From Geomonas limicola (GTDB lineage Bacteria > Desulfobacterota > Desulfuromonadia > Geobacterales > Geobacteraceae), in contig NZ_BLXZ01000007.1 in NCBI RefSeq assembly GCF_014193675.1, forward strand, positions 124,001 through 188,000: a stretch of 64,000 nt of DNA, written 5' to 3'. Below are positions 1 through 64,000 of this stretch, one piece after another; position 1 is the stretch's first letter, and each line of letters starts with the position of its first letter. Made by a program: the position numbers and the translations under genes. A model generated the notes under the pieces. The model was not told the origin of the DNA and searched no databases. It saw nothing but the letters and a program-made list of their open reading frames with translations.

Positions 1-2
1 CG

Positions 3-47
3 TTCTGGCTCTTGCTCGGGCTGGTTGCCGCAGCCCGGGGCAAGTGA
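3..47 (+). CDS. C-terminal end of an unknown upstream gene (partial)
   Basis: The third forward frame is open from the window edge to a TGA at 45-47 and gives a short, hydrophobic, Ala/Leu-rich tail ending in Arg-Gly-Lys. It could be the last membrane segment of an upstream protein. Too little is visible to name it, and the frame choice rests only on the hydrophobic composition and the stop just before the next gene. Confidence 0.3.
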   Translation, partial: FWLLLGLVAAARGK

Positions 48-110
48 GGCTGGGCACCCTTTGCCGGGCAGCCCGGCCGGCCGGTTACGACCGGCACGCG
101 ACGAGGTCTC

Positions 111-1355
111 ATGCGCACCATTACCATCGCTAGCGCACTGGCAACGCTGGTCCTGCTGAGCTCCTGCACCTACCAGGTTCCCAGGAAATACCTGCCGTAC
201 CCGGTCTCCAACGAGAGTTTCGCGGATCCCGCCAAGACCGTGGCGATCCCCCTGCCGGTGATCGCGGCAAGCCCCAACGAGGGGATCACCTACGGAGGTC
301 TCATCGCCTTTTTGCTGCACAACGCCCGGGACGAGGTCAGCACACTCATCGTCCCTCAGATGAACTACAACCAGTACTTCGGCGTTACCACTACGCTCTA
401 CGGTGCCTTTTACCCCAACCAGGACCAGACCATCCGGGTCAACCTTTCCCAAGCCACCACCACCAACCACGAATACCGCCTGCGCTACCTGAACCAGAAG
501 TTCCTCAACGAGCGCTGGGAGCTGAACGGGATGCTCTTCGATTTCACCGACGGCTCGGCCCGGTTTTTCGGATTCCAGTCCACCTCCTCCCAGGAGAACG
601 AGACCAACTACGCCTACCACGAGGTCGGCTTCAGTGCCGCCTTGGGGTACCGTTTCACGGAGCAGGTAGAAGCGATGCTGGGGGAACGCTTCAAAAAGGT
701 GGGTATCTGGCACGGCGCGATCCCCTCGGTCCCCTTCATAACCGAGGTCTTTCCTGCCGACGAGATCCCGGGACTCCCCGGCTACCATGTGCACGACCAG
801 AGACTCTCGCTTATCTACACAACCCTCGACTCTCCGAGCCTCCCCACTTCGGGGTCCTACCTCAGGTTTTCCATCGACATCAGTACGGAGCTCCTCGGGA
901 GCTCCGCTACCTACCATGCCTACGACGGGGAAGCAAAGATGTACTACCCCACCCACGGAGGCCGTTTCATCACCGTGGCGAGGCTCGCGGCCAACCAGAC
1001 GGTGGGGCATCGGGTCCCCTTCCTGGAGCAGAGTATCCTCGGGGGCGAGACCACCCTCAGAGGGTATGGACAGAACCGGTTCATCGACAAGAGTTTCCTG
1101 CTTTTGAACCTCGAGGAGCGCATCAGGCTGTTTCGCTGGGAGATCTTCAACGTGACGGCGGATTGGGAGCTGGCGCCCTTCATCGACCTGGGATCGGTGA
1201 TGTCCACGCTGGTCGAGGCCAAGGCACGCAGCTTCGAGTTCAACCCGGGGCTGGGACTGCGCACCGTGGTGCGCCCCAATATCGTCGGGCGCATCGATGT
1301 GGGGGTTGGCAGGGAAGGGCCGGCGGTTTTTGTGGGGCTTGGCTACCCGTTTTAA
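111..1355 (+). CDS. POTRA-less Omp85/BamA-type outer-membrane beta-barrel with lipoprotein signal
   Basis: A 414-residue outer-membrane protein of the bacterial surface antigen (D15/Omp85) barrel family. The N-terminus is a lipoprotein signal with lipobox LSSC, so Cys19 would be lipidated. About 50 residues later the sequence becomes alternating aromatic and polar strands. The Omp85 hallmark Leu-Arg-Gly-Tyr is at about 316-319, following a GGETT segment, and the protein ends in Phe as outer-membrane barrels do. There is no room for POTRA domains, unlike BamA or TamA (about 800 and 580 residues). A GAGG lies just before the ATG. The substrate is unknown; it is either a small translocase-like barrel or a structural relative. 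Confidence 0.75.
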   Translation: MRTITIASALATLVLLSSCTYQVPRKYLPYPVSNESFADPAKTVAIPLPVIAASPNEGITYGGLIAFLLHNARDEVSTLIVPQMNYNQYFGVTTTLYGAFYPNQDQTIRVNLSQATTTNHEYRLRYLNQKFLNERWELNGMLFDFTDGSARFFGFQSTSSQENETNYAYHEVGFSAALGYRFTEQVEAMLGERFKKVGIWHGAIPSVPFITEVFPADEIPGLPGYHVHDQRLSLIYTTLDSPSLPTSGSYLRFSIDISTELLGSSATYHAYDGEAKMYYPTHGGRFITVARLAANQTVGHRVPFLEQSILGGETTLRGYGQNRFIDKSFLLLNLEERIRLFRWEIFNVTADWELAPFIDLGSVMSTLVEAKARSFEFNPGLGLRTVVRPNIVGRIDVGVGREGPAVFVGLGYPF

Positions 1356-1386
1356 GGTCCGGCCGACCGGCCGGGGGAGGTGAGAG

Positions 1387-1665
1387 ATGGATCGAGCGGC
1401 ATATGAACTGGTTACGGCGCTCAAGAGGGTCCTGCCCGGTGGGGTCGTCTACTGGGATCCCGAGCCACACGGGGAGGACTGGCATGGAGCGGTCCTGACG
1501 GTACGCCTGGGAGAGCGCAGGTTGTCGGTCGAGTTCCAGCGTGGCTCGCAGGCGGTTACGGGAGCCCCGGGACCCGATGCCCTGATCGCTGAACTGGTGG
1601 GTCAGTTCGCCGACCATTTTTCCCGCAGCATCTATCATAAGGAGAAATTCACCAGAATAATCTGA
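1387..1665 (+). CDS. small conserved-looking hypothetical protein
   Basis: A 92-residue soluble protein with no signal peptide, membrane segment or Cys cluster. It starts 31 nt after the Omp85-type gene behind a strong GGAGG site, so it is probably cotranscribed. The middle holds a short beta-rich stretch (WHGAVLTVRLGERRLSVEF) and the end a helix (ALIAELVGQFADHFSRSIY). I do not recognise the family. The clean ribosome site and spacing support a real gene. Confidence 0.6.
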   Translation: MDRAAYELVTALKRVLPGGVVYWDPEPHGEDWHGAVLTVRLGERRLSVEFQRGSQAVTGAPGPDALIAELVGQFADHFSRSIYHKEKFTRII

Positions 1666-1786
1666 AACCCTCAGGGTGACTCCCCGTGGTCACGACACTT
1701 CTCGGGGCGGCGCCCTCCCTCTGCTCAGATTCAGGGTAAATGACGGGAGTACCGTCGCCTTTTCGCCCTGCGTCTCAAGTAAGTTT

Positions 1787-1815
1787 TTGACAACTTTGTG
1801 CTCGCGGCGTATCCT
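1787..1815 (+). promoter_or_regulatory. sigma70-type promoter of the PAS histidine kinase gene
   Basis: TTGACA (1787-1792), a 17-nt spacer, then TATCCT (1810-1815). Transcription would begin near 1822, which rules out the in-frame ATG at 1815 and supports the downstream kinase start at 1887. Confidence 0.6.
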
Positions 1816-1886
1816 TGGGCGTCGCGCGTCGCCGACTCCTGGTGTCGAATCTCCCGAGCAGTTACCGCTGGTTTATTAAAGGAAGT

Positions 1887-4319
1887 ATGAGCTCCATTTA
1901 CCGCTACCGCTCCCTTATCGTCATCGGGTTTGCCATCTGCAATCTCATGGTGATCGTGCTTGCCTGGCACTTCCTCCAGGAAAGCAGAAACCAGCACGAG
2001 CAGTATGCCGAGGTGGTCTCCCAGAACCTTGGCAAGGCCATCGACGAGAGCATCTCGGGCGCCATTGAGAAGGTCGACCTTTCCCTGCGGGCCCTGGTTG
2101 ACGAACTTGAGGAAAAGCCTGCCTGGGATGGGCGCAGGAAGGACCAGATCGAGGGGATGCTGGCAAGCTACCAACGGCGCCTGCCGGGAGGCGAGGGGAT
2201 CGACGTCACCGACCGTCTGGGCCGGGTCGTCTACCGCAGCGGCGGGGTTGGGCAGCGTGGTCTTGACTGCCTGGGACGCGACTTCTTGAAGCTGTTGAAC
2301 GAGCATCCCGACGCGGGCCTGCAGGTCTCGGTCCCCCTGGTAGACCCCATCACCGGCCACCAGATCATCGTGATGGCGCGTCATTATCACGGGCGCGATA
2401 GCAACTTTGGCGGCATGGTCTGCTCGCACATCAGGGTGGATCACTTCTCAAAGCTGCTGGCCCAGTTCGACATGGGAGCCAGCGGCAGCATTACCCTTTA
2501 CAGCTCCGACCTGAAGCCCATTGCCAAGTTTCGCGGTGCGGGAAACGGACAGGGGCATGCGCCCGGACCGGTGCCCTCCGAACTTGCCTCCCTGCTCCGT
2601 TCGGGCGTGCGACGTGCTACCTATCGCAGCACTGCCAGCGGCTCCGAGCAGATCGTCACCTTCCACCGGCTCCCGGTAGCACCGCTACTTGTTACGGTTG
2701 CGCTGGCCAGCGAGGATTACCTGGAGCAGTGGCGCAACGACATGGTGATCACGAGCCTCCTGGTGGGAAGCTTCCTGTTGCTCTCGCTAGTCTCTGCAGG
2801 TGCCGCCTTTCAGTCCATGAGCCGCATCGGGCGCAAGAACGAGAAGCTCTTCGAGGTCAACGAGCACCTGCACCAGGTGATCGACGAGTACCAGATCCTG
2901 GCCGAGGAACTCAGGGAGAGCGAGCGGCGTTACAGCGCACTGTTCGCGAACCGTCTCAACGCCATCGCCCACTGCCGGATCGTCTCCAACGAGCAGGGGC
3001 AGCCGGTCGACTTCGCGCTGCTCAGCGTGAACCAGGCCTACGAGGAGATCCTCGGCATCCGCAAGCGCGATGTGGAAGGTCGCACCATCAGGGAGATCTA
3101 TCCCGACTTCGACAGTTTCGGTTTCGACTACATCGGGGTCTTCGGCAAGATCGCCCAGTTGGGTGGCGAGACGCAGTTCGAGGCCTTCTTCGAACCGACC
3201 CAGCAGTATCTCTCCATCTACGCCTACAGCCCCCAGCCTGACGAATTCACCACCATCATCACCGACGTCACCGAGCGCAAGAAGGCCGACGAGGCGCTTC
3301 GAGTCAGCGAGAGCAAGTTCCGCATCATCTTCGACAACGAGGTGTACGGGATCATCATCTTCGAGCTGGATACCGGCCGGATCATCGACGTCAACCGCTC
3401 CCTTATCCGGATGTACGGCTATCAGCGCGAGGAACTCCTCTCCGGAATGCTTGCGTCCGACCTGTCGGCCGAACGCGATTCGTCCGAACTGCTGGTCCAG
3501 GAGATTGAAAAAAGCAGCAGTACCTTCGTACCCTTGCGCTACCACCGGAAAAAGGACGGAACGATTTTCCCGGTGGAGATCGTCGGCGGCGCCTACCAGT
3601 GGAACGGCAGGCGGGTCATGTTCAAGCTGGTGCACGACATAAGCGAGCGGGTCAAGGCCGAGGAGGCTTTGAAACGCTACGCCCAGCGGCTCATCGTGCA
3701 GGAGGAGGACCTGAGAAAGGAGGTCTCCCGCGAGCTGCACGACGATATCGGACAGGAACTGACCGCCCTTGGGCTGAACCTGGCCTACATCGGAAACCTG
3801 CTCGCCGACCAGACCCGGCCGGACCTGCGCAGCACCCTGGAGGACTCGCGCCAGCTCACCAAGGAGATCAGCCGGACCGTGCGCAACCTGATGGTCGAGC
3901 TGCGACCTTCCCAGCTCGAGGAGTACGGGTTGGGAGGTGCCCTCCGATCCTATGCCGACCAGTACCGGCAGCGTACCGGTCTGGAGGTCCTCGTGGACAT
4001 CGACGAGAACATTCCACGGCTCACCCCCAAGCAGGAGATCGCCCTGTTCCGAATCACCCAGGAGGCCCTCAATAACGTTGCGAAGTACGCCCTGGCCAAC
4101 CTGGTGACAGTCACCCTTTCCCGGGAGGGGGATCTGCTGCAACTCTGCATCACCGACGACGGACAGGGGTTCGTCCCTTCGACCGACAACCTGCAGCTTA
4201 CCGGTTCGGGATGGGGTCTTACCATCATGCGGGAGCGGGCGGAATTGGCGGGGGGGACGCTGCGTCTCAGCTCGGAGTCCGGCATGGGTACCACGGTCCT
4301 GATCGAGATCAGGGAGTAG
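1887..4319 (+). CDS. membrane sensor histidine kinase, extracytoplasmic sensor + 2 PAS + HisKA_3 + HATPase
   Basis: An 810-residue transmembrane kinase. A first membrane helix (about 7-28) and a second (about 286-308) enclose a roughly 255-residue extracytoplasmic sensor of the Cache/CHASE kind. Two PAS domains follow (about 347-460 and 475-590), then a NarL-family dimerisation domain with phospho-acceptor His618 in RELHDDIGQE, then an HATPase domain with N-box (EALNNVAKYA) and G-box (GSGWGLTIMRERAE). The start at 1887 has an AAAGGA site and lies inside the transcript predicted from the promoter at 1787-1815; the ATG at 1815 does not. It is followed after 5 nt by a response regulator, its likely partner. 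The ligand is unknown. Confidence 0.85.
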   Translation: MSSIYRYRSLIVIGFAICNLMVIVLAWHFLQESRNQHEQYAEVVSQNLGKAIDESISGAIEKVDLSLRALVDELEEKPAWDGRRKDQIEGMLASYQRRLPGGEGIDVTDRLGRVVYRSGGVGQRGLDCLGRDFLKLLNEHPDAGLQVSVPLVDPITGHQIIVMARHYHGRDSNFGGMVCSHIRVDHFSKLLAQFDMGASGSITLYSSDLKPIAKFRGAGNGQGHAPGPVPSELASLLRSGVRRATYRSTASGSEQIVTFHRLPVAPLLVTVALASEDYLEQWRNDMVITSLLVGSFLLLSLVSAGAAFQSMSRIGRKNEKLFEVNEHLHQVIDEYQILAEELRESERRYSALFANRLNAIAHCRIVSNEQGQPVDFALLSVNQAYEEILGIRKRDVEGRTIREIYPDFDSFGFDYIGVFGKIAQLGGETQFEAFFEPTQQYLSIYAYSPQPDEFTTIITDVTERKKADEALRVSESKFRIIFDNEVYGIIIFELDTGRIIDVNRSLIRMYGYQREELLSGMLASDLSAERDSSELLVQEIEKSSSTFVPLRYHRKKDGTIFPVEIVGGAYQWNGRRVMFKLVHDISERVKAEEALKRYAQRLIVQEEDLRKEVSRELHDDIGQELTALGLNLAYIGNLLADQTRPDLRSTLEDSRQLTKEISRTVRNLMVELRPSQLEEYGLGGALRSYADQYRQRTGLEVLVDIDENIPRLTPKQEIALFRITQEALNNVAKYALANLVTVTLSREGDLLQLCITDDGQGFVPSTDNLQLTGSGWGLTIMRERAELAGGTLRLSSESGMGTTVLIEIRE

Positions 4320-4324
4320 CCGGT

Positions 4325-4747
4325 ATGGAGATCCGGATCCTCATCGTCGACGATCATGCCATGATCAGGAAGGTGCTCAGGCGCCATCTCCAGGACCAGG
4401 AAGGGTTTCACGTGGTGGGGGAGGCGGGTAACGGCGTCGAGGGGATCGATCTGGTCCGGTTGCTGCAACCTGACCTGGTGCTCATGGATGTCGCCATGCC
4501 CGAGATGGACGGGATCGAGGCTACGCGACGCATCCGCAGCGAGTTTCCGCACGTCAAGGTACTGATCCTGTCGGTGTATAACACGAGCGACCACCTGCAC
4601 CGGGCCGTGCGCGCCGGTGCAGGTGGCTATGTGCTCAAGGAACTTGCGGCCGAGGAAGTGGGCCTCGCCATTCGTACCATCATGGGCGGTTGCCAGTTCT
4701 TCGGCGCCGAGTTGATAGATCATCTGGCACCAAGCCCTGGTGGGTGA
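4325..4747 (+). CDS. receiver-only response regulator (NarL-type receiver without HTH)
   Basis: A 140-residue CheY-like receiver, cognate by position to the kinase ending 5 nt upstream. Asp9-Asp10 form the acidic pocket, Asp55 in LVLMDVAMP is the phosphorylation site, and the conserved Lys sits in YVLKEL near 105. The receiver resembles NarL/FixJ regulators, which normally carry a LuxR-type helix-turn-helix, but this protein stops about 35 residues after the Lys with no such domain. None is visible in the next 150 nt in any forward frame. It may pass phosphate to another protein or act by protein contact. Confidence 0.85.
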   Translation: MEIRILIVDDHAMIRKVLRRHLQDQEGFHVVGEAGNGVEGIDLVRLLQPDLVLMDVAMPEMDGIEATRRIRSEFPHVKVLILSVYNTSDHLHRAVRAGAGGYVLKELAAEEVGLAIRTIMGGCQFFGAELIDHLAPSPGG

Positions 4748-4930
4748 AACGATAGGTTTCCACGGAGGTGTTCTGGATTCGGGGATGCCGCGGGAAGGGC
4801 TTTTGCGAAGAGGGGGGGCGGCATGTGCCGTGCCCTTTTTGTTTGACAGGTTCGTCCCAGGCTCAGGCAGGGTAGGGGTACGATGACGGTCGGGTGAGGG
4901 GATCAAGGTGCGACTACTTCTCGAGTGGAT

Positions 4931-4965
4931 AAAGAAAAAGGGGTTGCGGCCTAAACCGTAACCCC
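4931..4965 (-). terminator. intrinsic terminator of tRNA-Leu(CAG)
   Basis: Hairpin with 10-nt arms at 4940-4949 and 4956-4965 (one G-T pair) and, on the minus strand, a T-rich tail. It lies 12 nt past the tRNA 3' end. Confidence 0.75.
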
Positions 4966-4976
4966 TTAGTTCTTTA

Positions 4977-5063
4977 TGGTGCCGAAGACTGGAATCGAAC
5001 CAGCACACCCTTTCGAGTACTAGAACCTGAATCTAGCGCGTCTACCAATTCCGCCACTCCGGC
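4977..5063 (-). tRNA. tRNA-Leu(CAG)
   Basis: An 87-nt class II tRNA read on the minus strand. The acceptor arm GCCGGAG pairs with CTTCGGC, the discriminator is A, and the CCA end is encoded. The D-loop carries AATTGGTAGACGC and there is a long variable arm. The anticodon stem CTAGA/TCTAG encloses TTCAGGT, giving anticodon CAG. It is a single-gene unit with its own promoter and terminator. Confidence 0.95.
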
Positions 5064-5078
5064 CAATCAAGTTCCCTA

Positions 5079-5107
5079 CGTATAGCATCGAACTTTGAAA
5101 CAGGCAA
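5079..5107 (-). promoter_or_regulatory. promoter of tRNA-Leu(CAG)
   Basis: On the minus strand TTGCCT (5107-5102), a 17-nt spacer and TATACG (5084-5079), 15 nt before the mature tRNA 5' end. Confidence 0.6.
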
Positions 5108-5109
5108 GA

Positions 5110-5410
5110 GAAAAATGCATCGTAAGCTATTTTTTCCAGACGCTGCTCTTAGCCCGCACCTCCCGTCACTCATCGAACAGAAGAGGGGAGGGTGTCCTTC
5201 TCGATAACTTCCTGCGTTAGGACAACCAATTAGCGTGTGAGCGAACTTCTAGTACTGGGATTCACTGCTGAGGATGTACCAAGCGCTAAAGGTGGTGCCG
5301 AGGCCTGCAGCAAAGACCTCACGTCCTCCCCTTGGGATGGGCGACCAATTTAGGTTCCCGATCCCTTTGCGGGAGAGGGGGATGCGGCCTTCCCGAAATT
5401 GTCGGACGCA
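5110..5410. other. intergenic stretch, no gene seen
   Basis: About 300 nt between the tRNA promoter and the ferritin-like gene terminator. No open frame with a ribosome site, no tRNA and no convincing hairpin was seen. Near 5365-5385 there is a short CCC...GGGAGAGGGG stretch resembling the dispersed GGGAGAGGG elements elsewhere in the window. Confidence 0.4.
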
Positions 5411-5414
5411 CCAA

Positions 5415-5438
5415 TAAAAAAGGGGGCCGAAGCCCCCT
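5415..5438 (-). terminator. intrinsic terminator of the ferritin-like gene
   Basis: On the minus strand the hairpin AGGGGGC-TTCG-GCCCCCT (UUCG-type tetraloop) runs into a T-tract of six. It lies 25 nt after the stop codon of the ferritin-like gene. Confidence 0.85.
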
Positions 5439-5462
5439 CTCTTTCCATCATGTCAGGCACGA

Positions 5463-5951
5463 CTACTCGCGTACGAACGTGTCCATGTCAGACTCGTCAA
5501 CCATGGCCATGATACGGGCGTACTCCGACTCGATGGTCAGGAAGTGGTTGTGGGTCTCCTTGGCGTTCAGCTCGAACACCTCGCGCACCGAAGGATCGGT
5601 CATGCGTGCGGCGGTCTCGCGCAGGGCCTTCTCGAGGTTGGTTTCCTTCTCCATGGCAACTTCCAGGGCCTTCTGCTCGGAGAAGTCCGGACCGATTACC
5701 TTCTGGATGGCGGTGATCCATACCGACTCGTTCTGGGGAGGAGTGGACATGAACTCTTCGAAGGAGCCGAGGTCGTTACCGCTGTATGCCTTGAAGAAGT
5801 GCGCAGCATGCTCTCTCTCTTCGCGGGCGAGCTGCTCGAACATGCGCTTGGCGTCCTGGTCTTTCATCTGCTTGGCGCCCAGCTCATAGAAGTTCATTGC
5901 GTTCTTTTCAGTCTGGATGGCCTGCTTAATTGCTTCCTGCACGTCGCTCAT
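5463..5951 (-). CDS. rubrerythrin/ferritin-like di-iron protein
   Basis: A 162-residue all-helical ferritin-like protein, probably cytoplasmic and acting in iron or oxidative-stress handling. The first half has the rubrerythrin pattern: Glu15 in the first helix, then REEREHAAHF with Glu45 and His48 as metal ligands. The second half repeats the fold with Glu101/Glu103 and KETHNHF (Glu132, His134/His136), where ExxH spacing is not exact. There is no C-terminal rubredoxin Cys4 site, so it is not a full rubrerythrin. AGGAGG precedes the ATG; the promoter and terminator are its own, so the unit is monocistronic. Confidence 0.85.
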   Translation of the reverse strand: MSDVQEAIKQAIQTEKNAMNFYELGAKQMKDQDAKRMFEQLAREEREHAAHFFKAYSGNDLGSFEEFMSTPPQNESVWITAIQKVIGPDFSEQKALEVAMEKETNLEKALRETAARMTDPSVREVFELNAKETHNHFLTIESEYARIMAMVDESDMDTFVRE

Positions 5952-5992
5952 TACTCCTCCTTTTGTTCGGTTAACTTAGGAAATCGGTGTAT

Positions 5993-6021
5993 ACAATATA
6001 TGCCGAGTGGCTCATTGTCAA
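5993..6021 (-). promoter_or_regulatory. promoter of the ferritin-like gene
   Basis: Minus strand TTGACA (6021-6016), 17-nt spacer, TATTGT (5998-5993). The transcript would have a leader of about 35 nt before the ATG at 5951. Confidence 0.65.
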
Positions 6022-6176
6022 CACGGGAGTTGGTAGATAGTGCCTTGAGTAAGGAAATGATGGTTGCGGACAGCTAATCTACAGTCTACGGTGAGGTTCA
6101 TCTACGCTTCGCCTCGCCGGGAGGTATCGGTCAGGGTTCCGATTGGATTCTGATTGGGAAAATTTTAGGTTCCCTC

Positions 6177-6204
6177 TTGAAACCGTCTGGCTATGGAGTA
6201 TAAA
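6177..6204 (+). promoter_or_regulatory. promoter of the fibronectin-III-like gene
   Basis: TTGAAA (6177-6182), 16-nt spacer, TATAAA (6199-6204), about 45 nt upstream of the start codon at 6252. Confidence 0.6.
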
Positions 6205-6251
6205 AGAAACCTAATGCCAGGCCAGGCAAAATCAATCCTGTGGAGGTGCCT

Positions 6252-6911
6252 ATGAACGCACCGCTTTCCCTGCCTACGCTCGTAAACCTCAATGTCCTGA
6301 TGTCGCTCAATCCGGCTGAGGCCTTGACCATGAAAGACAACGTCGTCTCCGCGCTGACCAACCATCCCTTCTTTAAAGATATCCCGCTGGGACCCTTGGA
6401 GGAGGCCGGGAACAATCTCCAGGAAACGTTGAGCCATACCTCGGCAGGAAACTACGCGATGATCCCGCAGCGCGACCAGCATCTCAGCACCGTCATCAAA
6501 GAACTAACCAGGGTGGCATTCCGGGTTCAGTTGCAGGCCTTGGACGAGAATGCCCAGTTGCGGACGGCAGGGCTTCCCCTCCTCGAGCGTCGCACCAGGG
6601 TTCCCAAGGCACATCGGGGTCCCGTCCAGCAACTCCAAGGGTTGGAGGTGACCAACCTTGAAACGCCCGGTGAGGTCTTGATCAACGCGGACAGTCAGGA
6701 AGCCGCCTTCGGTTACCAGTTCCAGTACACCAGAAGAGATCCGAATCTCCAAGAAGACTGGATTGATGAAGCCCCAGGCCCGCATCGTGGTTGCAAGAAG
6801 ATTATCGTTCGAGGTCTCGACCCCCTCAACCGCTACTCTTTCAGGGGGAGGGCTATCGGAGATGATGGACCTGGTCCCTGGTCGGCACCCGTCACCATTC
6901 CGGTAACCTAA
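6252..6911 (+). CDS. hypothetical protein with C-terminal fibronectin type III-like domain
   Basis: A 219-residue protein. The start at 6252 is preceded by GGAGGT at ideal spacing and by a promoter. There is no signal peptide. Residues 1-125 are mostly helical (SLPTLVNLNVLMSLNPAEAL, then a Gln/Leu-rich stretch), of unknown family. The last 80 residues look like one fibronectin III domain: YQFQYTRRD, a Trp, then LDPLNRYSFRGRAIG and GPGPWSAPVTI, matching the usual tyrosine corner and the G-strand WS. A perfect 12-bp hairpin follows the stop. Its cellular role is unknown; the domain suggests protein-protein contact. Confidence 0.7.
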   Translation: MNAPLSLPTLVNLNVLMSLNPAEALTMKDNVVSALTNHPFFKDIPLGPLEEAGNNLQETLSHTSAGNYAMIPQRDQHLSTVIKELTRVAFRVQLQALDENAQLRTAGLPLLERRTRVPKAHRGPVQQLQGLEVTNLETPGEVLINADSQEAAFGYQFQYTRRDPNLQEDWIDEAPGPHRGCKKIIVRGLDPLNRYSFRGRAIGDDGPGPWSAPVTIPVT

Positions 6912-6921
6912 ATGGAAACCT

Positions 6922-6951
6922 GACGGGTCCCACGCTGAGGTGGGACCCGTC
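6922..6951 (+). terminator. 12-bp perfect hairpin after the FN3-like gene
   Basis: Arms 6922-6933 and 6940-6951 are perfect complements with a 6-nt loop. No T-tract follows, so it may be a weak terminator or an mRNA 3' end stabiliser. Confidence 0.55.
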
Positions 6952-7084
6952 GCTTGCCAATCCTTCCCGCGATTTGTCCGCCCTACCTCTGATGTCATCC
7001 CGCTGCCAGGAACCCTCTCTCAGAGCCTCGCGACCACCATGTCCCCAATTCCCGCAATCCTCCGGGAACCAGCGATCAGCATCC

Positions 7085-7378
7085 CGCTAATAGCGACCAC
7101 CCCCTCGCTAATAACGACCACCTAACCGCTAATAGCGACCACCTAACCGCTAATAGCGACCACCTAACCGCTAATAGCGACCACCTAACCGCTAATAGCG
7201 ACCACCTAACCGCTAATAGCGACCACCCCCTCGCTAATAGCGACTACCCCATCGCTAATAACGACTACCCCATCGCTAATAACGACTACCCCGTCGCTAT
7301 TAACGACCACCCCGTCGCTATTAACGACCACCTCATCGCTATTAACGACCACCTCATCGCTATTAGCGGACAGCACCC
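7085..7378. repeat. tandem array of 14 copies of a 21-bp unit
   Basis: Unit CGCTAATAGCGACCACCTAAC, starting at 7085, 7106, 7127, 7148, 7169, 7190, 7211, 7232, 7253, 7274, 7295, 7316, 7337 and 7358 with no spacing change. Copies 3-6 are identical; copies 1-2 and 7-14 drift, mostly in the last five bases and in AATAGCG to AATAACG or ATTAACG. Each canonical unit begins with an 11-bp palindrome, CGCTA-A-TAGCG. The 21-bp period keeps one frame open on each strand. Function is unknown; iteron-like protein binding, a satellite or decayed coding repeats are all possible. Confidence 0.9.
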
Positions 7379-7635
7379 CGCCAAAAGGTGGGCCACCTCG
7401 CTCATGAGGATCCTTGCCGGCGTCTGGCGTGAGGGGAAGCCCTGGGACTGTCCGGTAGGTTGGATAGCTACGATACGTGAATATCGACTACTGCTTTCGG
7501 GGACTGGCTCGGGATGGAGGGACGGCTAGGCAGGAACTGCTCCGCGCTATAACTTTCCATAGTACTTATTGTGAATCGGTTTGAGTGAGAGTCTCGAGGA
7601 GGGGAGAGGTACTTAGCGGGAAATGTTCTGAACAA
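7379..7635. other. intergenic stretch, no clear gene
   Basis: The reading frame left open by the 21-bp repeats continues to a TAG at 7527 with ordinary-looking composition but has no start codon upstream of the array. Otherwise I see no ribosome site, tRNA or promoter in this stretch. Confidence 0.4.
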
Positions 7636-7671
7636 AAAGAAAAGCGCCCTGGTCGTTAAGACCAGGGCGCT
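7636..7671 (-). terminator. intrinsic terminator of tRNA-Leu(GAG)
   Basis: Perfect 12-bp stem (7643-7654 with 7660-7671) and, on the minus strand, a TTTTCTTTTTG tail. Confidence 0.85.
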
Positions 7672-7683
7672 CTTTGTTATCGA

Positions 7684-7770
7684 TGGTGCCGAAGACGAGA
7701 CTCGAACTCGTACAGGCTGTCGCCCGCCACCCCCTCAAGATGGTGTGTCTACCAATTCCACCACTTCGGC
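7684..7770 (-). tRNA. tRNA-Leu(GAG)
   Basis: An 87-nt class II tRNA on the minus strand. Acceptor GCCGAAG pairs with CTTCGGC, then A and an encoded CCA. The anticodon stem CCATC/GGTGG (one T-G pair) encloses TTGAGGG, giving anticodon GAG. A long variable arm is present. It lies downstream of secG but has its own promoter. Confidence 0.93.
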
Positions 7771-7783
7771 AAGAAGTCCTCGA

Positions 7784-7812
7784 TATTTATCATTAGTACT
7801 GCGAGATGTCAA
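7784..7812 (-). promoter_or_regulatory. promoter of tRNA-Leu(GAG)
   Basis: Minus strand TTGACA (7812-7807), 17-nt spacer, TAAATA (7789-7784). It sits between the secG stop and the tRNA, so the tRNA need not depend on the glycolytic operon. Confidence 0.65.
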
Positions 7813-7834
7813 CCAAAAAGTACAACGCTTTATT

Positions 7835-8242
7835 TTATTTCTGTGCCGGAGCCGACTGAACAGGTGCAGCAGGTGCTACGGGAGCTGCGGGTGCTGCCGG
7901 AACTACGGGTGCTGCGCCGGGAGCGGCCGGAGCTGCCGGCTTCTGCAGCGGCATGCCGCCCATCGGGGCCGGCTTCGCCTTTGCTGCATTGGACATGATC
8001 GAAGAACTGCCACCTTTACCCGAGACGAAGGCAAGGGACAGGGACGTCAGCATGAAGATGATCGCTGCACTGGTAGTTACCTTGCTCATGAAGGTGTTGC
8101 CGCCGCCGGCACCGAAGACCGACTGGCTACCGCTGGCGCCGAAAGAAGCACCCATTTCCGCACCTTTGCCGGACTGGAGCAAGACAACCACGATCAGGGC
8201 TAAACAGACGATGACGTGCAGTGTTACCAGTAAAATTGTCAT
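7835..8242 (-). CDS. secG: preprotein translocase subunit SecG
   Basis: A 135-residue SecG, the non-essential partner of SecYE in the inner-membrane translocon. Two membrane helices are visible: residues 4-22 (LVTLHVIVCLALIVVVLLQ) and about 55-75. Between them is the family signature LLQSGKGAEMGASFG followed by a Gly/Ser-rich FGAGGGNTF loop. The C-terminus is an unusual low-complexity Ala/Pro tail of about 50 residues (PAAPAAPGAAP-type repeats), longer than in E. coli SecG (110 residues). It is the last gene of the gapA-pgk-tpiA-secG run, 68 nt after tpiA. Confidence 0.95.
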   Translation of the reverse strand: MTILLVTLHVIVCLALIVVVLLQSGKGAEMGASFGASGSQSVFGAGGGNTFMSKVTTSAAIIFMLTSLSLAFVSGKGGSSSIMSNAAKAKPAPMGGMPLQKPAAPAAPGAAPVVPAAPAAPVAPAAPVQSAPAQK

Positions 8243-8310
8243 TAAACGTGTTACCTCCGAGAAATTTCAACATGCTTGTTTAACACAATTCCCGGAAAAA
8301 ACAAAGCCCT

Positions 8311-9066
8311 TTATTGTCCGAAGTTCACGATGGCGGCAAAGGATGCCGCTTTGAGACTTGCTCCACCAACCAGGGCGCCGTCTATGTCAGTGCAGGCCAT
8401 GAGCCCCTTGACGTTCTCGGGCTTCACGCTGCCGCCGTACAGGATACGTACTTTCCCGGCGTCATCGGCACCGTAGAGTTCGGTGACCACGCCGCGGATA
8501 AAGGCATGCGCCTCCTGTGCCTGGGCGTCCGTGGCGGTCTTGCCGGTGCCGATGGCCCAGACCGGTTCGTAGGCTATGATGACCGGGGCGAACTGTGCGG
8601 CGCTGATCCCCTCGAGGCCGCCTCTTACCTGGCGCTCCAGGACAGCGAAGGTTTCGCCGGCTTCCCGGGCTGCCAGGGTCTCGCCGATGCAGAAGATCGG
8701 GATGAGCGGGCCCTGGAGAGCTGCCTTGATCTTCTTGTTGACGGTCTGGTCGGTCTCGCCGAAGTACTCGCGGCGCTCGGAATGGCCGATGATGACGTAG
8801 CTGGCTCCGGCGTCCAGGAGCATCCTCGAGGATACCTCACCGGTGAAGGCGCCTTCTTCTTCCCAGAAGACATCCTGGGCTGCCAGGTTTATCCGGGTGC
8901 CGGCGACGGCGGGCACCAGGGAGGGGAGCACGGTGAATACTGGGGCCACCACGACCTCGACCTGGCTGGCATCCGCCACCAGCGGGGCGAGTTCCTCGAT
9001 GAGGGAGAGTGCTTCCTGTTTTGTCTTGTAGAGTTTCCAGTTGCCAGCGATTACCGGTTTGCGCAT
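8311..9066 (-). CDS. tpiA: triosephosphate isomerase
   Basis: A 251-residue TIM barrel that interconverts dihydroxyacetone phosphate and glyceraldehyde 3-phosphate. Visible active-site elements are N11-W-K13 in AGNWKLYK, the His in [13 protein letters not shown], and the catalytic Glu in [15 protein letters not shown] with the flexible loop 6. The C-terminal phosphate-binding segments [10 protein letters not shown] and GALVGGASL are intact. Length is typical. It lies between pgk and secG; the 263-nt gap from pgk holds GC-rich dispersed-repeat-like sequence. A strong GGAGG precedes the ATG. Confidence 0.97.
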
Positions 9067-9139
9067 GAATCCCCTCCAGAAGGTTGCCTGATGCGCGCTG
9101 ACCTTCCGCCAGCAGGAGGGCGGGGAACCACTCCGGGCC

Positions 9140-9315
9140 CGTCGTGCCCCATCCCCACCCCGACCCTCGCCTTGAAGGGGAGGGGGAGTTTTGCCAGCGG
9201 AAAATTGCGTTGATCAGTAATGGTTGTGAAGAAAGCCGTGCAAATACCTGCGGTACCGGTCGGGCAGCGCAAAGAGCGGGAGAGGGGAGGGGAGTGCCGC
9301 CCCTTCTCCCGCAAC
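9140..9315. repeat. GC-rich hairpin elements between pgk and tpiA
   Basis: Two purine/pyrimidine-asymmetric stretches. One at about 9144-9195 has CCCCACCCCGACCCTC facing AAGGGGAGGGGGAG. The other at 9276-9312 pairs GCGGGAGAGGGG with CCCCTTCTCCCGC (one bulge). They resemble the dispersed CCCTCTCC/GGGAGAGGG elements near 28.36 kb and probably form stable mRNA hairpins between pgk and tpiA. Confidence 0.45.
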
Positions 9316-9329
9316 TGTCTGCACGACGC

Positions 9330-10532
9330 TTAGTGTTTGTGCCCGTTGTCCTCGAGGACCTTGATGCCCGGGAGTTTCTTCCCTTCCAGAAGTTCCAGGA
9401 AGGCGCCGCCACCGGTAGAGATGTAGCTGATCTTGGCGTATTCGCCGGCACGGTGCACCGCGACGTCGGTGTCCCCGCCACCTACGATGGTAAGGGCGTA
9501 GGAGTTTGCCACGGCCGAAACCATGGCGAAGGTGCCGCGCGAGAAGGCGTCCATCTCGAACACGCCCATCGGGCCGTTCCAGACGATGGTCTTCGAGTTC
9601 TGCAGCGCCTCGGCAAAGAGCGTCACGGTAGCCGGTCCGATGTCCAGCGCCATCCACCCCTCGGGAATCTCCTGCACGGTGCAGACCTTGGTCTCGGCTG
9701 CCGGGTTGAACTGGTCGGCAACGACGCAGTCGACCGGGAGGTAGAACTTGACACCCTTCTCGGCGGCCTTCTTGAAGGTGGCCATTGCCGTGTCGATCAG
9801 GCTGTCCTCGACGAGCGACTTCCCGACGTTGTAGCCAAGCCCTTTCAGGAAGGTGAAGGCCATGCCGCCGCCGATGATGATCTTGTCCACCTTGTCGCAG
9901 AGGTTTTCCAGGACCTCGATCTTGCCGGAGACCTTGGCGCCGCCAAGGATGGCGACCAGCGGGCGGATCGGGTTCTGCATCGCCTTGTCGAAGTAGTTCA
10001 TCTCGTTTTTCATCAAGAAGCCCGCGGATACCACGGGGATGAAATTGGTGATGGCCTCCACCGAGGCGTGGGCGCGGTGCGACACGGCGAAGGCGTCGTT
10101 GACGTAGATCTCGCAGCCGTTCACCAGTTCCTTGGCGAAGTCGGCGTCGTTTTTCTCCTCACCCTGGTAGAAACGGAGGTTTTCGAGCATGATGATGTCG
10201 CCCGGTTGCATGGCGTCGACCATCGCGTGCACCTCGGGACCGATGCAATCCGGGGCGAGTTTCACTTCCTTGCCCAGGAGGCGGGAAAGGCGTTTGGCGG
10301 CCGGGGCCATGGAGTACTTCTCCTTGCGCTCCCCCTTGGGGCGCCCCAGGTGCGAGGCGAGAACGATCTTCGCCTTCTGGTCCAAGGCGTAGTTCAAGGT
10401 GGGGAGCACGGCGCGGATGCGGGTGTCTTCGGTGATGTTCTGGTTGTCGTCCAGCGGCACGTTGAAGTCGACGCGCATGAAGATCTTCTTGCCGGCCAGG
10501 TTGTCTATCTCGTCGATGTAGCGAATTGACAT
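9330..10532 (-). CDS. pgk: phosphoglycerate kinase
   Basis: A 400-residue phosphoglycerate kinase, catalysing ATP formation from 1,3-bisphosphoglycerate. N-terminal substrate residues are in [11 protein letters not shown] and SHLGRPKG, and the nucleotide-side signatures are in [26 protein letters not shown] and [13 protein letters not shown], ending with [12 protein letters not shown] and [14 protein letters not shown]. The start was set at 10532, where AGGAGG precedes ATG and the sequence begins [16 protein letters not shown]; an open extension upstream adds about 34 unlikely residues. It is the second gene of the glycolytic run, separated from gapA by a hairpin. Confidence 0.97.
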
Positions 10533-10632
10533 GATCCCTCCTGAGGTATGACGGGAATGATCCCTAAAACGAATAACGCTGTAGAGCGCACACCGGGCGC
10601 TGCGGGTAGCACACACCGGGGGTAAAAGCGGC

Positions 10633-10667
10633 AAAAAGACGGGGAGAGTAAACCCTCCCCGTCTTTT
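10633..10667 (-). terminator. hairpin terminator or attenuator between gapA and pgk
   Basis: Symmetric hairpin: arms AAAAAGACGGGGAG and CTCCCCGTCTTTT around a loop of about 8 nt. On the minus strand it ends in TTTTT 25 nt past the gapA stop. It is U-tailed, so it could end part of the gapA transcripts and lower pgk-tpiA-secG expression. Confidence 0.75.
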
Positions 10668-10691
10668 CAGGTCTGCGGTGCTGCCAGTTCG

Positions 10692-11702
<1,011 letters not shown>

Positions 11703-11733
11703 TTATAATTAAGATTTACTTCTCAATCGGCAT

Positions 11734-11761
11734 AGTATACGGACGTGGGCGCGACAGTCAA
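11734..11761 (-). promoter_or_regulatory. promoter of gapA
   Basis: Minus strand TTGACT (11761-11756), 16-nt spacer, TATACT (11739-11734), about 45 nt upstream of the gapA ATG. Confidence 0.65.
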
Positions 11762-11835
11762 CAATTTTGTTCAAGAAAAGTTGGCTTTTGGTCGATAGCA
11801 CGGATGTGACTCACCAGTGCTGTCGCTTGCCATTC

Positions 11836-11850
11836 TGTGACGTGCATCAC
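11836..11850. promoter_or_regulatory. CRP/FNR-superfamily-like operator
   Basis: TGTGA-CGTGCA-TCAC, close to the CRP/HcpR-type consensus TGTGA-N6-TCACA. It lies between the divergent promoters of gapA (centre about 115 nt upstream of its predicted start) and the kinase gene (about 74 nt upstream). Which gene it serves, if any, cannot be told. Confidence 0.4.
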
Positions 11851-11881
11851 CTTGTCTTGAGACAATAAATCCGGATAATTA

Positions 11882-11910
11882 TTGACTTTTCAAGCCAATA
11901 TAATTATGCT
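11882..11910 (+). promoter_or_regulatory. promoter of the HAMP-PAS histidine kinase gene
   Basis: TTGACT (11882-11887), 17-nt spacer, TATGCT (11905-11910), about 55 nt before the ATG at 11965. Confidence 0.6.
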
Positions 11911-11964
11911 GCAATATCCGGCGCTGTATCCAGTCACTCCCAAGGTTTGGAACTTACCTCATAG

Positions 11965-14034
11965 ATGAACATGACGCTTGAAAAACGCATAACGCTCTTC
12001 TCCTTCCTGATCCTGTTCCTCACTATCTTCGTGGGATCCGGAATGGACATCATGGCGTTGCGCAAGGACCAGGTGAACGCCCTCAACCTGCGTTCCCGCA
12101 GCCTTGCCAGTGCGCTCAAGGTCAACATCGAGAAAGTACTCAACCTGGGTCTGGACCTTAGGGACATGACGGGCCTCTCCGAGAAGTGCCGCGAGATCAT
12201 GGCCGGGAATTCCGACCTCGCCTACTGCATCGTCTCCGATCCCAAGGGCAACATCCTCTTCGCCAGTGATCCCCGTTTTCTCTCCCTGCCGTCCCTGCCG
12301 GTACCACCCCAACCCCAGAACTCCCAAAGCCGCCTGACGTTCACCATCGAGGGGCAGGAAGGGTCCTACTACGATTCTGCGGTCCCCATCAAGGCCGCGG
12401 ATGGCAGGCAGGTCGCCCAGGCGCACGTCGGGTTCAGCGAGCAGGTCGTCTTCGACAAGGTGAAGGGGATGATCTTCAAGACCCTGTACCTGCTCTGCAT
12501 GGCGCTGGGGGTGAGCTTCTCGCTGGTGGTCATCTTCGTCAAGAAGTACGTGATGTCGCCGATCTCCACCCTCCTTAAGGGGGTGAAACAGATATCGGAA
12601 GGGGCCTTCGACACCCAGATCGGCGAGGTGCGGGTCCCCGAGTTCAACGAACTGGCCCGCAACATCAACCTGATGTCCCAGTTCCTGAAGCACAGGGACG
12701 AGCAGATCAAGAAGAACTACCAGGACATGGAGAAGACCTTCGAGGAGCTGCACGCCTCCTACCGCAAGCTCGAAACCATGAGTGCGGACCTGGAGCGTTC
12801 CGAAGAGCTCTACAAGTCCCTCATGGAAGACGCAAGCGACGCCATCCTGGTCATGGGGGCCGACGAGTCGATCCGCATGGTAAACAAGATGGCCGAGGAG
12901 TTCTTCGGCTACGAGGCGCGCGAGCTGGTGGGGCTGCCGCTTACCAAGATGCTGCTGCTTTTGAACATCGGCAACATCCCCAAGCTGCAGCGCATCTTCC
13001 GCGAGGCGGCCGGCGGCGCACACATCCAGGAGGAGATGCAGCTTCTGAAGAAGGGGGGCGGGGTGATGGTCGCGATGCTCCACGCCACTGCCATCAAGAG
13101 CGGCAGCGAGACCCTGGTGCAGGCCATCTTCCGCGACGTGACCCGCGAGCGCGAGATCATCGCCAACCTTGAGAAGAGTTCCGCCGACCTGGCGCGCCTG
13201 AACCGGATGAAGGACTCCTTCCTGGGGCTCGCCTCCCACGAGCTGAAGACCCCGCTCACCGTCATCATGGGGTATTCCGAGCTGATCGTCACCGACATGG
13301 CGGACCGCGTCGACAAGACGGTTCTCGAGATGGTCACCAACATAAGTAACGCCGCAAGCCGACTGGACAACATCGTGAAGGACATGGTCGACGTGTCGCT
13401 CATCGACGAGAAACGGCTGCAGCTCAAGATGGAGGACATCCAGCTGAACCGGCTCATCGAGGCCGCGGTGAACGAGCTGCGCTTCTTCTTCTCCATGCGC
13501 AAGCAGGAAGTGGTGGTGAACCTCGACGAGTCGATCCCCACCTTGCGCGGCGATGCCCTGCGGATCATGCAGCTGCTCTCCAACATTCTCGGTAACGCCA
13601 TCAAGTTCACCCCCGACGGCGGCCGCATCACCGTCGCCAGTTCCGCGAAGTACCTCCTGCGCGGGGCGCCGGTCACCGAGGCGCAGTCGACGGCCTTCGC
13701 CGCCGGACGCGAACACCACCTGTTCCTGGAGATCACGGTAACCGATACCGGTATCGGCATCGACCGCGACGACCAGTTGCGCGTCTTCGACAAGTTCTAC
13801 GAGGTCGGCAACATCCAGGAGCACTCCAGCGGGAAGGTCGCCTTCAAGGCCAAGGGGGCGGGGTTGGGGCTTTCCATCGCCAAGGGGATCGTCGACATGC
13901 ACGGCGGCGAGATCTGGGTCGAGTCGACCGGCTACAACCCGGAGAAGATGCCCGGTTCCACGTTCCATATCCTGCTGCCGCTCAACCCCATGCTGGGTGA
14001 GAACATCGCGGATTACTCCAGGCTGCTCCGTTAG
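11965..14034 (+). CDS. membrane sensor histidine kinase (sensor-HAMP-PAS-HisKA-HATPase)
   Basis: A 689-residue kinase. The first membrane helix is at about 9-27 and the second at about 168-193, with a periplasmic sensor of roughly 140 residues holding a PDC-like strand set (YCIVSDPKGNILFASDPRF). HAMP and a coiled-coil linker follow to about 280, then PAS (about 280-395). HisKA has His425 in ASHELKTPLTVIMGYSE. HATPase shows N-box NILGNAIKFTPDGG, G1 DTGIGID, F-box FYEVG and G2 GAGLGLSIAKG. No response regulator is adjacent, so it is an orphan kinase. The ribosome site before 11965 is weak; ATG 11971 is an alternative. Confidence 0.88.
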   Translation: MNMTLEKRITLFSFLILFLTIFVGSGMDIMALRKDQVNALNLRSRSLASALKVNIEKVLNLGLDLRDMTGLSEKCREIMAGNSDLAYCIVSDPKGNILFASDPRFLSLPSLPVPPQPQNSQSRLTFTIEGQEGSYYDSAVPIKAADGRQVAQAHVGFSEQVVFDKVKGMIFKTLYLLCMALGVSFSLVVIFVKKYVMSPISTLLKGVKQISEGAFDTQIGEVRVPEFNELARNINLMSQFLKHRDEQIKKNYQDMEKTFEELHASYRKLETMSADLERSEELYKSLMEDASDAILVMGADESIRMVNKMAEEFFGYEARELVGLPLTKMLLLLNIGNIPKLQRIFREAAGGAHIQEEMQLLKKGGGVMVAMLHATAIKSGSETLVQAIFRDVTREREIIANLEKSSADLARLNRMKDSFLGLASHELKTPLTVIMGYSELIVTDMADRVDKTVLEMVTNISNAASRLDNIVKDMVDVSLIDEKRLQLKMEDIQLNRLIEAAVNELRFFFSMRKQEVVVNLDESIPTLRGDALRIMQLLSNILGNAIKFTPDGGRITVASSAKYLLRGAPVTEAQSTAFAAGREHHLFLEITVTDTGIGIDRDDQLRVFDKFYEVGNIQEHSSGKVAFKAKGAGLGLSIAKGIVDMHGGEIWVESTGYNPEKMPGSTFHILLPLNPMLGENIADYSRLLR

Positions 14035-14288
14035 TGGCAACTCAGCAAGTTAACCTTGAATCTGCCGCCCATTTCCTGTATATAACTTAGGTTTTTCACC
14101 CCTTTTTAAACTACGACCTTTACCCCCAATCCCTCACCACAGTGTCGTGCCGAGGTTGCTGCAACCTGACCGAAGAGTCGCTTCACGGTAAGTTCCGTTG
14201 CCGTAACGAGTTTTGAACGTCGTGGTGTTTCTTCGGTGGGTGGCAGGGTGGTTTTGATTGCAGCAGTACCCATTCTCTGGAGGGATTG

Positions 14289-15059
14289 ATGAAGCTTTGC
14301 CTTTTGGCAAGCGGCAGCAAGGGGAATAGTCTCTTTCTGGAAACCGATTCCTGTCGTCTATTGATCGATGCCGGGCTCTCCGGCCGGGAGGCCCTGAACC
14401 GGCTGGCCTCCATCGGGGTTGCCCCGGAAACGATCGACGGCATCCTCATCACCCACGAACATACCGATCATATCCGCGGCGTCGGCACCCTGGCCCGGCG
14501 CCTGAAGATCCCCGTACTGATGGCGTCACGCACCCACGATGCCGCGCGTCACGTCATCGGCAAGGTGGACCTGGTCGAATTCGACCCCGGCAGCGCCCTC
14601 TGTTTCAAGGGGCTGAACATCGATCCGTTTCCCATTACCCATGACGCCACCGACCCGGTCGGCTACCGCATCGAGGGGAGCGAAGGGTGCATCGGCTTCG
14701 CCACCGACCTGGGGATCGCCACCCGTCTTACCTGCGAAAAACTGAAGAACTGCCGCGCGCTGGTGCTGGAATTCAACCACGACGAAGAGATGCTGCAAAA
14801 CGGCCCCTATCCCTGGCACCTGAAGCAGCGCATCCGTTCGCGTCACGGCCACCTCTCCAACTCCGAGGGTGCCGCGCTTTTGGAGGAGCTGCTCCATGCC
14901 GGACTGGAAGGGGTCTTCCTGTCGCATCTCTCCGAGGTGAACAACGACCCCTCCCTGGCGATGCTGGCCGCGACCAACCTGGTCAACGGGCAGAACCTCT
15001 GCGCTCCTCAGCTTTTCCTGGGGAACCAGTATGAGACAAGCGGAGTACTCGACATTTAG
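14289..15059 (+). CDS. metallo-beta-lactamase-fold hydrolase, YycJ/WalJ-like
   Basis: A 256-residue metal hydrolase. The metal site is the canonical THEHTDHIRGV (HxHxDH), with a further His in PITHDATDPVGYRI, Asp in GFATDLGIAT, and EFNHDEEMLQ and FLSHLSEVN matching the YycJ/PhnP-like subgroup. Such proteins act on phosphodiesters or nucleic acids; YycJ of Firmicutes is linked to DNA repair. The start was set at ATG 14289, 5 nt after GGAGG, rather than the in-frame TTG just upstream. It precedes purB by 174 nt. Confidence 0.85.
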   Translation: MKLCLLASGSKGNSLFLETDSCRLLIDAGLSGREALNRLASIGVAPETIDGILITHEHTDHIRGVGTLARRLKIPVLMASRTHDAARHVIGKVDLVEFDPGSALCFKGLNIDPFPITHDATDPVGYRIEGSEGCIGFATDLGIATRLTCEKLKNCRALVLEFNHDEEMLQNGPYPWHLKQRIRSRHGHLSNSEGAALLEELLHAGLEGVFLSHLSEVNNDPSLAMLAATNLVNGQNLCAPQLFLGNQYETSGVLDI

Positions 15060-15233
15060 TTCATGATCCTGTAAAGTCAGCTGGTTCAACTCTTAGGGTC
15101 CTGCTTTTGACACAGCTTGAGATACACAGAAAGGGATTTGTTTGATCCGCGTTTGCCGCCTGAAAAGCGGTGCCGTGGATTTTCGTGTTTCTACAAAATC
15201 TGAAACAGCTATCAATGCAAGGGGGAAGAATTC

Positions 15234-16521
<1,288 letters not shown>

Positions 16522-16529
<8 letters not shown>

Positions 16530-17610
16530 TATCTGGCGCTATTTCCTCCCGGACGAGGGTGACGTCTTCTACCTCTTCTGGGCCAAGCAAACGCTTATTT
16601 CGGTGCTGATCGTCGGCGCCGCTTACCTGGTCTCCAGGTTTGCGGCGCTGCTGCTTGCCCGGGTCGCCCACCGCGTGAACCAGATGACCAAGGGGGAGTG
16701 GGACGAGCCGACCCTGGCACGTATCACCGCGCCGCTTTTGTCCCTGGTCAACACCGCGGGCCTCTACGTGGCGATCCGGCGCCTGCCGCTTCCCGAGCGC
16801 CTGCACGTGGTGATCTCCGGGATCCTCTTCATCATCAATATCTGCCTTCTGGCCACCTGCGCCTACCGGCTGATGGACGAGGCCCTGAAGCGCTATGGCA
16901 AGCAGCTTGCCGGCGAGGAGATGAGCCGGCAGTTGATCCCCCTGGTGCAGAAGATCGGCAGTATCTTCCTCTTCGGCACCGCGCTCATCATCACCCTGAA
17001 ACACTTCAACTACGACATCCTCTCCCTGGTCACCGCCCTGGGCGTGGGCTCCCTGGCCATCGGCCTTGCCGCCAAGGACACCCTCGCCAACATGATCTCC
17101 GGTTTTACGCTCATGATCGACCTGCCGTTTCGCATCGGCGACCGCATCCAGCTGGGGAGCCAGGTGGGGGACGTCATCGACATTGGCTTGCGGAGTACCA
17201 AGATCAAGAGCCTGGACAACAGCTACCTGATCATCCCCAACTCCGAGCTCTGCAACACGCTCCTCATCAACCAGGATCTCCCCGACTCCCGCGGTAAGGG
17301 GAAGGTCACCCTCGGCGTCGCCTACGGCACCGACGTGGCGCTTGCCAAGCAGGTCCTGGCGGACACCGCCAAGGCGATCCCCGGCGTACTGGCCGAGCCG
17401 GCGCCGGAGGCCTTTTTTACCAGTTTCGGCGATTCCACGCTGAACCTCACGCTGCTCTTCTGGACCGACAGCTACACCACGGTCTTCGGCGTCACCGACA
17501 AGGTGAACTGCGCCATTCTCGACAGCTTCGCACAAAACGGCATCAACATCCCGTTCCCGACCCGGACGGTTTTCTTCGAAAAGGACACTAACCATGCCCC
17601 ACAGAATTGA
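16522..17610 (+). CDS. MscS-family mechanosensitive channel
   Basis: A 362-residue small-conductance mechanosensitive channel. N-terminal membrane helices (about 23-45, 75-95, 100-120) lead to the pore-lining TM3 with the Gly/Ala pattern ALGVGSLAIGLAAKDTLANMISG. The cytoplasmic vestibule follows: FRIGDRIQLGSQVGDVIDIGLRSTKIKSLDN, then IIPNSEL. GTG 16522 is preferred, preceded by GAGGG and overlapping purB by 8 nt; ATG 16492 is a longer alternative. Its 3' end overlaps purL by 17 nt, so it is locked between two purine genes. Function there is not explained by the pathway. Confidence 0.9.
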
Positions 17611-20584
17611 AATTACGCTCAAGGACGAGGTCCGCGACCCGCGCGGCGAACGGATCAAGAGGGAGATCGAGCACTTCCTCCACCTGAGCGTGGACCAGGT
17701 GCGCACCATCGACGTCTACACCGTTGACGTTCCGCTCTCCCGTGAGGAACTCGAGGCGGTAGCCGCCGGCCCTTTCTCTGACCCCGTGATCCAGGGGTAC
17801 GCCATCGACAAGGCCGCGGCCCACGGTTTCGATTGGCTGGTCGAAGTCGGCTTCCGTCCCGGTGTCACCGACAACGTCGGCCGCACCGCCGGGGAAGCGA
17901 TCGCCTACCTGACCGGGCGCGCTTTGGCGGCAGGGGAGGGGGTCTACACCTCGGTGCAGTACCTGATCTCCGGGAAGCTCTCGGCCGAGCAGATCGAAAA
18001 GATCGCCACCGGCCTTTTGTGCAACACCCTCATTCAGCGCTACCAGCTGCTCGATGCTGCCTCCTTCCAGGCCAAGGGGGGGGTAGCCACCTTCGTCCCC
18101 AAGGTGCAGGTCGAGGCCAAGGTCGAGGTGAACACCGTCAATCTCGAGGTCTCCGACGAGGAGTTGATGCGCATCAGCCGCGACGGCGTGCTGGCGCTCA
18201 CCCTGGACGAGATGAAGATCATCCAGGCCCACTACCGCGATTCCAAGGTGCGTGAGGTCCGCCAGAAGCTTGGGCTCGGGGCGGCTCCGACCGACGTGGA
18301 GCTCGAGGCCCTGGCCCAGACCTGGTCCGAGCACTGCAAACACAAGATCTTCTCCGCGGACGTCGAGTACGACGACGGCACCGGCAAGACCGAAAAGATC
18401 AACTCGCTTTTCAAGAGCTACATCCAGAAGACCACCGCCGACGTACGCGCAGCCCTCGGGGACAAGGACTTCTGCCTCTCCGTCTTCAAGGACAACGCCG
18501 GCGTGATCCGCTTCAACGACGACTGGTCCCTGGTCTTCAAGGTGGAGACCCACAACTCGCCGTCCGCGCTCGACCCCTACGGCGGGGCACTCACCGGGAT
18601 CGTCGGCGTGAACCGCGACCCGTTCGGTACCGGCAAAGGGGCGAAACTCATCTTCAACACCGACGTCTTCTGCTTCGCCGATCCCTTCTACGAGAAGCCG
18701 CTCCCCAAGCGTCTCTTGCACCCCAGCCGCATCTTCGAAGGGGTGGTCGAAGGGGTTGAACACGGCGGCAACAAGAGTGGTATTCCGACCGTGAACGGCT
18801 CCATCGTCTTCGACGACCGCTTTGCGGGGAAACCGCTCGTCTTCTGCGGCACCGCCGGGCTCATGCCGGCTACCGTGAACGGCGAACCGGGGCACCAGAA
18901 GCGCATCGTGCCGGGCGACCTGATCGTCATGCCCGGCGGCCGCATCGGCAAAGACGGCATCCACGGCGCCACCTTCTCCTCGGAGGAGCTGAACGAAAAC
19001 TCGCCGGTTTCCGCGGTGCAGATCGGTGACCCGATCACCCAGAAGCGGATGTTCGACTTCCTGATCCGTGCCCGCGACAAGAACCTGTACCGCTTCATCA
19101 CCGACAACGGGGCAGGGGGGCTCTCCTCCTCGATTGGCGAGATGTCCGAGGAGTGCGGCGGCTGCCAGGTCGACCTCTCCAAGGCGCCGCTTAAGTACCC
19201 GGGCCTGGCACCCTGGGAGATCCTGATCTCCGAGGCCCAGGAGCGCATGAGCCTCGCCGTTCCCCCCGAGAGCATCGACGCGTTTATGGAAATGGCCCAG
19301 CGCTTCGGCGTCGAGGCGACCGTGCTCGGCACCTTCACCGACTCCGGCATCTTCCACATGCTCTACGGCGAGAAGACCGTCGCTTACCTGCCGCTCTCCT
19401 TCCTGCACGGCGGTCTCCCCCCCATGCAGATCCCGGCGCGCTGGGAACAGCCGGTACACCCGGAACCGACGCTCCCGCCGGCCGCCGACTACACCGGCGA
19501 CCTCAAGGGGCTTTTGTCCTCGCTCAACATCTGCTCCAAGGAGAGCGTGGTCAGGCGCTACGACCACGAGGTCCAGGGGGGCTCGGTCGTGAAGCCGTTC
19601 ACCGGCGTCGCCAACGACGGCCCGTCCGATGCCGCCGTGGTGCGCCCGATCCTCGACTCCTTCGAGGCGGTGGTGACCGGTCACGGCATCAGCCCGCGCT
19701 ACAGCGACATCGACGCCTACCACATGGCGGCCAACGCCATCGACGAGGGGCTCAGGAACTACGTCGCCGTCGGCGGCTCGCTCGACCTCGTAGCCGGCCT
19801 GGACAACTTCTGCTGGTGCGACCCGGTCCTCTCCGAGCGCACCCCGGACGGTCCCTACAAGATGGCCCAGCTGGTGCGCGCCAACAAGGCGCTCTACGAC
19901 TACTGCACCGTCTTCTCGCTGCCGCTCATCTCCGGCAAGGACTCGATGAAGAACGACTTCTACGACGGCACCACCAAGATCTCCATCCCGCCGACCCTGC
20001 TCTTCTCGGTCATCGGCAAGATGGAAGACGCCCGCAAGGCGGTCACCATGGACGTGAAGCGCCCCGGTGACCTCGTGTACCTCGTCGGTGTCACCAAGAA
20101 CGAACTGGGTGGCTCCGAATACCTGGCTCAGCAAGGGTACGTCGGCAACAGTGTCCCGAAGGTCGACGCGCAGGCTGCACTTGCCAGCTACCGCGCCTAC
20201 CACAAGGCGCTGAACGACGGGTTGGTGGCCTCCTGCCACGACCTCTCCGACGGCGGTCTCGCGGTTGCCGCTGCCGAGTCGGCCTTTGCCGGTGGTTACG
20301 GCATCGAGCTTGACCTTGCCCTGGTGGCCTTTGCCGGCGCAGCCGGTGAAAAGAGCGACGCGGTGCTGCTCTTCTCCGAGTCCGCCTCGAGGCTCCTGGT
20401 TACCGTGCGCCCCGAGAAGGCCAACGCGTTTGAGGCTGCCCTGGCCGGCAGCGTCTGTGCGAAAATCGGCGCAGTGCGCGGCGACCAGACCTTCACGGTG
20501 ACCGGCCTCAGCGGTGCCGAGATCGTCAAGGCAGAACTCGCCGACCTCAAGGAAGCCTGGCAGGCGCCGCTTCGGGAACTGTAG
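17594..20584 (+). CDS. purL: phosphoribosylformylglycinamidine synthase, PurS-like N-terminus fused to PurL
   Basis: A 996-residue FGAM synthetase catalytic subunit. Residues 1-160 look like two PurS-type units: the first ends LSREELEAVAAGPFSDPVIQGY, the second LSAEQIEKIATGLLCNTLIQ, a visible internal repeat. Then come the PurL linker (LTLDEMKIIQAHYR), TWSEHCKHK, VFKVETHNSPSALDPYGGA, and the second AIRS-like half (DNGAGGLSSSIGEMSEE, VASCHDLSDGGLAVAAAE). The glutaminase domain of large PurL is missing and is supplied by purQ, 116 nt downstream. So the architecture is intermediate between the three-subunit and one-chain forms. The start overlaps mscS. Confidence 0.93.
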   Translation: MPHRIEITLKDEVRDPRGERIKREIEHFLHLSVDQVRTIDVYTVDVPLSREELEAVAAGPFSDPVIQGYAIDKAAAHGFDWLVEVGFRPGVTDNVGRTAGEAIAYLTGRALAAGEGVYTSVQYLISGKLSAEQIEKIATGLLCNTLIQRYQLLDAASFQAKGGVATFVPKVQVEAKVEVNTVNLEVSDEELMRISRDGVLALTLDEMKIIQAHYRDSKVREVRQKLGLGAAPTDVELEALAQTWSEHCKHKIFSADVEYDDGTGKTEKINSLFKSYIQKTTADVRAALGDKDFCLSVFKDNAGVIRFNDDWSLVFKVETHNSPSALDPYGGALTGIVGVNRDPFGTGKGAKLIFNTDVFCFADPFYEKPLPKRLLHPSRIFEGVVEGVEHGGNKSGIPTVNGSIVFDDRFAGKPLVFCGTAGLMPATVNGEPGHQKRIVPGDLIVMPGGRIGKDGIHGATFSSEELNENSPVSAVQIGDPITQKRMFDFLIRARDKNLYRFITDNGAGGLSSSIGEMSEECGGCQVDLSKAPLKYPGLAPWEILISEAQERMSLAVPPESIDAFMEMAQRFGVEATVLGTFTDSGIFHMLYGEKTVAYLPLSFLHGGLPPMQIPARWEQPVHPEPTLPPAADYTGDLKGLLSSLNICSKESVVRRYDHEVQGGSVVKPFTGVANDGPSDAAVVRPILDSFEAVVTGHGISPRYSDIDAYHMAANAIDEGLRNYVAVGGSLDLVAGLDNFCWCDPVLSERTPDGPYKMAQLVRANKALYDYCTVFSLPLISGKDSMKNDFYDGTTKISIPPTLLFSVIGKMEDARKAVTMDVKRPGDLVYLVGVTKNELGGSEYLAQQGYVGNSVPKVDAQAALASYRAYHKALNDGLVASCHDLSDGGLAVAAAESAFAGGYGIELDLALVAFAGAAGEKSDAVLLFSESASRLLVTVRPEKANAFEAALAGSVCAKIGAVRGDQTFTVTGLSGAEIVKAELADLKEAWQAPLREL

Positions 20585-20700
20585 ACTGCCCGACCCGGGC
20601 ATGCAGAACGCCATATATTTAAGTGGACAAAAAAAATCCCTGTTGTGCGATAATGAGAAGCTGAATTTTTTTCGCCTGACAATCTATTAGAGGATATTTG

Positions 20701-21525
20701 ATGACAAAGGCAAAAGCGCTGGTCATAACTGGTAACGGTACCAACTGCGAGACCGAGGCGGCCCACGCCTGCCGGCTCGGCGGTTTTGACGAGGCACGCA
20801 TCGCCCACATCTCGGAACTGATGACGGGCGAGGTAAGCCTGGACGACTACCACTTTTTGAACCTCACCGGGGGCTTTCTGGACGGTGACGACCTGGGCTC
20901 CGCAAAGGCGCAGGCCAACCGGCTCCGCTACGCAGCGGTCGCTGGCAGCAACGAACCGATCCTGGAGCAGCTTCTGCGCTTCATCGGTGACGGCAAGCTG
21001 GTCCTGGGGGTCTGCAACGGCTTCCAGCTCCTGGTCAAGATGGGGATGCTCCCCGCCCTGGGAAGCGACTACGTGAAACAGACCGCGACCCTCACCTACA
21101 ACGCAAGCGGCCGCTTCCAGGACCGCTGGTGCTACCTGAAGGTCGATGCCTCCTCCCCGTCGGTCTACACCCGCGGCATCGAGGGTGGCGTCTACCTGCC
21201 GGTGCGCCACGGCGAAGGGAAGTTCCTGGTCGATGCACCCGAGACCCTCACGGCCATCGAGAACAAGCACCTGGCCTGCCTGAAGTACTCGGACGCCGAC
21301 TACACTGCGGCCACTATGGAGTTCCCGGAGAACCCCAACGGCTCCACCAACGCAATTGCCGGCATCTGCGACGAGACCGGCCGCGTCATGGGGCTCATGC
21401 CGCACCCCGAGGCCTTCGTGCACCGCACCCAGCACCCACGCTGGACCCGCGAGGAACTGCCGGAGGAAGGCGCCGGCCTGGTCTTCTTCCGCAACGCGGC
21501 CCAGTACGTGAAGCAGAACCTGTAG
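20701..21525 (+). CDS. purQ: phosphoribosylformylglycinamidine synthase, glutaminase subunit
   Basis: A 274-residue class I glutamine amidotransferase that feeds ammonia to PurL. The nucleophile is Cys105 in VLGVCNGFQLL, and the His-Glu pair is in GLMPHPEAFVHRTQHP. It is longer than B. subtilis PurQ (227) and resembles the C-terminal domain of large PurL, including the HPRWTREELPEEGAG tail. The ATG at 20701 was chosen over the TTG just before it. The 116-nt gap from purL is AT-rich, and a separate promoter there is possible but not clear. Confidence 0.93.
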   Translation: MTKAKALVITGNGTNCETEAAHACRLGGFDEARIAHISELMTGEVSLDDYHFLNLTGGFLDGDDLGSAKAQANRLRYAAVAGSNEPILEQLLRFIGDGKLVLGVCNGFQLLVKMGMLPALGSDYVKQTATLTYNASGRFQDRWCYLKVDASSPSVYTRGIEGGVYLPVRHGEGKFLVDAPETLTAIENKHLACLKYSDADYTAATMEFPENPNGSTNAIAGICDETGRVMGLMPHPEAFVHRTQHPRWTREELPEEGAGLVFFRNAAQYVKQNL

Positions 21526-21569
21526 GGGCGACCAAACCAGCAGTTGCAGTCACATAAGGAGCAATTTTC

Positions 21570-23006
21570 GTGGACGAAATGTTGATGCATAAACCTGAAG
21601 AAGAGTGCGGCATTTTCGGTGTCTTCAACCATCCGGAGGCATCGAACCTCACCTACCTCGGGCTCTACGCCCTGCAACACCGCGGTCAGGAAAGCTGCGG
21701 CATCGTCTCTTCGGACGGCGCCGCCCTGCATGCGCACAAGAGCATGGGGCTGGTGGCCGACGTGTTCGGCAACCAGGAAATCTTCAAATCGCTTCCCGGA
21801 CGCTCGGCCATCGGTCACGTCCGCTACTCGACCACCGGTTCCTCGGTGATCAAGAACGTGCAGCCGATCAACGTGGATTACTCCCGCGGATCGATCGCCG
21901 TGGCTCACAACGGCAACCTGGTCAATGCCCAGATCATCAAGGACGAGCTTGAGGCTTACGGGTCCATCTTCCAGACCACCATGGATACCGAGATCATCGT
22001 CCACCTCCTGGCGACCTCGAAGGCCAACTCGCTTCTGGACCGACTCACCGATGCACTGAACCGCATCCAGGGCGCCTACTGCCTCTTGTTCCTTACCGAG
22101 ACCCGGATGATCGCAGCTCGTGACCCCAACGGCTTCCGCCCGCTCTGCCTGGGGCGCCTCGGGAGCTCCTACGTGGTCGCTTCCGAAAGCTGCGCGCTCG
22201 ACCTGATCGACGCCGAGTTCATCCGCGAGATCGAGCCGGGCGAGGTGGTGCACATCGACAAGAACGGTTTGACCTCCTACTTCCCGCTCAAGAAGGTTCA
22301 GCCGACCCCCTGCATCTTCGAGTTCGTCTACTTTGCCCGCCCCGATTCGCACATCTTCGGCAAGAATGTCTACCAGGTGCGTAAGGAGCAGGGTCGCCAG
22401 CTGGCACGCGAGCACAAGGTGGATGCCGATATCGTCATTCCAATTCCCGACTCCGGCGTTCCGGCTGCCCTGGGGTACGCCGAGGAATCCGGAATTCCTT
22501 TCGAACTCGGCCTGATCCGTAACCACTACGTGGGTCGTACCTTCATCGAGCCGCAGCAGGCGATCCGCCACTTCGGCGTGAAAATCAAGCTGAACCCGGT
22601 ACGCGAGGTGCTGAAAGGTAAACGCGTGGTGGTCATCGACGACTCCATCGTACGCGGCACCACCTCCCGCAAGATCGTGAAGATGATCCGCAACGCCGGT
22701 GCCGCCGAGGTGCACGTGCGCATCTCCTCGCCGCCGACCAGCTACCCCTGCTACTACGGGATCGACACCCCCAACCGCAAGGAACTGATCTCCTCCTCGC
22801 ACTCGATCGACGAGATCCGCCGCTACATCACCGCCGACTCCCTGGGTTACCTCTCGGAGGAGGGACTGATGGCGTCGGTGGGCGCCGACAAGGCGAGCTT
22901 CTGCCATGCCTGCTTTACCGGGGGATACCCGGTTAAATTCCCGCGCCTGGCTCAGGACGAAGAGCCGCAGATGGCACTATTCGAAAAGGAGACCGAGAAC
23001 AAATGA
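21570..23006 (+). CDS. purF: amidophosphoribosyltransferase, Fe-S type with propeptide
   Basis: A 478-residue glutamine PRPP amidotransferase, first step of purine synthesis. The N-terminal nucleophile is Cys13 in [10 protein letters not shown], so 12 residues must be removed as propeptide, as in B. subtilis. Iron-sulfur ligand positions are present: Cys in [11 protein letters not shown], Cys in [10 protein letters not shown], and CxxC in FCHACFTGG. The PRPP-binding motif is [21 protein letters not shown] 21570 sits 8 nt after AAGGAG. It overlaps pyrE by 4 nt. The cluster suggests an oxygen-sensitive enzyme. Confidence 0.96.
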
Positions 23007-23551
23007 CCGAACTGGAGCGCCTGAAGAAGATCATCATCGAACTGTCCTACGAGAAGAGAAACGTGACGCTTGCCTCCGGGCGGCAGAGCGACTTTTACTT
23101 CGACGGCAAACAGACCACGCTGCATCCGGAAGGTGGTTACCTGACCGGTAAGCTCTTCTTCGAGGCGATCCGCGACGTCGAGGGTGTGGAAGGGGTAGGG
23201 GGGCTCACCCTGGGAGCCGACCCGATCGCCACCGCCACCTCCGTGGTGAGCTTTTTGGAAGGTAAGCCGATCCCGGCCTTCATCATCCGTAAGGAGCCCA
23301 AGGGGCACGGCACCGGCGCGTGGCTGGAAGGGCGCAAGAACTTCAAACCGGGCTCCCGGGTGGTCATCGTCGAGGACGTGGTGACCAGCGGCGGCTCCTC
23401 CATGAAGGCGATCAAGCGCGCCGAGGAGGAAGGCCTGGTGGTGCTCGGCGTGGTGACCCTGGTGGACCGCGAAGAAGGCGGCCGCGAGAACATCGAGAAA
23501 GAGGGTTACTGGCTCAAGTCCATCTTCACCAAGGCCCAGATCCTGGCCTAA
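23003..23551 (+). CDS. pyrE: orotate phosphoribosyltransferase
   Basis: A 182-residue type I phosphoribosyltransferase making orotidine 5'-phosphate. The PRPP loop is [18 protein letters not shown]; the orotate and flexible-loop region is [16 protein letters not shown]; the N-terminal [13 protein letters not shown] is typical. It overlaps purF by ATGA and ends 26 nt before a strong terminator, so it closes the purine block and links pyrimidine to purine supply. Length is normal. Confidence 0.95.
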
Positions 23552-23576
23552 CGGTCTGGCGAACCGGCAATGAACG

Positions 23577-23613
23577 AGAGGCGGCCGAGATAGTTCTCGC
23601 CGCCTCTTTTTTT
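23577..23613 (+). terminator. intrinsic terminator of the pur-pyrE block
   Basis: Stem AGAGGCGG/CCGCCTCT extended by an inner CGAGA/TCTCG around a 4-nt loop, followed by seven T. Confidence 0.92.
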
Positions 23614-23692
23614 GAAGCTAACCTCCGCCAGTACGTCCCTCCCCTTTCAAGGGGGATATCGCCCGCTTCCGATGTAAGGATTCAGAGCTTTT

Positions 23693-24388
23693 ATGGAAAG
23701 AACGGTACAGAATTACCTGGAACTGCTCCAGCAGATCGACCGCTGGTTCGCCTTGAGTATCGAGCGCTACCCTGAACTCATCGCCTGCCAGGGTGGCTGC
23801 TCTGGCTGCTGCCGGTCGCTTTTCGACATCACCATGCTGGACGCCTACCTTCTGAAACTCGGCTTCGACGCCCTGACTGCCGAGACCCGGGAAAAGGTCT
23901 TGGTAAAGTGCCGCGCACGGCTCGAGCTCATGCGGCAGCAGTGGCCGGAGTTCCGGCATCCTTTCGTAGTGAACGAGCGCCCCGAAGAGGACTGGGAACT
24001 TCTGATGCCGGACGAAGACGAGACCCCGTGCGTGCTCCTCGACGCAAACGGTCGCTGCCTGGTCTACGAGAACCGCCCCATGACCTGCCGGTTGCACGGC
24101 CTGCCGCTTGTCGACGTCACAGGTGAGGTGCTGCACGATGAGTGGTGTACGCTCAACTTTACCGAGAGCGACCCGCTGGAACTCGAGGGATTGCGCGCCC
24201 CCTTTGATACGATGATTCGCCGGGAAGTGGCGCTGGTCCGGGATTTCACCCAGGCGCTTTTGGGAAAGAGGATCAGCGAACTGGACACCTTCATTCCCAC
24301 CGCGCTGCTCGTCGATTTCGCCGGCTTGGACTGGCACGAATGGCTGCGCGGCTTTACACCCGTTGTAACTGATAGCGAAGAAGAATAA
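23693..24388 (+). CDS. YkgJ-family cysteine-cluster protein
   Basis: A 231-residue cytoplasmic protein of the YkgJ (putative zinc/iron-chelating) family. The family pattern is clear: CQGGCSGCC at 32-40, then CVLLDANGRCLVYENRPMTC, with the typical Arg-Pro-x-x-Cys and a downstream Leu-His-Gly-Leu-Pro. Biochemical function of the family is not settled; metal binding is inferred from the cysteines. It starts 80 nt past the pyrE terminator and ends 28 nt before the YaeQ gene, so the two are probably cotranscribed. Confidence 0.87.
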   Translation: MERTVQNYLELLQQIDRWFALSIERYPELIACQGGCSGCCRSLFDITMLDAYLLKLGFDALTAETREKVLVKCRARLELMRQQWPEFRHPFVVNERPEEDWELLMPDEDETPCVLLDANGRCLVYENRPMTCRLHGLPLVDVTGEVLHDEWCTLNFTESDPLELEGLRAPFDTMIRREVALVRDFTQALLGKRISELDTFIPTALLVDFAGLDWHEWLRGFTPVVTDSEEE

Positions 24389-24416
24389 ACGATATCCCTC
24401 CAAGAGGTTCCCCAAA

Positions 24417-24962
24417 ATGGCACTCCCCTCGACCATCTATCGCGCTTCCATCCAGCTTTCCGACTTGGATCGCCAGGTCTACGAGCAACTGCAGACCACC
24501 ATCGCCCGGCACCCCTCGGAGACCGAAGAACGCCTCGTGGTGCGCCTTTTGGCCTACCTGCTCTGTTACCAGGAGGGTCTGGTGTTCACCAAGGGGGTCG
24601 GCGCGGGAGATGAGCCCGACCTGTGGGTTATCGGTCCTGACGGTAGGCCAACTCTTTGGGTCGAGGTAGGGCTCCCGGACCCGGAGCGCCTGGTCAAGGC
24701 GAGTCGGCATGTCGGCTGCACCGTATTGTTCTCTTTCGGCAGGAATCTGGCGCAGTGGCTGGCGCAGCACCAGACCAAGCTGGCGGGCTGCCGGAACCTG
24801 ACAGTGCTTGCCATCGATGCCCAGTTCTTGGCAAGCATGGTGGGTACACTGGAACGCATGATCTCCTGGGAGGTGACGGTGACCGAAGGGACGCTGTATC
24901 TGACGGTGGGAGGGGAAACGCTGGAAACTTCGCCGGCACTGGTCGTGGGATCCGCACTCTAG
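24417..24962 (+). CDS. YaeQ-family protein (PD-(D/E)XK fold)
   Basis: A 181-residue YaeQ protein. Diagnostic segments are the N-terminal IYRASIQLSDLDRQVYE, RHPSETEERLVVRLLAYLL, and EPDLWVIGPDGRPTLWVEVGLP, which matches the DE(P)D-x(n)-WVEVG core of the PD-(D/E)XK nuclease-like fold. The family has unknown function; E. coli YaeQ was once linked to RfaH-like activity, later disputed. The start follows an AAGAGG site. It forms a pair with the YkgJ-type gene. Confidence 0.88.
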   Translation: MALPSTIYRASIQLSDLDRQVYEQLQTTIARHPSETEERLVVRLLAYLLCYQEGLVFTKGVGAGDEPDLWVIGPDGRPTLWVEVGLPDPERLVKASRHVGCTVLFSFGRNLAQWLAQHQTKLAGCRNLTVLAIDAQFLASMVGTLERMISWEVTVTEGTLYLTVGGETLETSPALVVGSAL

Positions 24963-25147
24963 CGGGTTACGGCGTTCAAGGTACGGCCTGTTTCCTTCGC
25001 GTAAACCGAGACCTGGGTTACCCCTTGGTAAATGGGGGGAGGTACCATCTGGAGTACCTCGCTGGACCTTGGCAAAGGTGTGGGAGTGAGCTGGTGTGGG
25101 AGTGCGGAGAGCAGGGGCGTTGCCCCCTGGTGATGGGAAGCAGATAC

Positions 25148-25181
25148 AAAAAAAGCCCCGGATTGCTCCGAGGCTTTTTTT
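25148..25181 (-). terminator. intrinsic terminator of the cold shock gene
   Basis: Symmetric A7...T7 hairpin with a 13-pair stem (one mismatch), 18 nt past the cold shock stop on the minus strand. Its symmetry also lets it serve the plus-strand YkgJ-YaeQ pair. Confidence 0.85.
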
Positions 25182-25198
25182 AAAGTTCTACGCTATGA

Positions 25199-25399
25199 CT
25201 AGATCCGGGTAACGTTAGCTGCCTGAAGACCTTTCGGCCCCTTCACGATTTCGAAGGATACACTCTCGCCTTCAGTCAGGGACTTGAAGCCGTCGCCGTT
25301 GATAGCGGAAAAATGGACGAATACGTCCTCGCCATTTTCCTGCTCAAGAAAGCCAAATCCCTTGCTGTCGTTAAACCACTTCACAGTTCCGTTTACCAT
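25199..25399 (-). CDS. cold shock protein, CspA family
   Basis: A 66-residue single cold-shock domain, binding single-stranded RNA and DNA. RNP1 is KGFGFLEQ and RNP2 is VFVHFSAI; the start [16 protein letters not shown] and end [13 protein letters not shown] are typical. The AT-rich leader upstream on the minus strand is 60 nt from promoter to start. The gene is a monocistronic unit with its own promoter and terminator. Paralogue identity (cspA, cspC and so on) cannot be assigned. Confidence 0.96.
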
Positions 25400-25459
25400 T
25401 TACTTACTTCTCCCATAATACTTCTGATGTTTTTATCCGGGATCATCCGCAGACGCGTC

Positions 25460-25489
25460 ACCTTAGCAGTTTTGCCCTTGGCATGTCAA
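25460..25489 (-). promoter_or_regulatory. promoter of the cold shock gene
   Basis: Minus strand TTGACA (25489-25484), 18-nt spacer, TAAGGT (25465-25460), preceded by an AT-rich upstream region (25490-25530). Confidence 0.5.
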
Positions 25490-25636
25490 TATTATAATTT
25501 TAGTTTTCCGATAATTTTAGCGTTTAAGGGCACCGCCAGCGGCACTCGGGTCAAGAGGGGGGATCGCGCAAACCACCTGAAGTATTGGGTGTTGGGTCCG
25601 TGACACCGCCCAAAGATAAGCTTGTTCCCATTAAAG

Positions 25637-25659
25637 GCGCACCCAGACATCGGGTGCGT
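25637..25659 (-). terminator. hairpin after the ADP-ribosylglycohydrolase-fold gene
   Basis: CGCACCC/GGGTGCG stem with a 7-nt loop, 20 nt past the stop on the minus strand; followed only by CCTTTAAT, so a weak terminator at best. Confidence 0.4.
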
Positions 25660-25678
25660 TGCCGGATGGCAGGTCCGA

Positions 25679-26671
25679 TTATGATTCCAGATGTCTCACG
25701 ATCCTGTCGATGCACTGCTCGATTTCCTGGTGGACCACAATACGCTCCCGCCATTCCTGAGGAACAGCGTTTAAACCGAACCGGGCGCCGAGCCAGGTAC
25801 CGACCATGGCACAGCGTGCCGCGTTGTCTCCGCCGGCATTAGCACATTCCAGAAAGGCCCGGCGCGGGTCGTCCTGGAATTTGAGTGCCGTGTGCAACGC
25901 AGCGGGAAAACTATTCTTGATCGGGCAGGACTGCCCAAAACCGAGGGTCACTTCGCGCACCTCTTCGTTGAGCCGCGCGAAGACCGTTTCGACCAGACCG
26001 CTCAACTCCCTGCCGAATTCAGGTTCGCCCGCCACCGAACTCGCCGCCGCCTTGACCGCTTCGGGAAGTCCGCTCCCTCCCAGGAGCGCTTCGATGATCA
26101 TGGCGTGGCATTTCATGTAGACCACTGCGCGTGAGTTGTTCTGGCAGACCCGGGTGGCACTTTCCACGACTCGTATCATCTCGTCGTCCTCGGCGTGGGC
26201 CACGACTACCGGCGCGAGGCGCGTAGCGGTGGCAGGCTGGTCGTCGTCGGCCCCCGCCTGGAAGTGAAACGGTTGGTCCGGGAATTTATCGGCATAGGGA
26301 TGGAAATTCTCCAGGGTCCCCTTGGTGGCATGGTCCAGATACCCGTGGTAGTCGGGTGAGGAGAAAAGGCCGACGAAACGGGCACCGAAATCCTGTGGTG
26401 AGAAGAAACCCTTTTCTGCGACACTCTGCAGCAACAGCAGTGCAGCGTCACCGTAGTGGGTGAAGTCGCCGGGGTGTTTTCCAAAGTGGTAGTGCCCTTC
26501 GACCGGAGCCTCGAAACCGGCAACCCCTTCAGGGAACCGGCTTTTCAGCTCGTTAAGATCGTAGATCCAATGGGAGCCAAGGCATAGGGCATCGCCGACA
26601 AACTGCCCCCAGATGGTGGCTTTACAGCGATCGCTGAAGTCGATAAGCTGGCTTTCTTGATCTTTATTCAT
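25679..26671 (-). CDS. ADP-ribosylglycohydrolase / J1-crystallin-fold protein with altered metal site
   Basis: A 330-residue all-helical protein of the ADP-ribosylglycohydrolase superfamily: GQFVGDALCLGSHWIYD at the N-terminus and AGGDNAARCAMVGTWLGARFG near the C-terminus. The metal-binding motifs are not canonical. The family TDDT is replaced by THYGDAALL, and GGDxDT by GGDNAA, as in J1-crystallin relatives. Hydrolase activity on ADP-ribose is therefore doubtful. The start is set at 26671, where AGGAG lies 6 nt before the ATG; an upstream extension lacks a ribosome site. It is a single-gene unit. Confidence 0.8.
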   Translation of the reverse strand: MNKDQESQLIDFSDRCKATIWGQFVGDALCLGSHWIYDLNELKSRFPEGVAGFEAPVEGHYHFGKHPGDFTHYGDAALLLLQSVAEKGFFSPQDFGARFVGLFSSPDYHGYLDHATKGTLENFHPYADKFPDQPFHFQAGADDDQPATATRLAPVVVAHAEDDEMIRVVESATRVCQNNSRAVVYMKCHAMIIEALLGGSGLPEAVKAAASSVAGEPEFGRELSGLVETVFARLNEEVREVTLGFGQSCPIKNSFPAALHTALKFQDDPRRAFLECANAGGDNAARCAMVGTWLGARFGLNAVPQEWRERIVVHQEIEQCIDRIVRHLES

Positions 26672-26917
26672 GACGTACTCCTCTGGGTTGGTCTGTGCAC
26701 CAGAAGTTTTAGCTAAAAATTCTGTTGCCCGAGACGACATTTAATATTATACCGCTAGTGGAGAGAACTATTCCAGCCGTGCGCAGACGCGCACCTAAGA
26801 GTTCAAGCTGCCGAGCGTTTATTCAAAATGGCTGCCCAGTTTCCGCAATGGTAAGTTCTCAACCTGCAGTCAGACTCTCTGTACTGCAAAGATCACTCAG
26901 TCGTACCAGGTAGATGA

Positions 26918-28264
26918 ATGCGAGCAGGAACCCAGCACAAACTCCCGGAAGAGATCGAACTCGACCACAAGCACGGTGAATTGACCGCTTTGCTGGCCGA
27001 GCATGCCGCCGTGCGCGCGGACCTGCAAAAACTGCGTGGTGAGATTGGCCGGTTCGAAAGTCAGTACGAACAGACTGTCGGCAGGCGTATCGCGGAGTTG
27101 GAGAGGTTAGAGGCGGAGATCGCCCATCTGACGGGGTATCTGGGGAGTGGGGAGCGGGAGGCTGGACACACCCGGGGAGCCGACTCTGCGCGCGACGCCG
27201 GCAAACCTGATGAGGAATTCGACGGGGATGACCTTGAAGACGACTCCGCGCAGGTCCGCCGCTTCGAGGACCTCGAGATAAAGGCCCTGTACCGCGAGGT
27301 CGCCAAGGCGATCCATCCTGACCTGGCGGCCTCGGGTGCCGACGAGTCACGGCGCCACGAGCTGATGTCGCGCGCCAACCGGGCCTACGCGAGCCAGGAC
27401 CGGCATACGCTGGAAGATATCCTGCGCAGTTGGCGGCCGGCCCCGGCAAAGCCCAGGGAGGAATCGCTGGACCTGGCGCATCAGCTGGTGCAGGTCATCC
27501 GGCAGATCGCCCAGGAACGTCAGGACATTCAAACCACGCGTGCCGTGCTGCAGGAGCTCAAAGATAGCTACGTCTACCGGTTCAAACTGCGGGTCGAGGC
27601 GAGCCTTGCCCAGGGTCTGGATCTCTTGGGCGAGATGACGGCTGCTGCGGAAATGAACATCGCCCGGGCCAAAAAAAGGCTGGCCGTGCTGCGCGGCGAG
27701 CAGGCTCAGGCTCCGACTGCCGCACCTGGGAAAACGCTACGCGAGATCTGCTTCCCCACCGACCATTTCGACGGGACCATCTACCTGCGGGAGCGCAACT
27801 CGCTCAACTTCAGCCAGTGGAAAAAGGTCGGACCGGCGCGCGGCTGCCTGAAGATCCGGGAAGACCAGGCGGTGCGTCTCGATGTGAAGGCGGACGCGGC
27901 GGTGAAGATCGGCCAGATCCGCAACCTGAAACCGGACGACCTGCATTCGCTGTTTCTCTATGAGGTGGAGGACCGGGACCTCGACAGCATCATGCACCTT
28001 ACAGGTCTCGAGGAGCTCTACCTTTCGGGCCAAGGACTCACCGATGCGGCGCTGCTCGGGCTCAACCAGTTGACCAACCTGAAGCGGCTCTATTTGTACC
28101 AGACCGTCATTACCGACCATGGCTTGGCGCACCTCGTGCGGCTTCCGTCCCTGAAAGGGCTTACCTGCAGCGGCAACAGCATAACCGAGGAGGGGCTCGC
28201 GACCTTCCAGAAGGCGATCCCCGGCGTGAAGACGGTGAGCTTCCCCTGGCGCTACAGCAGGTAA
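26918..28264 (+). CDS. J-domain-like / coiled-coil / leucine-rich-repeat fusion protein
   Basis: A 448-residue soluble protein. Residues 1-75 form a charged coiled coil (ELTALLAEHAAVRADLQKL). An acidic linker follows. Residues about 120-172 are a J-domain core: KALYREVAKAIHPDLAA with the HPD triad, then SRANRAYASQDRHTLEDIL. A second coiled coil spans about 190-270. The C-terminal 120 residues have leucine-rich repeats (LTGLEELYLSGQGLTDAALLGL, then TNLKRLYLYQTVITDHGLAHL). J-domain proteins recruit DnaK; the repeats would be the client or partner site. It is monocistronic with a strong terminator. I know of no named family with this order. Confidence 0.8.
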   Translation: MRAGTQHKLPEEIELDHKHGELTALLAEHAAVRADLQKLRGEIGRFESQYEQTVGRRIAELERLEAEIAHLTGYLGSGEREAGHTRGADSARDAGKPDEEFDGDDLEDDSAQVRRFEDLEIKALYREVAKAIHPDLAASGADESRRHELMSRANRAYASQDRHTLEDILRSWRPAPAKPREESLDLAHQLVQVIRQIAQERQDIQTTRAVLQELKDSYVYRFKLRVEASLAQGLDLLGEMTAAAEMNIARAKKRLAVLRGEQAQAPTAAPGKTLREICFPTDHFDGTIYLRERNSLNFSQWKKVGPARGCLKIREDQAVRLDVKADAAVKIGQIRNLKPDDLHSLFLYEVEDRDLDSIMHLTGLEELYLSGQGLTDAALLGLNQLTNLKRLYLYQTVITDHGLAHLVRLPSLKGLTCSGNSITEEGLATFQKAIPGVKTVSFPWRYSR

Positions 28265-28283
28265 GTTCATCCCTTCCCTCTAT

Positions 28284-28318
28284 AAAAAAGCCCGACCAGC
28301 CAGTGGTCGGGCTTTTTT
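28284..28318 (+). terminator. strong terminator of the J-domain/LRR gene
   Basis: Perfect 15-bp symmetric stem (28284-28298 with 28304-28318) ending in six T; works in either direction. Confidence 0.92.
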
Positions 28319-28352
28319 GTTTTCGGTAGGGGACTCTCTCACTTTTCAGATC

Positions 28353-28395
28353 CCCTCTCCACTTGCGGGAGAGGGTTAGGGTGAGGGGGAGGCTG
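28353..28395. repeat. dispersed GGGAGAGGGTTAGGGTGAGGG-type element
   Basis: CCCTCTCC (28353-28360) faces GGAGAGGG (28368-28375), followed by TTAGGGTGAGGGGG. This intergenic palindrome type is common in many GC-rich bacterial genomes; similar pieces occur near 5.37, 9.15-9.31 and 28.43-28.46 kb. Confidence 0.5.
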
Positions 28396-28474
28396 CCACG
28401 AAGGTAACTGGCTCTTTCATCTCCTGCGGTTTCCCCCACCCCCTGGACCCCTCCTGCAAGGGGCGGGGTGTAGC

Positions 28475-29608
28475 CTACTTCAGGAAGCGCTCCAGGTCGG
28501 CGATCAGGTCCTCAGGGTCTTCAAGGCCTACCGAAAGGCGAACCAGGGTGTCCTTGATACCGCGCGCTTCGCGCTCTGCCGGTGGCATGGCCGCGTGGGA
28601 CATCTTGGCGGGGTAGGAGAGGATGCTCTCGACGCCCCCCAGGCTTACGGCGAAGGCGGCGAGCTGCACCCCTTCCAAAAGGCGCTTGGTGGTTTCGAAG
28701 CTTTTCAGCTCGAACGAGAGCACCGCACCGGGGCCGCTTGCCTGGCGCCGGTGGATCTCGTAACCCGGATGTTCCGGCAACCCCGGGTAGTAGACCTTCT
28801 GCACCGCCTCCTGCTGCTGCAGCCAGGCAACGATTTTCTTAGCGCTCGACTGGCTCTCCTCCAGGCGCACCTTCAGGGTCTTCAAGCCGCGCAGGACCAG
28901 CCAGCAGTCCTGGGGCCCCAACACGGCACCGAAGGCGTTCTGGATGAACCGCAGGCGTTGGCCGAGTTCCTGGGTCGCGGTTACCGCGAAGCCGCAGATG
29001 ACGTCCGAGTGGCCGTTTAAGAACTTGGTGCCGCTGTGCAGCACGATGTCGCAGCCCAACTCCAGCGGGCGCTGCAGGTAGGGGGTCATGAAGGTGTTGT
29101 CGACGATGGTCAAAAGACCGCGCTGCTTGGCGAGGGCCACGCAACCGGGGATGTCGCTTATCTTGATGAGCGGGTTGGACGGGGTCTCCAGGTAGAGCGC
29201 GCGGGTCTGCGGGGTGATCGCCGCGGCAATCTGCTCCAGGTCGGTGGCATCAACGAAGCTCACCTGCAAACCCCACCCGGTGAAGAGCGTGGAGAGCACC
29301 CGGAAGGTGCCGCCGTAGACGTCTTCGCAGACCACCAGGTGGTCGCCCGGACGGAACAGGAGGAAGGTGGAGGCGATGGCGGCCATCCCCGAGGCAAAGG
29401 CGAGGCCGGTCGTCCCTTTCTCGAGCTTGGCTACGGCATCTTCGAGGGCCTCCCTGGTGGGATTACCGGAGCGTGCGTAGTCGTAGCGGCCGAATTGGTC
29501 GAAGGAGCGCTGCGCGAAAGTCGAGGTGTGGTAGATCGGGTGGCTCAGCGAGCCGTGCTCCGGGTCGATGGGGTTCCCCCCGTGGATCAGTTCGGTTGCG
29601 AATTTCAT
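28475..29608 (-). CDS. metC: cystathionine beta-lyase-like PLP enzyme (MetC type)
   Basis: A 377-residue Cys/Met-metabolism PLP enzyme, most like B. subtilis MetC. The PLP lysine is Lys195 in VLHSGTKFLNGHSD; YDYARSGNPTREALE holds the neighbouring-subunit Tyr and Arg; VDNTFMTPYLQ and the C-terminal SLGGVESILSYPAKMSHA are typical. It probably cleaves cystathionine to homocysteine, but closely related enzymes act as gamma-synthase or gamma-lyase, so the exact reaction is uncertain. It starts 3 nt after metI and shares its SAM-I riboswitch. Confidence 0.85.
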   Translation of the reverse strand: MKFATELIHGGNPIDPEHGSLSHPIYHTSTFAQRSFDQFGRYDYARSGNPTREALEDAVAKLEKGTTGLAFASGMAAIASTFLLFRPGDHLVVCEDVYGGTFRVLSTLFTGWGLQVSFVDATDLEQIAAAITPQTRALYLETPSNPLIKISDIPGCVALAKQRGLLTIVDNTFMTPYLQRPLELGCDIVLHSGTKFLNGHSDVICGFAVTATQELGQRLRFIQNAFGAVLGPQDCWLVLRGLKTLKVRLEESQSSAKKIVAWLQQQEAVQKVYYPGLPEHPGYEIHRRQASGPGAVLSFELKSFETTKRLLEGVQLAAFAVSLGGVESILSYPAKMSHAAMPPAEREARGIKDTLVRLSVGLEDPEDLIADLERFLK

Positions 29609-29611
29609 CCC

Positions 29612-30751
29612 TTAGTCTCCTTCGAAGGCCTGCGCCAGGTCGGCGATCAGGTCGTCCTTGTCTTCAATTCCCACCGAAAGGCGCAAGAGCAGGTGGTTGA
29701 TCCCCAAGCGCTTGAGGGTCTCGGGCTCGATATCGGCGTGGGTCTGCACCTGCGGGAAGGTGATCAGGCTCTCCACGCCGCCCAGGCTCTCGGCGAACGA
29801 GATCAACTGGGTCTTCATGAGGAGCTGGTTGACCAGTTCCGGTTCGGTTACCTCAAAGGCGATCATGGCGCCGAACCCGGTACCGCGCTCGGCCATGAGC
29901 TCGTGCCCGGGGTGGTCCTTGAGGCCGGGGTAGTAGACCTTGCCGACCTTCGGATGGCTGCTGAGCCAGGTGGCGAGTGCCTGGGCGTTCTCCTGCTGGC
30001 GGTCCATCCTCACGTGCAGGGTCTTGATGCCGCGCACGGTGAGCCAGGAGTCCTGGGGGCCCAGCACCGCACCGGCGCCGTTTTGGTGGAAGTAGACCAG
30101 CTCGGCGAGCGTGGGATCCTTCACCGTCACGAGGCCGCAGACCGTGTCGTTGTGACCTGCCAGGTACTTGCTGCCGCTGTAGATGGCGATGTCGGCACCC
30201 AGGTCCAGGGGGCGCAACAGGTAGGGGGTCAGGAAGGTGTTGTCCACGATACAGAGGAGGCCCCGGTCCTTGCAAAGAGCGGCGAGCGCTGCCACGTCGG
30301 CCACCTTTAACAGGGGATTGGTGAGGGACTCGACAAAAAGTGCGCGGGTATTGGGCTGGAGCGCGGCACGCACCGCCTCGAGGTCGCTGGTGTCCACGTA
30401 GCTGAAGGAGAGTCCGAACTGCTGGAACAGCTTTTCAAAGAGCCGGTAGCTGCCGCCGTAGAGATCCTCGGTGACCACCAGGTGATCCCCCTGGCGGAAC
30501 AGGAACATGAGGCTCGTGATGGCTGCCATGCCGGAGGCGTAGGCGAAACCGCGGGCGCCCCCGTCCAGGGTCGCCATGCCGACCTCGAGGGCCTCGCGGG
30601 TCGGGTTGCCGGACCTGGCGTAATCGTAGCCGGTACTCTGCCCCAGTCCGGGGTGCCGGAAGGTGGCGGTCTGGTAGATGGGGACGGTGACGGCTCCGGT
30701 CCTGGTCTCCCGGTCCAGGCCCACCTGGGCTGCCTGTGTTGCGATCTTCAT
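29612..30751 (-). CDS. metI: cystathionine gamma-synthase/O-acetylhomoserine thiolyase-like PLP enzyme (MetI type)
   Basis: A 379-residue paralogue of the next gene, closest by eye to B. subtilis MetI (TATFRHPGLGQSTGYDYARSGNPT, FAESLGGVESLITFPQVQTHADI). The PLP lysine is Lys195 in IYSGSKYLAGHND. It probably joins an activated homoserine to cysteine or sulfide. The order metI-metC and the SAM-I riboswitch in front repeat the B. subtilis metIC arrangement. AGGAGG lies 9 nt before the ATG, just downstream of the riboswitch terminator. Substrate choice (cysteine or sulfide) cannot be read from sequence. Confidence 0.85.
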   Translation of the reverse strand: MKIATQAAQVGLDRETRTGAVTVPIYQTATFRHPGLGQSTGYDYARSGNPTREALEVGMATLDGGARGFAYASGMAAITSLMFLFRQGDHLVVTEDLYGGSYRLFEKLFQQFGLSFSYVDTSDLEAVRAALQPNTRALFVESLTNPLLKVADVAALAALCKDRGLLCIVDNTFLTPYLLRPLDLGADIAIYSGSKYLAGHNDTVCGLVTVKDPTLAELVYFHQNGAGAVLGPQDSWLTVRGIKTLHVRMDRQQENAQALATWLSSHPKVGKVYYPGLKDHPGHELMAERGTGFGAMIAFEVTEPELVNQLLMKTQLISFAESLGGVESLITFPQVQTHADIEPETLKRLGINHLLLRLSVGIEDKDDLIADLAQAFEGD

Positions 30752-30763
30752 CTGCTACCTCCT

Positions 30764-30801
30764 AAAAGAAAAGTCCCCATCCGGGGGGCGGAAGGGGACT
30801 T
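30764..30801 (-). terminator. expression-platform terminator of the SAM-I riboswitch
   Basis: On the minus strand AAGTCCCC (30801-30794)... pairs with GGGGACTT (30778-30771), followed by TTCTTTT. It lies between the aptamer and the metI ribosome site, as in transcription-terminating SAM riboswitches. Confidence 0.88.
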
Positions 30802-30824
30802 CATAGGCGACTAGTCCGCGCTTC

Positions 30825-30927
30825 CTTATCTACCGGAACGTTGCCGTTCCGCAGGATTTGGCACCTTCCCCCTGGGGGGAGGTTGCCGCGACGTCATCGG
30901 GCCAGTCCCTCGATCGCTCTAGATAAG
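30825..30927 (-). promoter_or_regulatory. SAM-I (S-box) riboswitch aptamer controlling metI-metC
   Basis: Read on the minus strand: P1 arms CTTATCT and AGATAAG; the conserved AGGGACTGGCCCGATGA; CGGCAACC; AAGGTGCCAAATCCTGC; then GGAACG hairpin elements, in the canonical S-box order. With SAM bound the aptamer should favour the downstream terminator and switch metI-metC off. Confidence 0.96.
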
Positions 30928-30959
30928 TTGCTGCTATGTGGTTAGGCAATGCTGGTCTA

Positions 30960-30988
30960 CTAATACTTAAATGCACCATTCGTGTCAA
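30960..30988 (-). promoter_or_regulatory. promoter of the SAM riboswitch-metI-metC operon
   Basis: Minus strand TTGACA (30988-30983), 17-nt spacer, TATTAG (30965-30960). The predicted start is about 25 nt before the first aptamer helix. Confidence 0.7.
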
Positions 30989-30989
30989 C

Positions 30990-31440
30990 TATAAAGTCTC
31001 TCATTTTCCCAACTGCATTGGTGTGGATTCAGCCCGCCTCATGCCGGCCCCGAGCGGAGGGTTGAACCACCTGCCGCCTGTCGGTTTTGGTATCTGGAGC
31101 AGACCGTTCCTGATGGCTATCGCGGTAGTTGTTTCGCCCCTTCGTCTGTATTAAACGGTGCCTCAGTTCCGGCACACGTGATTGTAGCTACCTATTTCAC
31201 AGGTTGTACATTGCCAACTCCGATGGCAGCACCGACTAAGAACGGGATGATCTGCTGCAAGTATTGTGGTCGACAGTGAGGTCAGGTCACAGGTCGCGAA
31301 TAACCCGGTACCTGCCAATATAAGCGCACGGGACACCCGGTTTTCAACCCGACGAAACTGTCAGACTAGTGGGGTGAAACCGACTCTGGCACCAGGTAGA
31401 TCCGTTCTTGAGGTGATTACTTCAACAGACTGAATTATTC
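30990..31440. other. intergenic stretch, no gene seen
   Basis: About 450 nt between the divergent met operon and the MucR-type gene. Short open frames exist but none has a ribosome site or recognisable product. No tRNA or clear hairpin was seen. Confidence 0.4.
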
Positions 31441-31442
31441 TC

Positions 31443-31474
31443 ATTGACAAAGGCTACAGATATGTCAATATACC
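31443..31474 (+). promoter_or_regulatory. promoter and inverted repeat upstream of the MucR-type gene
   Basis: TTGACA (31444-31449) with an AT-rich AATATACC -10 region at 31467-31474. The -35 box lies in one arm of an inverted repeat, ATTGACA (31443-31449) and TGTCAAT (31463-31469), which fits an autoregulatory operator. The exact -10 hexamer is uncertain. Confidence 0.45.
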
Positions 31475-31509
31475 CTTAATTATTAATTTCAGTTCCGGAG
31501 GAACAATCA

Positions 31510-32088
31510 ATGGCAACGTTAGTGGAAATCGCTGCTCAGATCGTAGCATCACATGCGTCGAGTACTCCGATGACTTCAGACCAGCTTATATTCGAAATCG
31601 GCAAAGTACACAACGCTCTCAAGAACCTCGAGGCAGGTCAAAGTATCGAGGGAACCGAAGAAGTAAAACCGACTGTTACTGTGAAGGATGCCTTTAAGAA
31701 AGGCGAAGTAGTTTGCATGGTCTGCGGCAAAGGCGGGTTCAAGACTCTGGCGCGTCACCTGAGCACCGCCCATGGCATGAAGCCGGGCGAGTACAAGAAA
31801 CAGTTCGGCATCCCGAGCAAGCAGGCGCTTTCCGCTAAGAACTACTCCGAGGCCCGCCGCAAGATGGCCCAGGACCGCGGGCTCGCGGACAACCTCGCCA
31901 AGGCACGGGAAGTGCGCATGGCCAATATCGAGGCCAAGAAGGGCGCTCCGGCTAAAGCCGCCAAGGCTGCCAAACCCGCCAAACAGGCAAAGCCGGTTGC
32001 CGAAGCAAAACCGGCTAAAATGACCAAGGCGGTCAAGCCGCCCAAGGCCGCCAAGCCGAGAGGTCCCAAGGCCAAGACCGTAGCCTAA
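31510..32088 (+). CDS. MucR/Ros-type zinc-finger transcriptional regulator with Lys/Ala/Pro tail
   Basis: A 192-residue DNA-binding protein. The MucR core spans about 55-115: VVCMVCGKGGFKTLARHLSTAHGM gives a C2H2-like finger (Cys64, Cys67, His80, His85), then PGEYKKQFGIPSKQ and YSEARRKMA. Residues 140-192 are a histone-like Lys/Ala/Pro tail with repeated AKPAK-type steps. MucR proteins are global AT-rich-DNA binders and often repress themselves, which fits the inverted repeat at the promoter. GGAGG precedes the ATG; the gene is monocistronic with a strong terminator. Confidence 0.9.
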   Translation: MATLVEIAAQIVASHASSTPMTSDQLIFEIGKVHNALKNLEAGQSIEGTEEVKPTVTVKDAFKKGEVVCMVCGKGGFKTLARHLSTAHGMKPGEYKKQFGIPSKQALSAKNYSEARRKMAQDRGLADNLAKAREVRMANIEAKKGAPAKAAKAAKPAKQAKPVAEAKPAKMTKAVKPPKAAKPRGPKAKTVA

Positions 32089-32103
32089 TTCCTGCCAGAC
32101 CAG

Positions 32104-32137
32104 AAAAAAGCCGCCCTGATAAAGGCGGCTTTTTTTT
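32104..32137 (+). terminator. terminator of the MucR-type gene
   Basis: AAAAAAGCCGCC/GGCGGCTTTTTT stem with an 8-nt loop and eight T; symmetric, so it can also stop the convergent kinase transcript. Confidence 0.92.
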
Positions 32138-32235
32138 ATTCCGTGGTGCAGCTAGGTTGCGCTGCCGCTCCCGTCCCACCTCGTGGTACGCTGGTGCACA
32201 AGAGGCGAAAGCAGCGGTTCTTTGCCCTGCCACGC

Positions 32236-35200
32236 TTACCCTTTGTTCCGGGCGATGATCTCCTTCAGCGTTACCTCGAGGTCGTGCAGCGAGTACGGCT
32301 TCGAGACCACCCCCGAAAACCCGAACTCCCGGTACCTCGCCATCACCAGGTCCTCCGAGTAGCCGCTCGAGGCAATGGCCACCGCGTCCGGATCGATCTC
32401 CAGGAGCCTTTTCACGGCATCCTTGCCCCCCATCCCACCGGGAATGGTGAGATCCATGATCACCGCGTCGAAACGCTGGCCGCCGGCCAGATCCTTCTGG
32501 TAGACCTCCAACAGCTCCTCTCCGTCCGACACCACTACCGGCTGGTAGCCAAACATGGCGAGCGCCGCCTTGGCCATCTCGCGGATGGCGTCTTCGTCGT
32601 CCATGAGGAGAATTCTCCCTCCGCCGTTTGCCGCAAGCGTTTCAGCGCTGGGCTGTTGCACCGGCACCTCGGGTACCGCCTCATCCTGCGCAGGGAGGGT
32701 AATGGCGAAGGTGGTGCCGTGGCCGCGCCGGGAAAATACCTTGATCTCACCGTCGTGGTTCTTGATGATGGCGTACACCGTGGCGAGCCCGAGACCGTTG
32801 CCGGTCGCCTTGGTGGAGAAGTAGGGATCGTAGATCCGGCTCAGGTCTTCTTTGCTGATGCCGGTCCCGGTATCTTTGAAGGTGATCCTGATACGGTGCT
32901 GGCGGTCCTCTTCATCCATAGGGAGCACGTTCTCGGCCCGGATCAGGATGGTGCCCCCCTCGGGCATGGCTTGATCGGCATTGATGACCAGGTTGCTGAT
33001 CACCTGGCTCATCTGTCCGGTATCGATCTCGGCCGACCAGAGATCGGGTGCGATATCGAAATCGCAGCGCACGTTGGAACCCCTGAGCGCGAAGGTCGCC
33101 GAGTCGGTGAGCACCTGGCTGATCGAGGTGAGTTTCTTCACCGGCGCACCACCCTTCGAGAAGGTAAGCAGCTGCTGGGTGAGGGCCTTGGACTGCTCGG
33201 CACCCTTGCGCGCCCGGTCCAGGAAGGCCGCCGCCTGGTGCTCGTCGGGAAGTGTGGCGCGGGATAGGGCGATGTTGCCCATGATCCCGGTGAGGAGGTT
33301 GTTGAAGTCGTGGGCGATGCCTCCTGCCAGGATCCCCAGGGACTCCAGTTTGCGGGCCTTGAAGAGCTCCTCCTCGATGCCGCGCCGCTCGGTGATGTCG
33401 CTGAAGACCAGGACCGCCCCGGGTATCGCCTGGTTGCGGTCCAGGATGGGCGCGGTCTTACTGACGATAATCCGTTCGGTGCCGTCGCGCGCTACCAGCA
33501 CCCCGTTTCCGGACTGCTCGACGACCTCCCCGGTGCCAAGCACCCGTGCTATGGCATTCGCCTTGGGGGTTCGACTGCGCTCCTCGATGACCCGGAACAC
33601 CTGGTCCAGCGGCAGGCCGGCAACTTCCTCCTGGTGGTACCCGCAGAGCTCTTCTGCCACCCGGTTGAGCAGCACGACCTTTCCGGCGGTATCCACGGTG
33701 ATGACCCCGTCACCGATGGAGCGCAGCGTCACGGCAAGGCGCTCCTTTTCACGCTGTAGAGCGCTTTGGGATGCCTTGAGCTCGGTGACGTCGGCAATGC
33801 AACCGACCAGGGCCCGCAACGAACCGTCACTGTTTTCCAGGCGTCGCCCTGAGAGGTATCCCCAGAAATCGCTGCCGTCCCGGCGCCGGTAGTGGCGCTC
33901 GACTGCCACCGAGGCCAGTTCCCCGCTGATGATCCTGGCCGTGAGGGTGGATCCTTCGTCCTCTTCTGAGGGGTGCAGCCAGGTAAGGTAGCTGGTCCCC
34001 AGAAGCTCAGCCAAGGAGACCCCGAACATCTCCGCCATCCGGCGATTGGCGAAGCTGATCCTGCCGTCGGGGGAAACCAGGACGATACCGACCTGGGAGG
34101 CCTCGAAAATGACACTGAGGCGCTCCTCGCTCTCCTTGAGCCTGCGCTCGACCTCGGTGCGCTGGGAGATGTCCTCGTAGACGCCCAGTACACCTACGAC
34201 GCAGCCGCTGTCGCCGTGCAGGGGGATCTTGGTGGTGTCCACGATGACCTGCGACCCGTCTGCCTGCAGTTGGGTTTCGGTCAGGTGGTATTTGGCGCGG
34301 TCCAGGCGCATGACCTCGCGGTCGTCGCGGCGGTAGCCCTCGGCCTCCTCGCGTGACCAGGGGAGGTCGAAGTCGGTTTTTCCGACCACTTCGCTGGGCG
34401 AGGAAAGGCCGGCGGCACGCGCAAAGGCGTCGTTGCACCCTGCGTAGACCAGGTTGGTGTCCTTCCAGAAGATGTTCTGCGGAACGGCGTTGATGACCAG
34501 CGAGAGCATCTTCTCGCGCTGGCGCAGCGCCTCGGCGACCTGCTGGTGCTTGGCGATCTCGTCTTCGAGCATGGTCGCCTGGAGTTGCTGCTCCTCTTTG
34601 ACCAGGGTCTGCTCCGTCAGGTCTGCGATGATCCCCACCAGGCCGTATTCGGCCCCGTTGTCGTCCAGCAGCGGCACTTCGATGAAAAAGAGGGTGCTGG
34701 TTCCCCCGGTGGTATGCCGTACCGACTGCAAGGTGCCGGGGAGGCGCGGATCGCGACTCGGACAGGCGGCTTCCAACGCCTTGACGATGTCCACCTCCCG
34801 CGAGTCGAGCTGGCTGGGGAGCTTTCCGAGAATCTCCGTACGGGGGAGGTGCAGGCAGCCGGTGAAATGCTCGTTGCAGTCGCAAAAATTGCCGCTGGCA
34901 TCCTTCAGGTAGACCGGGTGCGGCATCGCCTCCAGGAGGGCCTGCACCCGGCGGTCACTTTCAGCGTGCTGCGACGCGGTTGTTTCGATGAGCCAGTGAA
35001 AGTATTGGGGGAGGGGGGAGCCGCCTGCCAAAGGGGTGATGGTTGCCCGCAGCGTACCGCCGGCAGCCGGGGAGGCAAGGCGCACCTCCGCGCAGCAGCT
35101 TCCGGAACGTAGCGCCTGGTCCATGAAGTGCTGCAGGGACGGGGCCTGCGCTGCCGAGGCGGGGGCCAGCAACTCCGTCAGCGTCCGGCCGACCAGCCCG

Positions 35201-35436
35201 TGGGCCGTGCTGTCGAACAGCGCGGCAGCCGCAGGCGAACACATGCCGACTACCGTGTCCTGGTCGGTTACCAGGACCGCACTCGGCGGAAGGCTTCCGC
35301 CTCCGTCCGTCGTTCGGCGCGGGACTGCGGTTCCCGGGTCAGGGGGGGGCGTACCGGGTTGCTCAGGTACCGGGTTTCCCGCTGTCTGTCCCAGCGGGGG
35401 AGTCCGCCGGCCGGCTCTTTCGGGCCAAAACTGCAT
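32236..35436 (-). CDS. soluble hybrid histidine kinase, five PAS domains + HisKA + HATPase + receiver
   Basis: A 1066-residue cytoplasmic kinase with no membrane helix. Five PAS-type domains are visible at about 45-145, 160-275, 300-425, 430-550 and 555-680. HisKA has His709 in GGIAHDFNNLLTGIMGNI, the Ntr/hybrid class. HATPase shows NLVINADQAMPEGG, DTGTGIS and GNGLGLATVYAI. The C-terminal receiver has acidic MDDED and acceptor Asp995 in AVIMDLTIPGG. Start 35436 has AGAGG 5 nt upstream; a GTG four codons earlier is less likely. The partner phosphotransfer protein is not nearby. Signal unknown. Confidence 0.9.
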   Translation of the reverse strand: MQFWPERAGRRTPPLGQTAGNPVPEQPGTPPPDPGTAVPRRTTDGGGSLPPSAVLVTDQDTVVGMCSPAAAALFDSTAHGLVGRTLTELLAPASAAQAPSLQHFMDQALRSGSCCAEVRLASPAAGGTLRATITPLAGGSPLPQYFHWLIETTASQHAESDRRVQALLEAMPHPVYLKDASGNFCDCNEHFTGCLHLPRTEILGKLPSQLDSREVDIVKALEAACPSRDPRLPGTLQSVRHTTGGTSTLFFIEVPLLDDNGAEYGLVGIIADLTEQTLVKEEQQLQATMLEDEIAKHQQVAEALRQREKMLSLVINAVPQNIFWKDTNLVYAGCNDAFARAAGLSSPSEVVGKTDFDLPWSREEAEGYRRDDREVMRLDRAKYHLTETQLQADGSQVIVDTTKIPLHGDSGCVVGVLGVYEDISQRTEVERRLKESEERLSVIFEASQVGIVLVSPDGRISFANRRMAEMFGVSLAELLGTSYLTWLHPSEEDEGSTLTARIISGELASVAVERHYRRRDGSDFWGYLSGRRLENSDGSLRALVGCIADVTELKASQSALQREKERLAVTLRSIGDGVITVDTAGKVVLLNRVAEELCGYHQEEVAGLPLDQVFRVIEERSRTPKANAIARVLGTGEVVEQSGNGVLVARDGTERIIVSKTAPILDRNQAIPGAVLVFSDITERRGIEEELFKARKLESLGILAGGIAHDFNNLLTGIMGNIALSRATLPDEHQAAAFLDRARKGAEQSKALTQQLLTFSKGGAPVKKLTSISQVLTDSATFALRGSNVRCDFDIAPDLWSAEIDTGQMSQVISNLVINADQAMPEGGTILIRAENVLPMDEEDRQHRIRITFKDTGTGISKEDLSRIYDPYFSTKATGNGLGLATVYAIIKNHDGEIKVFSRRGHGTTFAITLPAQDEAVPEVPVQQPSAETLAANGGGRILLMDDEDAIREMAKAALAMFGYQPVVVSDGEELLEVYQKDLAGGQRFDAVIMDLTIPGGMGGKDAVKRLLEIDPDAVAIASSGYSEDLVMARYREFGFSGVVSKPYSLHDLEVTLKEIIARNKG

Positions 35437-35711
35437 ACCACCTCTCACGAATCAGGCACTATCCTGGCGGGCTTCTCGCCGGCTAGGTGTGCCGTTGTTA
35501 CCTCAGGCCGGAAAACCTACCTCTTGGTATCGGCACAACTAATTAAAACTAAAGCAGGAAAAATCCGATGCGGCCGCACGGGAAGGGTCGGCGGCGCGGG
35601 TGAGCATAGTGAGGCAGGGGGCGGGGGGGCTGTTTTGTCAGGTTTCGGGGGAGGAGATCTCCGCTGGTCAGGGTCCTGGTGGCCCGACCGGCGGCAAAGG
35701 TGGTGCCGGTA

Positions 35712-36716
35712 TCAGAGTTTGCCGAGATAGATGAGGACCAGAAACAGGGCGTAAAAGACGCCGCCGGCCAGGAGGGTGACCGGGGTGAGCGAGCGCTTGA
35801 TGCGCAACTGCGCGTAGGCAAGGCCGATGGAGGCGAAGGTCAGCAGTACCGTGACGAACGCGGCATGGTTCAGCTGCCAGGGGGTCATCATGATGCCTAT
35901 CGCGGTGATAACCGAGCTTTGGAAGACCATGGCGCCGGTTATGTTGCCGATGGCCAGGGTGTCCTTTCCCTTGTTGATCCAGATGACGCTGTTGAACTTC
36001 TCGGGAAGTTCGGTGGCGATGGGGGCAATGATCATGGAGAGGATGAACGGGGAGATACCCATTTCGTTCGAAAGGAGTTGGACCTTCTCGACGAAAATGT
36101 AGGATCCCCAGACGATGAGGAACAGCGAACTGAGGACCTGGGAGAGGATCAGGGCGAAGTGCGGGTCGTGAGACTTGGGTGCGAAGTAACAGGGGTCGAG
36201 ATCTTCCTCTTCCACCACGTGGTTCTGGGTTCCCTTGATGGTCTTCAGGGCGTAGGCGCCGTAGCACATGAAGAGCGTCATGGCGATGAATACCTTCAGG
36301 ATCGGATGGGTGAGGAAGGTACAGAGGATCGCCAGGGAGTACAGCGAGAGAAAGTACTCCATGTCGCGGCGCATGACCACGGGGTCGACGCGCATGGTCG
36401 GGTAGTCGTCGCGCTTTTTCCGGTTGAAGATGACGGCAAGGCCGCTGATGAACAGCGCCAGGGTCCCCAGCATGAAGGGTGCGCCGATGATGGCTCCGAC
36501 GCCGATAGCGTGACCGGCCTCCTTGGTGCCGAACATGATGGCGATGATCGGGACCAGGGTCTCGGGCAAGGCGGTGCCGATGGCGGCAAAGATGCTCCCC
36601 ACGGCGCCGTCGGAGAGGTTAAGTTTCTTGCCGAACCACTCAAGGCCGTTGGTAAAGACGGTGGCGCCGAAAAGGATGATGGCGAGCGCCAGAAATAGCA
36701 TCAGGATGTTGCCCAT
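35712..36716 (-). CDS. sodium/calcium exchanger-family antiporter
   Basis: A 334-residue CaCA-superfamily membrane transporter. About ten hydrophobic helices are arranged as two halves. The two alpha-repeat signatures are visible: FAAIGTALPETLVPIIAIMFG in the first half and IAPIATELPEKFNSVIWINKG in the second, each with the acidic residue that binds cations. It likely exports Ca2+ in exchange for Na+ or H+. It begins MGNILMLFLALAIIL with GGAGT upstream. It follows cysM on the same strand by 73 nt, so cotranscription is possible. Confidence 0.9.
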   Translation of the reverse strand: MGNILMLFLALAIILFGATVFTNGLEWFGKKLNLSDGAVGSIFAAIGTALPETLVPIIAIMFGTKEAGHAIGVGAIIGAPFMLGTLALFISGLAVIFNRKKRDDYPTMRVDPVVMRRDMEYFLSLYSLAILCTFLTHPILKVFIAMTLFMCYGAYALKTIKGTQNHVVEEEDLDPCYFAPKSHDPHFALILSQVLSSLFLIVWGSYIFVEKVQLLSNEMGISPFILSMIIAPIATELPEKFNSVIWINKGKDTLAIGNITGAMVFQSSVITAIGIMMTPWQLNHAAFVTVLLTFASIGLAYAQLRIKRSLTPVTLLAGGVFYALFLVLIYLGKL

Positions 36717-36767
36717 GAAAACTCCTCGAAGGTAGCTGCGGATTTAAGCGGTGTGGCGCGGTTGGGG

Positions 36768-36785
36768 GAGGGGAGGCCTCCCCCG
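36768..36785 (-). terminator. GC-rich palindrome after cysM
   Basis: GGGGAGGCCTCCCC (36770-36783) directly after the cysM stop on the minus strand. No T-tract and almost no loop, so termination is doubtful and read-through into the antiporter gene is likely. Confidence 0.3.
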
Positions 36786-36789
36786 GTCT

Positions 36790-37707
36790 TTAGGGGGGAC
36801 ATTCGGCGCACATGGATTTGAAGAGGTTGGTACTCAGGTAGCGGTCGCCACGGTCCGGAACGATGACCACCACGGTACCCGAAGAGAGCTCACGGGCCAG
36901 GCGCAGCGCCCCGGAAACCGCGGCTCCGCCGGACATGCCGCAGAAGATCCCCTGCCTGCTGGCCAAAAGCCGCGCGGTTTCGAAGGCGTCGTCGTCCTGC
37001 ACCACCAGCTTGTGGTGGTAGGCGCCCGGATCGTAGATGGCCGGAACGATGGCTTCTTGCATGTTCTTGAGCCCCTGGATCTTGTGCCCCAGCACCGGCT
37101 CGACCGCCACCACCTGCACCTCGGGTTTCTTTTCCCGGAAGAAGCGGGAAAGCCCCATGACGGTGCCGCTGGTGCCGATCCCCGCCACCACGTGGGTCAC
37201 CTCTCCGCCGGTCTGTTGCCAGATCTCCGGGCCGGTGGTTAAGTAGTGAGACAGGATGTTGTTCGGGTTGGAGTACTGGTTGGGCATGTAGTAGCGGTCC
37301 GGGTCCTCGGCGAGGATCTTGTGGGCCAACCGGATGGCACCGTCGGTCGCCTCGCACCCGGGCGAGAGGACGATCTCGGCTCCGTAGGCCTCCAGCACGC
37401 TGCGGCGCTCGACGCTGACACAGGCCGGCATAACCAACTTGATCCGGTAGCCGCGGGCCGCGGCGATCATCGCGAGGGCGATGCCGGTGTTGCCCGAGGT
37501 AGGCTCCAGTATCACCTTGTCAGGGGTCAGTTCTCCGCTTGCTTCGGCAGCAAGGATCATCTGGCGGGCCGGGCGGTCCTTTACGGAGCCTCCGGGGTTG
37601 TTACCTTCCAGCTTGGCCAGGATCCTGACGGCCGGGAGGCTGGAGAGGGAGCCGATCTCCACCAGCGGCGTAGAGCCGATGGCCTGCAACAGACTTTCAC
37701 CTTTCAT
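36790..37707 (-). CDS. cysM: cysteine synthase, CysM type
   Basis: A 305-residue PLP enzyme making cysteine from O-acetylserine (or O-phosphoserine) and sulfide or thiosulfate. PLP Lys43 is in GGSVKDRPARQMI; the asparagine loop is EPTSGNTGIALAMIAA; the phosphate cradle is GIGTSGTVMGLSRF. The QYSNPNNILSHYLTTGPEIW segment and C-terminal VPDRGDRYLSTNLF fit the CysM side of the family. The promoter at 37741-37769 overlaps a perfect palindrome, a candidate regulator site. A GAAAGGT site precedes the ATG. Confidence 0.93.
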   Translation of the reverse strand: MKGESLLQAIGSTPLVEIGSLSSLPAVRILAKLEGNNPGGSVKDRPARQMILAAEASGELTPDKVILEPTSGNTGIALAMIAAARGYRIKLVMPACVSVERRSVLEAYGAEIVLSPGCEATDGAIRLAHKILAEDPDRYYMPNQYSNPNNILSHYLTTGPEIWQQTGGEVTHVVAGIGTSGTVMGLSRFFREKKPEVQVVAVEPVLGHKIQGLKNMQEAIVPAIYDPGAYHHKLVVQDDDAFETARLLASRQGIFCGMSGGAAVSGALRLARELSSGTVVVIVPDRGDRYLSTNLFKSMCAECPP

Positions 37708-37726
37708 GTGCGCCTCGTCATGTGGA

Positions 37727-37744
37727 ATATGGAGCTATCCATAT
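37727..37744. promoter_or_regulatory. palindromic candidate operator of cysM
   Basis: ATATGGA-GCTA-TCCATAT: 7-bp perfect arms with a 4-nt centre. It covers part of the -10 box and the predicted transcription start of cysM, where a bound repressor would block initiation. Confidence 0.5.
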
Positions 37745-37769
37745 AATCCTTCCGCGGGGAGAAGGTCAA
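37741..37769 (-). promoter_or_regulatory. promoter of cysM
   Basis: Minus strand TTGACC (37769-37764), 17-nt spacer, TTATAT (37746-37741). Confidence 0.6.
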
Positions 37770-37807
37770 GGACGTTGACGCAGTGCAACCGTTTTTTTGC
37801 GAAGTGA

Positions 37808-37850
37808 AAAGAGGGCGGGGCGGCAGGTTATGCCACGCCCGACCTCTTCG
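37808..37850 (-). terminator. imperfect hairpin after the Arg/Gly-rich secreted protein gene
   Basis: On the minus strand AGAGGTCGGGCGTGGCA pairs imperfectly with TGCCGCCCCGCCCTCT, followed by TTTCAC. A plausible terminator with bulges. Confidence 0.5.
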
Positions 37851-37871
37851 GGTTTACCTTAACTTCAGCGG

Positions 37872-38435
37872 TCAGCGGCCGCGCTCATCCCCGCGCTCCG
37901 GACCATGGCCGCGCTGCTCGCCACCGCCCCTGTGTTCGCCACCGCCCCTATGTTCGCCGCCGCCCCTATACTCGCCGCCGCGCTCCGGGCGCCCTTCATG
38001 CCGCTCGGGTCCGCGACGATCTTCAATGCGCCCACGGTCGGGCCGGAAGTATCTGCCCCGGTACCCTTCCCGGTCCCGCGAGTACACGCGGTATTCGCGG
38101 TCACGGTATTCGTGGATCCGGTTGACCTTGTAGCGGCGCAACTCGTAGGGGAGCTCGCGGTGCCGCACCCTTATCCAGTCGCCACCGTAGCGCGAGGTGC
38201 GGTACCAGCCGCCGCCGCGGTAGATGTAGTAAATGCCACCGAGGTAGTACATGTCGTAGGGAACCCCCACCGCAACGCCGAAACCGAGTTCAGGCGGATA
38301 GAGGAATTCGGGTGGTTGTTCGATCACCACGGGCGGGCCGCCCACGTTGATACTGAACGAAAAGTTGCTGGACGCCTGGACCAGGGTCGCTGTCATAACG
38401 AGAATAGTTAGCGTTACTGTCAGAATTCTTCTCAT
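37872..38435 (-). CDS. secreted protein with Tyr-rich core and Arg/Gly/His repeat tail
   Basis: A 187-residue exported protein. A signal peptide covers about 1-22 (TVTLTILVMTATLVQA, cleavage near QAS). Residues 45-105 are aromatic and Gly/Tyr-rich (YYLGGIYYIYRGGGWYRTSRYGGDW), like the wxxGxW-type repeats of envelope proteins. The C-terminal 70 residues are almost only Arg, Gly, Glu and Tyr, ending in three tandem GGGEHR units encoded by an 18-bp repeat (about 37910-37975) and RG-rich sequence. Charge suggests binding to nucleic acid, polysaccharide or metals; no function is known. Confidence 0.75.
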   Translation of the reverse strand: MRRILTVTLTILVMTATLVQASSNFSFSINVGGPPVVIEQPPEFLYPPELGFGVAVGVPYDMYYLGGIYYIYRGGGWYRTSRYGGDWIRVRHRELPYELRRYKVNRIHEYRDREYRVYSRDREGYRGRYFRPDRGRIEDRRGPERHEGRPERGGEYRGGGEHRGGGEHRGGGEQRGHGPERGDERGR

Positions 38436-38750
38436 AGTGCCTCCTTGTCAACCGGTCGCACTGTATCAGGCAACCGTGGGACCCGTTGCGCTTCTGGTAT
38501 TTTACCTCATAGCATACGCAATGCCAAACAAACGGAGTCGATAACTAGCTAATCTACCGTCATGGTTGCACAGATTGCCGACCTGGTTCAGGATCGGCTG
38601 CCTTAAATGCGTCCTTGTTACCCTATCTGGGGTGATCCGCGTGGCGGATGAAAAACGGGTGGAGAGAGCCTTTGGGGGTGATGCCTAGACCTGTAGGGAG
38701 GGGGGCGATTGCGCCTCGAGAAGAGACGGTGGAAGAGGAACGCGGAACTC

Positions 38751-38909
38751 TCAGTACCTGCGGTCGTGCCACTCTCCGTGGCGTCCGTGCTCGTAGTAGT
38801 GGCGGTGGCCGTAGTATCCGTCGTCATCGTAGTACCCGGGCCAGATGATACAGCCAGAGATCTGGGCCAGGAGTGCCAGTAACAGGGCGAGCGTGGTGAT
38901 ACGTTTCAT
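38751..38909 (-). CDS. very small lipoprotein, Tyr/His/Asp-rich
   Basis: A 52-residue lipoprotein. The start at 38909 has GGAGG 6 nt upstream; a longer open frame upstream has no ribosome site. The signal MKRITTLALLLALLAQISGC ends in lipobox QISGC with Cys20. The mature part is only 32 residues, rich in Tyr, His, Asp, Gly and Arg (YYDDDGYYGHRHYYEHGR), a composition able to bind metal. It lies between another Tyr/Gly-rich exported protein and a DUF3943 protein, all on the minus strand. Confidence 0.7.
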   Translation of the reverse strand: MKRITTLALLLALLAQISGCIIWPGYYDDDGYYGHRHYYEHGRHGEWHDRRY

Positions 38910-39076
38910 GGTGAGCCTCCATCCTGGCAGCGCGAGGAGGCCGGGCAGTTCTTGAAAGTTCGTTCGTCCGGAGCAGGCGCTACCTGCTCTATTTTCGCAG
39001 AAAACTGCCCCGATGCGCAACTCAGTGCAGGGAGCCATCCTGCTTCCCTGCCAGCTGGCACGCTGCCGGCGCGTGG

Positions 39077-40729
39077 TTACCGGCTCCCCAGGTCCCGCCA
39101 CTCGACCGCTCCCAGGTGGGAATCACCGAGGAAGGTGTAGACCAGGCTTATCGTTCCATCGGCTTGCTTGCTGCGTGGCAGGGATCCATAGTGCGCATAG
39201 CGCAGCGACTCCACGAATTGCAGCCCGATACCGTGACGGCGAAACACCCGTACCGTGAAGCCGGTGTTGATCCGGGCGATCTGCTCGTACCCCTCGGCAT
39301 CGTCGGAACCGGTACCGCTTACGTAGTAACCGCGTCCGATCAATTCCAGTGCGGCCCTGTTGGCAAAGAGCATGCGCAAGGCCAGCAGGACCTGGGGTGT
39401 CGCGCCGTAATGGTAGTCGCGCATGCCGAGATCCACCGGGGTCTTGCCGGCCGCTCCGAACCCGAAGCCACCAAGGACCGTACCCTGCAAGGCGATGGCC
39501 GGTGCCATCCAGTACTGCCCGGTGGTTCCCAGGGAGAGTGCCGTGGTGGAGACCCGGAAATTGGTGGGCGACAGGTAGTCGTAGCCGCCGTAGATCCCCC
39601 AGATGCCGCGATAGTTCTCGCCGACGTGGTAGTCCCGGCCGACCAGCAGGCCGCGCAGGAGTACGTAGCTGATCGGGTTCTGTGCCTCGGAGAGGCCACC
39701 TATCTGGAAATCGAAGTAATCGAAGGGGCGGCGGTAGGTATACCCGGGCTTGCCGGGCAGGCCGTAGGACATCTGGAAATCCAGTACCGCCGCCTGCCGC
39801 CCATTTCCGCTGACGCTCGCCCCCAGGCGGGTCCGCCAGAAGAGCGCAGGGTCGTGGCTGGGAAAGATCGGCTTGAACCATTCCCCGAAGGCCCAGCGGT
39901 TGAACCCGGTCGGCGGAGAGAGCAGGGCCGCGCCGGCCTCGTGCCAGGCATCCGGGCGCGGCGCGTCTTCCTGCAGTACCAATTGGGACATGCGGAAAAG
40001 TGCTTCCCCCAAAAGACTGCCGGAGTTGCCGGTGGTGATCAGGTCGTTTATCGAGGGGCGGCTGGTCTCTCCGGCCATCTCCCAGGTGAAGCTTCCCAGG
40101 TTGCTGTAGATAAGGGACTCCCAGAAGTTGAGGCCCGCGGACCGGGCTATGCCGTACATGGTGGCCCCCTGGTAGGGGTGCCCAATCTGGTTGACGTTGA
40201 ACGGGTCGCGGTCGAAGGTCCAGTTCTGCTTTCTCAGGTGCTGCCAGATGGTGGAGGGGTTGCTGTCGTAGGTACTGCTTCCTTCCTGGGTTTTGGTGTG
40301 CAGGAAACTGCGGTCGTAGAGGTTGAGGAGCACCAGAAAACTCGGGAGTTCGATACCCGGAATCAGGTAACTTCTTCCGGCGCCGCTGTCCCAATCGAGA
40401 ACCGTGGAGCCGCCGGTTGTCCCTTGTGCCGGTGCCGGGGACGCCGCGCCTACGGCTGTGTCTTGCTCGGCAGCAATTCGGCGCCAGCTGAACGCCGGCG
40501 GGGAAGGGGGGAGGGGAGTGCTTTGCAAGGACGCCCTCCCCGGCTGGTCGGCCGACTCCGTTTTGCGTGGGGACACTGCCGGTTCTGCGCCGCGGTGCAC
40601 AGGGGATGCCCCCCGGGCCGCCTCCGCGTCGAGACCTGGTGGGGCGCCGGCCTGGGAGGCCGGCGCGACTAACAGGCCGGTTACCAGTAAAAAAAGCAGC
40701 GCTGAAACTAACCGCGTCATCGGGGGCAT
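39077..40729 (-). CDS. DUF3943-family outer-membrane-type protein
   Basis: A 550-residue exported protein. The signal peptide is about 1-28 (LVSALLFLLVTGLLVAPASQA). A Pro/Ala-rich linker of about 80 residues follows. The DUF3943 region is clear: DRDPFNVNQIGHPYQGATMYGIARSAGLNFWES, GSFTWEMAGE, PSINDLITTG. The C-terminal 300 residues are beta-strand-like with many Tyr/Gly pairs (YGGYDYLSP, GFGFGAAG), suggesting a barrel. Function of the family is unknown. Start 40729 has GGAGA 5 nt upstream. It diverges from the acyltransferase gene at 41072. Confidence 0.8.
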   Translation of the reverse strand: MPPMTRLVSALLFLLVTGLLVAPASQAGAPPGLDAEAARGASPVHRGAEPAVSPRKTESADQPGRASLQSTPLPPSPPAFSWRRIAAEQDTAVGAASPAPAQGTTGGSTVLDWDSGAGRSYLIPGIELPSFLVLLNLYDRSFLHTKTQEGSSTYDSNPSTIWQHLRKQNWTFDRDPFNVNQIGHPYQGATMYGIARSAGLNFWESLIYSNLGSFTWEMAGETSRPSINDLITTGNSGSLLGEALFRMSQLVLQEDAPRPDAWHEAGAALLSPPTGFNRWAFGEWFKPIFPSHDPALFWRTRLGASVSGNGRQAAVLDFQMSYGLPGKPGYTYRRPFDYFDFQIGGLSEAQNPISYVLLRGLLVGRDYHVGENYRGIWGIYGGYDYLSPTNFRVSTTALSLGTTGQYWMAPAIALQGTVLGGFGFGAAGKTPVDLGMRDYHYGATPQVLLALRMLFANRAALELIGRGYYVSGTGSDDAEGYEQIARINTGFTVRVFRRHGIGLQFVESLRYAHYGSLPRSKQADGTISLVYTFLGDSHLGAVEWRDLGSR

Positions 40730-41071
40730 AGCGTCTCCATAAGCTGGTCCGACTCCTCTGGTGCACCCCTGACCCAGAAGAGCGAAGGGGAGATGGGTGA
40801 GTCCGCACAGCCGAGAGCCTCGTTCGTTACTGAAACAGCGGGAAAACCTCAGGGACTGGCACAGTGATGTGGGGGACAGAGTCGTAAATGATATTAGTCC
40901 ATGCAAATGTAACGGCATGAGCTTATCATAAAATCTGATATTTTCAGTTTTGCTGCTATCCTTGCTGCGAACCGGACCGAGGGTGACTCAGACCGGATCC
41001 GGGTGCCTTTGAGAGAGTTCCCGGCATGCATCGGGTAGGTTGGCGGCTGGGTGGCACAAGGAGTGACAGGT
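40730..41071. other. divergent intergenic region
   Basis: About 340 nt between the DUF3943 gene (minus) and the lipid-salvage-like pair (plus). It contains an AT-rich core (40885-40960) that should hold the promoters, but I could not fix convincing -35/-10 pairs. No RNA gene was seen. Confidence 0.4.
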
Positions 41072-43546
41072 ATGCAGACCCTGATAGATCTTTTCCGTAC
41101 CTTTCCTGGGCTCGGCAACAAAACGGCCTTTATCAACCGCACCGGCATCCGCAGGTTTGTCACCAGCTATCGAGACTGCTACGATCTTGCCCTGAGGATG
41201 GCCAGCCTGCTCGAACAGCAAGGGGTGCAACCCGGTGATCGGGTGGTGCTCTGGGGGCCCAACTCTTCCTGGTGGGGGGTGGCCTACTGGGGGATCCTGG
41301 TGCGGGGTGCCATCGCGGTGCCGGTCGACTTCATGTCGGACCTGGCACGCGCCGACAGCATCCGGCGTCTGACCGATGCGAAGCTCGTGCTGCAGAGCAG
41401 GTTCAAGGTCGAACGGATCGCCGCCGGCACCACCCTGCTTTTGGAACACCTGCCGTTTCTGCTCCCCGAGTTGCCCCCCAGTTCCCTTATCAACGAACCC
41501 AAACCCGACGACATAGCGCAGCTCATCTATACCTCGGGGACCACCGGGAACCCCAAGGGGGTGATCCTCACCCACCGGAACCTGGCGGCCAACATCGTGC
41601 AGATCAACAGCCAGGTGCCCATCATCACGCCGGAGTTCTCGTTTCTTTCCCTTTTGCCGCTGTCCCACATGTTCGAACAGATGGGTGGATTCTTCACCCC
41701 GCTCTACCGCGGTGCCACGGTGATCTACCTGGGCGCGCTCAAGCCGTCAGCGATCCTGGAGGCGCTGGCCGAGGAAGACGTCTACGTCATCATGTCGGTC
41801 CCCAGGCTCATGCAGCTGTTAAAAACGAGCATCGAGCGGGAACTTGCCGAGAAGCACCTGGCAGGTGTTTTCGCCAAGCTGTCCCGGTTCGCAGAAGGGA
41901 CCTCGATGCAGGCCCGCAAGCTGCTCTTTTACCCGGTGCAGCGCAAATTCGGGCGCAACTTCACGGTCTTCGTCTCGGGCGGCGCGCCGCTATCCCCGGA
42001 GCTCTTCGCCTTCTGGTTCAACATGGGGTTTACCGTCCTGGAGGGGTACGGGCTGACCGAGACCGCTCCGGTGCTCTGCGTCAACACCATGCAGCGCCAG
42101 GTGCCCGGATCGGTCGGCCCACCCTTGCCGGGGGTGGAGCTGAAAATCGAGGACAAGGAAGTGCTGGCTCGCGGCGCTAACGTGTTCCCCGGCTACTACC
42201 AAAACGAGGAGGCGACCCGTGCCGCCTTCAGCGCCGACGGCTGGTTCAAGACCGGTGACCTGGGTGAGATCGGCCCGGACGGCTGGCTGACCATCAAGGG
42301 GCGCGAGAAGGAACTGATCGTCACCGGGGCAGGGGTGAACGTTTACCCTGACGAGGTTGAGGCGGTGCTCAACAAGGTGGCGGGAGTGAAGGAAGCCTGC
42401 GTGATCGGCCTGGACCGGGGCGGTGGGGAGGAGGTGCATGCCGTGCTCCTCCTGGACCATTCGGGTACCACTCCGGACGCCATCATCGCCCAGGCCAACA
42501 AAGGTCTCGACGGGATGCACCAGATAACCGGCTACACCGTCTGGAAAGAGCCGGAATTCCCCAAGACCACCACGCTGAAGATCAAGAAGTTCGCAGTGAA
42601 AGAGGCGATCAAGCAGGGGGCCGAAGAGGGGGCAGCCACCGGGTCGCGGGACAGCCTGGTCAATCTCCTGGCCAAGGTAACCGGAACGCCGGTGGCGCAG
42701 ATCCGCGAGGACTCGCTGGTGGTCGCCGACCTGGGGCTTACCTCCATCGCCCGCCTGGAGCTGGTGAACTTTCTGGAACAGGAGTACCGGCTCGATATTG
42801 ACGACTCGCAGATCGGTCCCCAGTCCCGGGTCTCCGACGTGCGCCGGATCATCGAAAAACGCGAGAAGCTCTCCCGGAAAAACCACTACCGGTTCTGGAC
42901 CAACGCGCCCTGGGCCCGGGGGATGCGCCGCTTCTGGGACCGCGTTTTCCACTATCCCCTGTACCGCAGCTTCGCCCGACTCGAGGTGCAGGGACGCGAG
43001 AACCTGTCCCAGATCAAGGGTCCGGTCTTCTTCATTGCGAACCACCTCGGGTACTTCGACCAACCATCGGTAATGTTTGCGCTTCCGCCCGAGCTTCGCT
43101 ATAGTACCGCGACCGCTGCCTGGGCAGAGTTCTTTTTCGGCGACTACCACGGCCTGAACCGACTCTGGAGGCGTTTCACCTTCGAGTACGGTACCCTGTT
43201 CTTCAACCTCTTTCCGCTACCCCAGCAGCAGGGGTTCAGCGCCGCCTTCAGGTTCATGGGGAGGCTCGCCGATGCGGGGATCAACATCCTGATCTTCCCG
43301 GAAGGCGCCCACACCCGGACCGGCACGATGCAACCCTTTCAGCTGGGGCTCGGCATCATGGTGAAGGAGCTGGGGCTCCCGGTGGTGCCGATCAAGATCA
43401 GGGGGAGCGACGAGGTGCTGCCGCCCGAAGCGAGTTTCCCCCGCAGCGGTACCATCTCGGTCCGCTTCGGCGCACCGCTTACCTTCCGCTTCGAAGAACC
43501 GGCCGAGATCGTGGAGATAGCGCGCCGGGCGGTGGAAGAGTTGTAA
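41072..43546 (+). CDS. AMP-binding acyl-ACP synthetase / acyl carrier / PlsC acyltransferase fusion
   Basis: An 824-residue multidomain enzyme. Residues 1-500 are an adenylating acyl-CoA/ACP synthetase (IYTSGTTGNPKGV, EGYGLTETAP, WFKTGDLGEI, GREKELIVTGAG). Residues about 515-595 are an acyl carrier domain with the phosphopantetheine Ser in DLGLTSIARLELV. Residues about 620-820 are a PlsC-type acyltransferase with HX4D (NHLGYFD) and FPEGAHTRTG. This resembles E. coli Aas, which reacylates lysophospholipids, but has domains in another order and its own carrier domain. AAGGAG lies 9 nt before ATG 41072; a GTG at 41051 would place that site inside the gene. Confidence 0.9.
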   Translation: MQTLIDLFRTFPGLGNKTAFINRTGIRRFVTSYRDCYDLALRMASLLEQQGVQPGDRVVLWGPNSSWWGVAYWGILVRGAIAVPVDFMSDLARADSIRRLTDAKLVLQSRFKVERIAAGTTLLLEHLPFLLPELPPSSLINEPKPDDIAQLIYTSGTTGNPKGVILTHRNLAANIVQINSQVPIITPEFSFLSLLPLSHMFEQMGGFFTPLYRGATVIYLGALKPSAILEALAEEDVYVIMSVPRLMQLLKTSIERELAEKHLAGVFAKLSRFAEGTSMQARKLLFYPVQRKFGRNFTVFVSGGAPLSPELFAFWFNMGFTVLEGYGLTETAPVLCVNTMQRQVPGSVGPPLPGVELKIEDKEVLARGANVFPGYYQNEEATRAAFSADGWFKTGDLGEIGPDGWLTIKGREKELIVTGAGVNVYPDEVEAVLNKVAGVKEACVIGLDRGGGEEVHAVLLLDHSGTTPDAIIAQANKGLDGMHQITGYTVWKEPEFPKTTTLKIKKFAVKEAIKQGAEEGAATGSRDSLVNLLAKVTGTPVAQIREDSLVVADLGLTSIARLELVNFLEQEYRLDIDDSQIGPQSRVSDVRRIIEKREKLSRKNHYRFWTNAPWARGMRRFWDRVFHYPLYRSFARLEVQGRENLSQIKGPVFFIANHLGYFDQPSVMFALPPELRYSTATAAWAEFFFGDYHGLNRLWRRFTFEYGTLFFNLFPLPQQQGFSAAFRFMGRLADAGINILIFPEGAHTRTGTMQPFQLGLGIMVKELGLPVVPIKIRGSDEVLPPEASFPRSGTISVRFGAPLTFRFEEPAEIVEIARRAVEEL

Positions 43547-43569
43547 GGACATCGGAAGACGGAGGACGC

Positions 43570-44829
43570 ATGCCAGCAGAAACCATCTCGCAAAACTACC
43601 GCCGCTACGTGCTGGGACTGCTTTTGGCCGTGAACCTCTTGAACTACATCGACCGGCAGGTACTCTTCGCCGTTTTTCCGCTGCTCAAGGCCGATCTGAA
43701 CCTCTCCGACACGGCTCTTGGTTTCCTGGGGAGCGCCTTCATGCTGAGCTACATGATGCTCGCGCCGCTTTTCGGCTGGCTGGGGGATCACTGGAGCCGG
43801 GTGAAACTTGCCGCCAGCGGCCTGGTGGTCTGGAGCCTGGCCACCGCCCTGGCCGGTCTCGCCCCCGGGTACCGGACGCTCCTGGCCGCGCGTGCCACGG
43901 TCGGGGTAGGGGAGGCGAGTTTCGGTACCGTCTCGCCGGGTCTCATCGCCGATTACTTCCCCAAGGAGCGGCGCGGCGAGATCCTCTCCTGGTTCTACGT
44001 GGCGATTCCGGTCGGCAGCGCGCTCGGCTACCTTTTAGGCGGGATCCTGGGTGAAAAGTTCGGCTGGCATGCCGCTTTTCTCATGGTTGGCCTGCCGGGG
44101 CTCGCCCTGGCGCTCCCCATCGCGCTCTTGCGCACCCCGCCACGCACTCCTGCCGCCTCGGCGCACGGCGCACCCGATTCCGGGACGGACCTCCCCGCCG
44201 AGGGTTCGGGGAGTTACCTCGACCTGTTCCGGAACCGCTCCTTTGTCTTTAATACCCTGGCCATGGCTGCGATGACCTTCGCCATCGGCGGCCTCGCCCA
44301 GTGGATCCCCTCGTTTCTAAACCGCACCCACGGTCTCAACGTGGCCAAGGGGAACACCCTGTTCGGCGGTATCACGGTGCTGGCCGGCATCCTCGGCACC
44401 CTCGCGGGGGGGTGGCTGGGAGATCGCTGGCAGAAAAAGAGCCCGGCCGGATACCTGCACGTTTCCGGCTGGGGCTTTTTGATCGGCACCCCCTTTGCCG
44501 CCTGGGCCATCCTGGCGCCCGACCTGAAATCCTGCCTGGGCGCCATCTTCGTAGCGGAATTCTTCCTCTTTCTCAACACCGGCCCGCTCAACACGGTGAT
44601 CATCAACGTGACCCCACCTACCATGCGGGCCATGGCCTTCGCGGTGAACATCTTCTTCATCCATGCCCTGGGAGACGCCTTCTCCCCCTCCATCCTCGGG
44701 TGGCTTTCCGACCTCTGGAACCTGCGCAGTGCCCTCTTGATCACTCCGCTTGCCATGGCATTGTCAGGGGTGCTCTGCTTTGCCTGTGGCCGGTTCGTGG
44801 TAAAGGACATGGCTCGTGTCGAAAGCTAG
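43570..44829 (+). CDS. MFS transporter, spinster-like
   Basis: A 419-residue, twelve-helix major facilitator. The start MPAETISQNYRRYVLGLLLAVNLLNYIDRQVLFAVFP and the motif A region GWLGDHWSRVKLAASG, followed by ATVGVGEASFGTVSPGLIADYFPKERRG, match the spinster-like group. Eukaryotic Spns1 exports lysophospholipids. It starts 23 nt after an Aas-like fusion gene, as lplT (an MFS lysophospholipid flippase) precedes aas in E. coli. That context suggests lysophospholipid import for reacylation; other substrates remain possible. Confidence 0.85.
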   Translation: MPAETISQNYRRYVLGLLLAVNLLNYIDRQVLFAVFPLLKADLNLSDTALGFLGSAFMLSYMMLAPLFGWLGDHWSRVKLAASGLVVWSLATALAGLAPGYRTLLAARATVGVGEASFGTVSPGLIADYFPKERRGEILSWFYVAIPVGSALGYLLGGILGEKFGWHAAFLMVGLPGLALALPIALLRTPPRTPAASAHGAPDSGTDLPAEGSGSYLDLFRNRSFVFNTLAMAAMTFAIGGLAQWIPSFLNRTHGLNVAKGNTLFGGITVLAGILGTLAGGWLGDRWQKKSPAGYLHVSGWGFLIGTPFAAWAILAPDLKSCLGAIFVAEFFLFLNTGPLNTVIINVTPPTMRAMAFAVNIFFIHALGDAFSPSILGWLSDLWNLRSALLITPLAMALSGVLCFACGRFVVKDMARVES

Positions 44830-45003
44830 CTGCGCATTTCCCGTCTCCTTGTCTGCTCTGATCCTTCCTTCCTTAAAGTCACTGCTGGTGACATCTCTGG
44901 ATGCTGCTCGCCGTCCCGATCTGGATTTATGTCTTAGCCTCGTTTTCTGCCCAGGCTGGCCCAACTTCCATTCTTAAGACACCCCGGAAAACACTCTCCC
45001 CGT

Positions 45004-45032
45004 TTGACAGCTCCGGTACGTTACAGTATAAA
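45004..45032 (+). promoter_or_regulatory. strong promoter upstream of the acyl carrier protein gene
   Basis: TTGACA (45004-45009), 17-nt spacer, TATAAA (45027-45032): near consensus. It gives a 5' leader of about 150 nt before the ATG at 45191. Confidence 0.75.
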
Positions 45033-45057
45033 GTTACGGTGGTTAATAAGGGTTAAT

Positions 45058-45083
45058 GTTACTGCGGCACCACTGGCAGTAAC
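45058..45083 (+). promoter_or_regulatory. 5'-leader hairpin of the acyl carrier protein mRNA
   Basis: GTTACTGC (45058-45065) and GCAGTAAC (45076-45083) form a perfect 8-bp stem with a 10-nt loop, within the first 50 nt of the predicted leader. Role unknown. Confidence 0.5.
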
Positions 45084-45190
45084 CTGTTCGAGGTCCACGA
45101 GTCTTTCGACAAGCAGGGTGACTGCAGGTTCTGAAGGGGCGCGGCTGAAGGGTCAGGTAGTGCCGGGAAAGGAGTTAACGGGAGGACGTG

Positions 45191-45448
45191 ATGGGTGAAG
45201 AACTCATGTACCAGGTTAAAAACTTCATCATCAACACGCTGCGCAGCGAGGGGCTTACCGTGCACGACCTTGAGCCGGATGTCCCCCTGTTCGGCGAGGG
45301 GCTGGGACTGGATTCGGTCGATATCCTGCAACTGGCTACGGGGATGGAACATGCCTTCGGTGTGGTGATTCCCGATGCCGCGGTCGCCTCGCAGGTTTTC
45401 CGGTCGGTGCGCAGTATGGCCGAGTACATCGAATTGCACAGTTACTGA
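45191..45448 (+). CDS. acyl carrier protein
   Basis: An 85-residue acidic four-helix carrier. The phosphopantetheine Ser is in LGLDSVDILQLATGMEHAFGV (about Ser38), followed by helix III and a C-terminal SMAEYIELHSY. ATG 45191 lies 5 nt after GGAGG; the GTG directly before it is too close to that site. It is not in a fatty-acid synthesis cluster, so it is probably a specialised ACP, perhaps for the upstream acyltransferase or the downstream lipoprotein genes. A near-consensus promoter drives it. Confidence 0.9.
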   Translation: MGEELMYQVKNFIINTLRSEGLTVHDLEPDVPLFGEGLGLDSVDILQLATGMEHAFGVVIPDAAVASQVFRSVRSMAEYIELHSY

Positions 45449-45626
45449 CGCCGTTGAGTCGGGTCCAGGCCAACTTCGAAAGTTGCCCGAGGCGTCAAAC
45501 GGGGGAATCCAGGGTCGAGACTGCAGACTTTGCGCAATCAGTACTTGAATGTGGCGTACCGGTCAGGTAAATAGGAACTCCGACGGTTGCATGCCGTACA
45601 TCTGCCGCGCCTTGTGAGGTTCTCTG

Positions 45627-46331
45627 GTGTCCTTTAGGTTCGTTCCCCTCTCGTTCGTTCGTTGCCTCGGCGTCTTGCTGGCGGCTATCGCCCTGACAGC
45701 CTGTGCCGCCGTGCCGAAACCTTTAACCGGGCTGGTTCCGGGCCGGCAGCTGGAAACCCTGCAATCCTCGGTGTCACTCTCCATGAAATATGGGGATCGC
45801 GGCACCAGCGGCCGGGGCTACCTGGTGTTCCGCTACCCTGACCGTTTCCATGTCGCCGTCCTTTCTCCTTTCGGTCTCACGGTGCTCGAGGTTTTCAGCG
45901 ACGGAGATCGCCTCACCTGCCTGGTACCCGCCCGGCAGACCGCCTACCAGGGACGCACCTCCGAACTGCCAGCCAATGCGATGTTCAGAAGCTTTGCACT
46001 TTTCAAGTGGGTGGTGGCGCACCAGGAGGACACCGCTCCGGACCAGTACGGGCAGGAGATCCTGGCGGCAAGCGGGGACCGGATCCGCTACGACAAGTTC
46101 GGCCTGATCGAGCGAAAGATCTCTCCCGCAGGGGACCTGGCAGAATTTCACGACTACCGCAACGTAAATGGGGTGGCTTTCCCCGAATCCATCGAGATCA
46201 AAACAGGACTAACCTCGGCACGCATCGTCTTTGACGAACCTGAAATCAACGCGACAATCGAACCTTCCGTACTTGAGCCGAACCTGGAAGGTTACAGCGT
46301 GCGGCCTCTCGAAGAATTCACCGGGGTCTGA
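45627..46331 (+). CDS. LolB-like / lipoprotein-sorting-type outer-membrane lipoprotein
   Basis: A 234-residue lipoprotein. The signal ends in lipobox LTAC (Cys26). The mature part is a beta-rich fold: SVSLSMKYGDRGTSGRGYLVFRYPDRFHVAVLSPFGLTVLEVFSDGDRL resembles the half-barrel core of LolB/LolA and DUF4292 proteins, which bind lipid acyl chains in a hydrophobic cavity. GTG is the start with GAGG 7 nt upstream. It lies 178 nt after the acyl carrier protein gene on the same strand. Lipid or lipoprotein handling at the outer membrane is inferred, not shown. Confidence 0.65.
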   Translation: MSFRFVPLSFVRCLGVLLAAIALTACAAVPKPLTGLVPGRQLETLQSSVSLSMKYGDRGTSGRGYLVFRYPDRFHVAVLSPFGLTVLEVFSDGDRLTCLVPARQTAYQGRTSELPANAMFRSFALFKWVVAHQEDTAPDQYGQEILAASGDRIRYDKFGLIERKISPAGDLAEFHDYRNVNGVAFPESIEIKTGLTSARIVFDEPEINATIEPSVLEPNLEGYSVRPLEEFTGV

Positions 46332-46537
46332 GAGAATACCGTCCTTCGTTCTTCCAGCCAGGATGCTGCCCGTATCGTTTTTGGTCAGGCTGGATGGCTA
46401 TGAGCACAAGATGCTCGTGACATTTTGCAGCAATTATTACCGTCAGGCTTTTAATAATAGTCTCTCCTTGGTATGCTTTGCCATGAGGGTCCACGTGGAT
46501 CCCATATCTGCTGCCGAGCTTCAACCAAGGAGATGAC

Positions 46538-46834
46538 ATGAAATCCCAATATATCCTCCAGTCTTTGTCAGTTCTTGCCGTAGTGGTTCTGCTCGGAGCG
46601 TGCTCGACCAGCCAGGCCGCCAAACCTGCTGCGCCCCCCATGGTACCGGCCAAGCCGATCGCCATCCCTCTGGGGAAAAACTGGCAGGTCATCGAAGAGG
46701 CCCCCCAACTCACCAACGAAAAAAGGGGCAATCAGCCGGCGTTTCAGACCGAGCAGTCGGTACAGCCCCCGGGCGCGCCTCCCACGACGCCGTCCGACGT
46801 TCGCAAACTCGAGACGCCGAACTCCGGGCGCTGA
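46538..46834 (+). CDS. small Pro/Ala-rich lipoprotein
   Basis: A 98-residue lipoprotein with signal SLSVLAVVVLLGAC (Cys22 in lipobox LGAC). The mature part is Pro-, Ala- and Gln-rich with no fold evident (KPAAPPMVPAKPIAIPLGKNW, then QSVQPPGAPPTTPS). AAGGAG lies 5 nt before the ATG. It sits between the LolB-like lipoprotein and the PerM-type permease. Family not recognised. Confidence 0.75.
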   Translation: MKSQYILQSLSVLAVVVLLGACSTSQAAKPAAPPMVPAKPIAIPLGKNWQVIEEAPQLTNEKRGNQPAFQTEQSVQPPGAPPTTPSDVRKLETPNSGR

Positions 46835-46981
46835 CCCGAGCTATCCTGGAAACTCCCGCCTGAGGTTACCCGAGGGCAGGGAGCCACCAGGTGACCGTTG
46901 GTCTCCCCGTGCTGCTGTGCTGCTTCGCCAGCGGTCCCGGAAGGGGAGCGCATCCCTACCAAAAGAGGACAGGTGCCCTTA

Positions 46982-48058
46982 ATGGATAACAAGATCTACC
47001 AGAGCTTTCTTGCTGCGTTTTTCACCATCGCCGCTATCGCCGTGATCGGACTTCTCGCCATGCCGGTCGCCGCGCCGCTCGCCTGGGCCCTCATCATCGG
47101 TATCGCGACGCTGCCGCACTACAACCGGATACTGAAGCACTTTCCGGAACGGCCGGGAAAAGCTGCCGGCTTGATGGTCTTTATCGTGACCATCTGCTTC
47201 ATCCTCCCCCTGGCGGCCTTCATCACCACCGTCGTCATCAACGCGAGCGACTGGTACCGCGAGGCCGAGCAGCTGGTTCGAGAATTTGCCCGCACTGGCG
47301 CCAATACCATAAGCCATCTCCCCCTGGTGGACCGGCTCACCTCGCTCACCGACAGGTTGGGGGTAGACCTGAAAGGGATCGGAGCCAAGGCCGCTGCTGC
47401 CTCTTCTGCGTTTCTGATCCAACTGGCCACCAACACCGCACGCAGCCTGGCGGACCTGCTGTTCACCCTGGCAGTTGCCCTTTTTATCCTCTTTTTCATC
47501 TATCGCGATGGCGAACGCACCGTTTCCGCGGCGATCGACCGATTCGCCTCCAATCCTGCAACTGCACACCGCTACGTGAACCAGATCCGCTCCATCACCA
47601 CCTCGGTCACGGTGGGGACCATCCTGACCTGCTGCGTCCAGGGGGTAACCGCTGGCCTGGGCTACTTCGTGGCAGGGGTCCCGGCCCCGGTTCTCTGTGG
47701 GGCCCTCACCGCGGTTGCCGCACTCATCCCGGTGGTAGGTACCGGTGTGGTCTGGGTCCCGCTGGTGGCGCTCATCGCCCTGAACGGTGCCTACCTGAAG
47801 GCGGGGCTCCTGGCGCTGTGGTGCGTATTGTTCGTCGGCCTGGCCGACAACGCAATCCGACCCTTGGCCATCGGCGCCACGGGGGACATACCGGTTCTGG
47901 CGATCGTACTTGGCGCCATCTGTGGTGTTTTCAGTCTCGGGATCCTCGGCCTTATCCTGGGGCCGGTCCTCTTTGCCATCCTGATTTCTCTGTGCGCGGA
48001 TCTCATCCACCCGCAAAAGGTCGTAGCGGACGACGCTGCTTCGCAAACCGGCAGCTGA
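46982..48058 (+). CDS. AI-2E/PerM (UPF0118) family membrane protein
   Basis: A 358-residue inner-membrane protein with about seven helices. Family features: N-terminal paired helices (AAIAVIGLLAMPVAAPLAWALIIG), a soluble middle, then LFILFFIYRDGERTVSAA and the C-terminal VAALIPVVGTGVVWVPLVALIAL with GIIGLILGP-like GILGLILGPVLFAI. Members export small molecules or Na+/H+ (the AI-2 role holds only for TqsA). ATG 46982 was chosen; GTG 46973 closer to AGAGGA is an alternative. It is downstream of two lipoprotein genes. Confidence 0.85.
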   Translation: MDNKIYQSFLAAFFTIAAIAVIGLLAMPVAAPLAWALIIGIATLPHYNRILKHFPERPGKAAGLMVFIVTICFILPLAAFITTVVINASDWYREAEQLVREFARTGANTISHLPLVDRLTSLTDRLGVDLKGIGAKAAAASSAFLIQLATNTARSLADLLFTLAVALFILFFIYRDGERTVSAAIDRFASNPATAHRYVNQIRSITTSVTVGTILTCCVQGVTAGLGYFVAGVPAPVLCGALTAVAALIPVVGTGVVWVPLVALIALNGAYLKAGLLALWCVLFVGLADNAIRPLAIGATGDIPVLAIVLGAICGVFSLGILGLILGPVLFAILISLCADLIHPQKVVADDAASQTGS

Positions 48059-48279
48059 AGCTGGATGAACAGGCTGCAGGCGCTACCCGCGCCTTGGCGC
48101 TTGAGGGTTGCTTTTCCCGAGAAGGGACAGCGGCCTTTTTTGCGTCTCGAGCCTGACACTACTTCCCGGGGGACTCGTAGCAAAGGGATGGAAGGCTTTC
48201 CACAATTGGGAGTATTATGGTTCACAGGTAGTACCACACCTTTCAATGAGAGTTATCTGCTGCTCTACCGGGAGGTTCT

Positions 48280-49248
48280 ATGACAGGAAACAGGGAACGC
48301 CTCCTGCCGGGTTGGCTACGAAGAGGGATGCTGCTGTTCCTGCTCCTTGCCGCCGCTGTTACCGGCAGCCCGGCATCGGCCGAGGAAGCGGTAACCGGTG
48401 CGGCCCGGGCGCTACTCGCCAAGTATCCGTCGGTTGCCCCCAAACTTCAGAAAAACCTCTTCGGCGCGCCGATTTACCTCGAGTCCTTCGAGAACAAGGG
48501 GACCGCGGAGGTCGACATGTACGGGGTGTTCGGCCACACGTTCCACCAGGTGAAAGACACCTTGGCGGTACCGGCAAACTGGTGCGACATAACCTCGCTG
48601 CACATCAACATCAAGGCCTGTACCGCGAAAAAAACGGGGAGCACCTGGCTGGTGACCTTGTACAGCGGCAGGAAGTACTACCAGCCGCCGGGCGATGCCT
48701 ACCCGCTCAAGCTCACCTTTCGCGTGGTTGCGCAGCAACCGGACTACCTCAACGTGACCCTCCAGGGAGACCAGGGGCCGCTGAGAACCAAGGATCACCG
48801 GATCAGGCTGGAAGCGGTGCCGCTCGACGGTGGCAAGAGTTTCGTCCATTTCAGCTATTCCTACCGCACCGGCACGATTGCCACCATGGCCATCAAAAGT
48901 TACTTCGCCACGGTGGCCCGGGACAAGGTCGGGTTCAGTACGGTAGCCGGCCCGAACGGGAACCGGGTCCTGGTAACCGGGGTGCGGGGGGCGGTGGAGC
49001 GAAACGCGGTGCGCTACTACCTGGCACTGGAGTGTTTTCTGGATGCGCTCAAGACGCCGGAGAAGGAACGCTTCGAGCGCAGAATCGGCGAGTGGTACGA
49101 TCTGACCGCGCGCTATCCGCGTCAGCTGAAGGAACTGGAGAAAAACGAGTATCTCGCCAACAAGCGGCGGGAGCAGCAAAATCAGTTGACGCTGCAGGGG
49201 GAAGCTGCCTTGCTTCCCGGGGGAGGGAAACCTGACGAGGATACCTGA
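48280..49248 (+). CDS. exported hypothetical protein
   Basis: A 322-residue protein with an N-terminal signal (MLLFLLLAAAVTGSPASA, cleavage near residue 35). The middle contains a beta-rich region with Cys pairs (WCDITSLHINIKACTAKKTG) and SFVHFSYSYRTGTIATMAIKSYF, which faintly recalls START/SRPBCC-type folds. The C-terminal 80 residues are helical and charged (ERRIGEWYDLTARYPRQLKELEKNEYL). GGAGG precedes the ATG. Only 12 nt separate it from the next small gene, so they form an operon. No function can be given. Confidence 0.75.
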   Translation: MTGNRERLLPGWLRRGMLLFLLLAAAVTGSPASAEEAVTGAARALLAKYPSVAPKLQKNLFGAPIYLESFENKGTAEVDMYGVFGHTFHQVKDTLAVPANWCDITSLHINIKACTAKKTGSTWLVTLYSGRKYYQPPGDAYPLKLTFRVVAQQPDYLNVTLQGDQGPLRTKDHRIRLEAVPLDGGKSFVHFSYSYRTGTIATMAIKSYFATVARDKVGFSTVAGPNGNRVLVTGVRGAVERNAVRYYLALECFLDALKTPEKERFERRIGEWYDLTARYPRQLKELEKNEYLANKRREQQNQLTLQGEAALLPGGGKPDEDT

Positions 49249-49260
49249 GGAGGTGTACCG

Positions 49261-49548
49261 ATGCGTGTAAAATCAGTGATCGCCCTGGTTCCGGCCGTCG
49301 TGCTTGCCGGAGCCCTCACCTGCGGTGCAGAGACCGCAACCGAACAAAACCAGGACACCGGTCGGGACGTAAAACGGACCGACCAGGGTGTCGGACACGA
49401 GATAAAAAAAGCCGGCCAGAAAACCGGACATGAGATCAAGAAAGCTGCCAAGAAGACCGGTAAAGCCTTGAAAAAAGCGGGCACTGCAACCGGCCAGACC
49501 ATGAAAAGAGCAGGTGAAAAGACCAAGGAGACGGTGAAGGGAGAGTAA
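49261..49548 (+). CDS. small exported protein of 11-residue amphipathic repeats (LEA-like)
   Basis: A 95-residue protein with a signal peptide (ALVPAVVLAGALTCGA, cleavage near residue 23). The mature part is made of consecutive 11-residue units: VGHEIKKAGQK, TGHEIKKAAKK, TGKALKKAGTA, TGQTMKRAGEK, then TKETVKGE. Such Lys/Ala/Thr 11-mers form amphipathic helices as in group 3 LEA and apolipoprotein-like proteins, which bind membranes or protect in desiccation. GGAGG precedes the ATG. It is the second gene of a pair with an exported protein of unknown function. Confidence 0.75.
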   Translation: MRVKSVIALVPAVVLAGALTCGAETATEQNQDTGRDVKRTDQGVGHEIKKAGQKTGHEIKKAAKKTGKALKKAGTATGQTMKRAGEKTKETVKGE

Positions 49549-49557
49549 CAGGCTGGT

Positions 49558-50415
49558 TTAGCCGGATTGCTGCAGTGTGAAATAGAAGATCGCCCCTTTA
49601 CCCGGAACTCCCCAGGCCCAGATTTTGCCGCAGTGCCTCTCGATGATGCGCCGCACACAGGTGAGGCCGATGCCGTGGCCGGCCAGCCGGTCCTGGTCGT
49701 GCAGGTGCTGGAAGGGGTGGAAAAGCTTGGCGGCGTCGGCGGGGTCGAAACCGACGCCGTTGTCACGCACCATGAAACCATTGCCGTCGGGGCACGCTGC
49801 GAACTCGATGACGGCAGGGGACCGACCGGCGGTGTACTTCCAGGCGTTGCCGAACAGCTTGCGGATTGCGATCTTGAGCAGGCTCGGATCGCCGGTTGCC
49901 GTCAGGGCCGGCTGGATGCTGAAGGTGACCTGGCGCTGCGGGGTGCCCTGCCGGAACTCTTCGGCGACCTCCTCGGCCAGGGTGCTCAGGTCGAGGTTTA
50001 CAGCCTGCAGTTCCACGTGGGAGAGCCGCGAGATCTGCAAAAGGGCATCGATCAGTTCGTTCATCTTTTGGGCTGACTCGAGTATCTGGTCGAGTCGTAC
50101 AGTACCCTCTGTTTCGAGCACGCTGCTCCAGCGCTGCTTGATCTCGCGGGTGAACCCGCTGATGCGGCGCAGGGGGGCACACAACTCGTGGGCTACCGTG
50201 TAGTTGAACTCGTCGAGCACCCGGTTGATCGCGTTGAGCCGGGCTTCCTGGTCGAGCAGCAGTTGCTCGAGCAACTCCAGCTGCAGGATCTGGTACCGGG
50301 TGGTTTCATTCTGGACGCCGGAGTCCAGGACGGCGCGAACCTGGTTTAGGGAGTCGCGCACCAGGGCGATCAGGGTGGTGGTACAGGTAGAGGCATTTCG
50401 GGGAGTCTGGTTCAT
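49558..50415 (-). CDS. soluble histidine kinase without sensor domain
   Basis: A 285-residue cytoplasmic kinase. A short helical N-terminus (about 1-65, coiled coil) leads directly to HisKA with His76 in FNYTVAHELCAPLRRISGF, as in phytochrome-type kinases. HATPase has N-box LFGNAWKYTAGRSP, G1 DNGVGFD and G2 GHGIGLTCVRRII. There is no PAS, GAF or membrane segment, so the input must come from a partner protein. Start 50415 has GGAGGGACT before the ATG. It converges on the exported protein pair (9-nt gap) and has no adjacent regulator. Confidence 0.87.
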   Translation of the reverse strand: MNQTPRNASTCTTTLIALVRDSLNQVRAVLDSGVQNETTRYQILQLELLEQLLLDQEARLNAINRVLDEFNYTVAHELCAPLRRISGFTREIKQRWSSVLETEGTVRLDQILESAQKMNELIDALLQISRLSHVELQAVNLDLSTLAEEVAEEFRQGTPQRQVTFSIQPALTATGDPSLLKIAIRKLFGNAWKYTAGRSPAVIEFAACPDGNGFMVRDNGVGFDPADAAKLFHPFQHLHDQDRLAGHGIGLTCVRRIIERHCGKIWAWGVPGKGAIFYFTLQQSG

Positions 50416-50577
50416 AGTCCCTCCGGCTGTGCGGGTGAACATCGAACGTGGGGAGAGGCACCAAGCGCGCTGGATAGGTCAATGCTGGCGCACTGCATCT
50501 AATTCTAGTGCAATTGGGGAATTTTTCTGGCTGCCAGAGGTTATTCGTCGGATACGGAGCGGGGAAGGGAACTAGTA

Positions 50578-50615
50578 AAGAAAAAAGCACCCAGTACCTG
50601 GGTACTGGGTGCTTT
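50578..50615 (-). terminator. terminator of the first tRNA-Ala(GGC)
   Basis: Perfect 15-bp stem (50584-50598 with 50601-50615); on the minus strand followed by TTTCTTT. Confidence 0.85.
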
Positions 50616-50626
50616 GTGGTGGACGA

Positions 50627-50702
<76 letters not shown>

Positions 50703-50715
50703 ATCGAAGTTCCAT

Positions 50716-50744
50716 CTTATACCATCTGCTCATCTCGTTGTCAA
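50716..50744 (-). promoter_or_regulatory. promoter of tRNA-Ala copy 1
   Basis: Minus strand TTGACA (50744-50739), 17-nt spacer, TATAAG (50721-50716). Confidence 0.75.
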
Positions 50745-50780
50745 TACCAATTGGATGAGAGGCGGGTTTGCTGCTTTCAA

Positions 50781-50814
50781 TAAAAAAGCATCCAAGGTTT
50801 AGGTCTTGGATGCT
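50781..50814 (-). terminator. terminator of the second tRNA-Ala(GGC)
   Basis: AAGCATCCAAG/CTTGGATGCTT stem with an 8-nt loop and, on the minus strand, a TTTTTTATT tail. Confidence 0.88.
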
Positions 50815-50826
50815 TGTTGTGTATGA

Positions 50827-50902
<76 letters not shown>

Positions 50903-50917
50903 ATCAAAGGAGCACCG

Positions 50918-50946
50918 TTTATAACATCGGGTGGTGGTGGTGTCAA
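50918..50946 (-). promoter_or_regulatory. promoter of tRNA-Ala copy 2
   Basis: Minus strand TTGACA (50946-50941), 17-nt spacer with CCACCACCACCC, TATAAA (50923-50918): near consensus. Confidence 0.8.
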
Positions 50947-50980
50947 TGTTTTTTTGCCGTAGTCAGTGCCAATTTCATTC

Positions 50981-51009
50981 TTGACCTTGGCAGAACCATT
51001 GGGTATACT
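50981..51009 (+). promoter_or_regulatory. promoter of tRNA-Leu(CAA)
   Basis: TTGACC (50981-50986), 17-nt spacer, TATACT (51004-51009), 12 nt before the tRNA 5' end. Confidence 0.78.
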
Positions 51010-51021
51010 CCGCAGACACTC

Positions 51022-51106
51022 GCCGGAGTGGTGAAATTGGTAGACGCACTGGACTCAAAATCCAGCGGGGTAACCCGTGCCGGTTCGACCCCGGCCTCCG
51101 GTACCA
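51022..51106 (+). tRNA. tRNA-Leu(CAA)
   Basis: An 85-nt class II tRNA on the plus strand. Acceptor GCCGGAG pairs with CTCCGGT (closing G-T), then A and an encoded CCA. The anticodon stem CTGGA/TCCAG encloses CTCAAAA, anticodon CAA. Long variable arm present. Third isolated tRNA-Leu in the window. Confidence 0.95.
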
Positions 51107-51116
51107 ACGTTTTATA

Positions 51117-51152
51117 AAGGGTTCAGCCATCAGGCTGGGCCCTTTTGCTTTT
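51117..51152 (+). terminator. terminator of tRNA-Leu(CAA)
   Basis: AAGGG-TT-CAGCC / GGCTG-GG-CCCTT stem with internal mismatch, followed by TTTTGCTTTTTC. It also abuts the stop of the convergent barrel gene. Confidence 0.75.
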
Positions 51153-52121
51153 TCAGAAGCGATATCCCACCCCTCCCAGGATGACGTCGGTATCCCGTGC
51201 GTAACTGGTGATGATCCTGCTCCAGGTGGTGCGCAGCGACCAGTGCGGCGTCATCCGGTAGCTTCCGGTCAGCCCGAGGACCCCCGAGAGGAAGCGTTTC
51301 GCCCCCGTCCCCTGGAACGGGCTGTCGTAGTGCCCCAGGTTGCAGTAGAGCCCCACCCCAGCACCCACGCTCAAGGTATCGTCCAAAAGTTCCTGCGCCA
51401 GCCACAGCTGGGTTTGTAGCCCGTCGCGCCGCACCAGCCGGTTATCCCACTCGTAAAGCCCTGCCACCGTCCATTCCAGGTGTCGCGACAGGTGACGCCG
51501 GTACTCCAATTCTGCGGCTATCGAACGCGGCGAATCGAAGCTGTTCACGATGGTCTGCCCCAACAGCAGGGTGATCTCGTTGTCGAGACGCTGCTCAATT
51601 CTGCGGTCCAGCGGCTCGAGGGCAGGTTCGAAGTGGTAGCCGATACCGGCCAGTGCCGACACCGTATTGAATCCGCTGTGCCCCTTCACCCAGTTACTGC
51701 GCAATTCCAGCAAGAGGTTGTTCTCCAGGTGCCAGGTGGCGGCTCCGCTCAGCATCGCTTTCCAACCGTGGTCGTCGGTGAATCCGCCGGGAGAGGTGTT
51801 CGTGGTGGTATCGAGGAAAAAGTAGGGACCGATGCCGGCCGCCACGGTGAGCCGGTAGTCGAGGAGTTCGGCCCTGGTCCACAACTGTGCGGTATAGCCG
51901 TCCCGATGATGCCCCTTGAAGTGCCCCTCGTTGAGGTAGGAAACACCGGCAGCGAAGTGCCGGTGCAGGTCCTGGCGGTATTCGAGCTGCCACGAGTAGG
52001 AGAGGTCGTCGGGAGCCGTGGAATGTACCACTCCCCCCAGTCCGTAGATCTCACTCGCTGAAACTGGGGTGGCGATGAGCAGCAGGATTGCGATAAGGAT
52101 CAGGGGAACCGGCTGTTTCAT
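51153..52121 (-). CDS. outer-membrane beta-barrel protein with two homologous halves
   Basis: A 322-residue exported protein. The signal peptide is 1-22 (VPLILIAILLLIATPVSA) and the last residue is Phe after GVGYR, as in outer-membrane barrels. The mature part is an internal duplication: LEYRQDLHRHFAAGVSYL...QLWTRAELLDYRLTVAAGIG in the first half matches LEYRRHLSRHLEWTVAGLY...QLWLAQELLDDTLSVGAGVG in the second, and each half ends in a GxGYxF. Each half of about 150 residues could make half a barrel or a full small one. Start 52121 was chosen for the signal peptide. Function unknown. Confidence 0.75.
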   Translation of the reverse strand: MKQPVPLILIAILLLIATPVSASEIYGLGGVVHSTAPDDLSYSWQLEYRQDLHRHFAAGVSYLNEGHFKGHHRDGYTAQLWTRAELLDYRLTVAAGIGPYFFLDTTTNTSPGGFTDDHGWKAMLSGAATWHLENNLLLELRSNWVKGHSGFNTVSALAGIGYHFEPALEPLDRRIEQRLDNEITLLLGQTIVNSFDSPRSIAAELEYRRHLSRHLEWTVAGLYEWDNRLVRRDGLQTQLWLAQELLDDTLSVGAGVGLYCNLGHYDSPFQGTGAKRFLSGVLGLTGSYRMTPHWSLRTTWSRIITSYARDTDVILGGVGYRF

Positions 52122-52227
52122 GTGGTCTCGTCCTGAGTCTGGAGGATGGCAGGGGAGTTTTTCGCTCCCCCCGGAAGGCGCGGAATCTTGAATAAGTCGC
52201 CCGTGGCTGGTCTTGTGGGAGGTCAGG

Positions 52228-52818
52228 TCAACTGCGGGCCTGGGCAAGCCGGCTTTCGGCCGCCTCCCAGTCGATGTTCTGGAAATAGGCGGAGATATAG
52301 TCGGCGCGTTTCAGTCCGTAATCGGTAAGGAAGGCGTGTTCGAACACGTCCAGAACGAGTATCGGAACGCAGCCGGCGGGGTGCCCCACGTCGTGCTCGT
52401 TGATCCAGACGTTGAGGAGCTTGTTCGCCTGGATATCGAGGTACAGGATGGCCCAGCCGATCCCCCGCATGGCGCCGGTCGCCTTGAAATCCTGCATCCA
52501 CTCCTCGTAGCTGCCGAACTGTTCGTTGAGTTTGGTCGCCAGGGTGCCGCCGGTGCCGAGCTGACCGTTTCCGCCCAGGTTCTCGAAGTAGTACTCGTGC
52601 AACCTCATGCCGTTGAATTCCCAACCAAAGCGCCGCTTTAATTCGGAAAACTCTGCAGTCGCCCCTTTCCCCTCATTGCGCAGGCGGACCAACGCATCAC
52701 ACAGGGTATTCGTGTTGTTCACGTACCCTTGGTAGAGGGTGAAGTGATTACGCAGCAGCGTTTCGCTGAATCCCGTCATGCCGATCAGCTTCGAGTAGTC
52801 TTTGGTCTCGTACGCCAT
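52228..52818 (-). CDS. superoxide dismutase, Fe/Mn family
   Basis: A 196-residue Fe/Mn superoxide dismutase. All four metal ligands are placed as expected: His25 (RNHFTLYQGYV), His74 (MRLHEYYFENL), Asp157 and His161 (VLDVFEHAFLTDYG). The sequence differs from E. coli SodA/SodB: His74 sits in RLHEYYFENLGG instead of the usual NHxFYW, and GIGWAIL replaces GSGWAWL. Metal preference cannot be assigned. AGGAG precedes the ATG, and the promoter is at 52868-52895. A single-gene unit upstream of the duplicated barrel gene on the same strand. Confidence 0.92.
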   Translation of the reverse strand: MAYETKDYSKLIGMTGFSETLLRNHFTLYQGYVNNTNTLCDALVRLRNEGKGATAEFSELKRRFGWEFNGMRLHEYYFENLGGNGQLGTGGTLATKLNEQFGSYEEWMQDFKATGAMRGIGWAILYLDIQANKLLNVWINEHDVGHPAGCVPILVLDVFEHAFLTDYGLKRADYISAYFQNIDWEAAESRLAQARS

Positions 52819-52867
52819 AGCTATCTCCTTCTTGTCGAGTATTTGGGATGTTTTCGATGACTCGGAA

Positions 52868-52895
52868 ATTTTACCCGGCTAACAATTGGTGTCAA
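52868..52895 (-). promoter_or_regulatory. promoter of the superoxide dismutase gene
   Basis: Minus strand TTGACA (52895-52890), 16-nt spacer, TAAAAT (52873-52868); the upstream flank (52896-52910) is AT-rich. Confidence 0.65.
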
Positions 52896-53051
52896 TTAAT
52901 AATACTAAGGACTGCCTGTGTCTTACCGAGTGGCGAGCGTTGCGTGGTACCTGCTCAAGCGGCGTCAGCAGCGACTTGGCACTAACGGGAGCGGTTGGTG
53001 GTTTTGCGGGGAACACATGAAGATACTGCGAGGGGGGGGAGGGGGAAAGGC

Positions 53052-53077
53052 GCCGCTGCGGTACGGGAGGCAGCGGC
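53052..53077 (-). terminator. hairpin after the PAP2 phosphatase gene
   Basis: GCCGCTGC/GCAGCGGC stem with a 10-nt loop, 10 nt past the stop on the minus strand, followed by GCCTTTCCCCC. T-poor, so a moderate call. Confidence 0.5.
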
Positions 53078-53087
53078 ACCCTGAGTG

Positions 53088-53996
53088 CTAGAAGTCGTAC
53101 TTGACGCGTACCCCGGTCATCTCTTTGCTGACCGAGGGAAGGATCATCAGGTGATTGGCGGCCTTGCCGTCATCCTTGTGGAGTTTCAGGATGGCCTTGC
53201 TCATGAAGTACCCGATGGCGCCGCCGAAGAAGACGTCCGAGCTCCAGTGGGCATTGGAGTAGATCCGGGAGAGCCCGGTCAAGGCGGCAAGGCTGTAGGC
53301 AACCGGCGGGACCCAGGCGTGGTCCTTGTACTGTTCCGCGAAAACGGTGGCTATGGAGAACGAGGAAGCCGTGTGTCCCGAGCTGAAGGAAAGGTTTTTC
53401 ATGCTGATGCGGGGACCGTCCCAGGTGGTGGGAAGATCGCCGGTGCTCGGACGGTGGCGCTCGGCCAACACCTTGAGGCCGGAGGTGAGGAGTCCCGAAA
53501 GGGCGAAGCTTTCCAGGGCGAGCAGCGAGGTCTTGCGTGCCTTGCTGTCGTCAGCCAGGTACCCGTAGAGGTAAAACGAACCGACGGCGGGCAGGGTGTA
53601 GGCGCCGTTCCCCAGGTCGTTGCCGAGTATGGCAAATTTTGACGCTACCTGGCTTTGGTTATTCTGGGAAAAGTTCTTTATCTTCTGGTCCAGCAGCATC
53701 AAACTGCCGGTGGCACCTACCACGAGACCCAATTTAAGCCAGTCTTTTTTGTCCCAATTAAATGGCATCGTGACAATTTGGGCAGAGTCTGTCAGATAGC
53801 TCTTGATGTATTTCAGGTCGAGGTTGCTGGAACCGTCAGCTACACTGAGATCCGGATTTTCTTCCTGTGGCTCCGATGCTGGAAGGGGTGCTGAACTAGT
53901 TACCGGAACAGGATCATCTTGTGATGCTGCATGTGCTGATAGACAAGATACGGTACTGCTGAGTAAGACGAGTCCGGCTATGAGTTTCTTCAGCAT
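53088..53996 (-). CDS. exported PAP2-family phosphatase
   Basis: A 302-residue lipid-phosphatase-type protein. The signal peptide is 1-24 (IAGLVLLSSTVSCLSAHA). The acidic linker to about 60 is followed by membrane or barrel-like helices. The three PAP2 motifs are present: KVLAERHRPSTG (KxxxxxxRP), FSSGHTAS (SGH), and SRIYSNAHWSSDVFFG (SRxxxxxHxxxD) with catalytic His residues. Substrates of such enzymes include undecaprenyl pyrophosphate, phosphatidate and lipid A phosphates. A long AT-rich region precedes it; single-gene unit. Confidence 0.9.
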   Translation of the reverse strand: MLKKLIAGLVLLSSTVSCLSAHAASQDDPVPVTSSAPLPASEPQEENPDLSVADGSSNLDLKYIKSYLTDSAQIVTMPFNWDKKDWLKLGLVVGATGSLMLLDQKIKNFSQNNQSQVASKFAILGNDLGNGAYTLPAVGSFYLYGYLADDSKARKTSLLALESFALSGLLTSGLKVLAERHRPSTGDLPTTWDGPRISMKNLSFSSGHTASSFSIATVFAEQYKDHAWVPPVAYSLAALTGLSRIYSNAHWSSDVFFGGAIGYFMSKAILKLHKDDGKAANHLMILPSVSKEMTGVRVKYDF

Positions 53997-54497
53997 GCAG
54001 ATCTACTCCAATGATTAGGATTCACTTTCTCTTCGTAGTAACGTTCCACCGTCTCTTGTTTTAATGTTGCGGCATACTACTTCAGTGAAAATATAAAAAC
54101 AACACAAATACAGTTATTTACACCTAATCATTTATGTGATGCATGAACATTTCTGTAAGACCTGAGAGCTTTTTCCCGGAGTTTGTAGGCGTGCGGAGGA
54201 TGTCGGGACGGAGGATGCGGTAGGGGAAAGGGGGAGCGGGGCTCTATTTGGGAGCGCCGGCGGCGCCCAGAGTGTGCAACTGGCAAGCAGAAGGCCACCA
54301 GGGGCGCGCAGCCGGGAGCAAAACGCCCTTTATAATCGAGACCCGCTGTGCTAGTATCCGCAGGTTCTCTGAGGCTCCTCCCGGCCCGCCGTTGCCGACT
54401 TCCTGAACGGGAAGCATGGCGAGCGGAGCCGTCGGCAATCGTTATCTTCTTGCAAGCCAGCGCGTCAGGACCCTTGCTGGCTGTGCCGAGGTCGCAC
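53997..54497. other. divergent intergenic region between PAP2 and efflux operon
   Basis: About 500 nt. 54050-54165 is markedly AT-rich and should hold the PAP2 promoter (a possible TTGTTT-17-TAGTAT on the minus strand, weak). 54170-54480 is GC-rich with no start signal better than the GTG at 54498. An open frame runs through from 54348 in phase with the adaptor gene but has no ribosome site. Confidence 0.4.
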
Positions 54498-55739
54498 GTG
54501 AAAAAAATCGTGGCCATCGTGGTGGCGCTGGCGGTCCTGAGCGGCGCCGGATACTTCTTCCTGAAGCAGCCCCCCAAACCGCAGTACAAGACCCTCAGGA
54601 TCGAGCGGGGAAGCATCCTCTCCGCCGTTTCGGCGACCGGTACCCTCAATGCCGTGGTTACCGTCCAGGTCGGCACCCAGGTCTCGGGGACCCTCGCTAA
54701 GCTGTACGTGGACTACAACTCGCCGGTCAAAAAGGGGCAGCCTATTGCCCAGATCGACCCCGCGTTGCTCGGTGCCGCGGTGCAGCAGGCGACCGGCAAC
54801 GTCCTGAGCGCGGAGGCCAATCTGGCCAAGGCCCGGGTTACCCTGGCCGATGCCCAGCGTACCTTGTCCCGTAACAAGCAACTGCTCGAGCAGGGGATCG
54901 TCGCCCAAAGCGACCTGGATGCCGCCCAGACCGCCTACGATGCGGCGCAGGCCGGGGTGAGCGCGGCCCAGGCCTCTCTCGTCCAGACTAAGGGGGCGCT
55001 GAAGCAGGCGCAGACCAACCTCACCTATTCGACCATACGGTCGCCGGTGGACGGCATCGTGGTATCCCGCAGCGTCGACGTGGGCCAGACGGTCGCCGCC
55101 TCCTTTCAGACGCCGACACTCTTCACCATCGCCCAGGACCTCACCAAGATGCAGATCGATACCAGCGTCGACGAGTCGGACATAAGCCGCGTCAAGGTCG
55201 GTCAGCAGGCCACCTTCTCAGTCGATGCCTATCCCGACCAGCAGTTCGCCGGGACCGTGGTGCAGATCAGAAACGCCCCGGTCGTGAACCAAAACGTGGT
55301 GACCTACGTCACGGTGATCGCCGTGGACAACCGCGACCTGCGTCTCAAGCCCGGCATGACCGCGAACGTGTCGGTACAGACCCAGAAAAAAGAGGGGGTG
55401 CTGAAGCTCCCCAGTGCGGCCTTGCGCTTCAAACCGAAACTGGGGAAGGACGAGAAGCCCAGCGCGGGGCAAGCCCCTTTCACCGGAGCCGCAGCCGGTT
55501 CCAAGCAGGGTCCGGCCGCCGCCAGTTCCAGTCGCGACGCCCAAAAAAGGCCCACCCAGAAGGTCTATATCCTCAAGGGGCAGCAACCGGAGCCGGTTTT
55601 CGTGTCAACCGGGATCTCCGATGGCAGCTTCGTCGAATTGGTATCGGGATCTCTCAAAGAGGGTGACGAGGTGGTCGTCGAGCAGGTGAGCACCGCCAAG
55701 AAGTCCGGCATGGGGCCGCCCATGGGACCGAGGTTTTAG
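54498..55739 (+). CDS. MacA-like periplasmic adaptor (HlyD/RND membrane fusion protein)
   Basis: A 413-residue membrane fusion protein linking an inner-membrane ABC transporter to an outer-membrane channel. One N-terminal anchor helix (about 5-22, IVAIVVALAVLSGAGYFFL), lipoyl halves (GTLNAVVTVQVGTQVSG and IRSPVDGIVVSRSVDVGQTV), a coiled-coil hairpin with AxxxL heptads (about 105-175), beta-barrel, and a C-terminal membrane-proximal domain. A Ser/Ala/Lys-rich insert at about 325-350 is unusual. GTG 54498 follows CGAGGT by 5 nt; the longer in-frame version lacks a site. First gene of a four-gene efflux operon. Confidence 0.92.
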   Translation: MKKIVAIVVALAVLSGAGYFFLKQPPKPQYKTLRIERGSILSAVSATGTLNAVVTVQVGTQVSGTLAKLYVDYNSPVKKGQPIAQIDPALLGAAVQQATGNVLSAEANLAKARVTLADAQRTLSRNKQLLEQGIVAQSDLDAAQTAYDAAQAGVSAAQASLVQTKGALKQAQTNLTYSTIRSPVDGIVVSRSVDVGQTVAASFQTPTLFTIAQDLTKMQIDTSVDESDISRVKVGQQATFSVDAYPDQQFAGTVVQIRNAPVVNQNVVTYVTVIAVDNRDLRLKPGMTANVSVQTQKKEGVLKLPSAALRFKPKLGKDEKPSAGQAPFTGAAAGSKQGPAAASSSRDAQKRPTQKVYILKGQQPEPVFVSTGISDGSFVELVSGSLKEGDEVVVEQVSTAKKSGMGPPMGPRF

Positions 55740-56465
55740 ATGGCCGAGGTGGTCCGTCTCGAGGAGGTCGCCAAGGTCTACACCATGGGCGAGGAGAAGG
55801 TCGAAGCGCTCAGGGGGGTCTCCTTCAGCGTGGCTCCCGGGGAGTTCGTCTCGATCATGGGGGCCTCGGGGAGCGGCAAGTCGACCTGCATGAACATCCT
55901 TGGGTGCCTCGACGTACCGACGAGCGGGGCTTACCTTCTGGACGGGGTGAACGTGGGAGAGCTGTCGGGGAACCAGCTGGCCGAGGTGCGCAACAAGAAG
56001 CTCGGCTTCGTTTTCCAGGGGTTCAACCTGCTGGCGCGCACCACGGCGCGTGAGAACGTCGAGTTGCCGCTGGTCTACGCCCAGGTGCCGGCCGGTCGGC
56101 GCCGCGCGCTCGCCCAGGAGGCCCTGGCCAGGGTGGGGCTTGCCGGGCGCGAGGGGCACTTTCCGAACCAGCTCTCGGGTGGCCAGCAACAGCGGGTGGC
56201 CATCGCCCGGGCCCTGGTGAACCAGCCGTCCATCATCCTGGCCGACGAGCCGACCGGCAACCTCGATTCCACGACCACGGTCGAGATCATGGGGATCTTC
56301 CAGGAACTGAACCGCCAGGGGATAACCATCGTCATGGTGACCCACGAACCCGAGGTGGCCGCGTTCACCGGTCGGCAGATCGTCTTCCGGGACGGCTTAA
56401 TCGTGTCCGACACCCGCAGCGACAGGGCGACCCGTCCCGGGTCAGGGGAGGGCGAGGGATCATGA
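55740..56465 (+). CDS. MacB-like ABC transporter ATP-binding protein
   Basis: A 241-residue ATPase of the MacB/LolD class. Walker A is GASGSGKST, the Q-loop is FVFQGFNLL, the signature is LSGGQQQRVAIARAL, Walker B is IILADEPTGNLD, and the H-loop is VTHEPEVAAF. The start codon directly abuts the stop of the adaptor gene, and its end overlaps the permease gene by 4 nt. In E. coli MacB the ATPase and permease are one chain; here they are split. Confidence 0.96.
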   Translation: MAEVVRLEEVAKVYTMGEEKVEALRGVSFSVAPGEFVSIMGASGSGKSTCMNILGCLDVPTSGAYLLDGVNVGELSGNQLAEVRNKKLGFVFQGFNLLARTTARENVELPLVYAQVPAGRRRALAQEALARVGLAGREGHFPNQLSGGQQQRVAIARALVNQPSIILADEPTGNLDSTTTVEIMGIFQELNRQGITIVMVTHEPEVAAFTGRQIVFRDGLIVSDTRSDRATRPGSGEGEGS

Positions 56466-57691
56466 GCACCTTCCTGCAGAGCCTCCTCATCGCGCTTCGG
56501 GCGCTCCGGGTCAACAAGATGCGTGCCCTGCTCACCATGCTGGGGATCATCATCGGCATTGCGGCGGTCATCATCATGGTCGCCATCGGCTCGGGTGCCA
56601 GCAAGATGATCTCGGACCAGATCTCCAGTATCGGCAGCAACCTGCTCCTGGTGCTCCCGGGGTCCCTGACCAGCGGTGGCATGCGCAGCGGCACCGGCGG
56701 CGCCCAGAGCCTCACCTACGACGACGCCAAGGCGATCCGCACCGAGTGCCCCTCGGTGGCCGAGGTGGCACCGACCGTGCGCGGCTCCGCCCAGGTGGTC
56801 TACGGCAACCAGAACTGGTCCACCGTGGTACTCGGCGTCACTCCGGAAATCATCGCGGTCCGGGACTGGACCCTGGTCGCCGGTCGCAACATCTCCCAGT
56901 CCGACGTGGACGGCGCCTCGAAGAACTGCCTGGTCGGACAGACCGTTGCGGATAACCTGTTCGGTTCCGCCGACCCGATCGGAAAGATCATCCGGATCAA
57001 GAAGATCCCCTTCACGGTGGTCGGCCTCCTGGGGCGCAAGGGGCAGTCCCCGCAGGGGCAGGACCAGGACGACGTCATCTACGTACCGTTGCGCACGGCG
57101 CAGCGCAAGCTTTTGGGGAGCCAGTTCCCGAACGCGGTCGGGGCCATCATGATCGAGGCGCGCAGCGCCGATACGCTCAAAAAGGCCGAGGAAGAGGTGG
57201 TGGCGCTTTTGAACCAGCGGCACCGGGTGGGTCCCGGCCGGGAAGTCGACTACAGCATCCGGAACCTCTCCGAGCTCCTGGCGGTGTCCGAGCAGTCCAC
57301 CCGGGTCATGTCACTCTTACTCGGCGCGGTGGCCTCCATCTCCCTGGTAGTGGGCGGCATCGGCATCATGAACATCATGCTGGTATCGGTCACGGAGCGG
57401 ACCCGGGAAATCGGGATCAGGATCGCGATCGGCGCCAAGGAGCGGGACATCATGCTGCAGTTTCTCACCGAGGCGGTGCTCCTGACCACCTGTGGCGGGA
57501 TCATCGGCATGCTGCTGGGGGTGGGGGGCGCCCAACTGGTGGCCTCCATCGTCGGCTGGCCGACCCTCATCTCGGTACAGACCATCGCTATCGCCTTCGC
57601 TTTTTCCGCCGGCGTCGGGGTTTTCTTCGGTTTTTATCCGGCACGCAAGGCAGCGTCGCTCAACCCTATCGAGGCCCTGCGCTACGAGTAG
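56462..57691 (+). CDS. MacB-like ABC transporter permease
   Basis: A 409-residue type VII ABC permease. One N-terminal helix (ALLTMLGIIIGIAAVIIMVAIG), a large periplasmic MacB_PCD domain (about 45-270), and three C-terminal helices with SLVVGGIGIMNIMLVSVTERTREIGIRIAIGA, the coupling motif of the MacB/FtsX family, then TCGGIIGMLLGVGGA and the end LNPIEALRYE. It acts by mechanotransmission on the periplasmic adaptor. Coupled to the ATPase gene by ATGA overlap. Confidence 0.95.
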   Translation: MSTFLQSLLIALRALRVNKMRALLTMLGIIIGIAAVIIMVAIGSGASKMISDQISSIGSNLLLVLPGSLTSGGMRSGTGGAQSLTYDDAKAIRTECPSVAEVAPTVRGSAQVVYGNQNWSTVVLGVTPEIIAVRDWTLVAGRNISQSDVDGASKNCLVGQTVADNLFGSADPIGKIIRIKKIPFTVVGLLGRKGQSPQGQDQDDVIYVPLRTAQRKLLGSQFPNAVGAIMIEARSADTLKKAEEEVVALLNQRHRVGPGREVDYSIRNLSELLAVSEQSTRVMSLLLGAVASISLVVGGIGIMNIMLVSVTERTREIGIRIAIGAKERDIMLQFLTEAVLLTTCGGIIGMLLGVGGAQLVASIVGWPTLISVQTIAIAFAFSAGVGVFFGFYPARKAASLNPIEALRYE

Positions 57692-57712
57692 GGGCTTTTG
57701 AGGAAAGGATCC

Positions 57713-59200
57713 ATGATGACCATGACACGCATCGCGGCGGGGGTACTGGCAGGCTCACTCTTCATGGGGCTGGCCCTGCCGGTCTGCGCCGAACCCGCAC
57801 CGGTCCGGCTTACCCTGAACGACGCCGTCCGTCTGAGCTTCCAGCGTAACCTCGACCTCAAGGTCGAGCTCTACAATCCCGCCCAGGCCCAGGCCGACAT
57901 CTACCGTGCCCTCGGGATCTACGACCCTGCGCTGAACCTCTCGGTGAACTACAGCCGGTCCTCCACGACCGAGACCTTTTTCTTCACGCCGATCAACATC
58001 GACACCTTCACCGCCAGCGCCGGCGTGAGCGAGCTGCTCCCCACCGGCGGCACGCTCGGGGTGAACGCCAGTTCCGGCTGGATCAGCAACTCGAACAGTT
58101 ACTACAACAACGGGCTCACGCTGAACGCCAGCCAGCCCCTGCTGCGCAACTTCGGCCGCGAGAACACCGAACTCACTATCCAGGTCGCCCGGTTCGGCAA
58201 AGAGGGGTCCTTGGCCCGTTACCAGACCAAGCTCACCGACACCGTGGCCCAGGTCCGTAATGACTATTTCAGGCTCTACAACCTGCGCGAGGTTTTGCAG
58301 GTCAAGCGGACCTCGCTCGCCCTCGCCAACAAGATTCTCGAGGAGACCCGGGGGAGGGTGAAGGCCGGTGTGCTGCCGGCCATGGAGATCCTCAACGCCG
58401 AGTTCAGCGCAGCGGCCCGGGAAAAGGACGTCATCGATGCCGAGCGGGCGGTGCGGGACCAGGTCGACGTGCTGCGCCAGAGCCTGCAACTGGAGGGTGG
58501 CGGCGACATCGAGACTTCCGAGCCCCCCATCCGGGAGTTCATCACCATAGCCGAGGGGGAGGCGCTTACCCGGGCACTTGCCAGCCGTCCCGAACTCGCC
58601 GCCCAGCGGGTGACCCTGCAGGTTGACGAGCTGCAGCGCCGGGTCGCCAGGAACCGCACCCTGCCGGACCTTTCGGTGAACGCCAACTTCGGCTTCCAGG
58701 GGTACGATCCCCGTTTCCTCGGCGCCTACGAGAGAACCGCCAAGGCCGACTTCCCCACCTGGGGGATCGGGCTGCAGTTCAGCTATCCGATCGGCAACCG
58801 TGCCGCGGAGAACGACTACATCAAGAGTAAGCTCGCGCTCGAACAGGCCCAGACCCAGTTGCGCAACCTCGAATCGGGGGTGGTGAACGAGGTCCGGGCT
58901 GCCCTGCGCCTGGTCGATACCAGCTTCCGGCAGATCGAGGTCACCTCGCGCGGTACCGCCTACGCCGAAGAACGCCTGCGGGCCTTCCGGACCAAGAACG
59001 CCGTGGGGCTCGCCACCACCAAGGACGTCTTCGACGTGGAGAACGACCTGGTCAATGCGAAGGCGAGCCAGATCCAGGCGCTGGTCGATTACAACAATGC
59101 CCTGACTACCTTGTGGCGGGTGACCGGGGAGTTGTTGGAGCGCCAAGGGATCAAGGTAAGCGCAGCCCAGGCAGAGGAACTCTACGACAGCGCGCGCTAG
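57713..59200 (+). CDS. TolC-family outer-membrane efflux channel
   Basis: A 495-residue outer-membrane factor. The signal peptide ends near LPVCAEP; Cys may be internal rather than lipidated. Two TolC repeats with long coiled coils are visible: LTLNDAVRLSFQRNLDLKVE near the start, DTVAQVRNDYFRLYNLREVLQVK, and in the second half RAALRLVDTSFRQIEVTSRGTAYAEERLRAFRTKNAVG. It completes a MacA-MacB-TolC tripartite set. ATG 57713 follows AGGAAAGGA closely; 57716 or 57722 are alternatives. 22 nt from the permease stop. Confidence 0.9.
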   Translation: MMTMTRIAAGVLAGSLFMGLALPVCAEPAPVRLTLNDAVRLSFQRNLDLKVELYNPAQAQADIYRALGIYDPALNLSVNYSRSSTTETFFFTPINIDTFTASAGVSELLPTGGTLGVNASSGWISNSNSYYNNGLTLNASQPLLRNFGRENTELTIQVARFGKEGSLARYQTKLTDTVAQVRNDYFRLYNLREVLQVKRTSLALANKILEETRGRVKAGVLPAMEILNAEFSAAAREKDVIDAERAVRDQVDVLRQSLQLEGGGDIETSEPPIREFITIAEGEALTRALASRPELAAQRVTLQVDELQRRVARNRTLPDLSVNANFGFQGYDPRFLGAYERTAKADFPTWGIGLQFSYPIGNRAAENDYIKSKLALEQAQTQLRNLESGVVNEVRAALRLVDTSFRQIEVTSRGTAYAEERLRAFRTKNAVGLATTKDVFDVENDLVNAKASQIQALVDYNNALTTLWRVTGELLERQGIKVSAAQAEELYDSAR

Positions 59201-59365
59201 GTTGATGCGCCGGGTCGCCTGCGGTACCTCATGATAGGGCGCGTTGTTTCCCTGTCATAACTTCCTGCCGCGCTGACAGACGGCGAAAAAACGAGGCACA
59301 CCTTTGCCTCCCTCCCGAACCACGCTACAATTAGCGCGGCGCAATGCTGGTGAGAGGGAGGGGAT

Positions 59366-59623
59366 ATGTCAGTCATTCGTTACGAGCACGTCCACCAGTA
59401 CAAGATCGACCTGAGCCAGGCCAAATCCATCGACGACTGCATCACCATCTTTGAGGCTGCCGTCGCCCTGTTCAAGCGCTGGGAGGCCAAGGGGGTACAG
59501 TTGGATGCCCACGGCATCGGCAGCAGCTACGCGATCTTTTATACCTACGACGAGCAGGTAGCCCGGGAGGAAGGCTTCGAGAGAATCCGCACCGAATCGG
59601 GGAACCCGCTCCCCCGCCGTTGA
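59366..59623 (+). CDS. small hypothetical protein
   Basis: An 85-residue soluble protein: an N-terminal strand (IRYEHVHQYKIDLSQ), a helix (SIDDCITIFEAAVALFKRW), and VQLDAHGIGSSYAIFYTYDEQVAREEGFERI. No motif I recognise. The GAGGGAGGGG stretch before the ATG is a good ribosome site and composition is coding-like, so the gene is probably real. It lies alone between the efflux operon and the tcdA gene. Confidence 0.65.
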   Translation: MSVIRYEHVHQYKIDLSQAKSIDDCITIFEAAVALFKRWEAKGVQLDAHGIGSSYAIFYTYDEQVAREEGFERIRTESGNPLPRR

Positions 59624-59944
59624 CGCCCCGACTCTCCTGATCGAGTCGCGGGTCCTGCCGAGTCAGCCCTTAATTACCTGCGGAAGTTTCCCGTAAAACC
59701 ACCATCAAAGCGATACTGTAGCCTCCTTTTGAGCTGTGCCGTCTCTACGGCAGCAGGTTCCGGTGCGGCGGTCAACTGCCGGGCCACCTCCCTTCCGGTG
59801 GGGCCTCTGCATGGGGGCGAGGACGGGGAAAACTTTTACTTTTAATGTGAGGGGCCGCTGTGCCATACTTTCTGCTGCCGAGCGACCCTGGCCCTAGGCT
59901 GGAGCGTACCGGCCCGTCAACTGCCACTTCTACAAAGGATCGAC
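59624..59944. other. intergenic stretch, no gene seen
   Basis: About 320 nt. It has a small hairpin TGCCGTCTCTACGGCA near 59738-59753 and otherwise nothing I can name. The promoter of the downstream tcdA gene is presumably here but I could not place it. Confidence 0.4.
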
Positions 59945-60733
59945 ATGTCAACGTTGCACCGTTTTTCACGAACCGAACTTCTGGTCGGCACGGCCGGCCT
60001 CAACCAGCTGCAGGCAGCCAGCGTCGCCATTTTCGGCTTGGGAGGAGTCGGCAGCTACGCCGCCGAGGCCCTCTGCAGGGCCGGTATCGGTCGCCTGGTC
60101 CTCGTCGACTTCGACGACATCTGCCTCACCAACGTCAATCGCCAGTTGCACGCCATGGATGGTACGGTCGGCAAGGCCAAGGTGCAGGTCATGGCCGAGC
60201 GGCTGAGACTCATCAACCCGCAGGCCGAAATCGTGCCGTTTCAGGACTTCTACGCCGCGGAGAACAGCGAGTTCCTCCTGGGGGACCGCTACGACTACGT
60301 GGTGGACGCCATCGACCACATCACCAGCAAGCTGCACCTGATAAAAACCTGCCGTGAGCGGGAGATTCCGATCATCTCCAGCATGGGAGCAGCAGCCAAG
60401 CTCGACCCGACCCAGATCAAGGTCGCCGACATCTCCCAGACCACCAAGTGCCGGATGGCGCGTTCGGTCCGGAAGCTGCTCAAAAAACAGGGGATCACCC
60501 AGGATGTCAAAGTGGTTTACTCGACGGAAGAGTACCGGGAACAGCAGATCAAGGATGGCGGCTGCAAGGGGAACTGCATCTGCCCGAACAAGGACGACCA
60601 GCGGTTTTCCTGCGAGCACCGCCGGGTAATCCTGGGGAGCGTCTCGTTCATCCCGTCTATCTTCGGGCTTACCATGGCAGGTGTGGTGGTGAACGATCTT
60701 TTGGCCGGCGGGGCGAGCAGCGGCGGGAAATAA
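59945..60733 (+). CDS. tcdA: tRNA threonylcarbamoyladenosine dehydratase (TcdA/CsdL)
   Basis: A 262-residue E1-like (ThiF/MoeB superfamily) enzyme that cyclises t6A37 to ct6A in tRNAs using ATP. The Rossmann motif is AIFGLGGVGSYAAEALCRAG; then LVLVDFDDICLTNVNRQ, DAIDHITSKLHLI, and the family-specific CRMARSVRKLLKK. Cys-rich CKGNCICPN is as in TcdA orthologues. Length matches E. coli TcdA (268). It ends 35 nt before a symmetric terminator shared with a convergent gene. Confidence 0.92.
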   Translation: MSTLHRFSRTELLVGTAGLNQLQAASVAIFGLGGVGSYAAEALCRAGIGRLVLVDFDDICLTNVNRQLHAMDGTVGKAKVQVMAERLRLINPQAEIVPFQDFYAAENSEFLLGDRYDYVVDAIDHITSKLHLIKTCREREIPIISSMGAAAKLDPTQIKVADISQTTKCRMARSVRKLLKKQGITQDVKVVYSTEEYREQQIKDGGCKGNCICPNKDDQRFSCEHRRVILGSVSFIPSIFGLTMAGVVVNDLLAGGASSGGK

Positions 60734-60767
60734 CCGTCGCCGCACCGGTCCTGGGGCAGCGCACACG

Positions 60768-60804
60768 AAAAAAGGGGATCTCCTGACGGGGATCCCCTTT
60801 TTTT
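60768..60804. terminator. bidirectional terminator between tcdA and the zinc-ribbon gene
   Basis: AAAAAAGGGGATC/GATCCCCTTTTTT stem with a T-run on both strands between two convergent genes. Confidence 0.92.
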
Positions 60805-60828
60805 GTCGCAATTGGGGTGTGGTGTGGG

Positions 60829-61779
60829 CTACATCACCAGGGGGCGCAGGAGTTTCAGCTTGACGCTCGCGCTGGTCAGCTCCTCCCGCATTTTACCCGG
60901 CAGGCTGGTTTTGAAATCCCGGATCGCCTTGTTGTATTCCTGTTCGATCTTGGCGCTGTTGTCGTTGAAGGCCTGCAGCGAATTGCCTGGTGTCTGCACC
61001 TGGCCGTGCCACTTGTCGTACACCGTCCTTAACTTGCCGAGAGCCGGGGTGCAGTCGCCGAAGGATTCCGGCGCCTTGCCAAGCTTGCCCATGGCCTGGT
61101 CGAGTTTACTTTCCACAAGCCCAAAGCCCCGCTCGTCATCGATGCTCAGCCGTGGCGTGTAGGACTGCCCGGCATCCTGGCGCTGTTTCCATTCGGTAGC
61201 CATCCTGACGCCGGTCTTCTGGGCGCGCTCGATGCCTGCCTGCAGGCAGAAGGCGGCCAGGGCGTAGTTCTTGGCGTATTTCTTCTCAGCTTCCATCTTG
61301 AAGTAGTAGAAGGTCCCCCCGACTCCCAGCGCGATGATGACCGCCAGGGCGATGGCAAGCTGCAGCGTCTTCGGCATGCCGGCCCCTTTGCGGGCGGGAC
61401 CCTTGACGGCTTCGGGGTGCAGCGCGGCGTCCAGGCTCGGCAGCTGAACCGCGCGTTTTTGTCGCGCGGGCAACGGGCTGAAGGAGAGGGAGAGCTTTTT
61501 ACTTTGGCGCCGGGCTTTGCGTTTCCCTACCTGGGCGACCAGGAAATCGGGGAAGCAGGCACCGCAGGTCTGGCAGTGCAGGTGCGGACCGAGTTCCGCG
61601 CCGCAGACCGCGCAGGAAACGTTACCGGTCCGGTGCAGGGCCCTGCTGCCGAAGGACTCCCGGTAGATGTTCAACTTGACGTTGCAAGCGGGGCAGGGTG
61701 CGACGGTTCCCGCTTCCGGAATTTCCTCCGGGACGTCCATTTCGATTTCAGCTTGGCATTTGGGGCAGGTGCACTTCAT
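60829..61779 (-). CDS. zinc-ribbon membrane protein of unknown function
   Basis: A 316-residue protein. Two N-terminal zinc ribbons: CPKC...CPAC (residues 4-32, MJ0042-like) and CAVCGAEL...CQTCGACF (56-75). A basic linker is followed by one membrane helix (about 142-164, LAIALAVIIALGVGGTFYYF). The C-terminal 150 residues are helical and outside or periplasmic (RMATEWKQRQDAGQ, then YNKAIRDFKTSLPGKMREEL). Family unknown. It lies 53 nt downstream of a pseudopilin gene on the same strand, so they may form an operon. Confidence 0.75.
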   Translation of the reverse strand: MKCTCPKCQAEIEMDVPEEIPEAGTVAPCPACNVKLNIYRESFGSRALHRTGNVSCAVCGAELGPHLHCQTCGACFPDFLVAQVGKRKARRQSKKLSLSFSPLPARQKRAVQLPSLDAALHPEAVKGPARKGAGMPKTLQLAIALAVIIALGVGGTFYYFKMEAEKKYAKNYALAAFCLQAGIERAQKTGVRMATEWKQRQDAGQSYTPRLSIDDERGFGLVESKLDQAMGKLGKAPESFGDCTPALGKLRTVYDKWHGQVQTPGNSLQAFNDNSAKIEQEYNKAIRDFKTSLPGKMREELTSASVKLKLLRPLVM

Positions 61780-61832
61780 ATCGGGTACCTTTTGTCAAAA
61801 GGATCTGTTTGAACGTGTAGACCAAGAGCAGG

Positions 61833-62363
61833 TTAGGGGACAAAGTCGCTTGCCACACCTACCCAGCCCCCCTCGCTGACGCGCACGATGTTGTCCAGGG
61901 AAACCAGGTCCGTTGCATCGGGGCTGGTGTGTCCGTCCGGACCCTTGCTGTAGAGGTCAAAGTCGTCGCTGAGGGATTTCCCTGCGATGTTGAACGGCCC
62001 GGTAACCTCCGCGTCGTTGGGGTCGGGGTAGGGGGCGAGGGGCGGGTGATAGACATACAGGGTACCCCAGGGATCCTTCATGGTCCCCAGGTTCAGAGCC
62101 TGAAGGTCGGTGGGGTAGGTACCTGCATGATCGAGCGTGTAGGCACTGATACTCTTCTCGATGCTGCGGATCTCCTCCATGGCCCGGACGTTTTGTACCT
62201 TAATCTTTATCTGGGCATAGGCTGGAAAGATCATGATGGCGAGTGCGGCCAGGATGATACAGACCATCAGCAACTCAACTAGCGTAAAACCGCGTTGGTC
62301 ACTAACTGCCCAGCTCACTCTTCTTGCCGATTCAGCTGCTGTGCTGATGTTAGGATCGGTCAT
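61833..62363 (-). CDS. type II secretion pseudopilin GspG-like / type IV pilin-like protein
   Basis: A 176-residue prepilin. The processing site is QRG-FTLVELLMV, with Glu5 of the mature protein present. The leader of 25 residues is longer than the usual 6-12. The mature body matches GspG: ALNLGTMKDPWGTLYVYHPP, then the calcium-loop-like DDFDLYSKGPDGHTS. No other T2SS or pilus genes are adjacent, so it is an orphan pseudopilin; the neighbour downstream is a zinc-ribbon membrane protein. The start choice is open, because a later start would shorten the leader. Confidence 0.85.
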   Translation of the reverse strand: MTDPNISTAAESARRVSWAVSDQRGFTLVELLMVCIILAALAIMIFPAYAQIKIKVQNVRAMEEIRSIEKSISAYTLDHAGTYPTDLQALNLGTMKDPWGTLYVYHPPLAPYPDPNDAEVTGPFNIAGKSLSDDFDLYSKGPDGHTSPDATDLVSLDNIVRVSEGGWVGVASDFVP

Positions 62364-62508
62364 AAGGTCTCAGTTCCATCCTTCTCTACGAGGTCAGCGC
62401 TGCCCAAGATAGTTTCGGTGCCAACGAGGTTACGGAAACAGCAAAAAACACGCTGTATCCAGTAGTGCCGGCCCGCACTATATATCAGCTTTCAATACGT
62501 TGCAATAT

Positions 62509-63456
62509 TTAACATGAAGTTTTATGAAGGAGGGAACCGGCATTATCGCTGGCAGTGTGTGGATTTCCGGCGAGTATCTGTTGAAGGGAACCTGCATTGA
62601 CGAGTGAGTGCCCCTGGTGGCAGTTGTTGAACATGACGAACACAAGGCGGCAACTCTGCCGCAAGTGAGCGGCGACATTGGCAAATGAAGCCAGCTCATC
62701 CTGGCTGTAACGGTATGCGTAGCGCGGGGTGGCGTGGTCCAGCCAGTTCTCGGCGTTGCGGCCGTGCAGGCGCAGGTAGGCTATCGCGGTAGTGGCGGCC
62801 GGCACAAAGGGGGCGGTGGCCAGCGTGCCGAACTGCGGTTCGTCGCAGGTGATGTAGGTGATGCCGTGTTCCTTCAAAAACGCGAAGAGGTAGTCGACAT
62901 GGTGCCGGGTCAGCCAGCTGCCGTGCCGGAACTCGACGGCGATCGGCAGTCCCGACAGCAGTTCCTTGCAGTGCGCCAGGTAGGCAAGGTTCCTCTTCTG
63001 GAAGCCGAACCAGGGAGGGAACTGCAAGACGATGAAGCCGAGGCGGTGCAGCCTGCGCAGCGGGGCGACCACCTCCTTGAGCTTTTCGGCAAAGTTTTTG
63101 ACGAGTGCGGGATCGGTGACCCGGACCGTCTCCGCGTTCCGGTCGGCTGGCGGCAACAGTGCCTCGAGTTCTACCGGGAGCAGGCGCGGATCGACCGGGT
63201 GCCCGGTCAGGATGCCGTGGGCCTTCAGGTGAAACAAAAATCCGGGCGGGGTGCGGTTGCACCAGGCATGCACCATGGCTTCCGTGGGGAGGGCATAGAA
63301 GGTGCTCTCGACCTCGACGGTATCGAAGCGGGCCGCGTAGTACCTCAGGCGCGCTTCCGCCGTGGTCGCCTCCGGCGGGTAAAATACCCCGCTGTCGATC
63401 AGGCTCTTTTCGACCCACGAACAGGTACCCAGGCGGATTCCTTCCCGGTGTTCCAT
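62509..63456 (-). CDS. DUF72 (YecE-family) protein
   Basis: A 315-residue TIM-barrel protein of the DUF72 family. Typical segments: IRLGTCSWVEKSL at the start, YYAARFDTVEVESTFYALP, FLFHLKAHGILTGH, LGFIVLQFPPWF, PIAVEFRHGSWL, and AYLRLHGRNAENW. The start at 63456 follows AGGAGG by 4 nt; a longer in-frame version upstream has no site. Some DUF72 members have been linked to Fe-S or nuclease roles, but function is unsettled. It diverges from the methyltransferase gene at the right edge. Confidence 0.88.
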   Translation of the reverse strand: MEHREGIRLGTCSWVEKSLIDSGVFYPPEATTAEARLRYYAARFDTVEVESTFYALPTEAMVHAWCNRTPPGFLFHLKAHGILTGHPVDPRLLPVELEALLPPADRNAETVRVTDPALVKNFAEKLKEVVAPLRRLHRLGFIVLQFPPWFGFQKRNLAYLAHCKELLSGLPIAVEFRHGSWLTRHHVDYLFAFLKEHGITYITCDEPQFGTLATAPFVPAATTAIAYLRLHGRNAENWLDHATPRYAYRYSQDELASFANVAAHLRQSCRLVFVMFNNCHQGHSLVNAGSLQQILAGNPHTASDNAGSLLHKTSC

Positions 63457-63567
63457 GGCGCCTCCTGTCAGCCAGCAAAGCTTAAGTGTATCTGGAAGCG
63501 GGTTGTGATAAAAGGTGGTACCGGCAAACACCAGAACAGAAGCGCTAAAGGCTCCAGGAGGTTTAGG

Positions 63568-64000
63568 TTGGAACAGCAAAGCACGACGCCGATGCAGGGG
63601 GCAGGAGAACAAAACGCTACGGCGGCGCAACAGGGTGCCCAGGAGGGATTCAGCCGGGCCTCGCGCAATCGATTGAACGACCGGATGCTGGCGCACTTTG
63701 GTGGAGAGACCCTTTTCGACGCCATCGCCCGGGCGGTCTGCCGTACCGGTTGCCTGCCGCGAAAGGAACTCTACGAAGCCTGGGAGGTTGCCCGGCGGGT
63801 GCACCGCCGGTTCCGTGGCGGGCGGGTGGTCGATCTCGCCTGCGGTCACGGATTGGTGGGACAGATCCTTTTGCTCATGGATCCCACGATCAGCGGGGTT
63901 CTCGCGGTGGACCGGCGCATCCCGCCGAGCGCCCGGCGGCTGTCAGACGAACTGCAAAAGGCCTGGCCCGGGCTGGCGGGAAGACTGACCCTGCAGGAGG
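63568..64000 (+). CDS. class I SAM-dependent methyltransferase (partial, runs off the window)
   Basis: An open frame of 144 codons continues past the right edge. It starts at TTG 63568, 6 nt after AGGAGG; no ATG lies near that ribosome site. After a Gln/Ala-rich N-terminus (about 1-30) come helices and then motif I of Rossmann methyltransferases, VVDLACGHGLVGQILL, with ISGVLAVDRRI as motif II. The substrate is unknown. It is divergent from the DUF72 gene. Confidence 0.8.
   Translation, partial: MEQQSTTPMQGAGEQNATAAQQGAQEGFSRASRNRLNDRMLAHFGGETLFDAIARAVCRTGCLPRKELYEAWEVARRVHRRFRGGRVVDLACGHGLVGQILLLMDPTISGVLAVDRRIPPSARRLSDELQKAWPGLAGRLTLQE

Follow-up and report, generated by a model that had tools for sequence, protein, structure and literature searches.

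In Escherichia coli, the genes of Aas and LplT (b2836-b2835) are situated on the same strand, the enzyme gene first and that of the MFS transporter next. The PlsC domain of Aas stands ahead of the adenylation part, which covers approximately residues 232-716, and the enzyme is not known to contain an ACP domain. AMP-binding, carrier and PlsC domains are mixed in one chain in myxobacterial ElbD and other multi-domain ether-lipid enzymes. In the order of bacteria studied here, an LplT-PlsC-AMP fusion described by model NF006386 (PRK08633) unites an LplT-type transporter and the enzyme domains in a single chain.

The spinster (Spns) family of MFS transporters includes human SPNS1 and SPNS2, Hyphomonas HnSpns and mycobacterial MsSpns. 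According to the available parts of PMC13192786 and PMC12404768, SPNS1 exports lysophospholipids from the lysosome. MsSpns, neighboured by the genes of a steroid dehydrogenase and an isocitrate lyase, is presented in the same part of PMC13192786 as a versatile drug transporter, and in the HnSpns models in the accessible sections of PMC9440201 the transport cycle runs outward, taking substrate out of the cytoplasm and into the periplasm. In P. aeruginosa, MlaY-MlaZ (PA3238-PA3239) consists of a lipase followed by an MlaA-type lipoprotein. According to the available text of PMC11977310, the catalytic triad of MlaY is Ser187/Asp388/His415, and the MlaY, MlaZ and MlaA mutants degraded less cardiolipin after sphingosine.

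The window, i.e. the whole analysed stretch of 64,000 nucleotides from Geomonas limicola, contains a gene pair, P0001 and P0002, with the same gene order and strandedness as E. coli Aas-LplT (Table 1). The sequence-only reading had described a single chain with AMP-binding, carrier and PlsC domains and a spinster-like gene 23 nt further; the profile matches and the coordinates of both reading frames, named beforehand, confirmed this arrangement. The transporter is Spns instead of LplT, and the enzyme differs from Aas in its domain order (AMP-binding, ACP, PlsC) and in having its own ACP domain. The same three activities are expected from the NF006386 fusion, which is one chain and not a two-gene pair. 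The reductase domain of the ElbD-type enzymes is absent from P0001.

Table 1. Features of the gene pair and its downstream neighbours, in window positions.
Feature	Position	Strand	Remark
P0001, AMP-binding/ACP/PlsC fusion, 824 aa	41072..43546 (incl. stop)	+	putative acyl-activating lysophospholipid acyltransferase
P0001 AMP-binding (adenylation) domain, residues 16-376	41117..42199	+	244 bits
P0001 phosphopantetheine carrier (ACP) domain, residues 528-581	42653..42814	+	Ser558 codon 42743-42745
P0001 PlsC acyltransferase domain, residues 636-776	42977..43399	+	H658-x4-D663, FPEG 742-745
Spacer P0001/P0002, 23 nt	43547..43569	+	
P0002, Spns (spinster)-family MFS transporter, 419 aa	43570..44829	+	profile and residue comparison
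Stand-alone acyl carrier protein gene	45191..45448	+	
LolB-like lipoprotein gene	45627..46331	+	Pfam LolB 36 bits
Small lipoprotein, family k22	46538..46834	+	k22 members also found next to Spns genes of other genera

The AMP-binding and acyltransferase/PlsC domains of P0001 were matched with 244 and 47 bits, respectively. The carrier domain scored 23.7 bits with PP-binding (cut-off 20.8) and includes Ser558. The AMP-binding_C match at residues 428-501 resulted in 22.8 bits, below the cut-off of 24.5. The motifs TSGTTGNPKG, DLGLTSI (with Ser558), NHLGYFD and FPEG were located at positions 154, 553, 657 and 742, respectively; the adenylation motifs and the PlsC H-x4-D, both looked for as marks of Aas, are intact. 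Among 57 distinct chains homologous to P0001, the P-loop, the H-x4-D and the ACP serine were present in all (the serine in 54 by pattern and in 3 as DIGLTSI or DLGLSSI), FPEG in 56, and the adenylation-lysine pattern was matched in 54.

The nearest NCBIfam model of the adenylation domain was the long-chain acyl ligase PRK06187, under its cut-off; that of the PlsC part was the LplT-Aas fusion PRK08633, matched over its own PlsC stretch (49 bits). The scores of P0001 with NF005291 and NF006386 were 173 and 162 bits, the cut-offs being 1349 and 1221. The Aas model NF005959 was absent among the 25 NCBIfam models listed for the whole chain, and the PlsC part reached 14.6 bits with it (cut-off 886). 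The LplT profile NF008397 gave 27.7 bits with P0002, the best score in the window genome, against a cut-off of 297. With all of these profiles below cut-off, the pair was ruled out as a canonical Aas-LplT. Judging from the sequences, it would work like PldA/LplT/Aas but is not a member of that system.

P0002 scored 180 bits with MFS_1. Its relatives of solved structure were SPNS1 (190 bits), SPNS2 (187 bits) and Hyphomonas Spns (6e8j, 113 bits), followed by EfpA, an efflux protein, with 52 bits and by a transporter of D-galactonate with 48.5 bits, so the transporter does not fall among sugar or drug carriers, an outcome on which the sequence-only reading depended. With the Spns-family profile, SPNS1 reached 253 bits, SPNS2 245, HnSpns 162 (a score resting on two printed stretches), DgoT 65, MdtL 49 and EmrD 44; E. 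coli LplT was not found by this profile. From the eleven HnSpns residues named in the available part of PMC9440201 (D41, R42, D60, D87, R91, R122, E129, D142, W206, Y277, R289), ten are kept in P0002 as D28, R29, D47, D73, R77, R108, E115, D128, W166 and R252. The position of Y277 is occupied by Gly in P0002, and likewise in SPNS1 and SPNS2; D41, D87 and W206 were also present in non-Spns controls. Because the E. coli rows lay on very long branches of the Spns tree (39 chosen rows), the assignment rests on the scores and residues and not on the tree. In alignment A2, L276 was left out owing to a stop codon, and L292 and L305 were entered with shortened ranges. By these comparisons P0002 is a genuine Spns without LplT likeness, belonging to one family with SPNS1, SPNS2, HnSpns and MsSpns and resembling them in the signature residues. 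Family membership alone leaves the substrate unfixed, because distant Spns copies of the phylum (approximately 30-45% identity) are found in contexts which look unrelated; these copies were rejected as representatives of the same system. Unlike the window, no linked acyltransferase or Mla gene is mentioned for bacterial Spns in the available parts of PMC9440201 and PMC13192786.

The fusion-Spns pair was present in all 19 Geomonas genomes examined. At the 74 subgroup-A Spns copies, the fusion gene was located at most 250 nt upstream on the same strand in 33 cases and within 1.5 kb in 39, representing 9 genera; the remaining 35 copies had no fusion within 1.5 kb, some being hidden by contig ends. 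These distances were taken between aligned spans, and contig ends conceal some neighbours. In the case of subgroup B, none of 48 copies had a fusion within 12 kb. The anticipated conservation of the pairing was thus found throughout the genus and in a part of subgroup A, and failed in subgroup B. The fusion was detected without a Spns match in 12 genomes and the reverse in 24. Among 95 Spns contexts (excluding L196 and L207, which were not called as Spns genes), a stand-alone PlsC followed Spns in 11; for the one tested, L083, the best NCBIfam match was the LplT-Aas fusion, over its PlsC stretch. In L165 and L186, the genes labelled 'PlsC' that precede Spns are most likely fusion genes truncated where the contig begins.

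The window pair itself adjoins the ACP, LolB-like and other genes, not MlaYZ. Within 1.5 kb downstream of Spns in the 19 genus loci, the LolB-like gene was found in 15 and the stand-alone ACP gene only in the window and in G015. The k22 lipoprotein is tentatively regarded as a member of the Spns/fusion unit. The label 'START' for a secreted protein at 48280-49245, assigned by eye, was unsupported on search and was dropped; the single-sequence structure model of this protein was poor (pLDDT 36).

The linkage of MlaY to the Spns/fusion pair in relatives is new here. An MlaY gene was located within 1.5 kb at 26 of the 74 subgroup-A copies, and Spns with both the fusion and MlaY inside 12 kb was found in 26 genomes. 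The gapless orders fusion-Spns-MlaY-MlaA and MlaY-MlaA-fusion-Spns were each determined in 4 of the 95 contexts; further contexts had the same runs with one or a few intervening genes, and others had MlaY-MlaA without the fusion or a stand-alone PlsC downstream. MlaY was present within 3 kb of 22 of 102 fusion copies, in 11 genera. Among the best 79 of 585 confirmed MlaY stretches, a set biased toward near relatives, Spns was found in 27 loci and Spns with the fusion in 18 (named contigs), and an MlaA-type lipoprotein lay directly 3' of MlaY in 78; the 79th locus, L266, ends about 150 bases past the lipase gene. The MlaY-MlaA pair of the window's own genome is on contig C5, outside the window. 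The P. aeruginosa hydrolase preceding the VacJ lipoprotein carries Ser187/Asp388/His415, with which S167/D367/H394 of the MlaY studied here were aligned at 39% identity. The MlaY structure model had a pLDDT of 91.7; among the 50 Foldseek rows listed for it, general alpha/beta hydrolases were found at query TM 0.35-0.46, with a membrane phospholipase A in tenth place. The lipase-lipoprotein order and the equivalent triad are common to P. aeruginosa and the window's relatives, whereas clustering with Spns and the AMP-ACP-PlsC enzyme was seen in many relatives and not in the one P. aeruginosa record. Because MlaY, MlaA and stand-alone PlsC lie in Spns contexts, the lysophospholipid idea was strengthened, and the proposed salvage role gained partial support.

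The canonical LplT-PlsC-AMP fusion was detected above cut-off in 47 of 141 genomes and in 16 of 19 in Geomonas; within the genus, the window genome (G000), G015 and G018 had no LplT match at E <= 1e-20. In these 16 genomes the job would be duplicated because the canonical fusion is also present. An LplT match was found in 38 of 106 Spns genomes, where the Spns pair would run beside the known system, and none at E <= 1e-20 in 68. The suggestion that the same task is solved with a different transporter family therefore fits the 68 genomes and not the 38, nor the 16 of the genus. A strict replacement of LplT by Spns was rejected: Fisher tests over the 141 genomes, in which relatedness was ignored, revealed no exclusion (38 with both, 68 with Spns alone, 15 with LplT alone and 20 with neither; p 0.55), and subgroup-A Spns was somewhat commoner with LplT (33 with both, 37 with Spns-A alone, 20 with LplT alone and 51 with neither; p 0.02).

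The pair is probably a lysophospholipid salvage unit which works like E. coli LplT-Aas from other parts. Lysophospholipid, presumably made by MlaYZ, would be moved by Spns to the cytoplasmic leaflet, the transport being presumably proton-driven and both its substrate and its inward direction predicted. The AMP-binding domain of P0001 would activate a fatty acid, the built-in ACP domain would carry the acyl group and perhaps hand it over, and the PlsC domain would return it to the lysolipid. The broader proposal, to which we lean somewhat less than to its opposite, is that MlaA(MlaZ)-MlaY-Spns-(AMP-ACP-PlsC) is a self-contained cluster for outer-membrane phospholipid recycling in many bacteria of the order. 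The MlaA lipoprotein would extract misplaced phospholipid and MlaY would cut it; the spinster transporter would return the lysolipid through the inner membrane, where the AMP-ACP-PlsC enzyme would reactivate the fatty acid and rebuild the phospholipid.

Transport in the other direction is unlikely. The fusion would then make a specialised lipid, and Spns would export this lipid, or the lyso form of it, in the manner of SPNS2 with sphingosine-1-phosphate. The nearly equal scores of SPNS2 and SPNS1 (187 and 190 bits), the outward cycle of the HnSpns models in the accessible part of PMC9440201 and the overlap of the fusion gene with an aminotransferase gene in G020, as if in a biosynthetic set, are in agreement with export. 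Against it, the linked MlaY and MlaA are a lipid-degrading pair expected to yield periplasmic lysolipid, and the linked PlsC enzymes are expected to use lysolipid on the cytoplasmic side. A division of labour is also rather improbable, in which LplT-Aas would serve lyso-PE and the Spns pair lyso-PG or lyso-cardiolipin from MlaY, or mainly the freed fatty acid. It agrees with the 38 genomes having both transporters, with the subgroup-A association (relatedness ignored) and with the lowered cardiolipin degradation of the MlaY/MlaZ/MlaA mutants in the available text of PMC11977310, but the 68 Spns genomes without an LplT match, the window's included, speak against it. It is very improbable that P0002 is a polyspecific efflux pump sharing the operon with a lipid enzyme by chance: MsSpns is presented as a versatile drug transporter (PMC13192786, available part) and EfpA was the best non-Spns solved match, but the lipid-gene linkage recurs across genera and EmrD and MdtL scored far below SPNS1. 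Hardly any weight is given to adjacency spread by descent without joint function, with which the restriction of all pairs found to one order and one Spns subgroup (A) and the neglect of relatedness in the co-occurrence tests would agree, since the linkage takes several forms: the fusion 5' with MlaY-MlaA 3', MlaY-MlaA 5', MlaY-MlaA without the fusion, and stand-alone PlsC 3'.

The natural substrates of bacterial Spns are left open in the available parts of PMC9440201 and PMC13192786, and the fate of the MlaY products is described in outline only in that of PMC11977310. A conserved cluster with Spns and MlaY is a direct, testable link between the two and provides bacterial models in which lysophospholipid transport of the SPNS1 type can be studied. 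It also suggests that the PldA/LplT/Aas cycle was put together twice, the second version from different protein families, and that certain genomes have both versions in one cell. If the broader proposal of a recycling cluster is true, the MlaYZ pathway would gain its inner-membrane half, a bacterial Spns would have a physiological lysophospholipid role, and the cluster would be a bacterial counterpart of the lysosomal salvage by SPNS1.

In contig 7 of the 5.23 Mb genome carrying the window, the gene of P0001, an 824 aa AMP-binding/ACP/PlsC enzyme (the fusion), is followed by that of P0002, a 419 aa Spns (spinster)-type MFS transporter. The P-loop of the adenylation domain and an H-x4-D motif were present in all 57 distinct homologous fusion chains and FPEG in 56 of them; the carrier serine was also found in 57/57, counting three variant spellings read by eye.

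Location of the gene pair and related features in the window, the remainder of its genome (contigs C1 and C5) and genome G020
Feature	Position	Strand	Remark
P0001, fusion	41072-43546	+	AMP-binding, AMP-binding_C (below cut-off), PP-binding, PlsC, in this order
P0002, Spns	43570-44829	+	MFS protein, 23 nt 3' of P0001, same strand
Downstream block	45191-49248		ACP, LolB-like lipoprotein, small lipoprotein, AI-2E-type permease, secreted-looking protein
Small lipoprotein, family k22	46538-46834		motif around IPxGKNWQVIEEAP
DUF3943 protein	39080-40918	-	envelope-type neighbour, divergent from fusion gene
PAP2 phosphatase	53091-53768	-	envelope-type neighbour
HlyD/ABC/MacB/OEP export gene set	54498-59200	+	envelope-type neighbours
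MlaY-MlaA pair	C5:162697-164707
Canonical Aas-type gene (L002)	G000:C1:696798-698738		ends early (671 aa), without LplT domain
Fusion and overlapping gene of G020	L078:7631-11757		overlap of 4 bases; the gene overlapped has a PhnW-type aminotransferase match in its second part, the first part GNAT-like by eye

The lipase MlaY and its MlaA-type lipoprotein partner MlaZ (MlaYZ) were not among the followers of the pair in the window. A LolB-like lipoprotein gene was located 3' of Spns in 15 of the 19 genus loci, and in G018 a second Spns copy precedes the equivalent LolB/lipoprotein/permease/secreted-protein block without the fusion. The k22 lipoprotein, for which no Pfam family was matched in two members tested, adjoins Spns in L163, L165, L176, L179 and L185 and is near the fusion in L076.

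Presence was scored over 141 genomes of the order Geobacterales and resulted in Spns in 106 (E <= 1e-120) and the fusion in 94 (E <= 1e-150). The 122 listed Spns copies were divided at 72% identity to P0002 into 74 of group A and 48 of group B. Of the group A copies, 33 had a same-strand fusion no more than 250 nt upstream; each of the 19 genus genomes contributes one of these, and the other 14 are from outside the genus. A limit of 1.5 kb gave 39 copies, spread over 9 genera, and one of 12 kb gave 49. In contrast, no group B copy (0/48) had the fusion within 12 kb. Group B comes from this order as well and was used as an internal control. The pairing is conserved in all 19 genus genomes and, within 1.5 kb, at 39/74 group A copies, but not in group B. 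Beyond the order, the fusion (E <= 1e-120) was detected in only 2 of 395 genomes drawn from the phylum, with 36-37% identity, and no close Spns was beside it in those two. Unpaired fusions of G020, G022, G320 and G100 adjoin a conserved protein of ~870-880 aa, P-type ATPase-like by eye; the overlap in G020 possibly reflects a different role of the fusion. Distant Spns proteins (~45% identity, families f13/f56, six loci: L120, L122, L126, L127, L128, L132) are located at the end of a conserved gene run, aromatic amino acid synthesis-like by eye (clusters k7-k10, k2).

The closest solved relatives of P0002 were SPNS1 and SPNS2. The profile built on the order's Spns proteins scored 253 bits with SPNS1, 245 with SPNS2 and 162 with Hyphomonas HnSpns; among E. 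coli MFS proteins, the values were 65 (DgoT), 49 (MdtL) and 44 (EmrD), and LplT was not reported among the matches. P0002 is identical at 10 of the eleven Spns residues named in PMC9440201, the eleventh being Gly, likewise Gly in SPNS1/2. The grouping with sugar or drug carriers, named in the sequence-only reading as an outcome that would refute it, does not hold: SPNS1/2 lead the profile scores and ten of the signature residues are kept. Spns identity alone does not settle the substrate, since PMC13192786 presents the Spns of a mycobacterium as a drug transporter.

A hydrolase gene was located within 1.5 kb of 26/74 group A copies. One member (L067) matched no family in a Pfam search, and the gene 3' of it encodes MlaA (PF04333, 208 bits). 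In 32 of the 95 contexts read, the hydrolase was within six genes of Spns, with a same-strand MlaA next in 30; of the exceptions, the contig of L181 stops there and the MlaA of L176 falls at the edge of the count. The uninterrupted orders fusion-Spns-hydrolase-MlaA and hydrolase-MlaA-fusion-Spns occurred in 4/95 contexts each, further contexts having the same genes with one or few in between. A stand-alone PlsC gene was found 3' of Spns in 11/95 contexts; the one tested had its best match in the PlsC part of the LplT-Aas fusion. When named genomes were scanned for the hydrolase, MlaA was directly 3' in 78 of the best 79 loci of 585 confirmed stretches, the 79th stopping at a contig edge; 27 of these 79 had Spns and 18 Spns and fusion. 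The hydrolase loci listed extend to Nitrosomonas and bins named Gammaproteobacteria, Nitrospinota and others.

With tblastn, a P. aeruginosa hydrolase of 39% identity was found immediately 5' of a VacJ-family lipoprotein gene. It has Ser187/Asp388/His415, the catalytic triad given for MlaY in PMC11977310; the Trichlorobacter protein has S167, D367 and H394 at the aligned positions. Judged from this homologue, the hydrolase linked to Spns is MlaY. In the review PMC11131202, PA3238 is MlaY and PA3239 is MlaZ, which hands misplaced phospholipid to MlaY for degradation. PMC11977310 also describes MlaY as an integral outer-membrane homologue of PldA, which the alpha/beta structure model of the hydrolase does not suggest. 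MlaY homologues (33-38% identity) were also observed on two plasmids from Skermanella and in a Fusobacterium record of 2.1 Mb that is classed as a plasmid. The pair is tied to MlaYZ by gene order in relatives, the component proteins and their linkage being directly observed.

The canonical LplT-PlsC-AMP fusion exceeded the cut-off in 47/141 genomes and in 16/19 within the genus. LplT was scored at E <= 1e-20, no match lying above the LplT model's own cut-off. Both Spns and LplT were present in 38 genomes, Spns only in 68 (some incomplete), LplT only in 15 and neither in 20. These counts show no mutual exclusion; the Spns unit therefore accompanies the known system in 38/106 and stands without it in 68. 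The proposal of the same task with a different transporter can thus apply only in part. Of the canonical fusion, the window genome and G015 (Geomonas silvestris) have only a shortened PlsC-AMP part (671 and 656 aa, respectively), possibly due to domain loss, decay or assembly error, and LplT gave no match in either at E <= 1e-20; G018 has neither the PlsC-AMP part nor an LplT match. With kinship ignored, MlaY was associated with group A Spns (both 61, Spns only 9, MlaY only 19, neither 52) and the fusion (73, 21, 7 and 40, in the same order), weakly with LplT (36, 17, 44 and 44; p 0.05) and not with group B (24, 24, 56 and 37).

Among the papers listed in a literature search that covered few subscription journals, none linked bacterial Spns with MlaA, MlaY or a PlsC enzyme, which is weak evidence of novelty. 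We infer a lysophospholipid substrate, inward direction and acyl hand-over via the ACP. MlaYZ would set lysophospholipid free into the periplasm, and Spns would carry it inward, analogously to E. coli LplT, for which inward transport is described in PMC13170283 and PMC11416262. The role proposed for the fusion is activation of a fatty acid, which its own ACP would carry for re-acylation of the lysolipid. Compared with PldA/LplT/Aas, the putative job is the same, whereas the transporter is an Spns and the enzyme layout differs; the pair rather probably acts like that system, built from a true Spns and a differently arranged enzyme.
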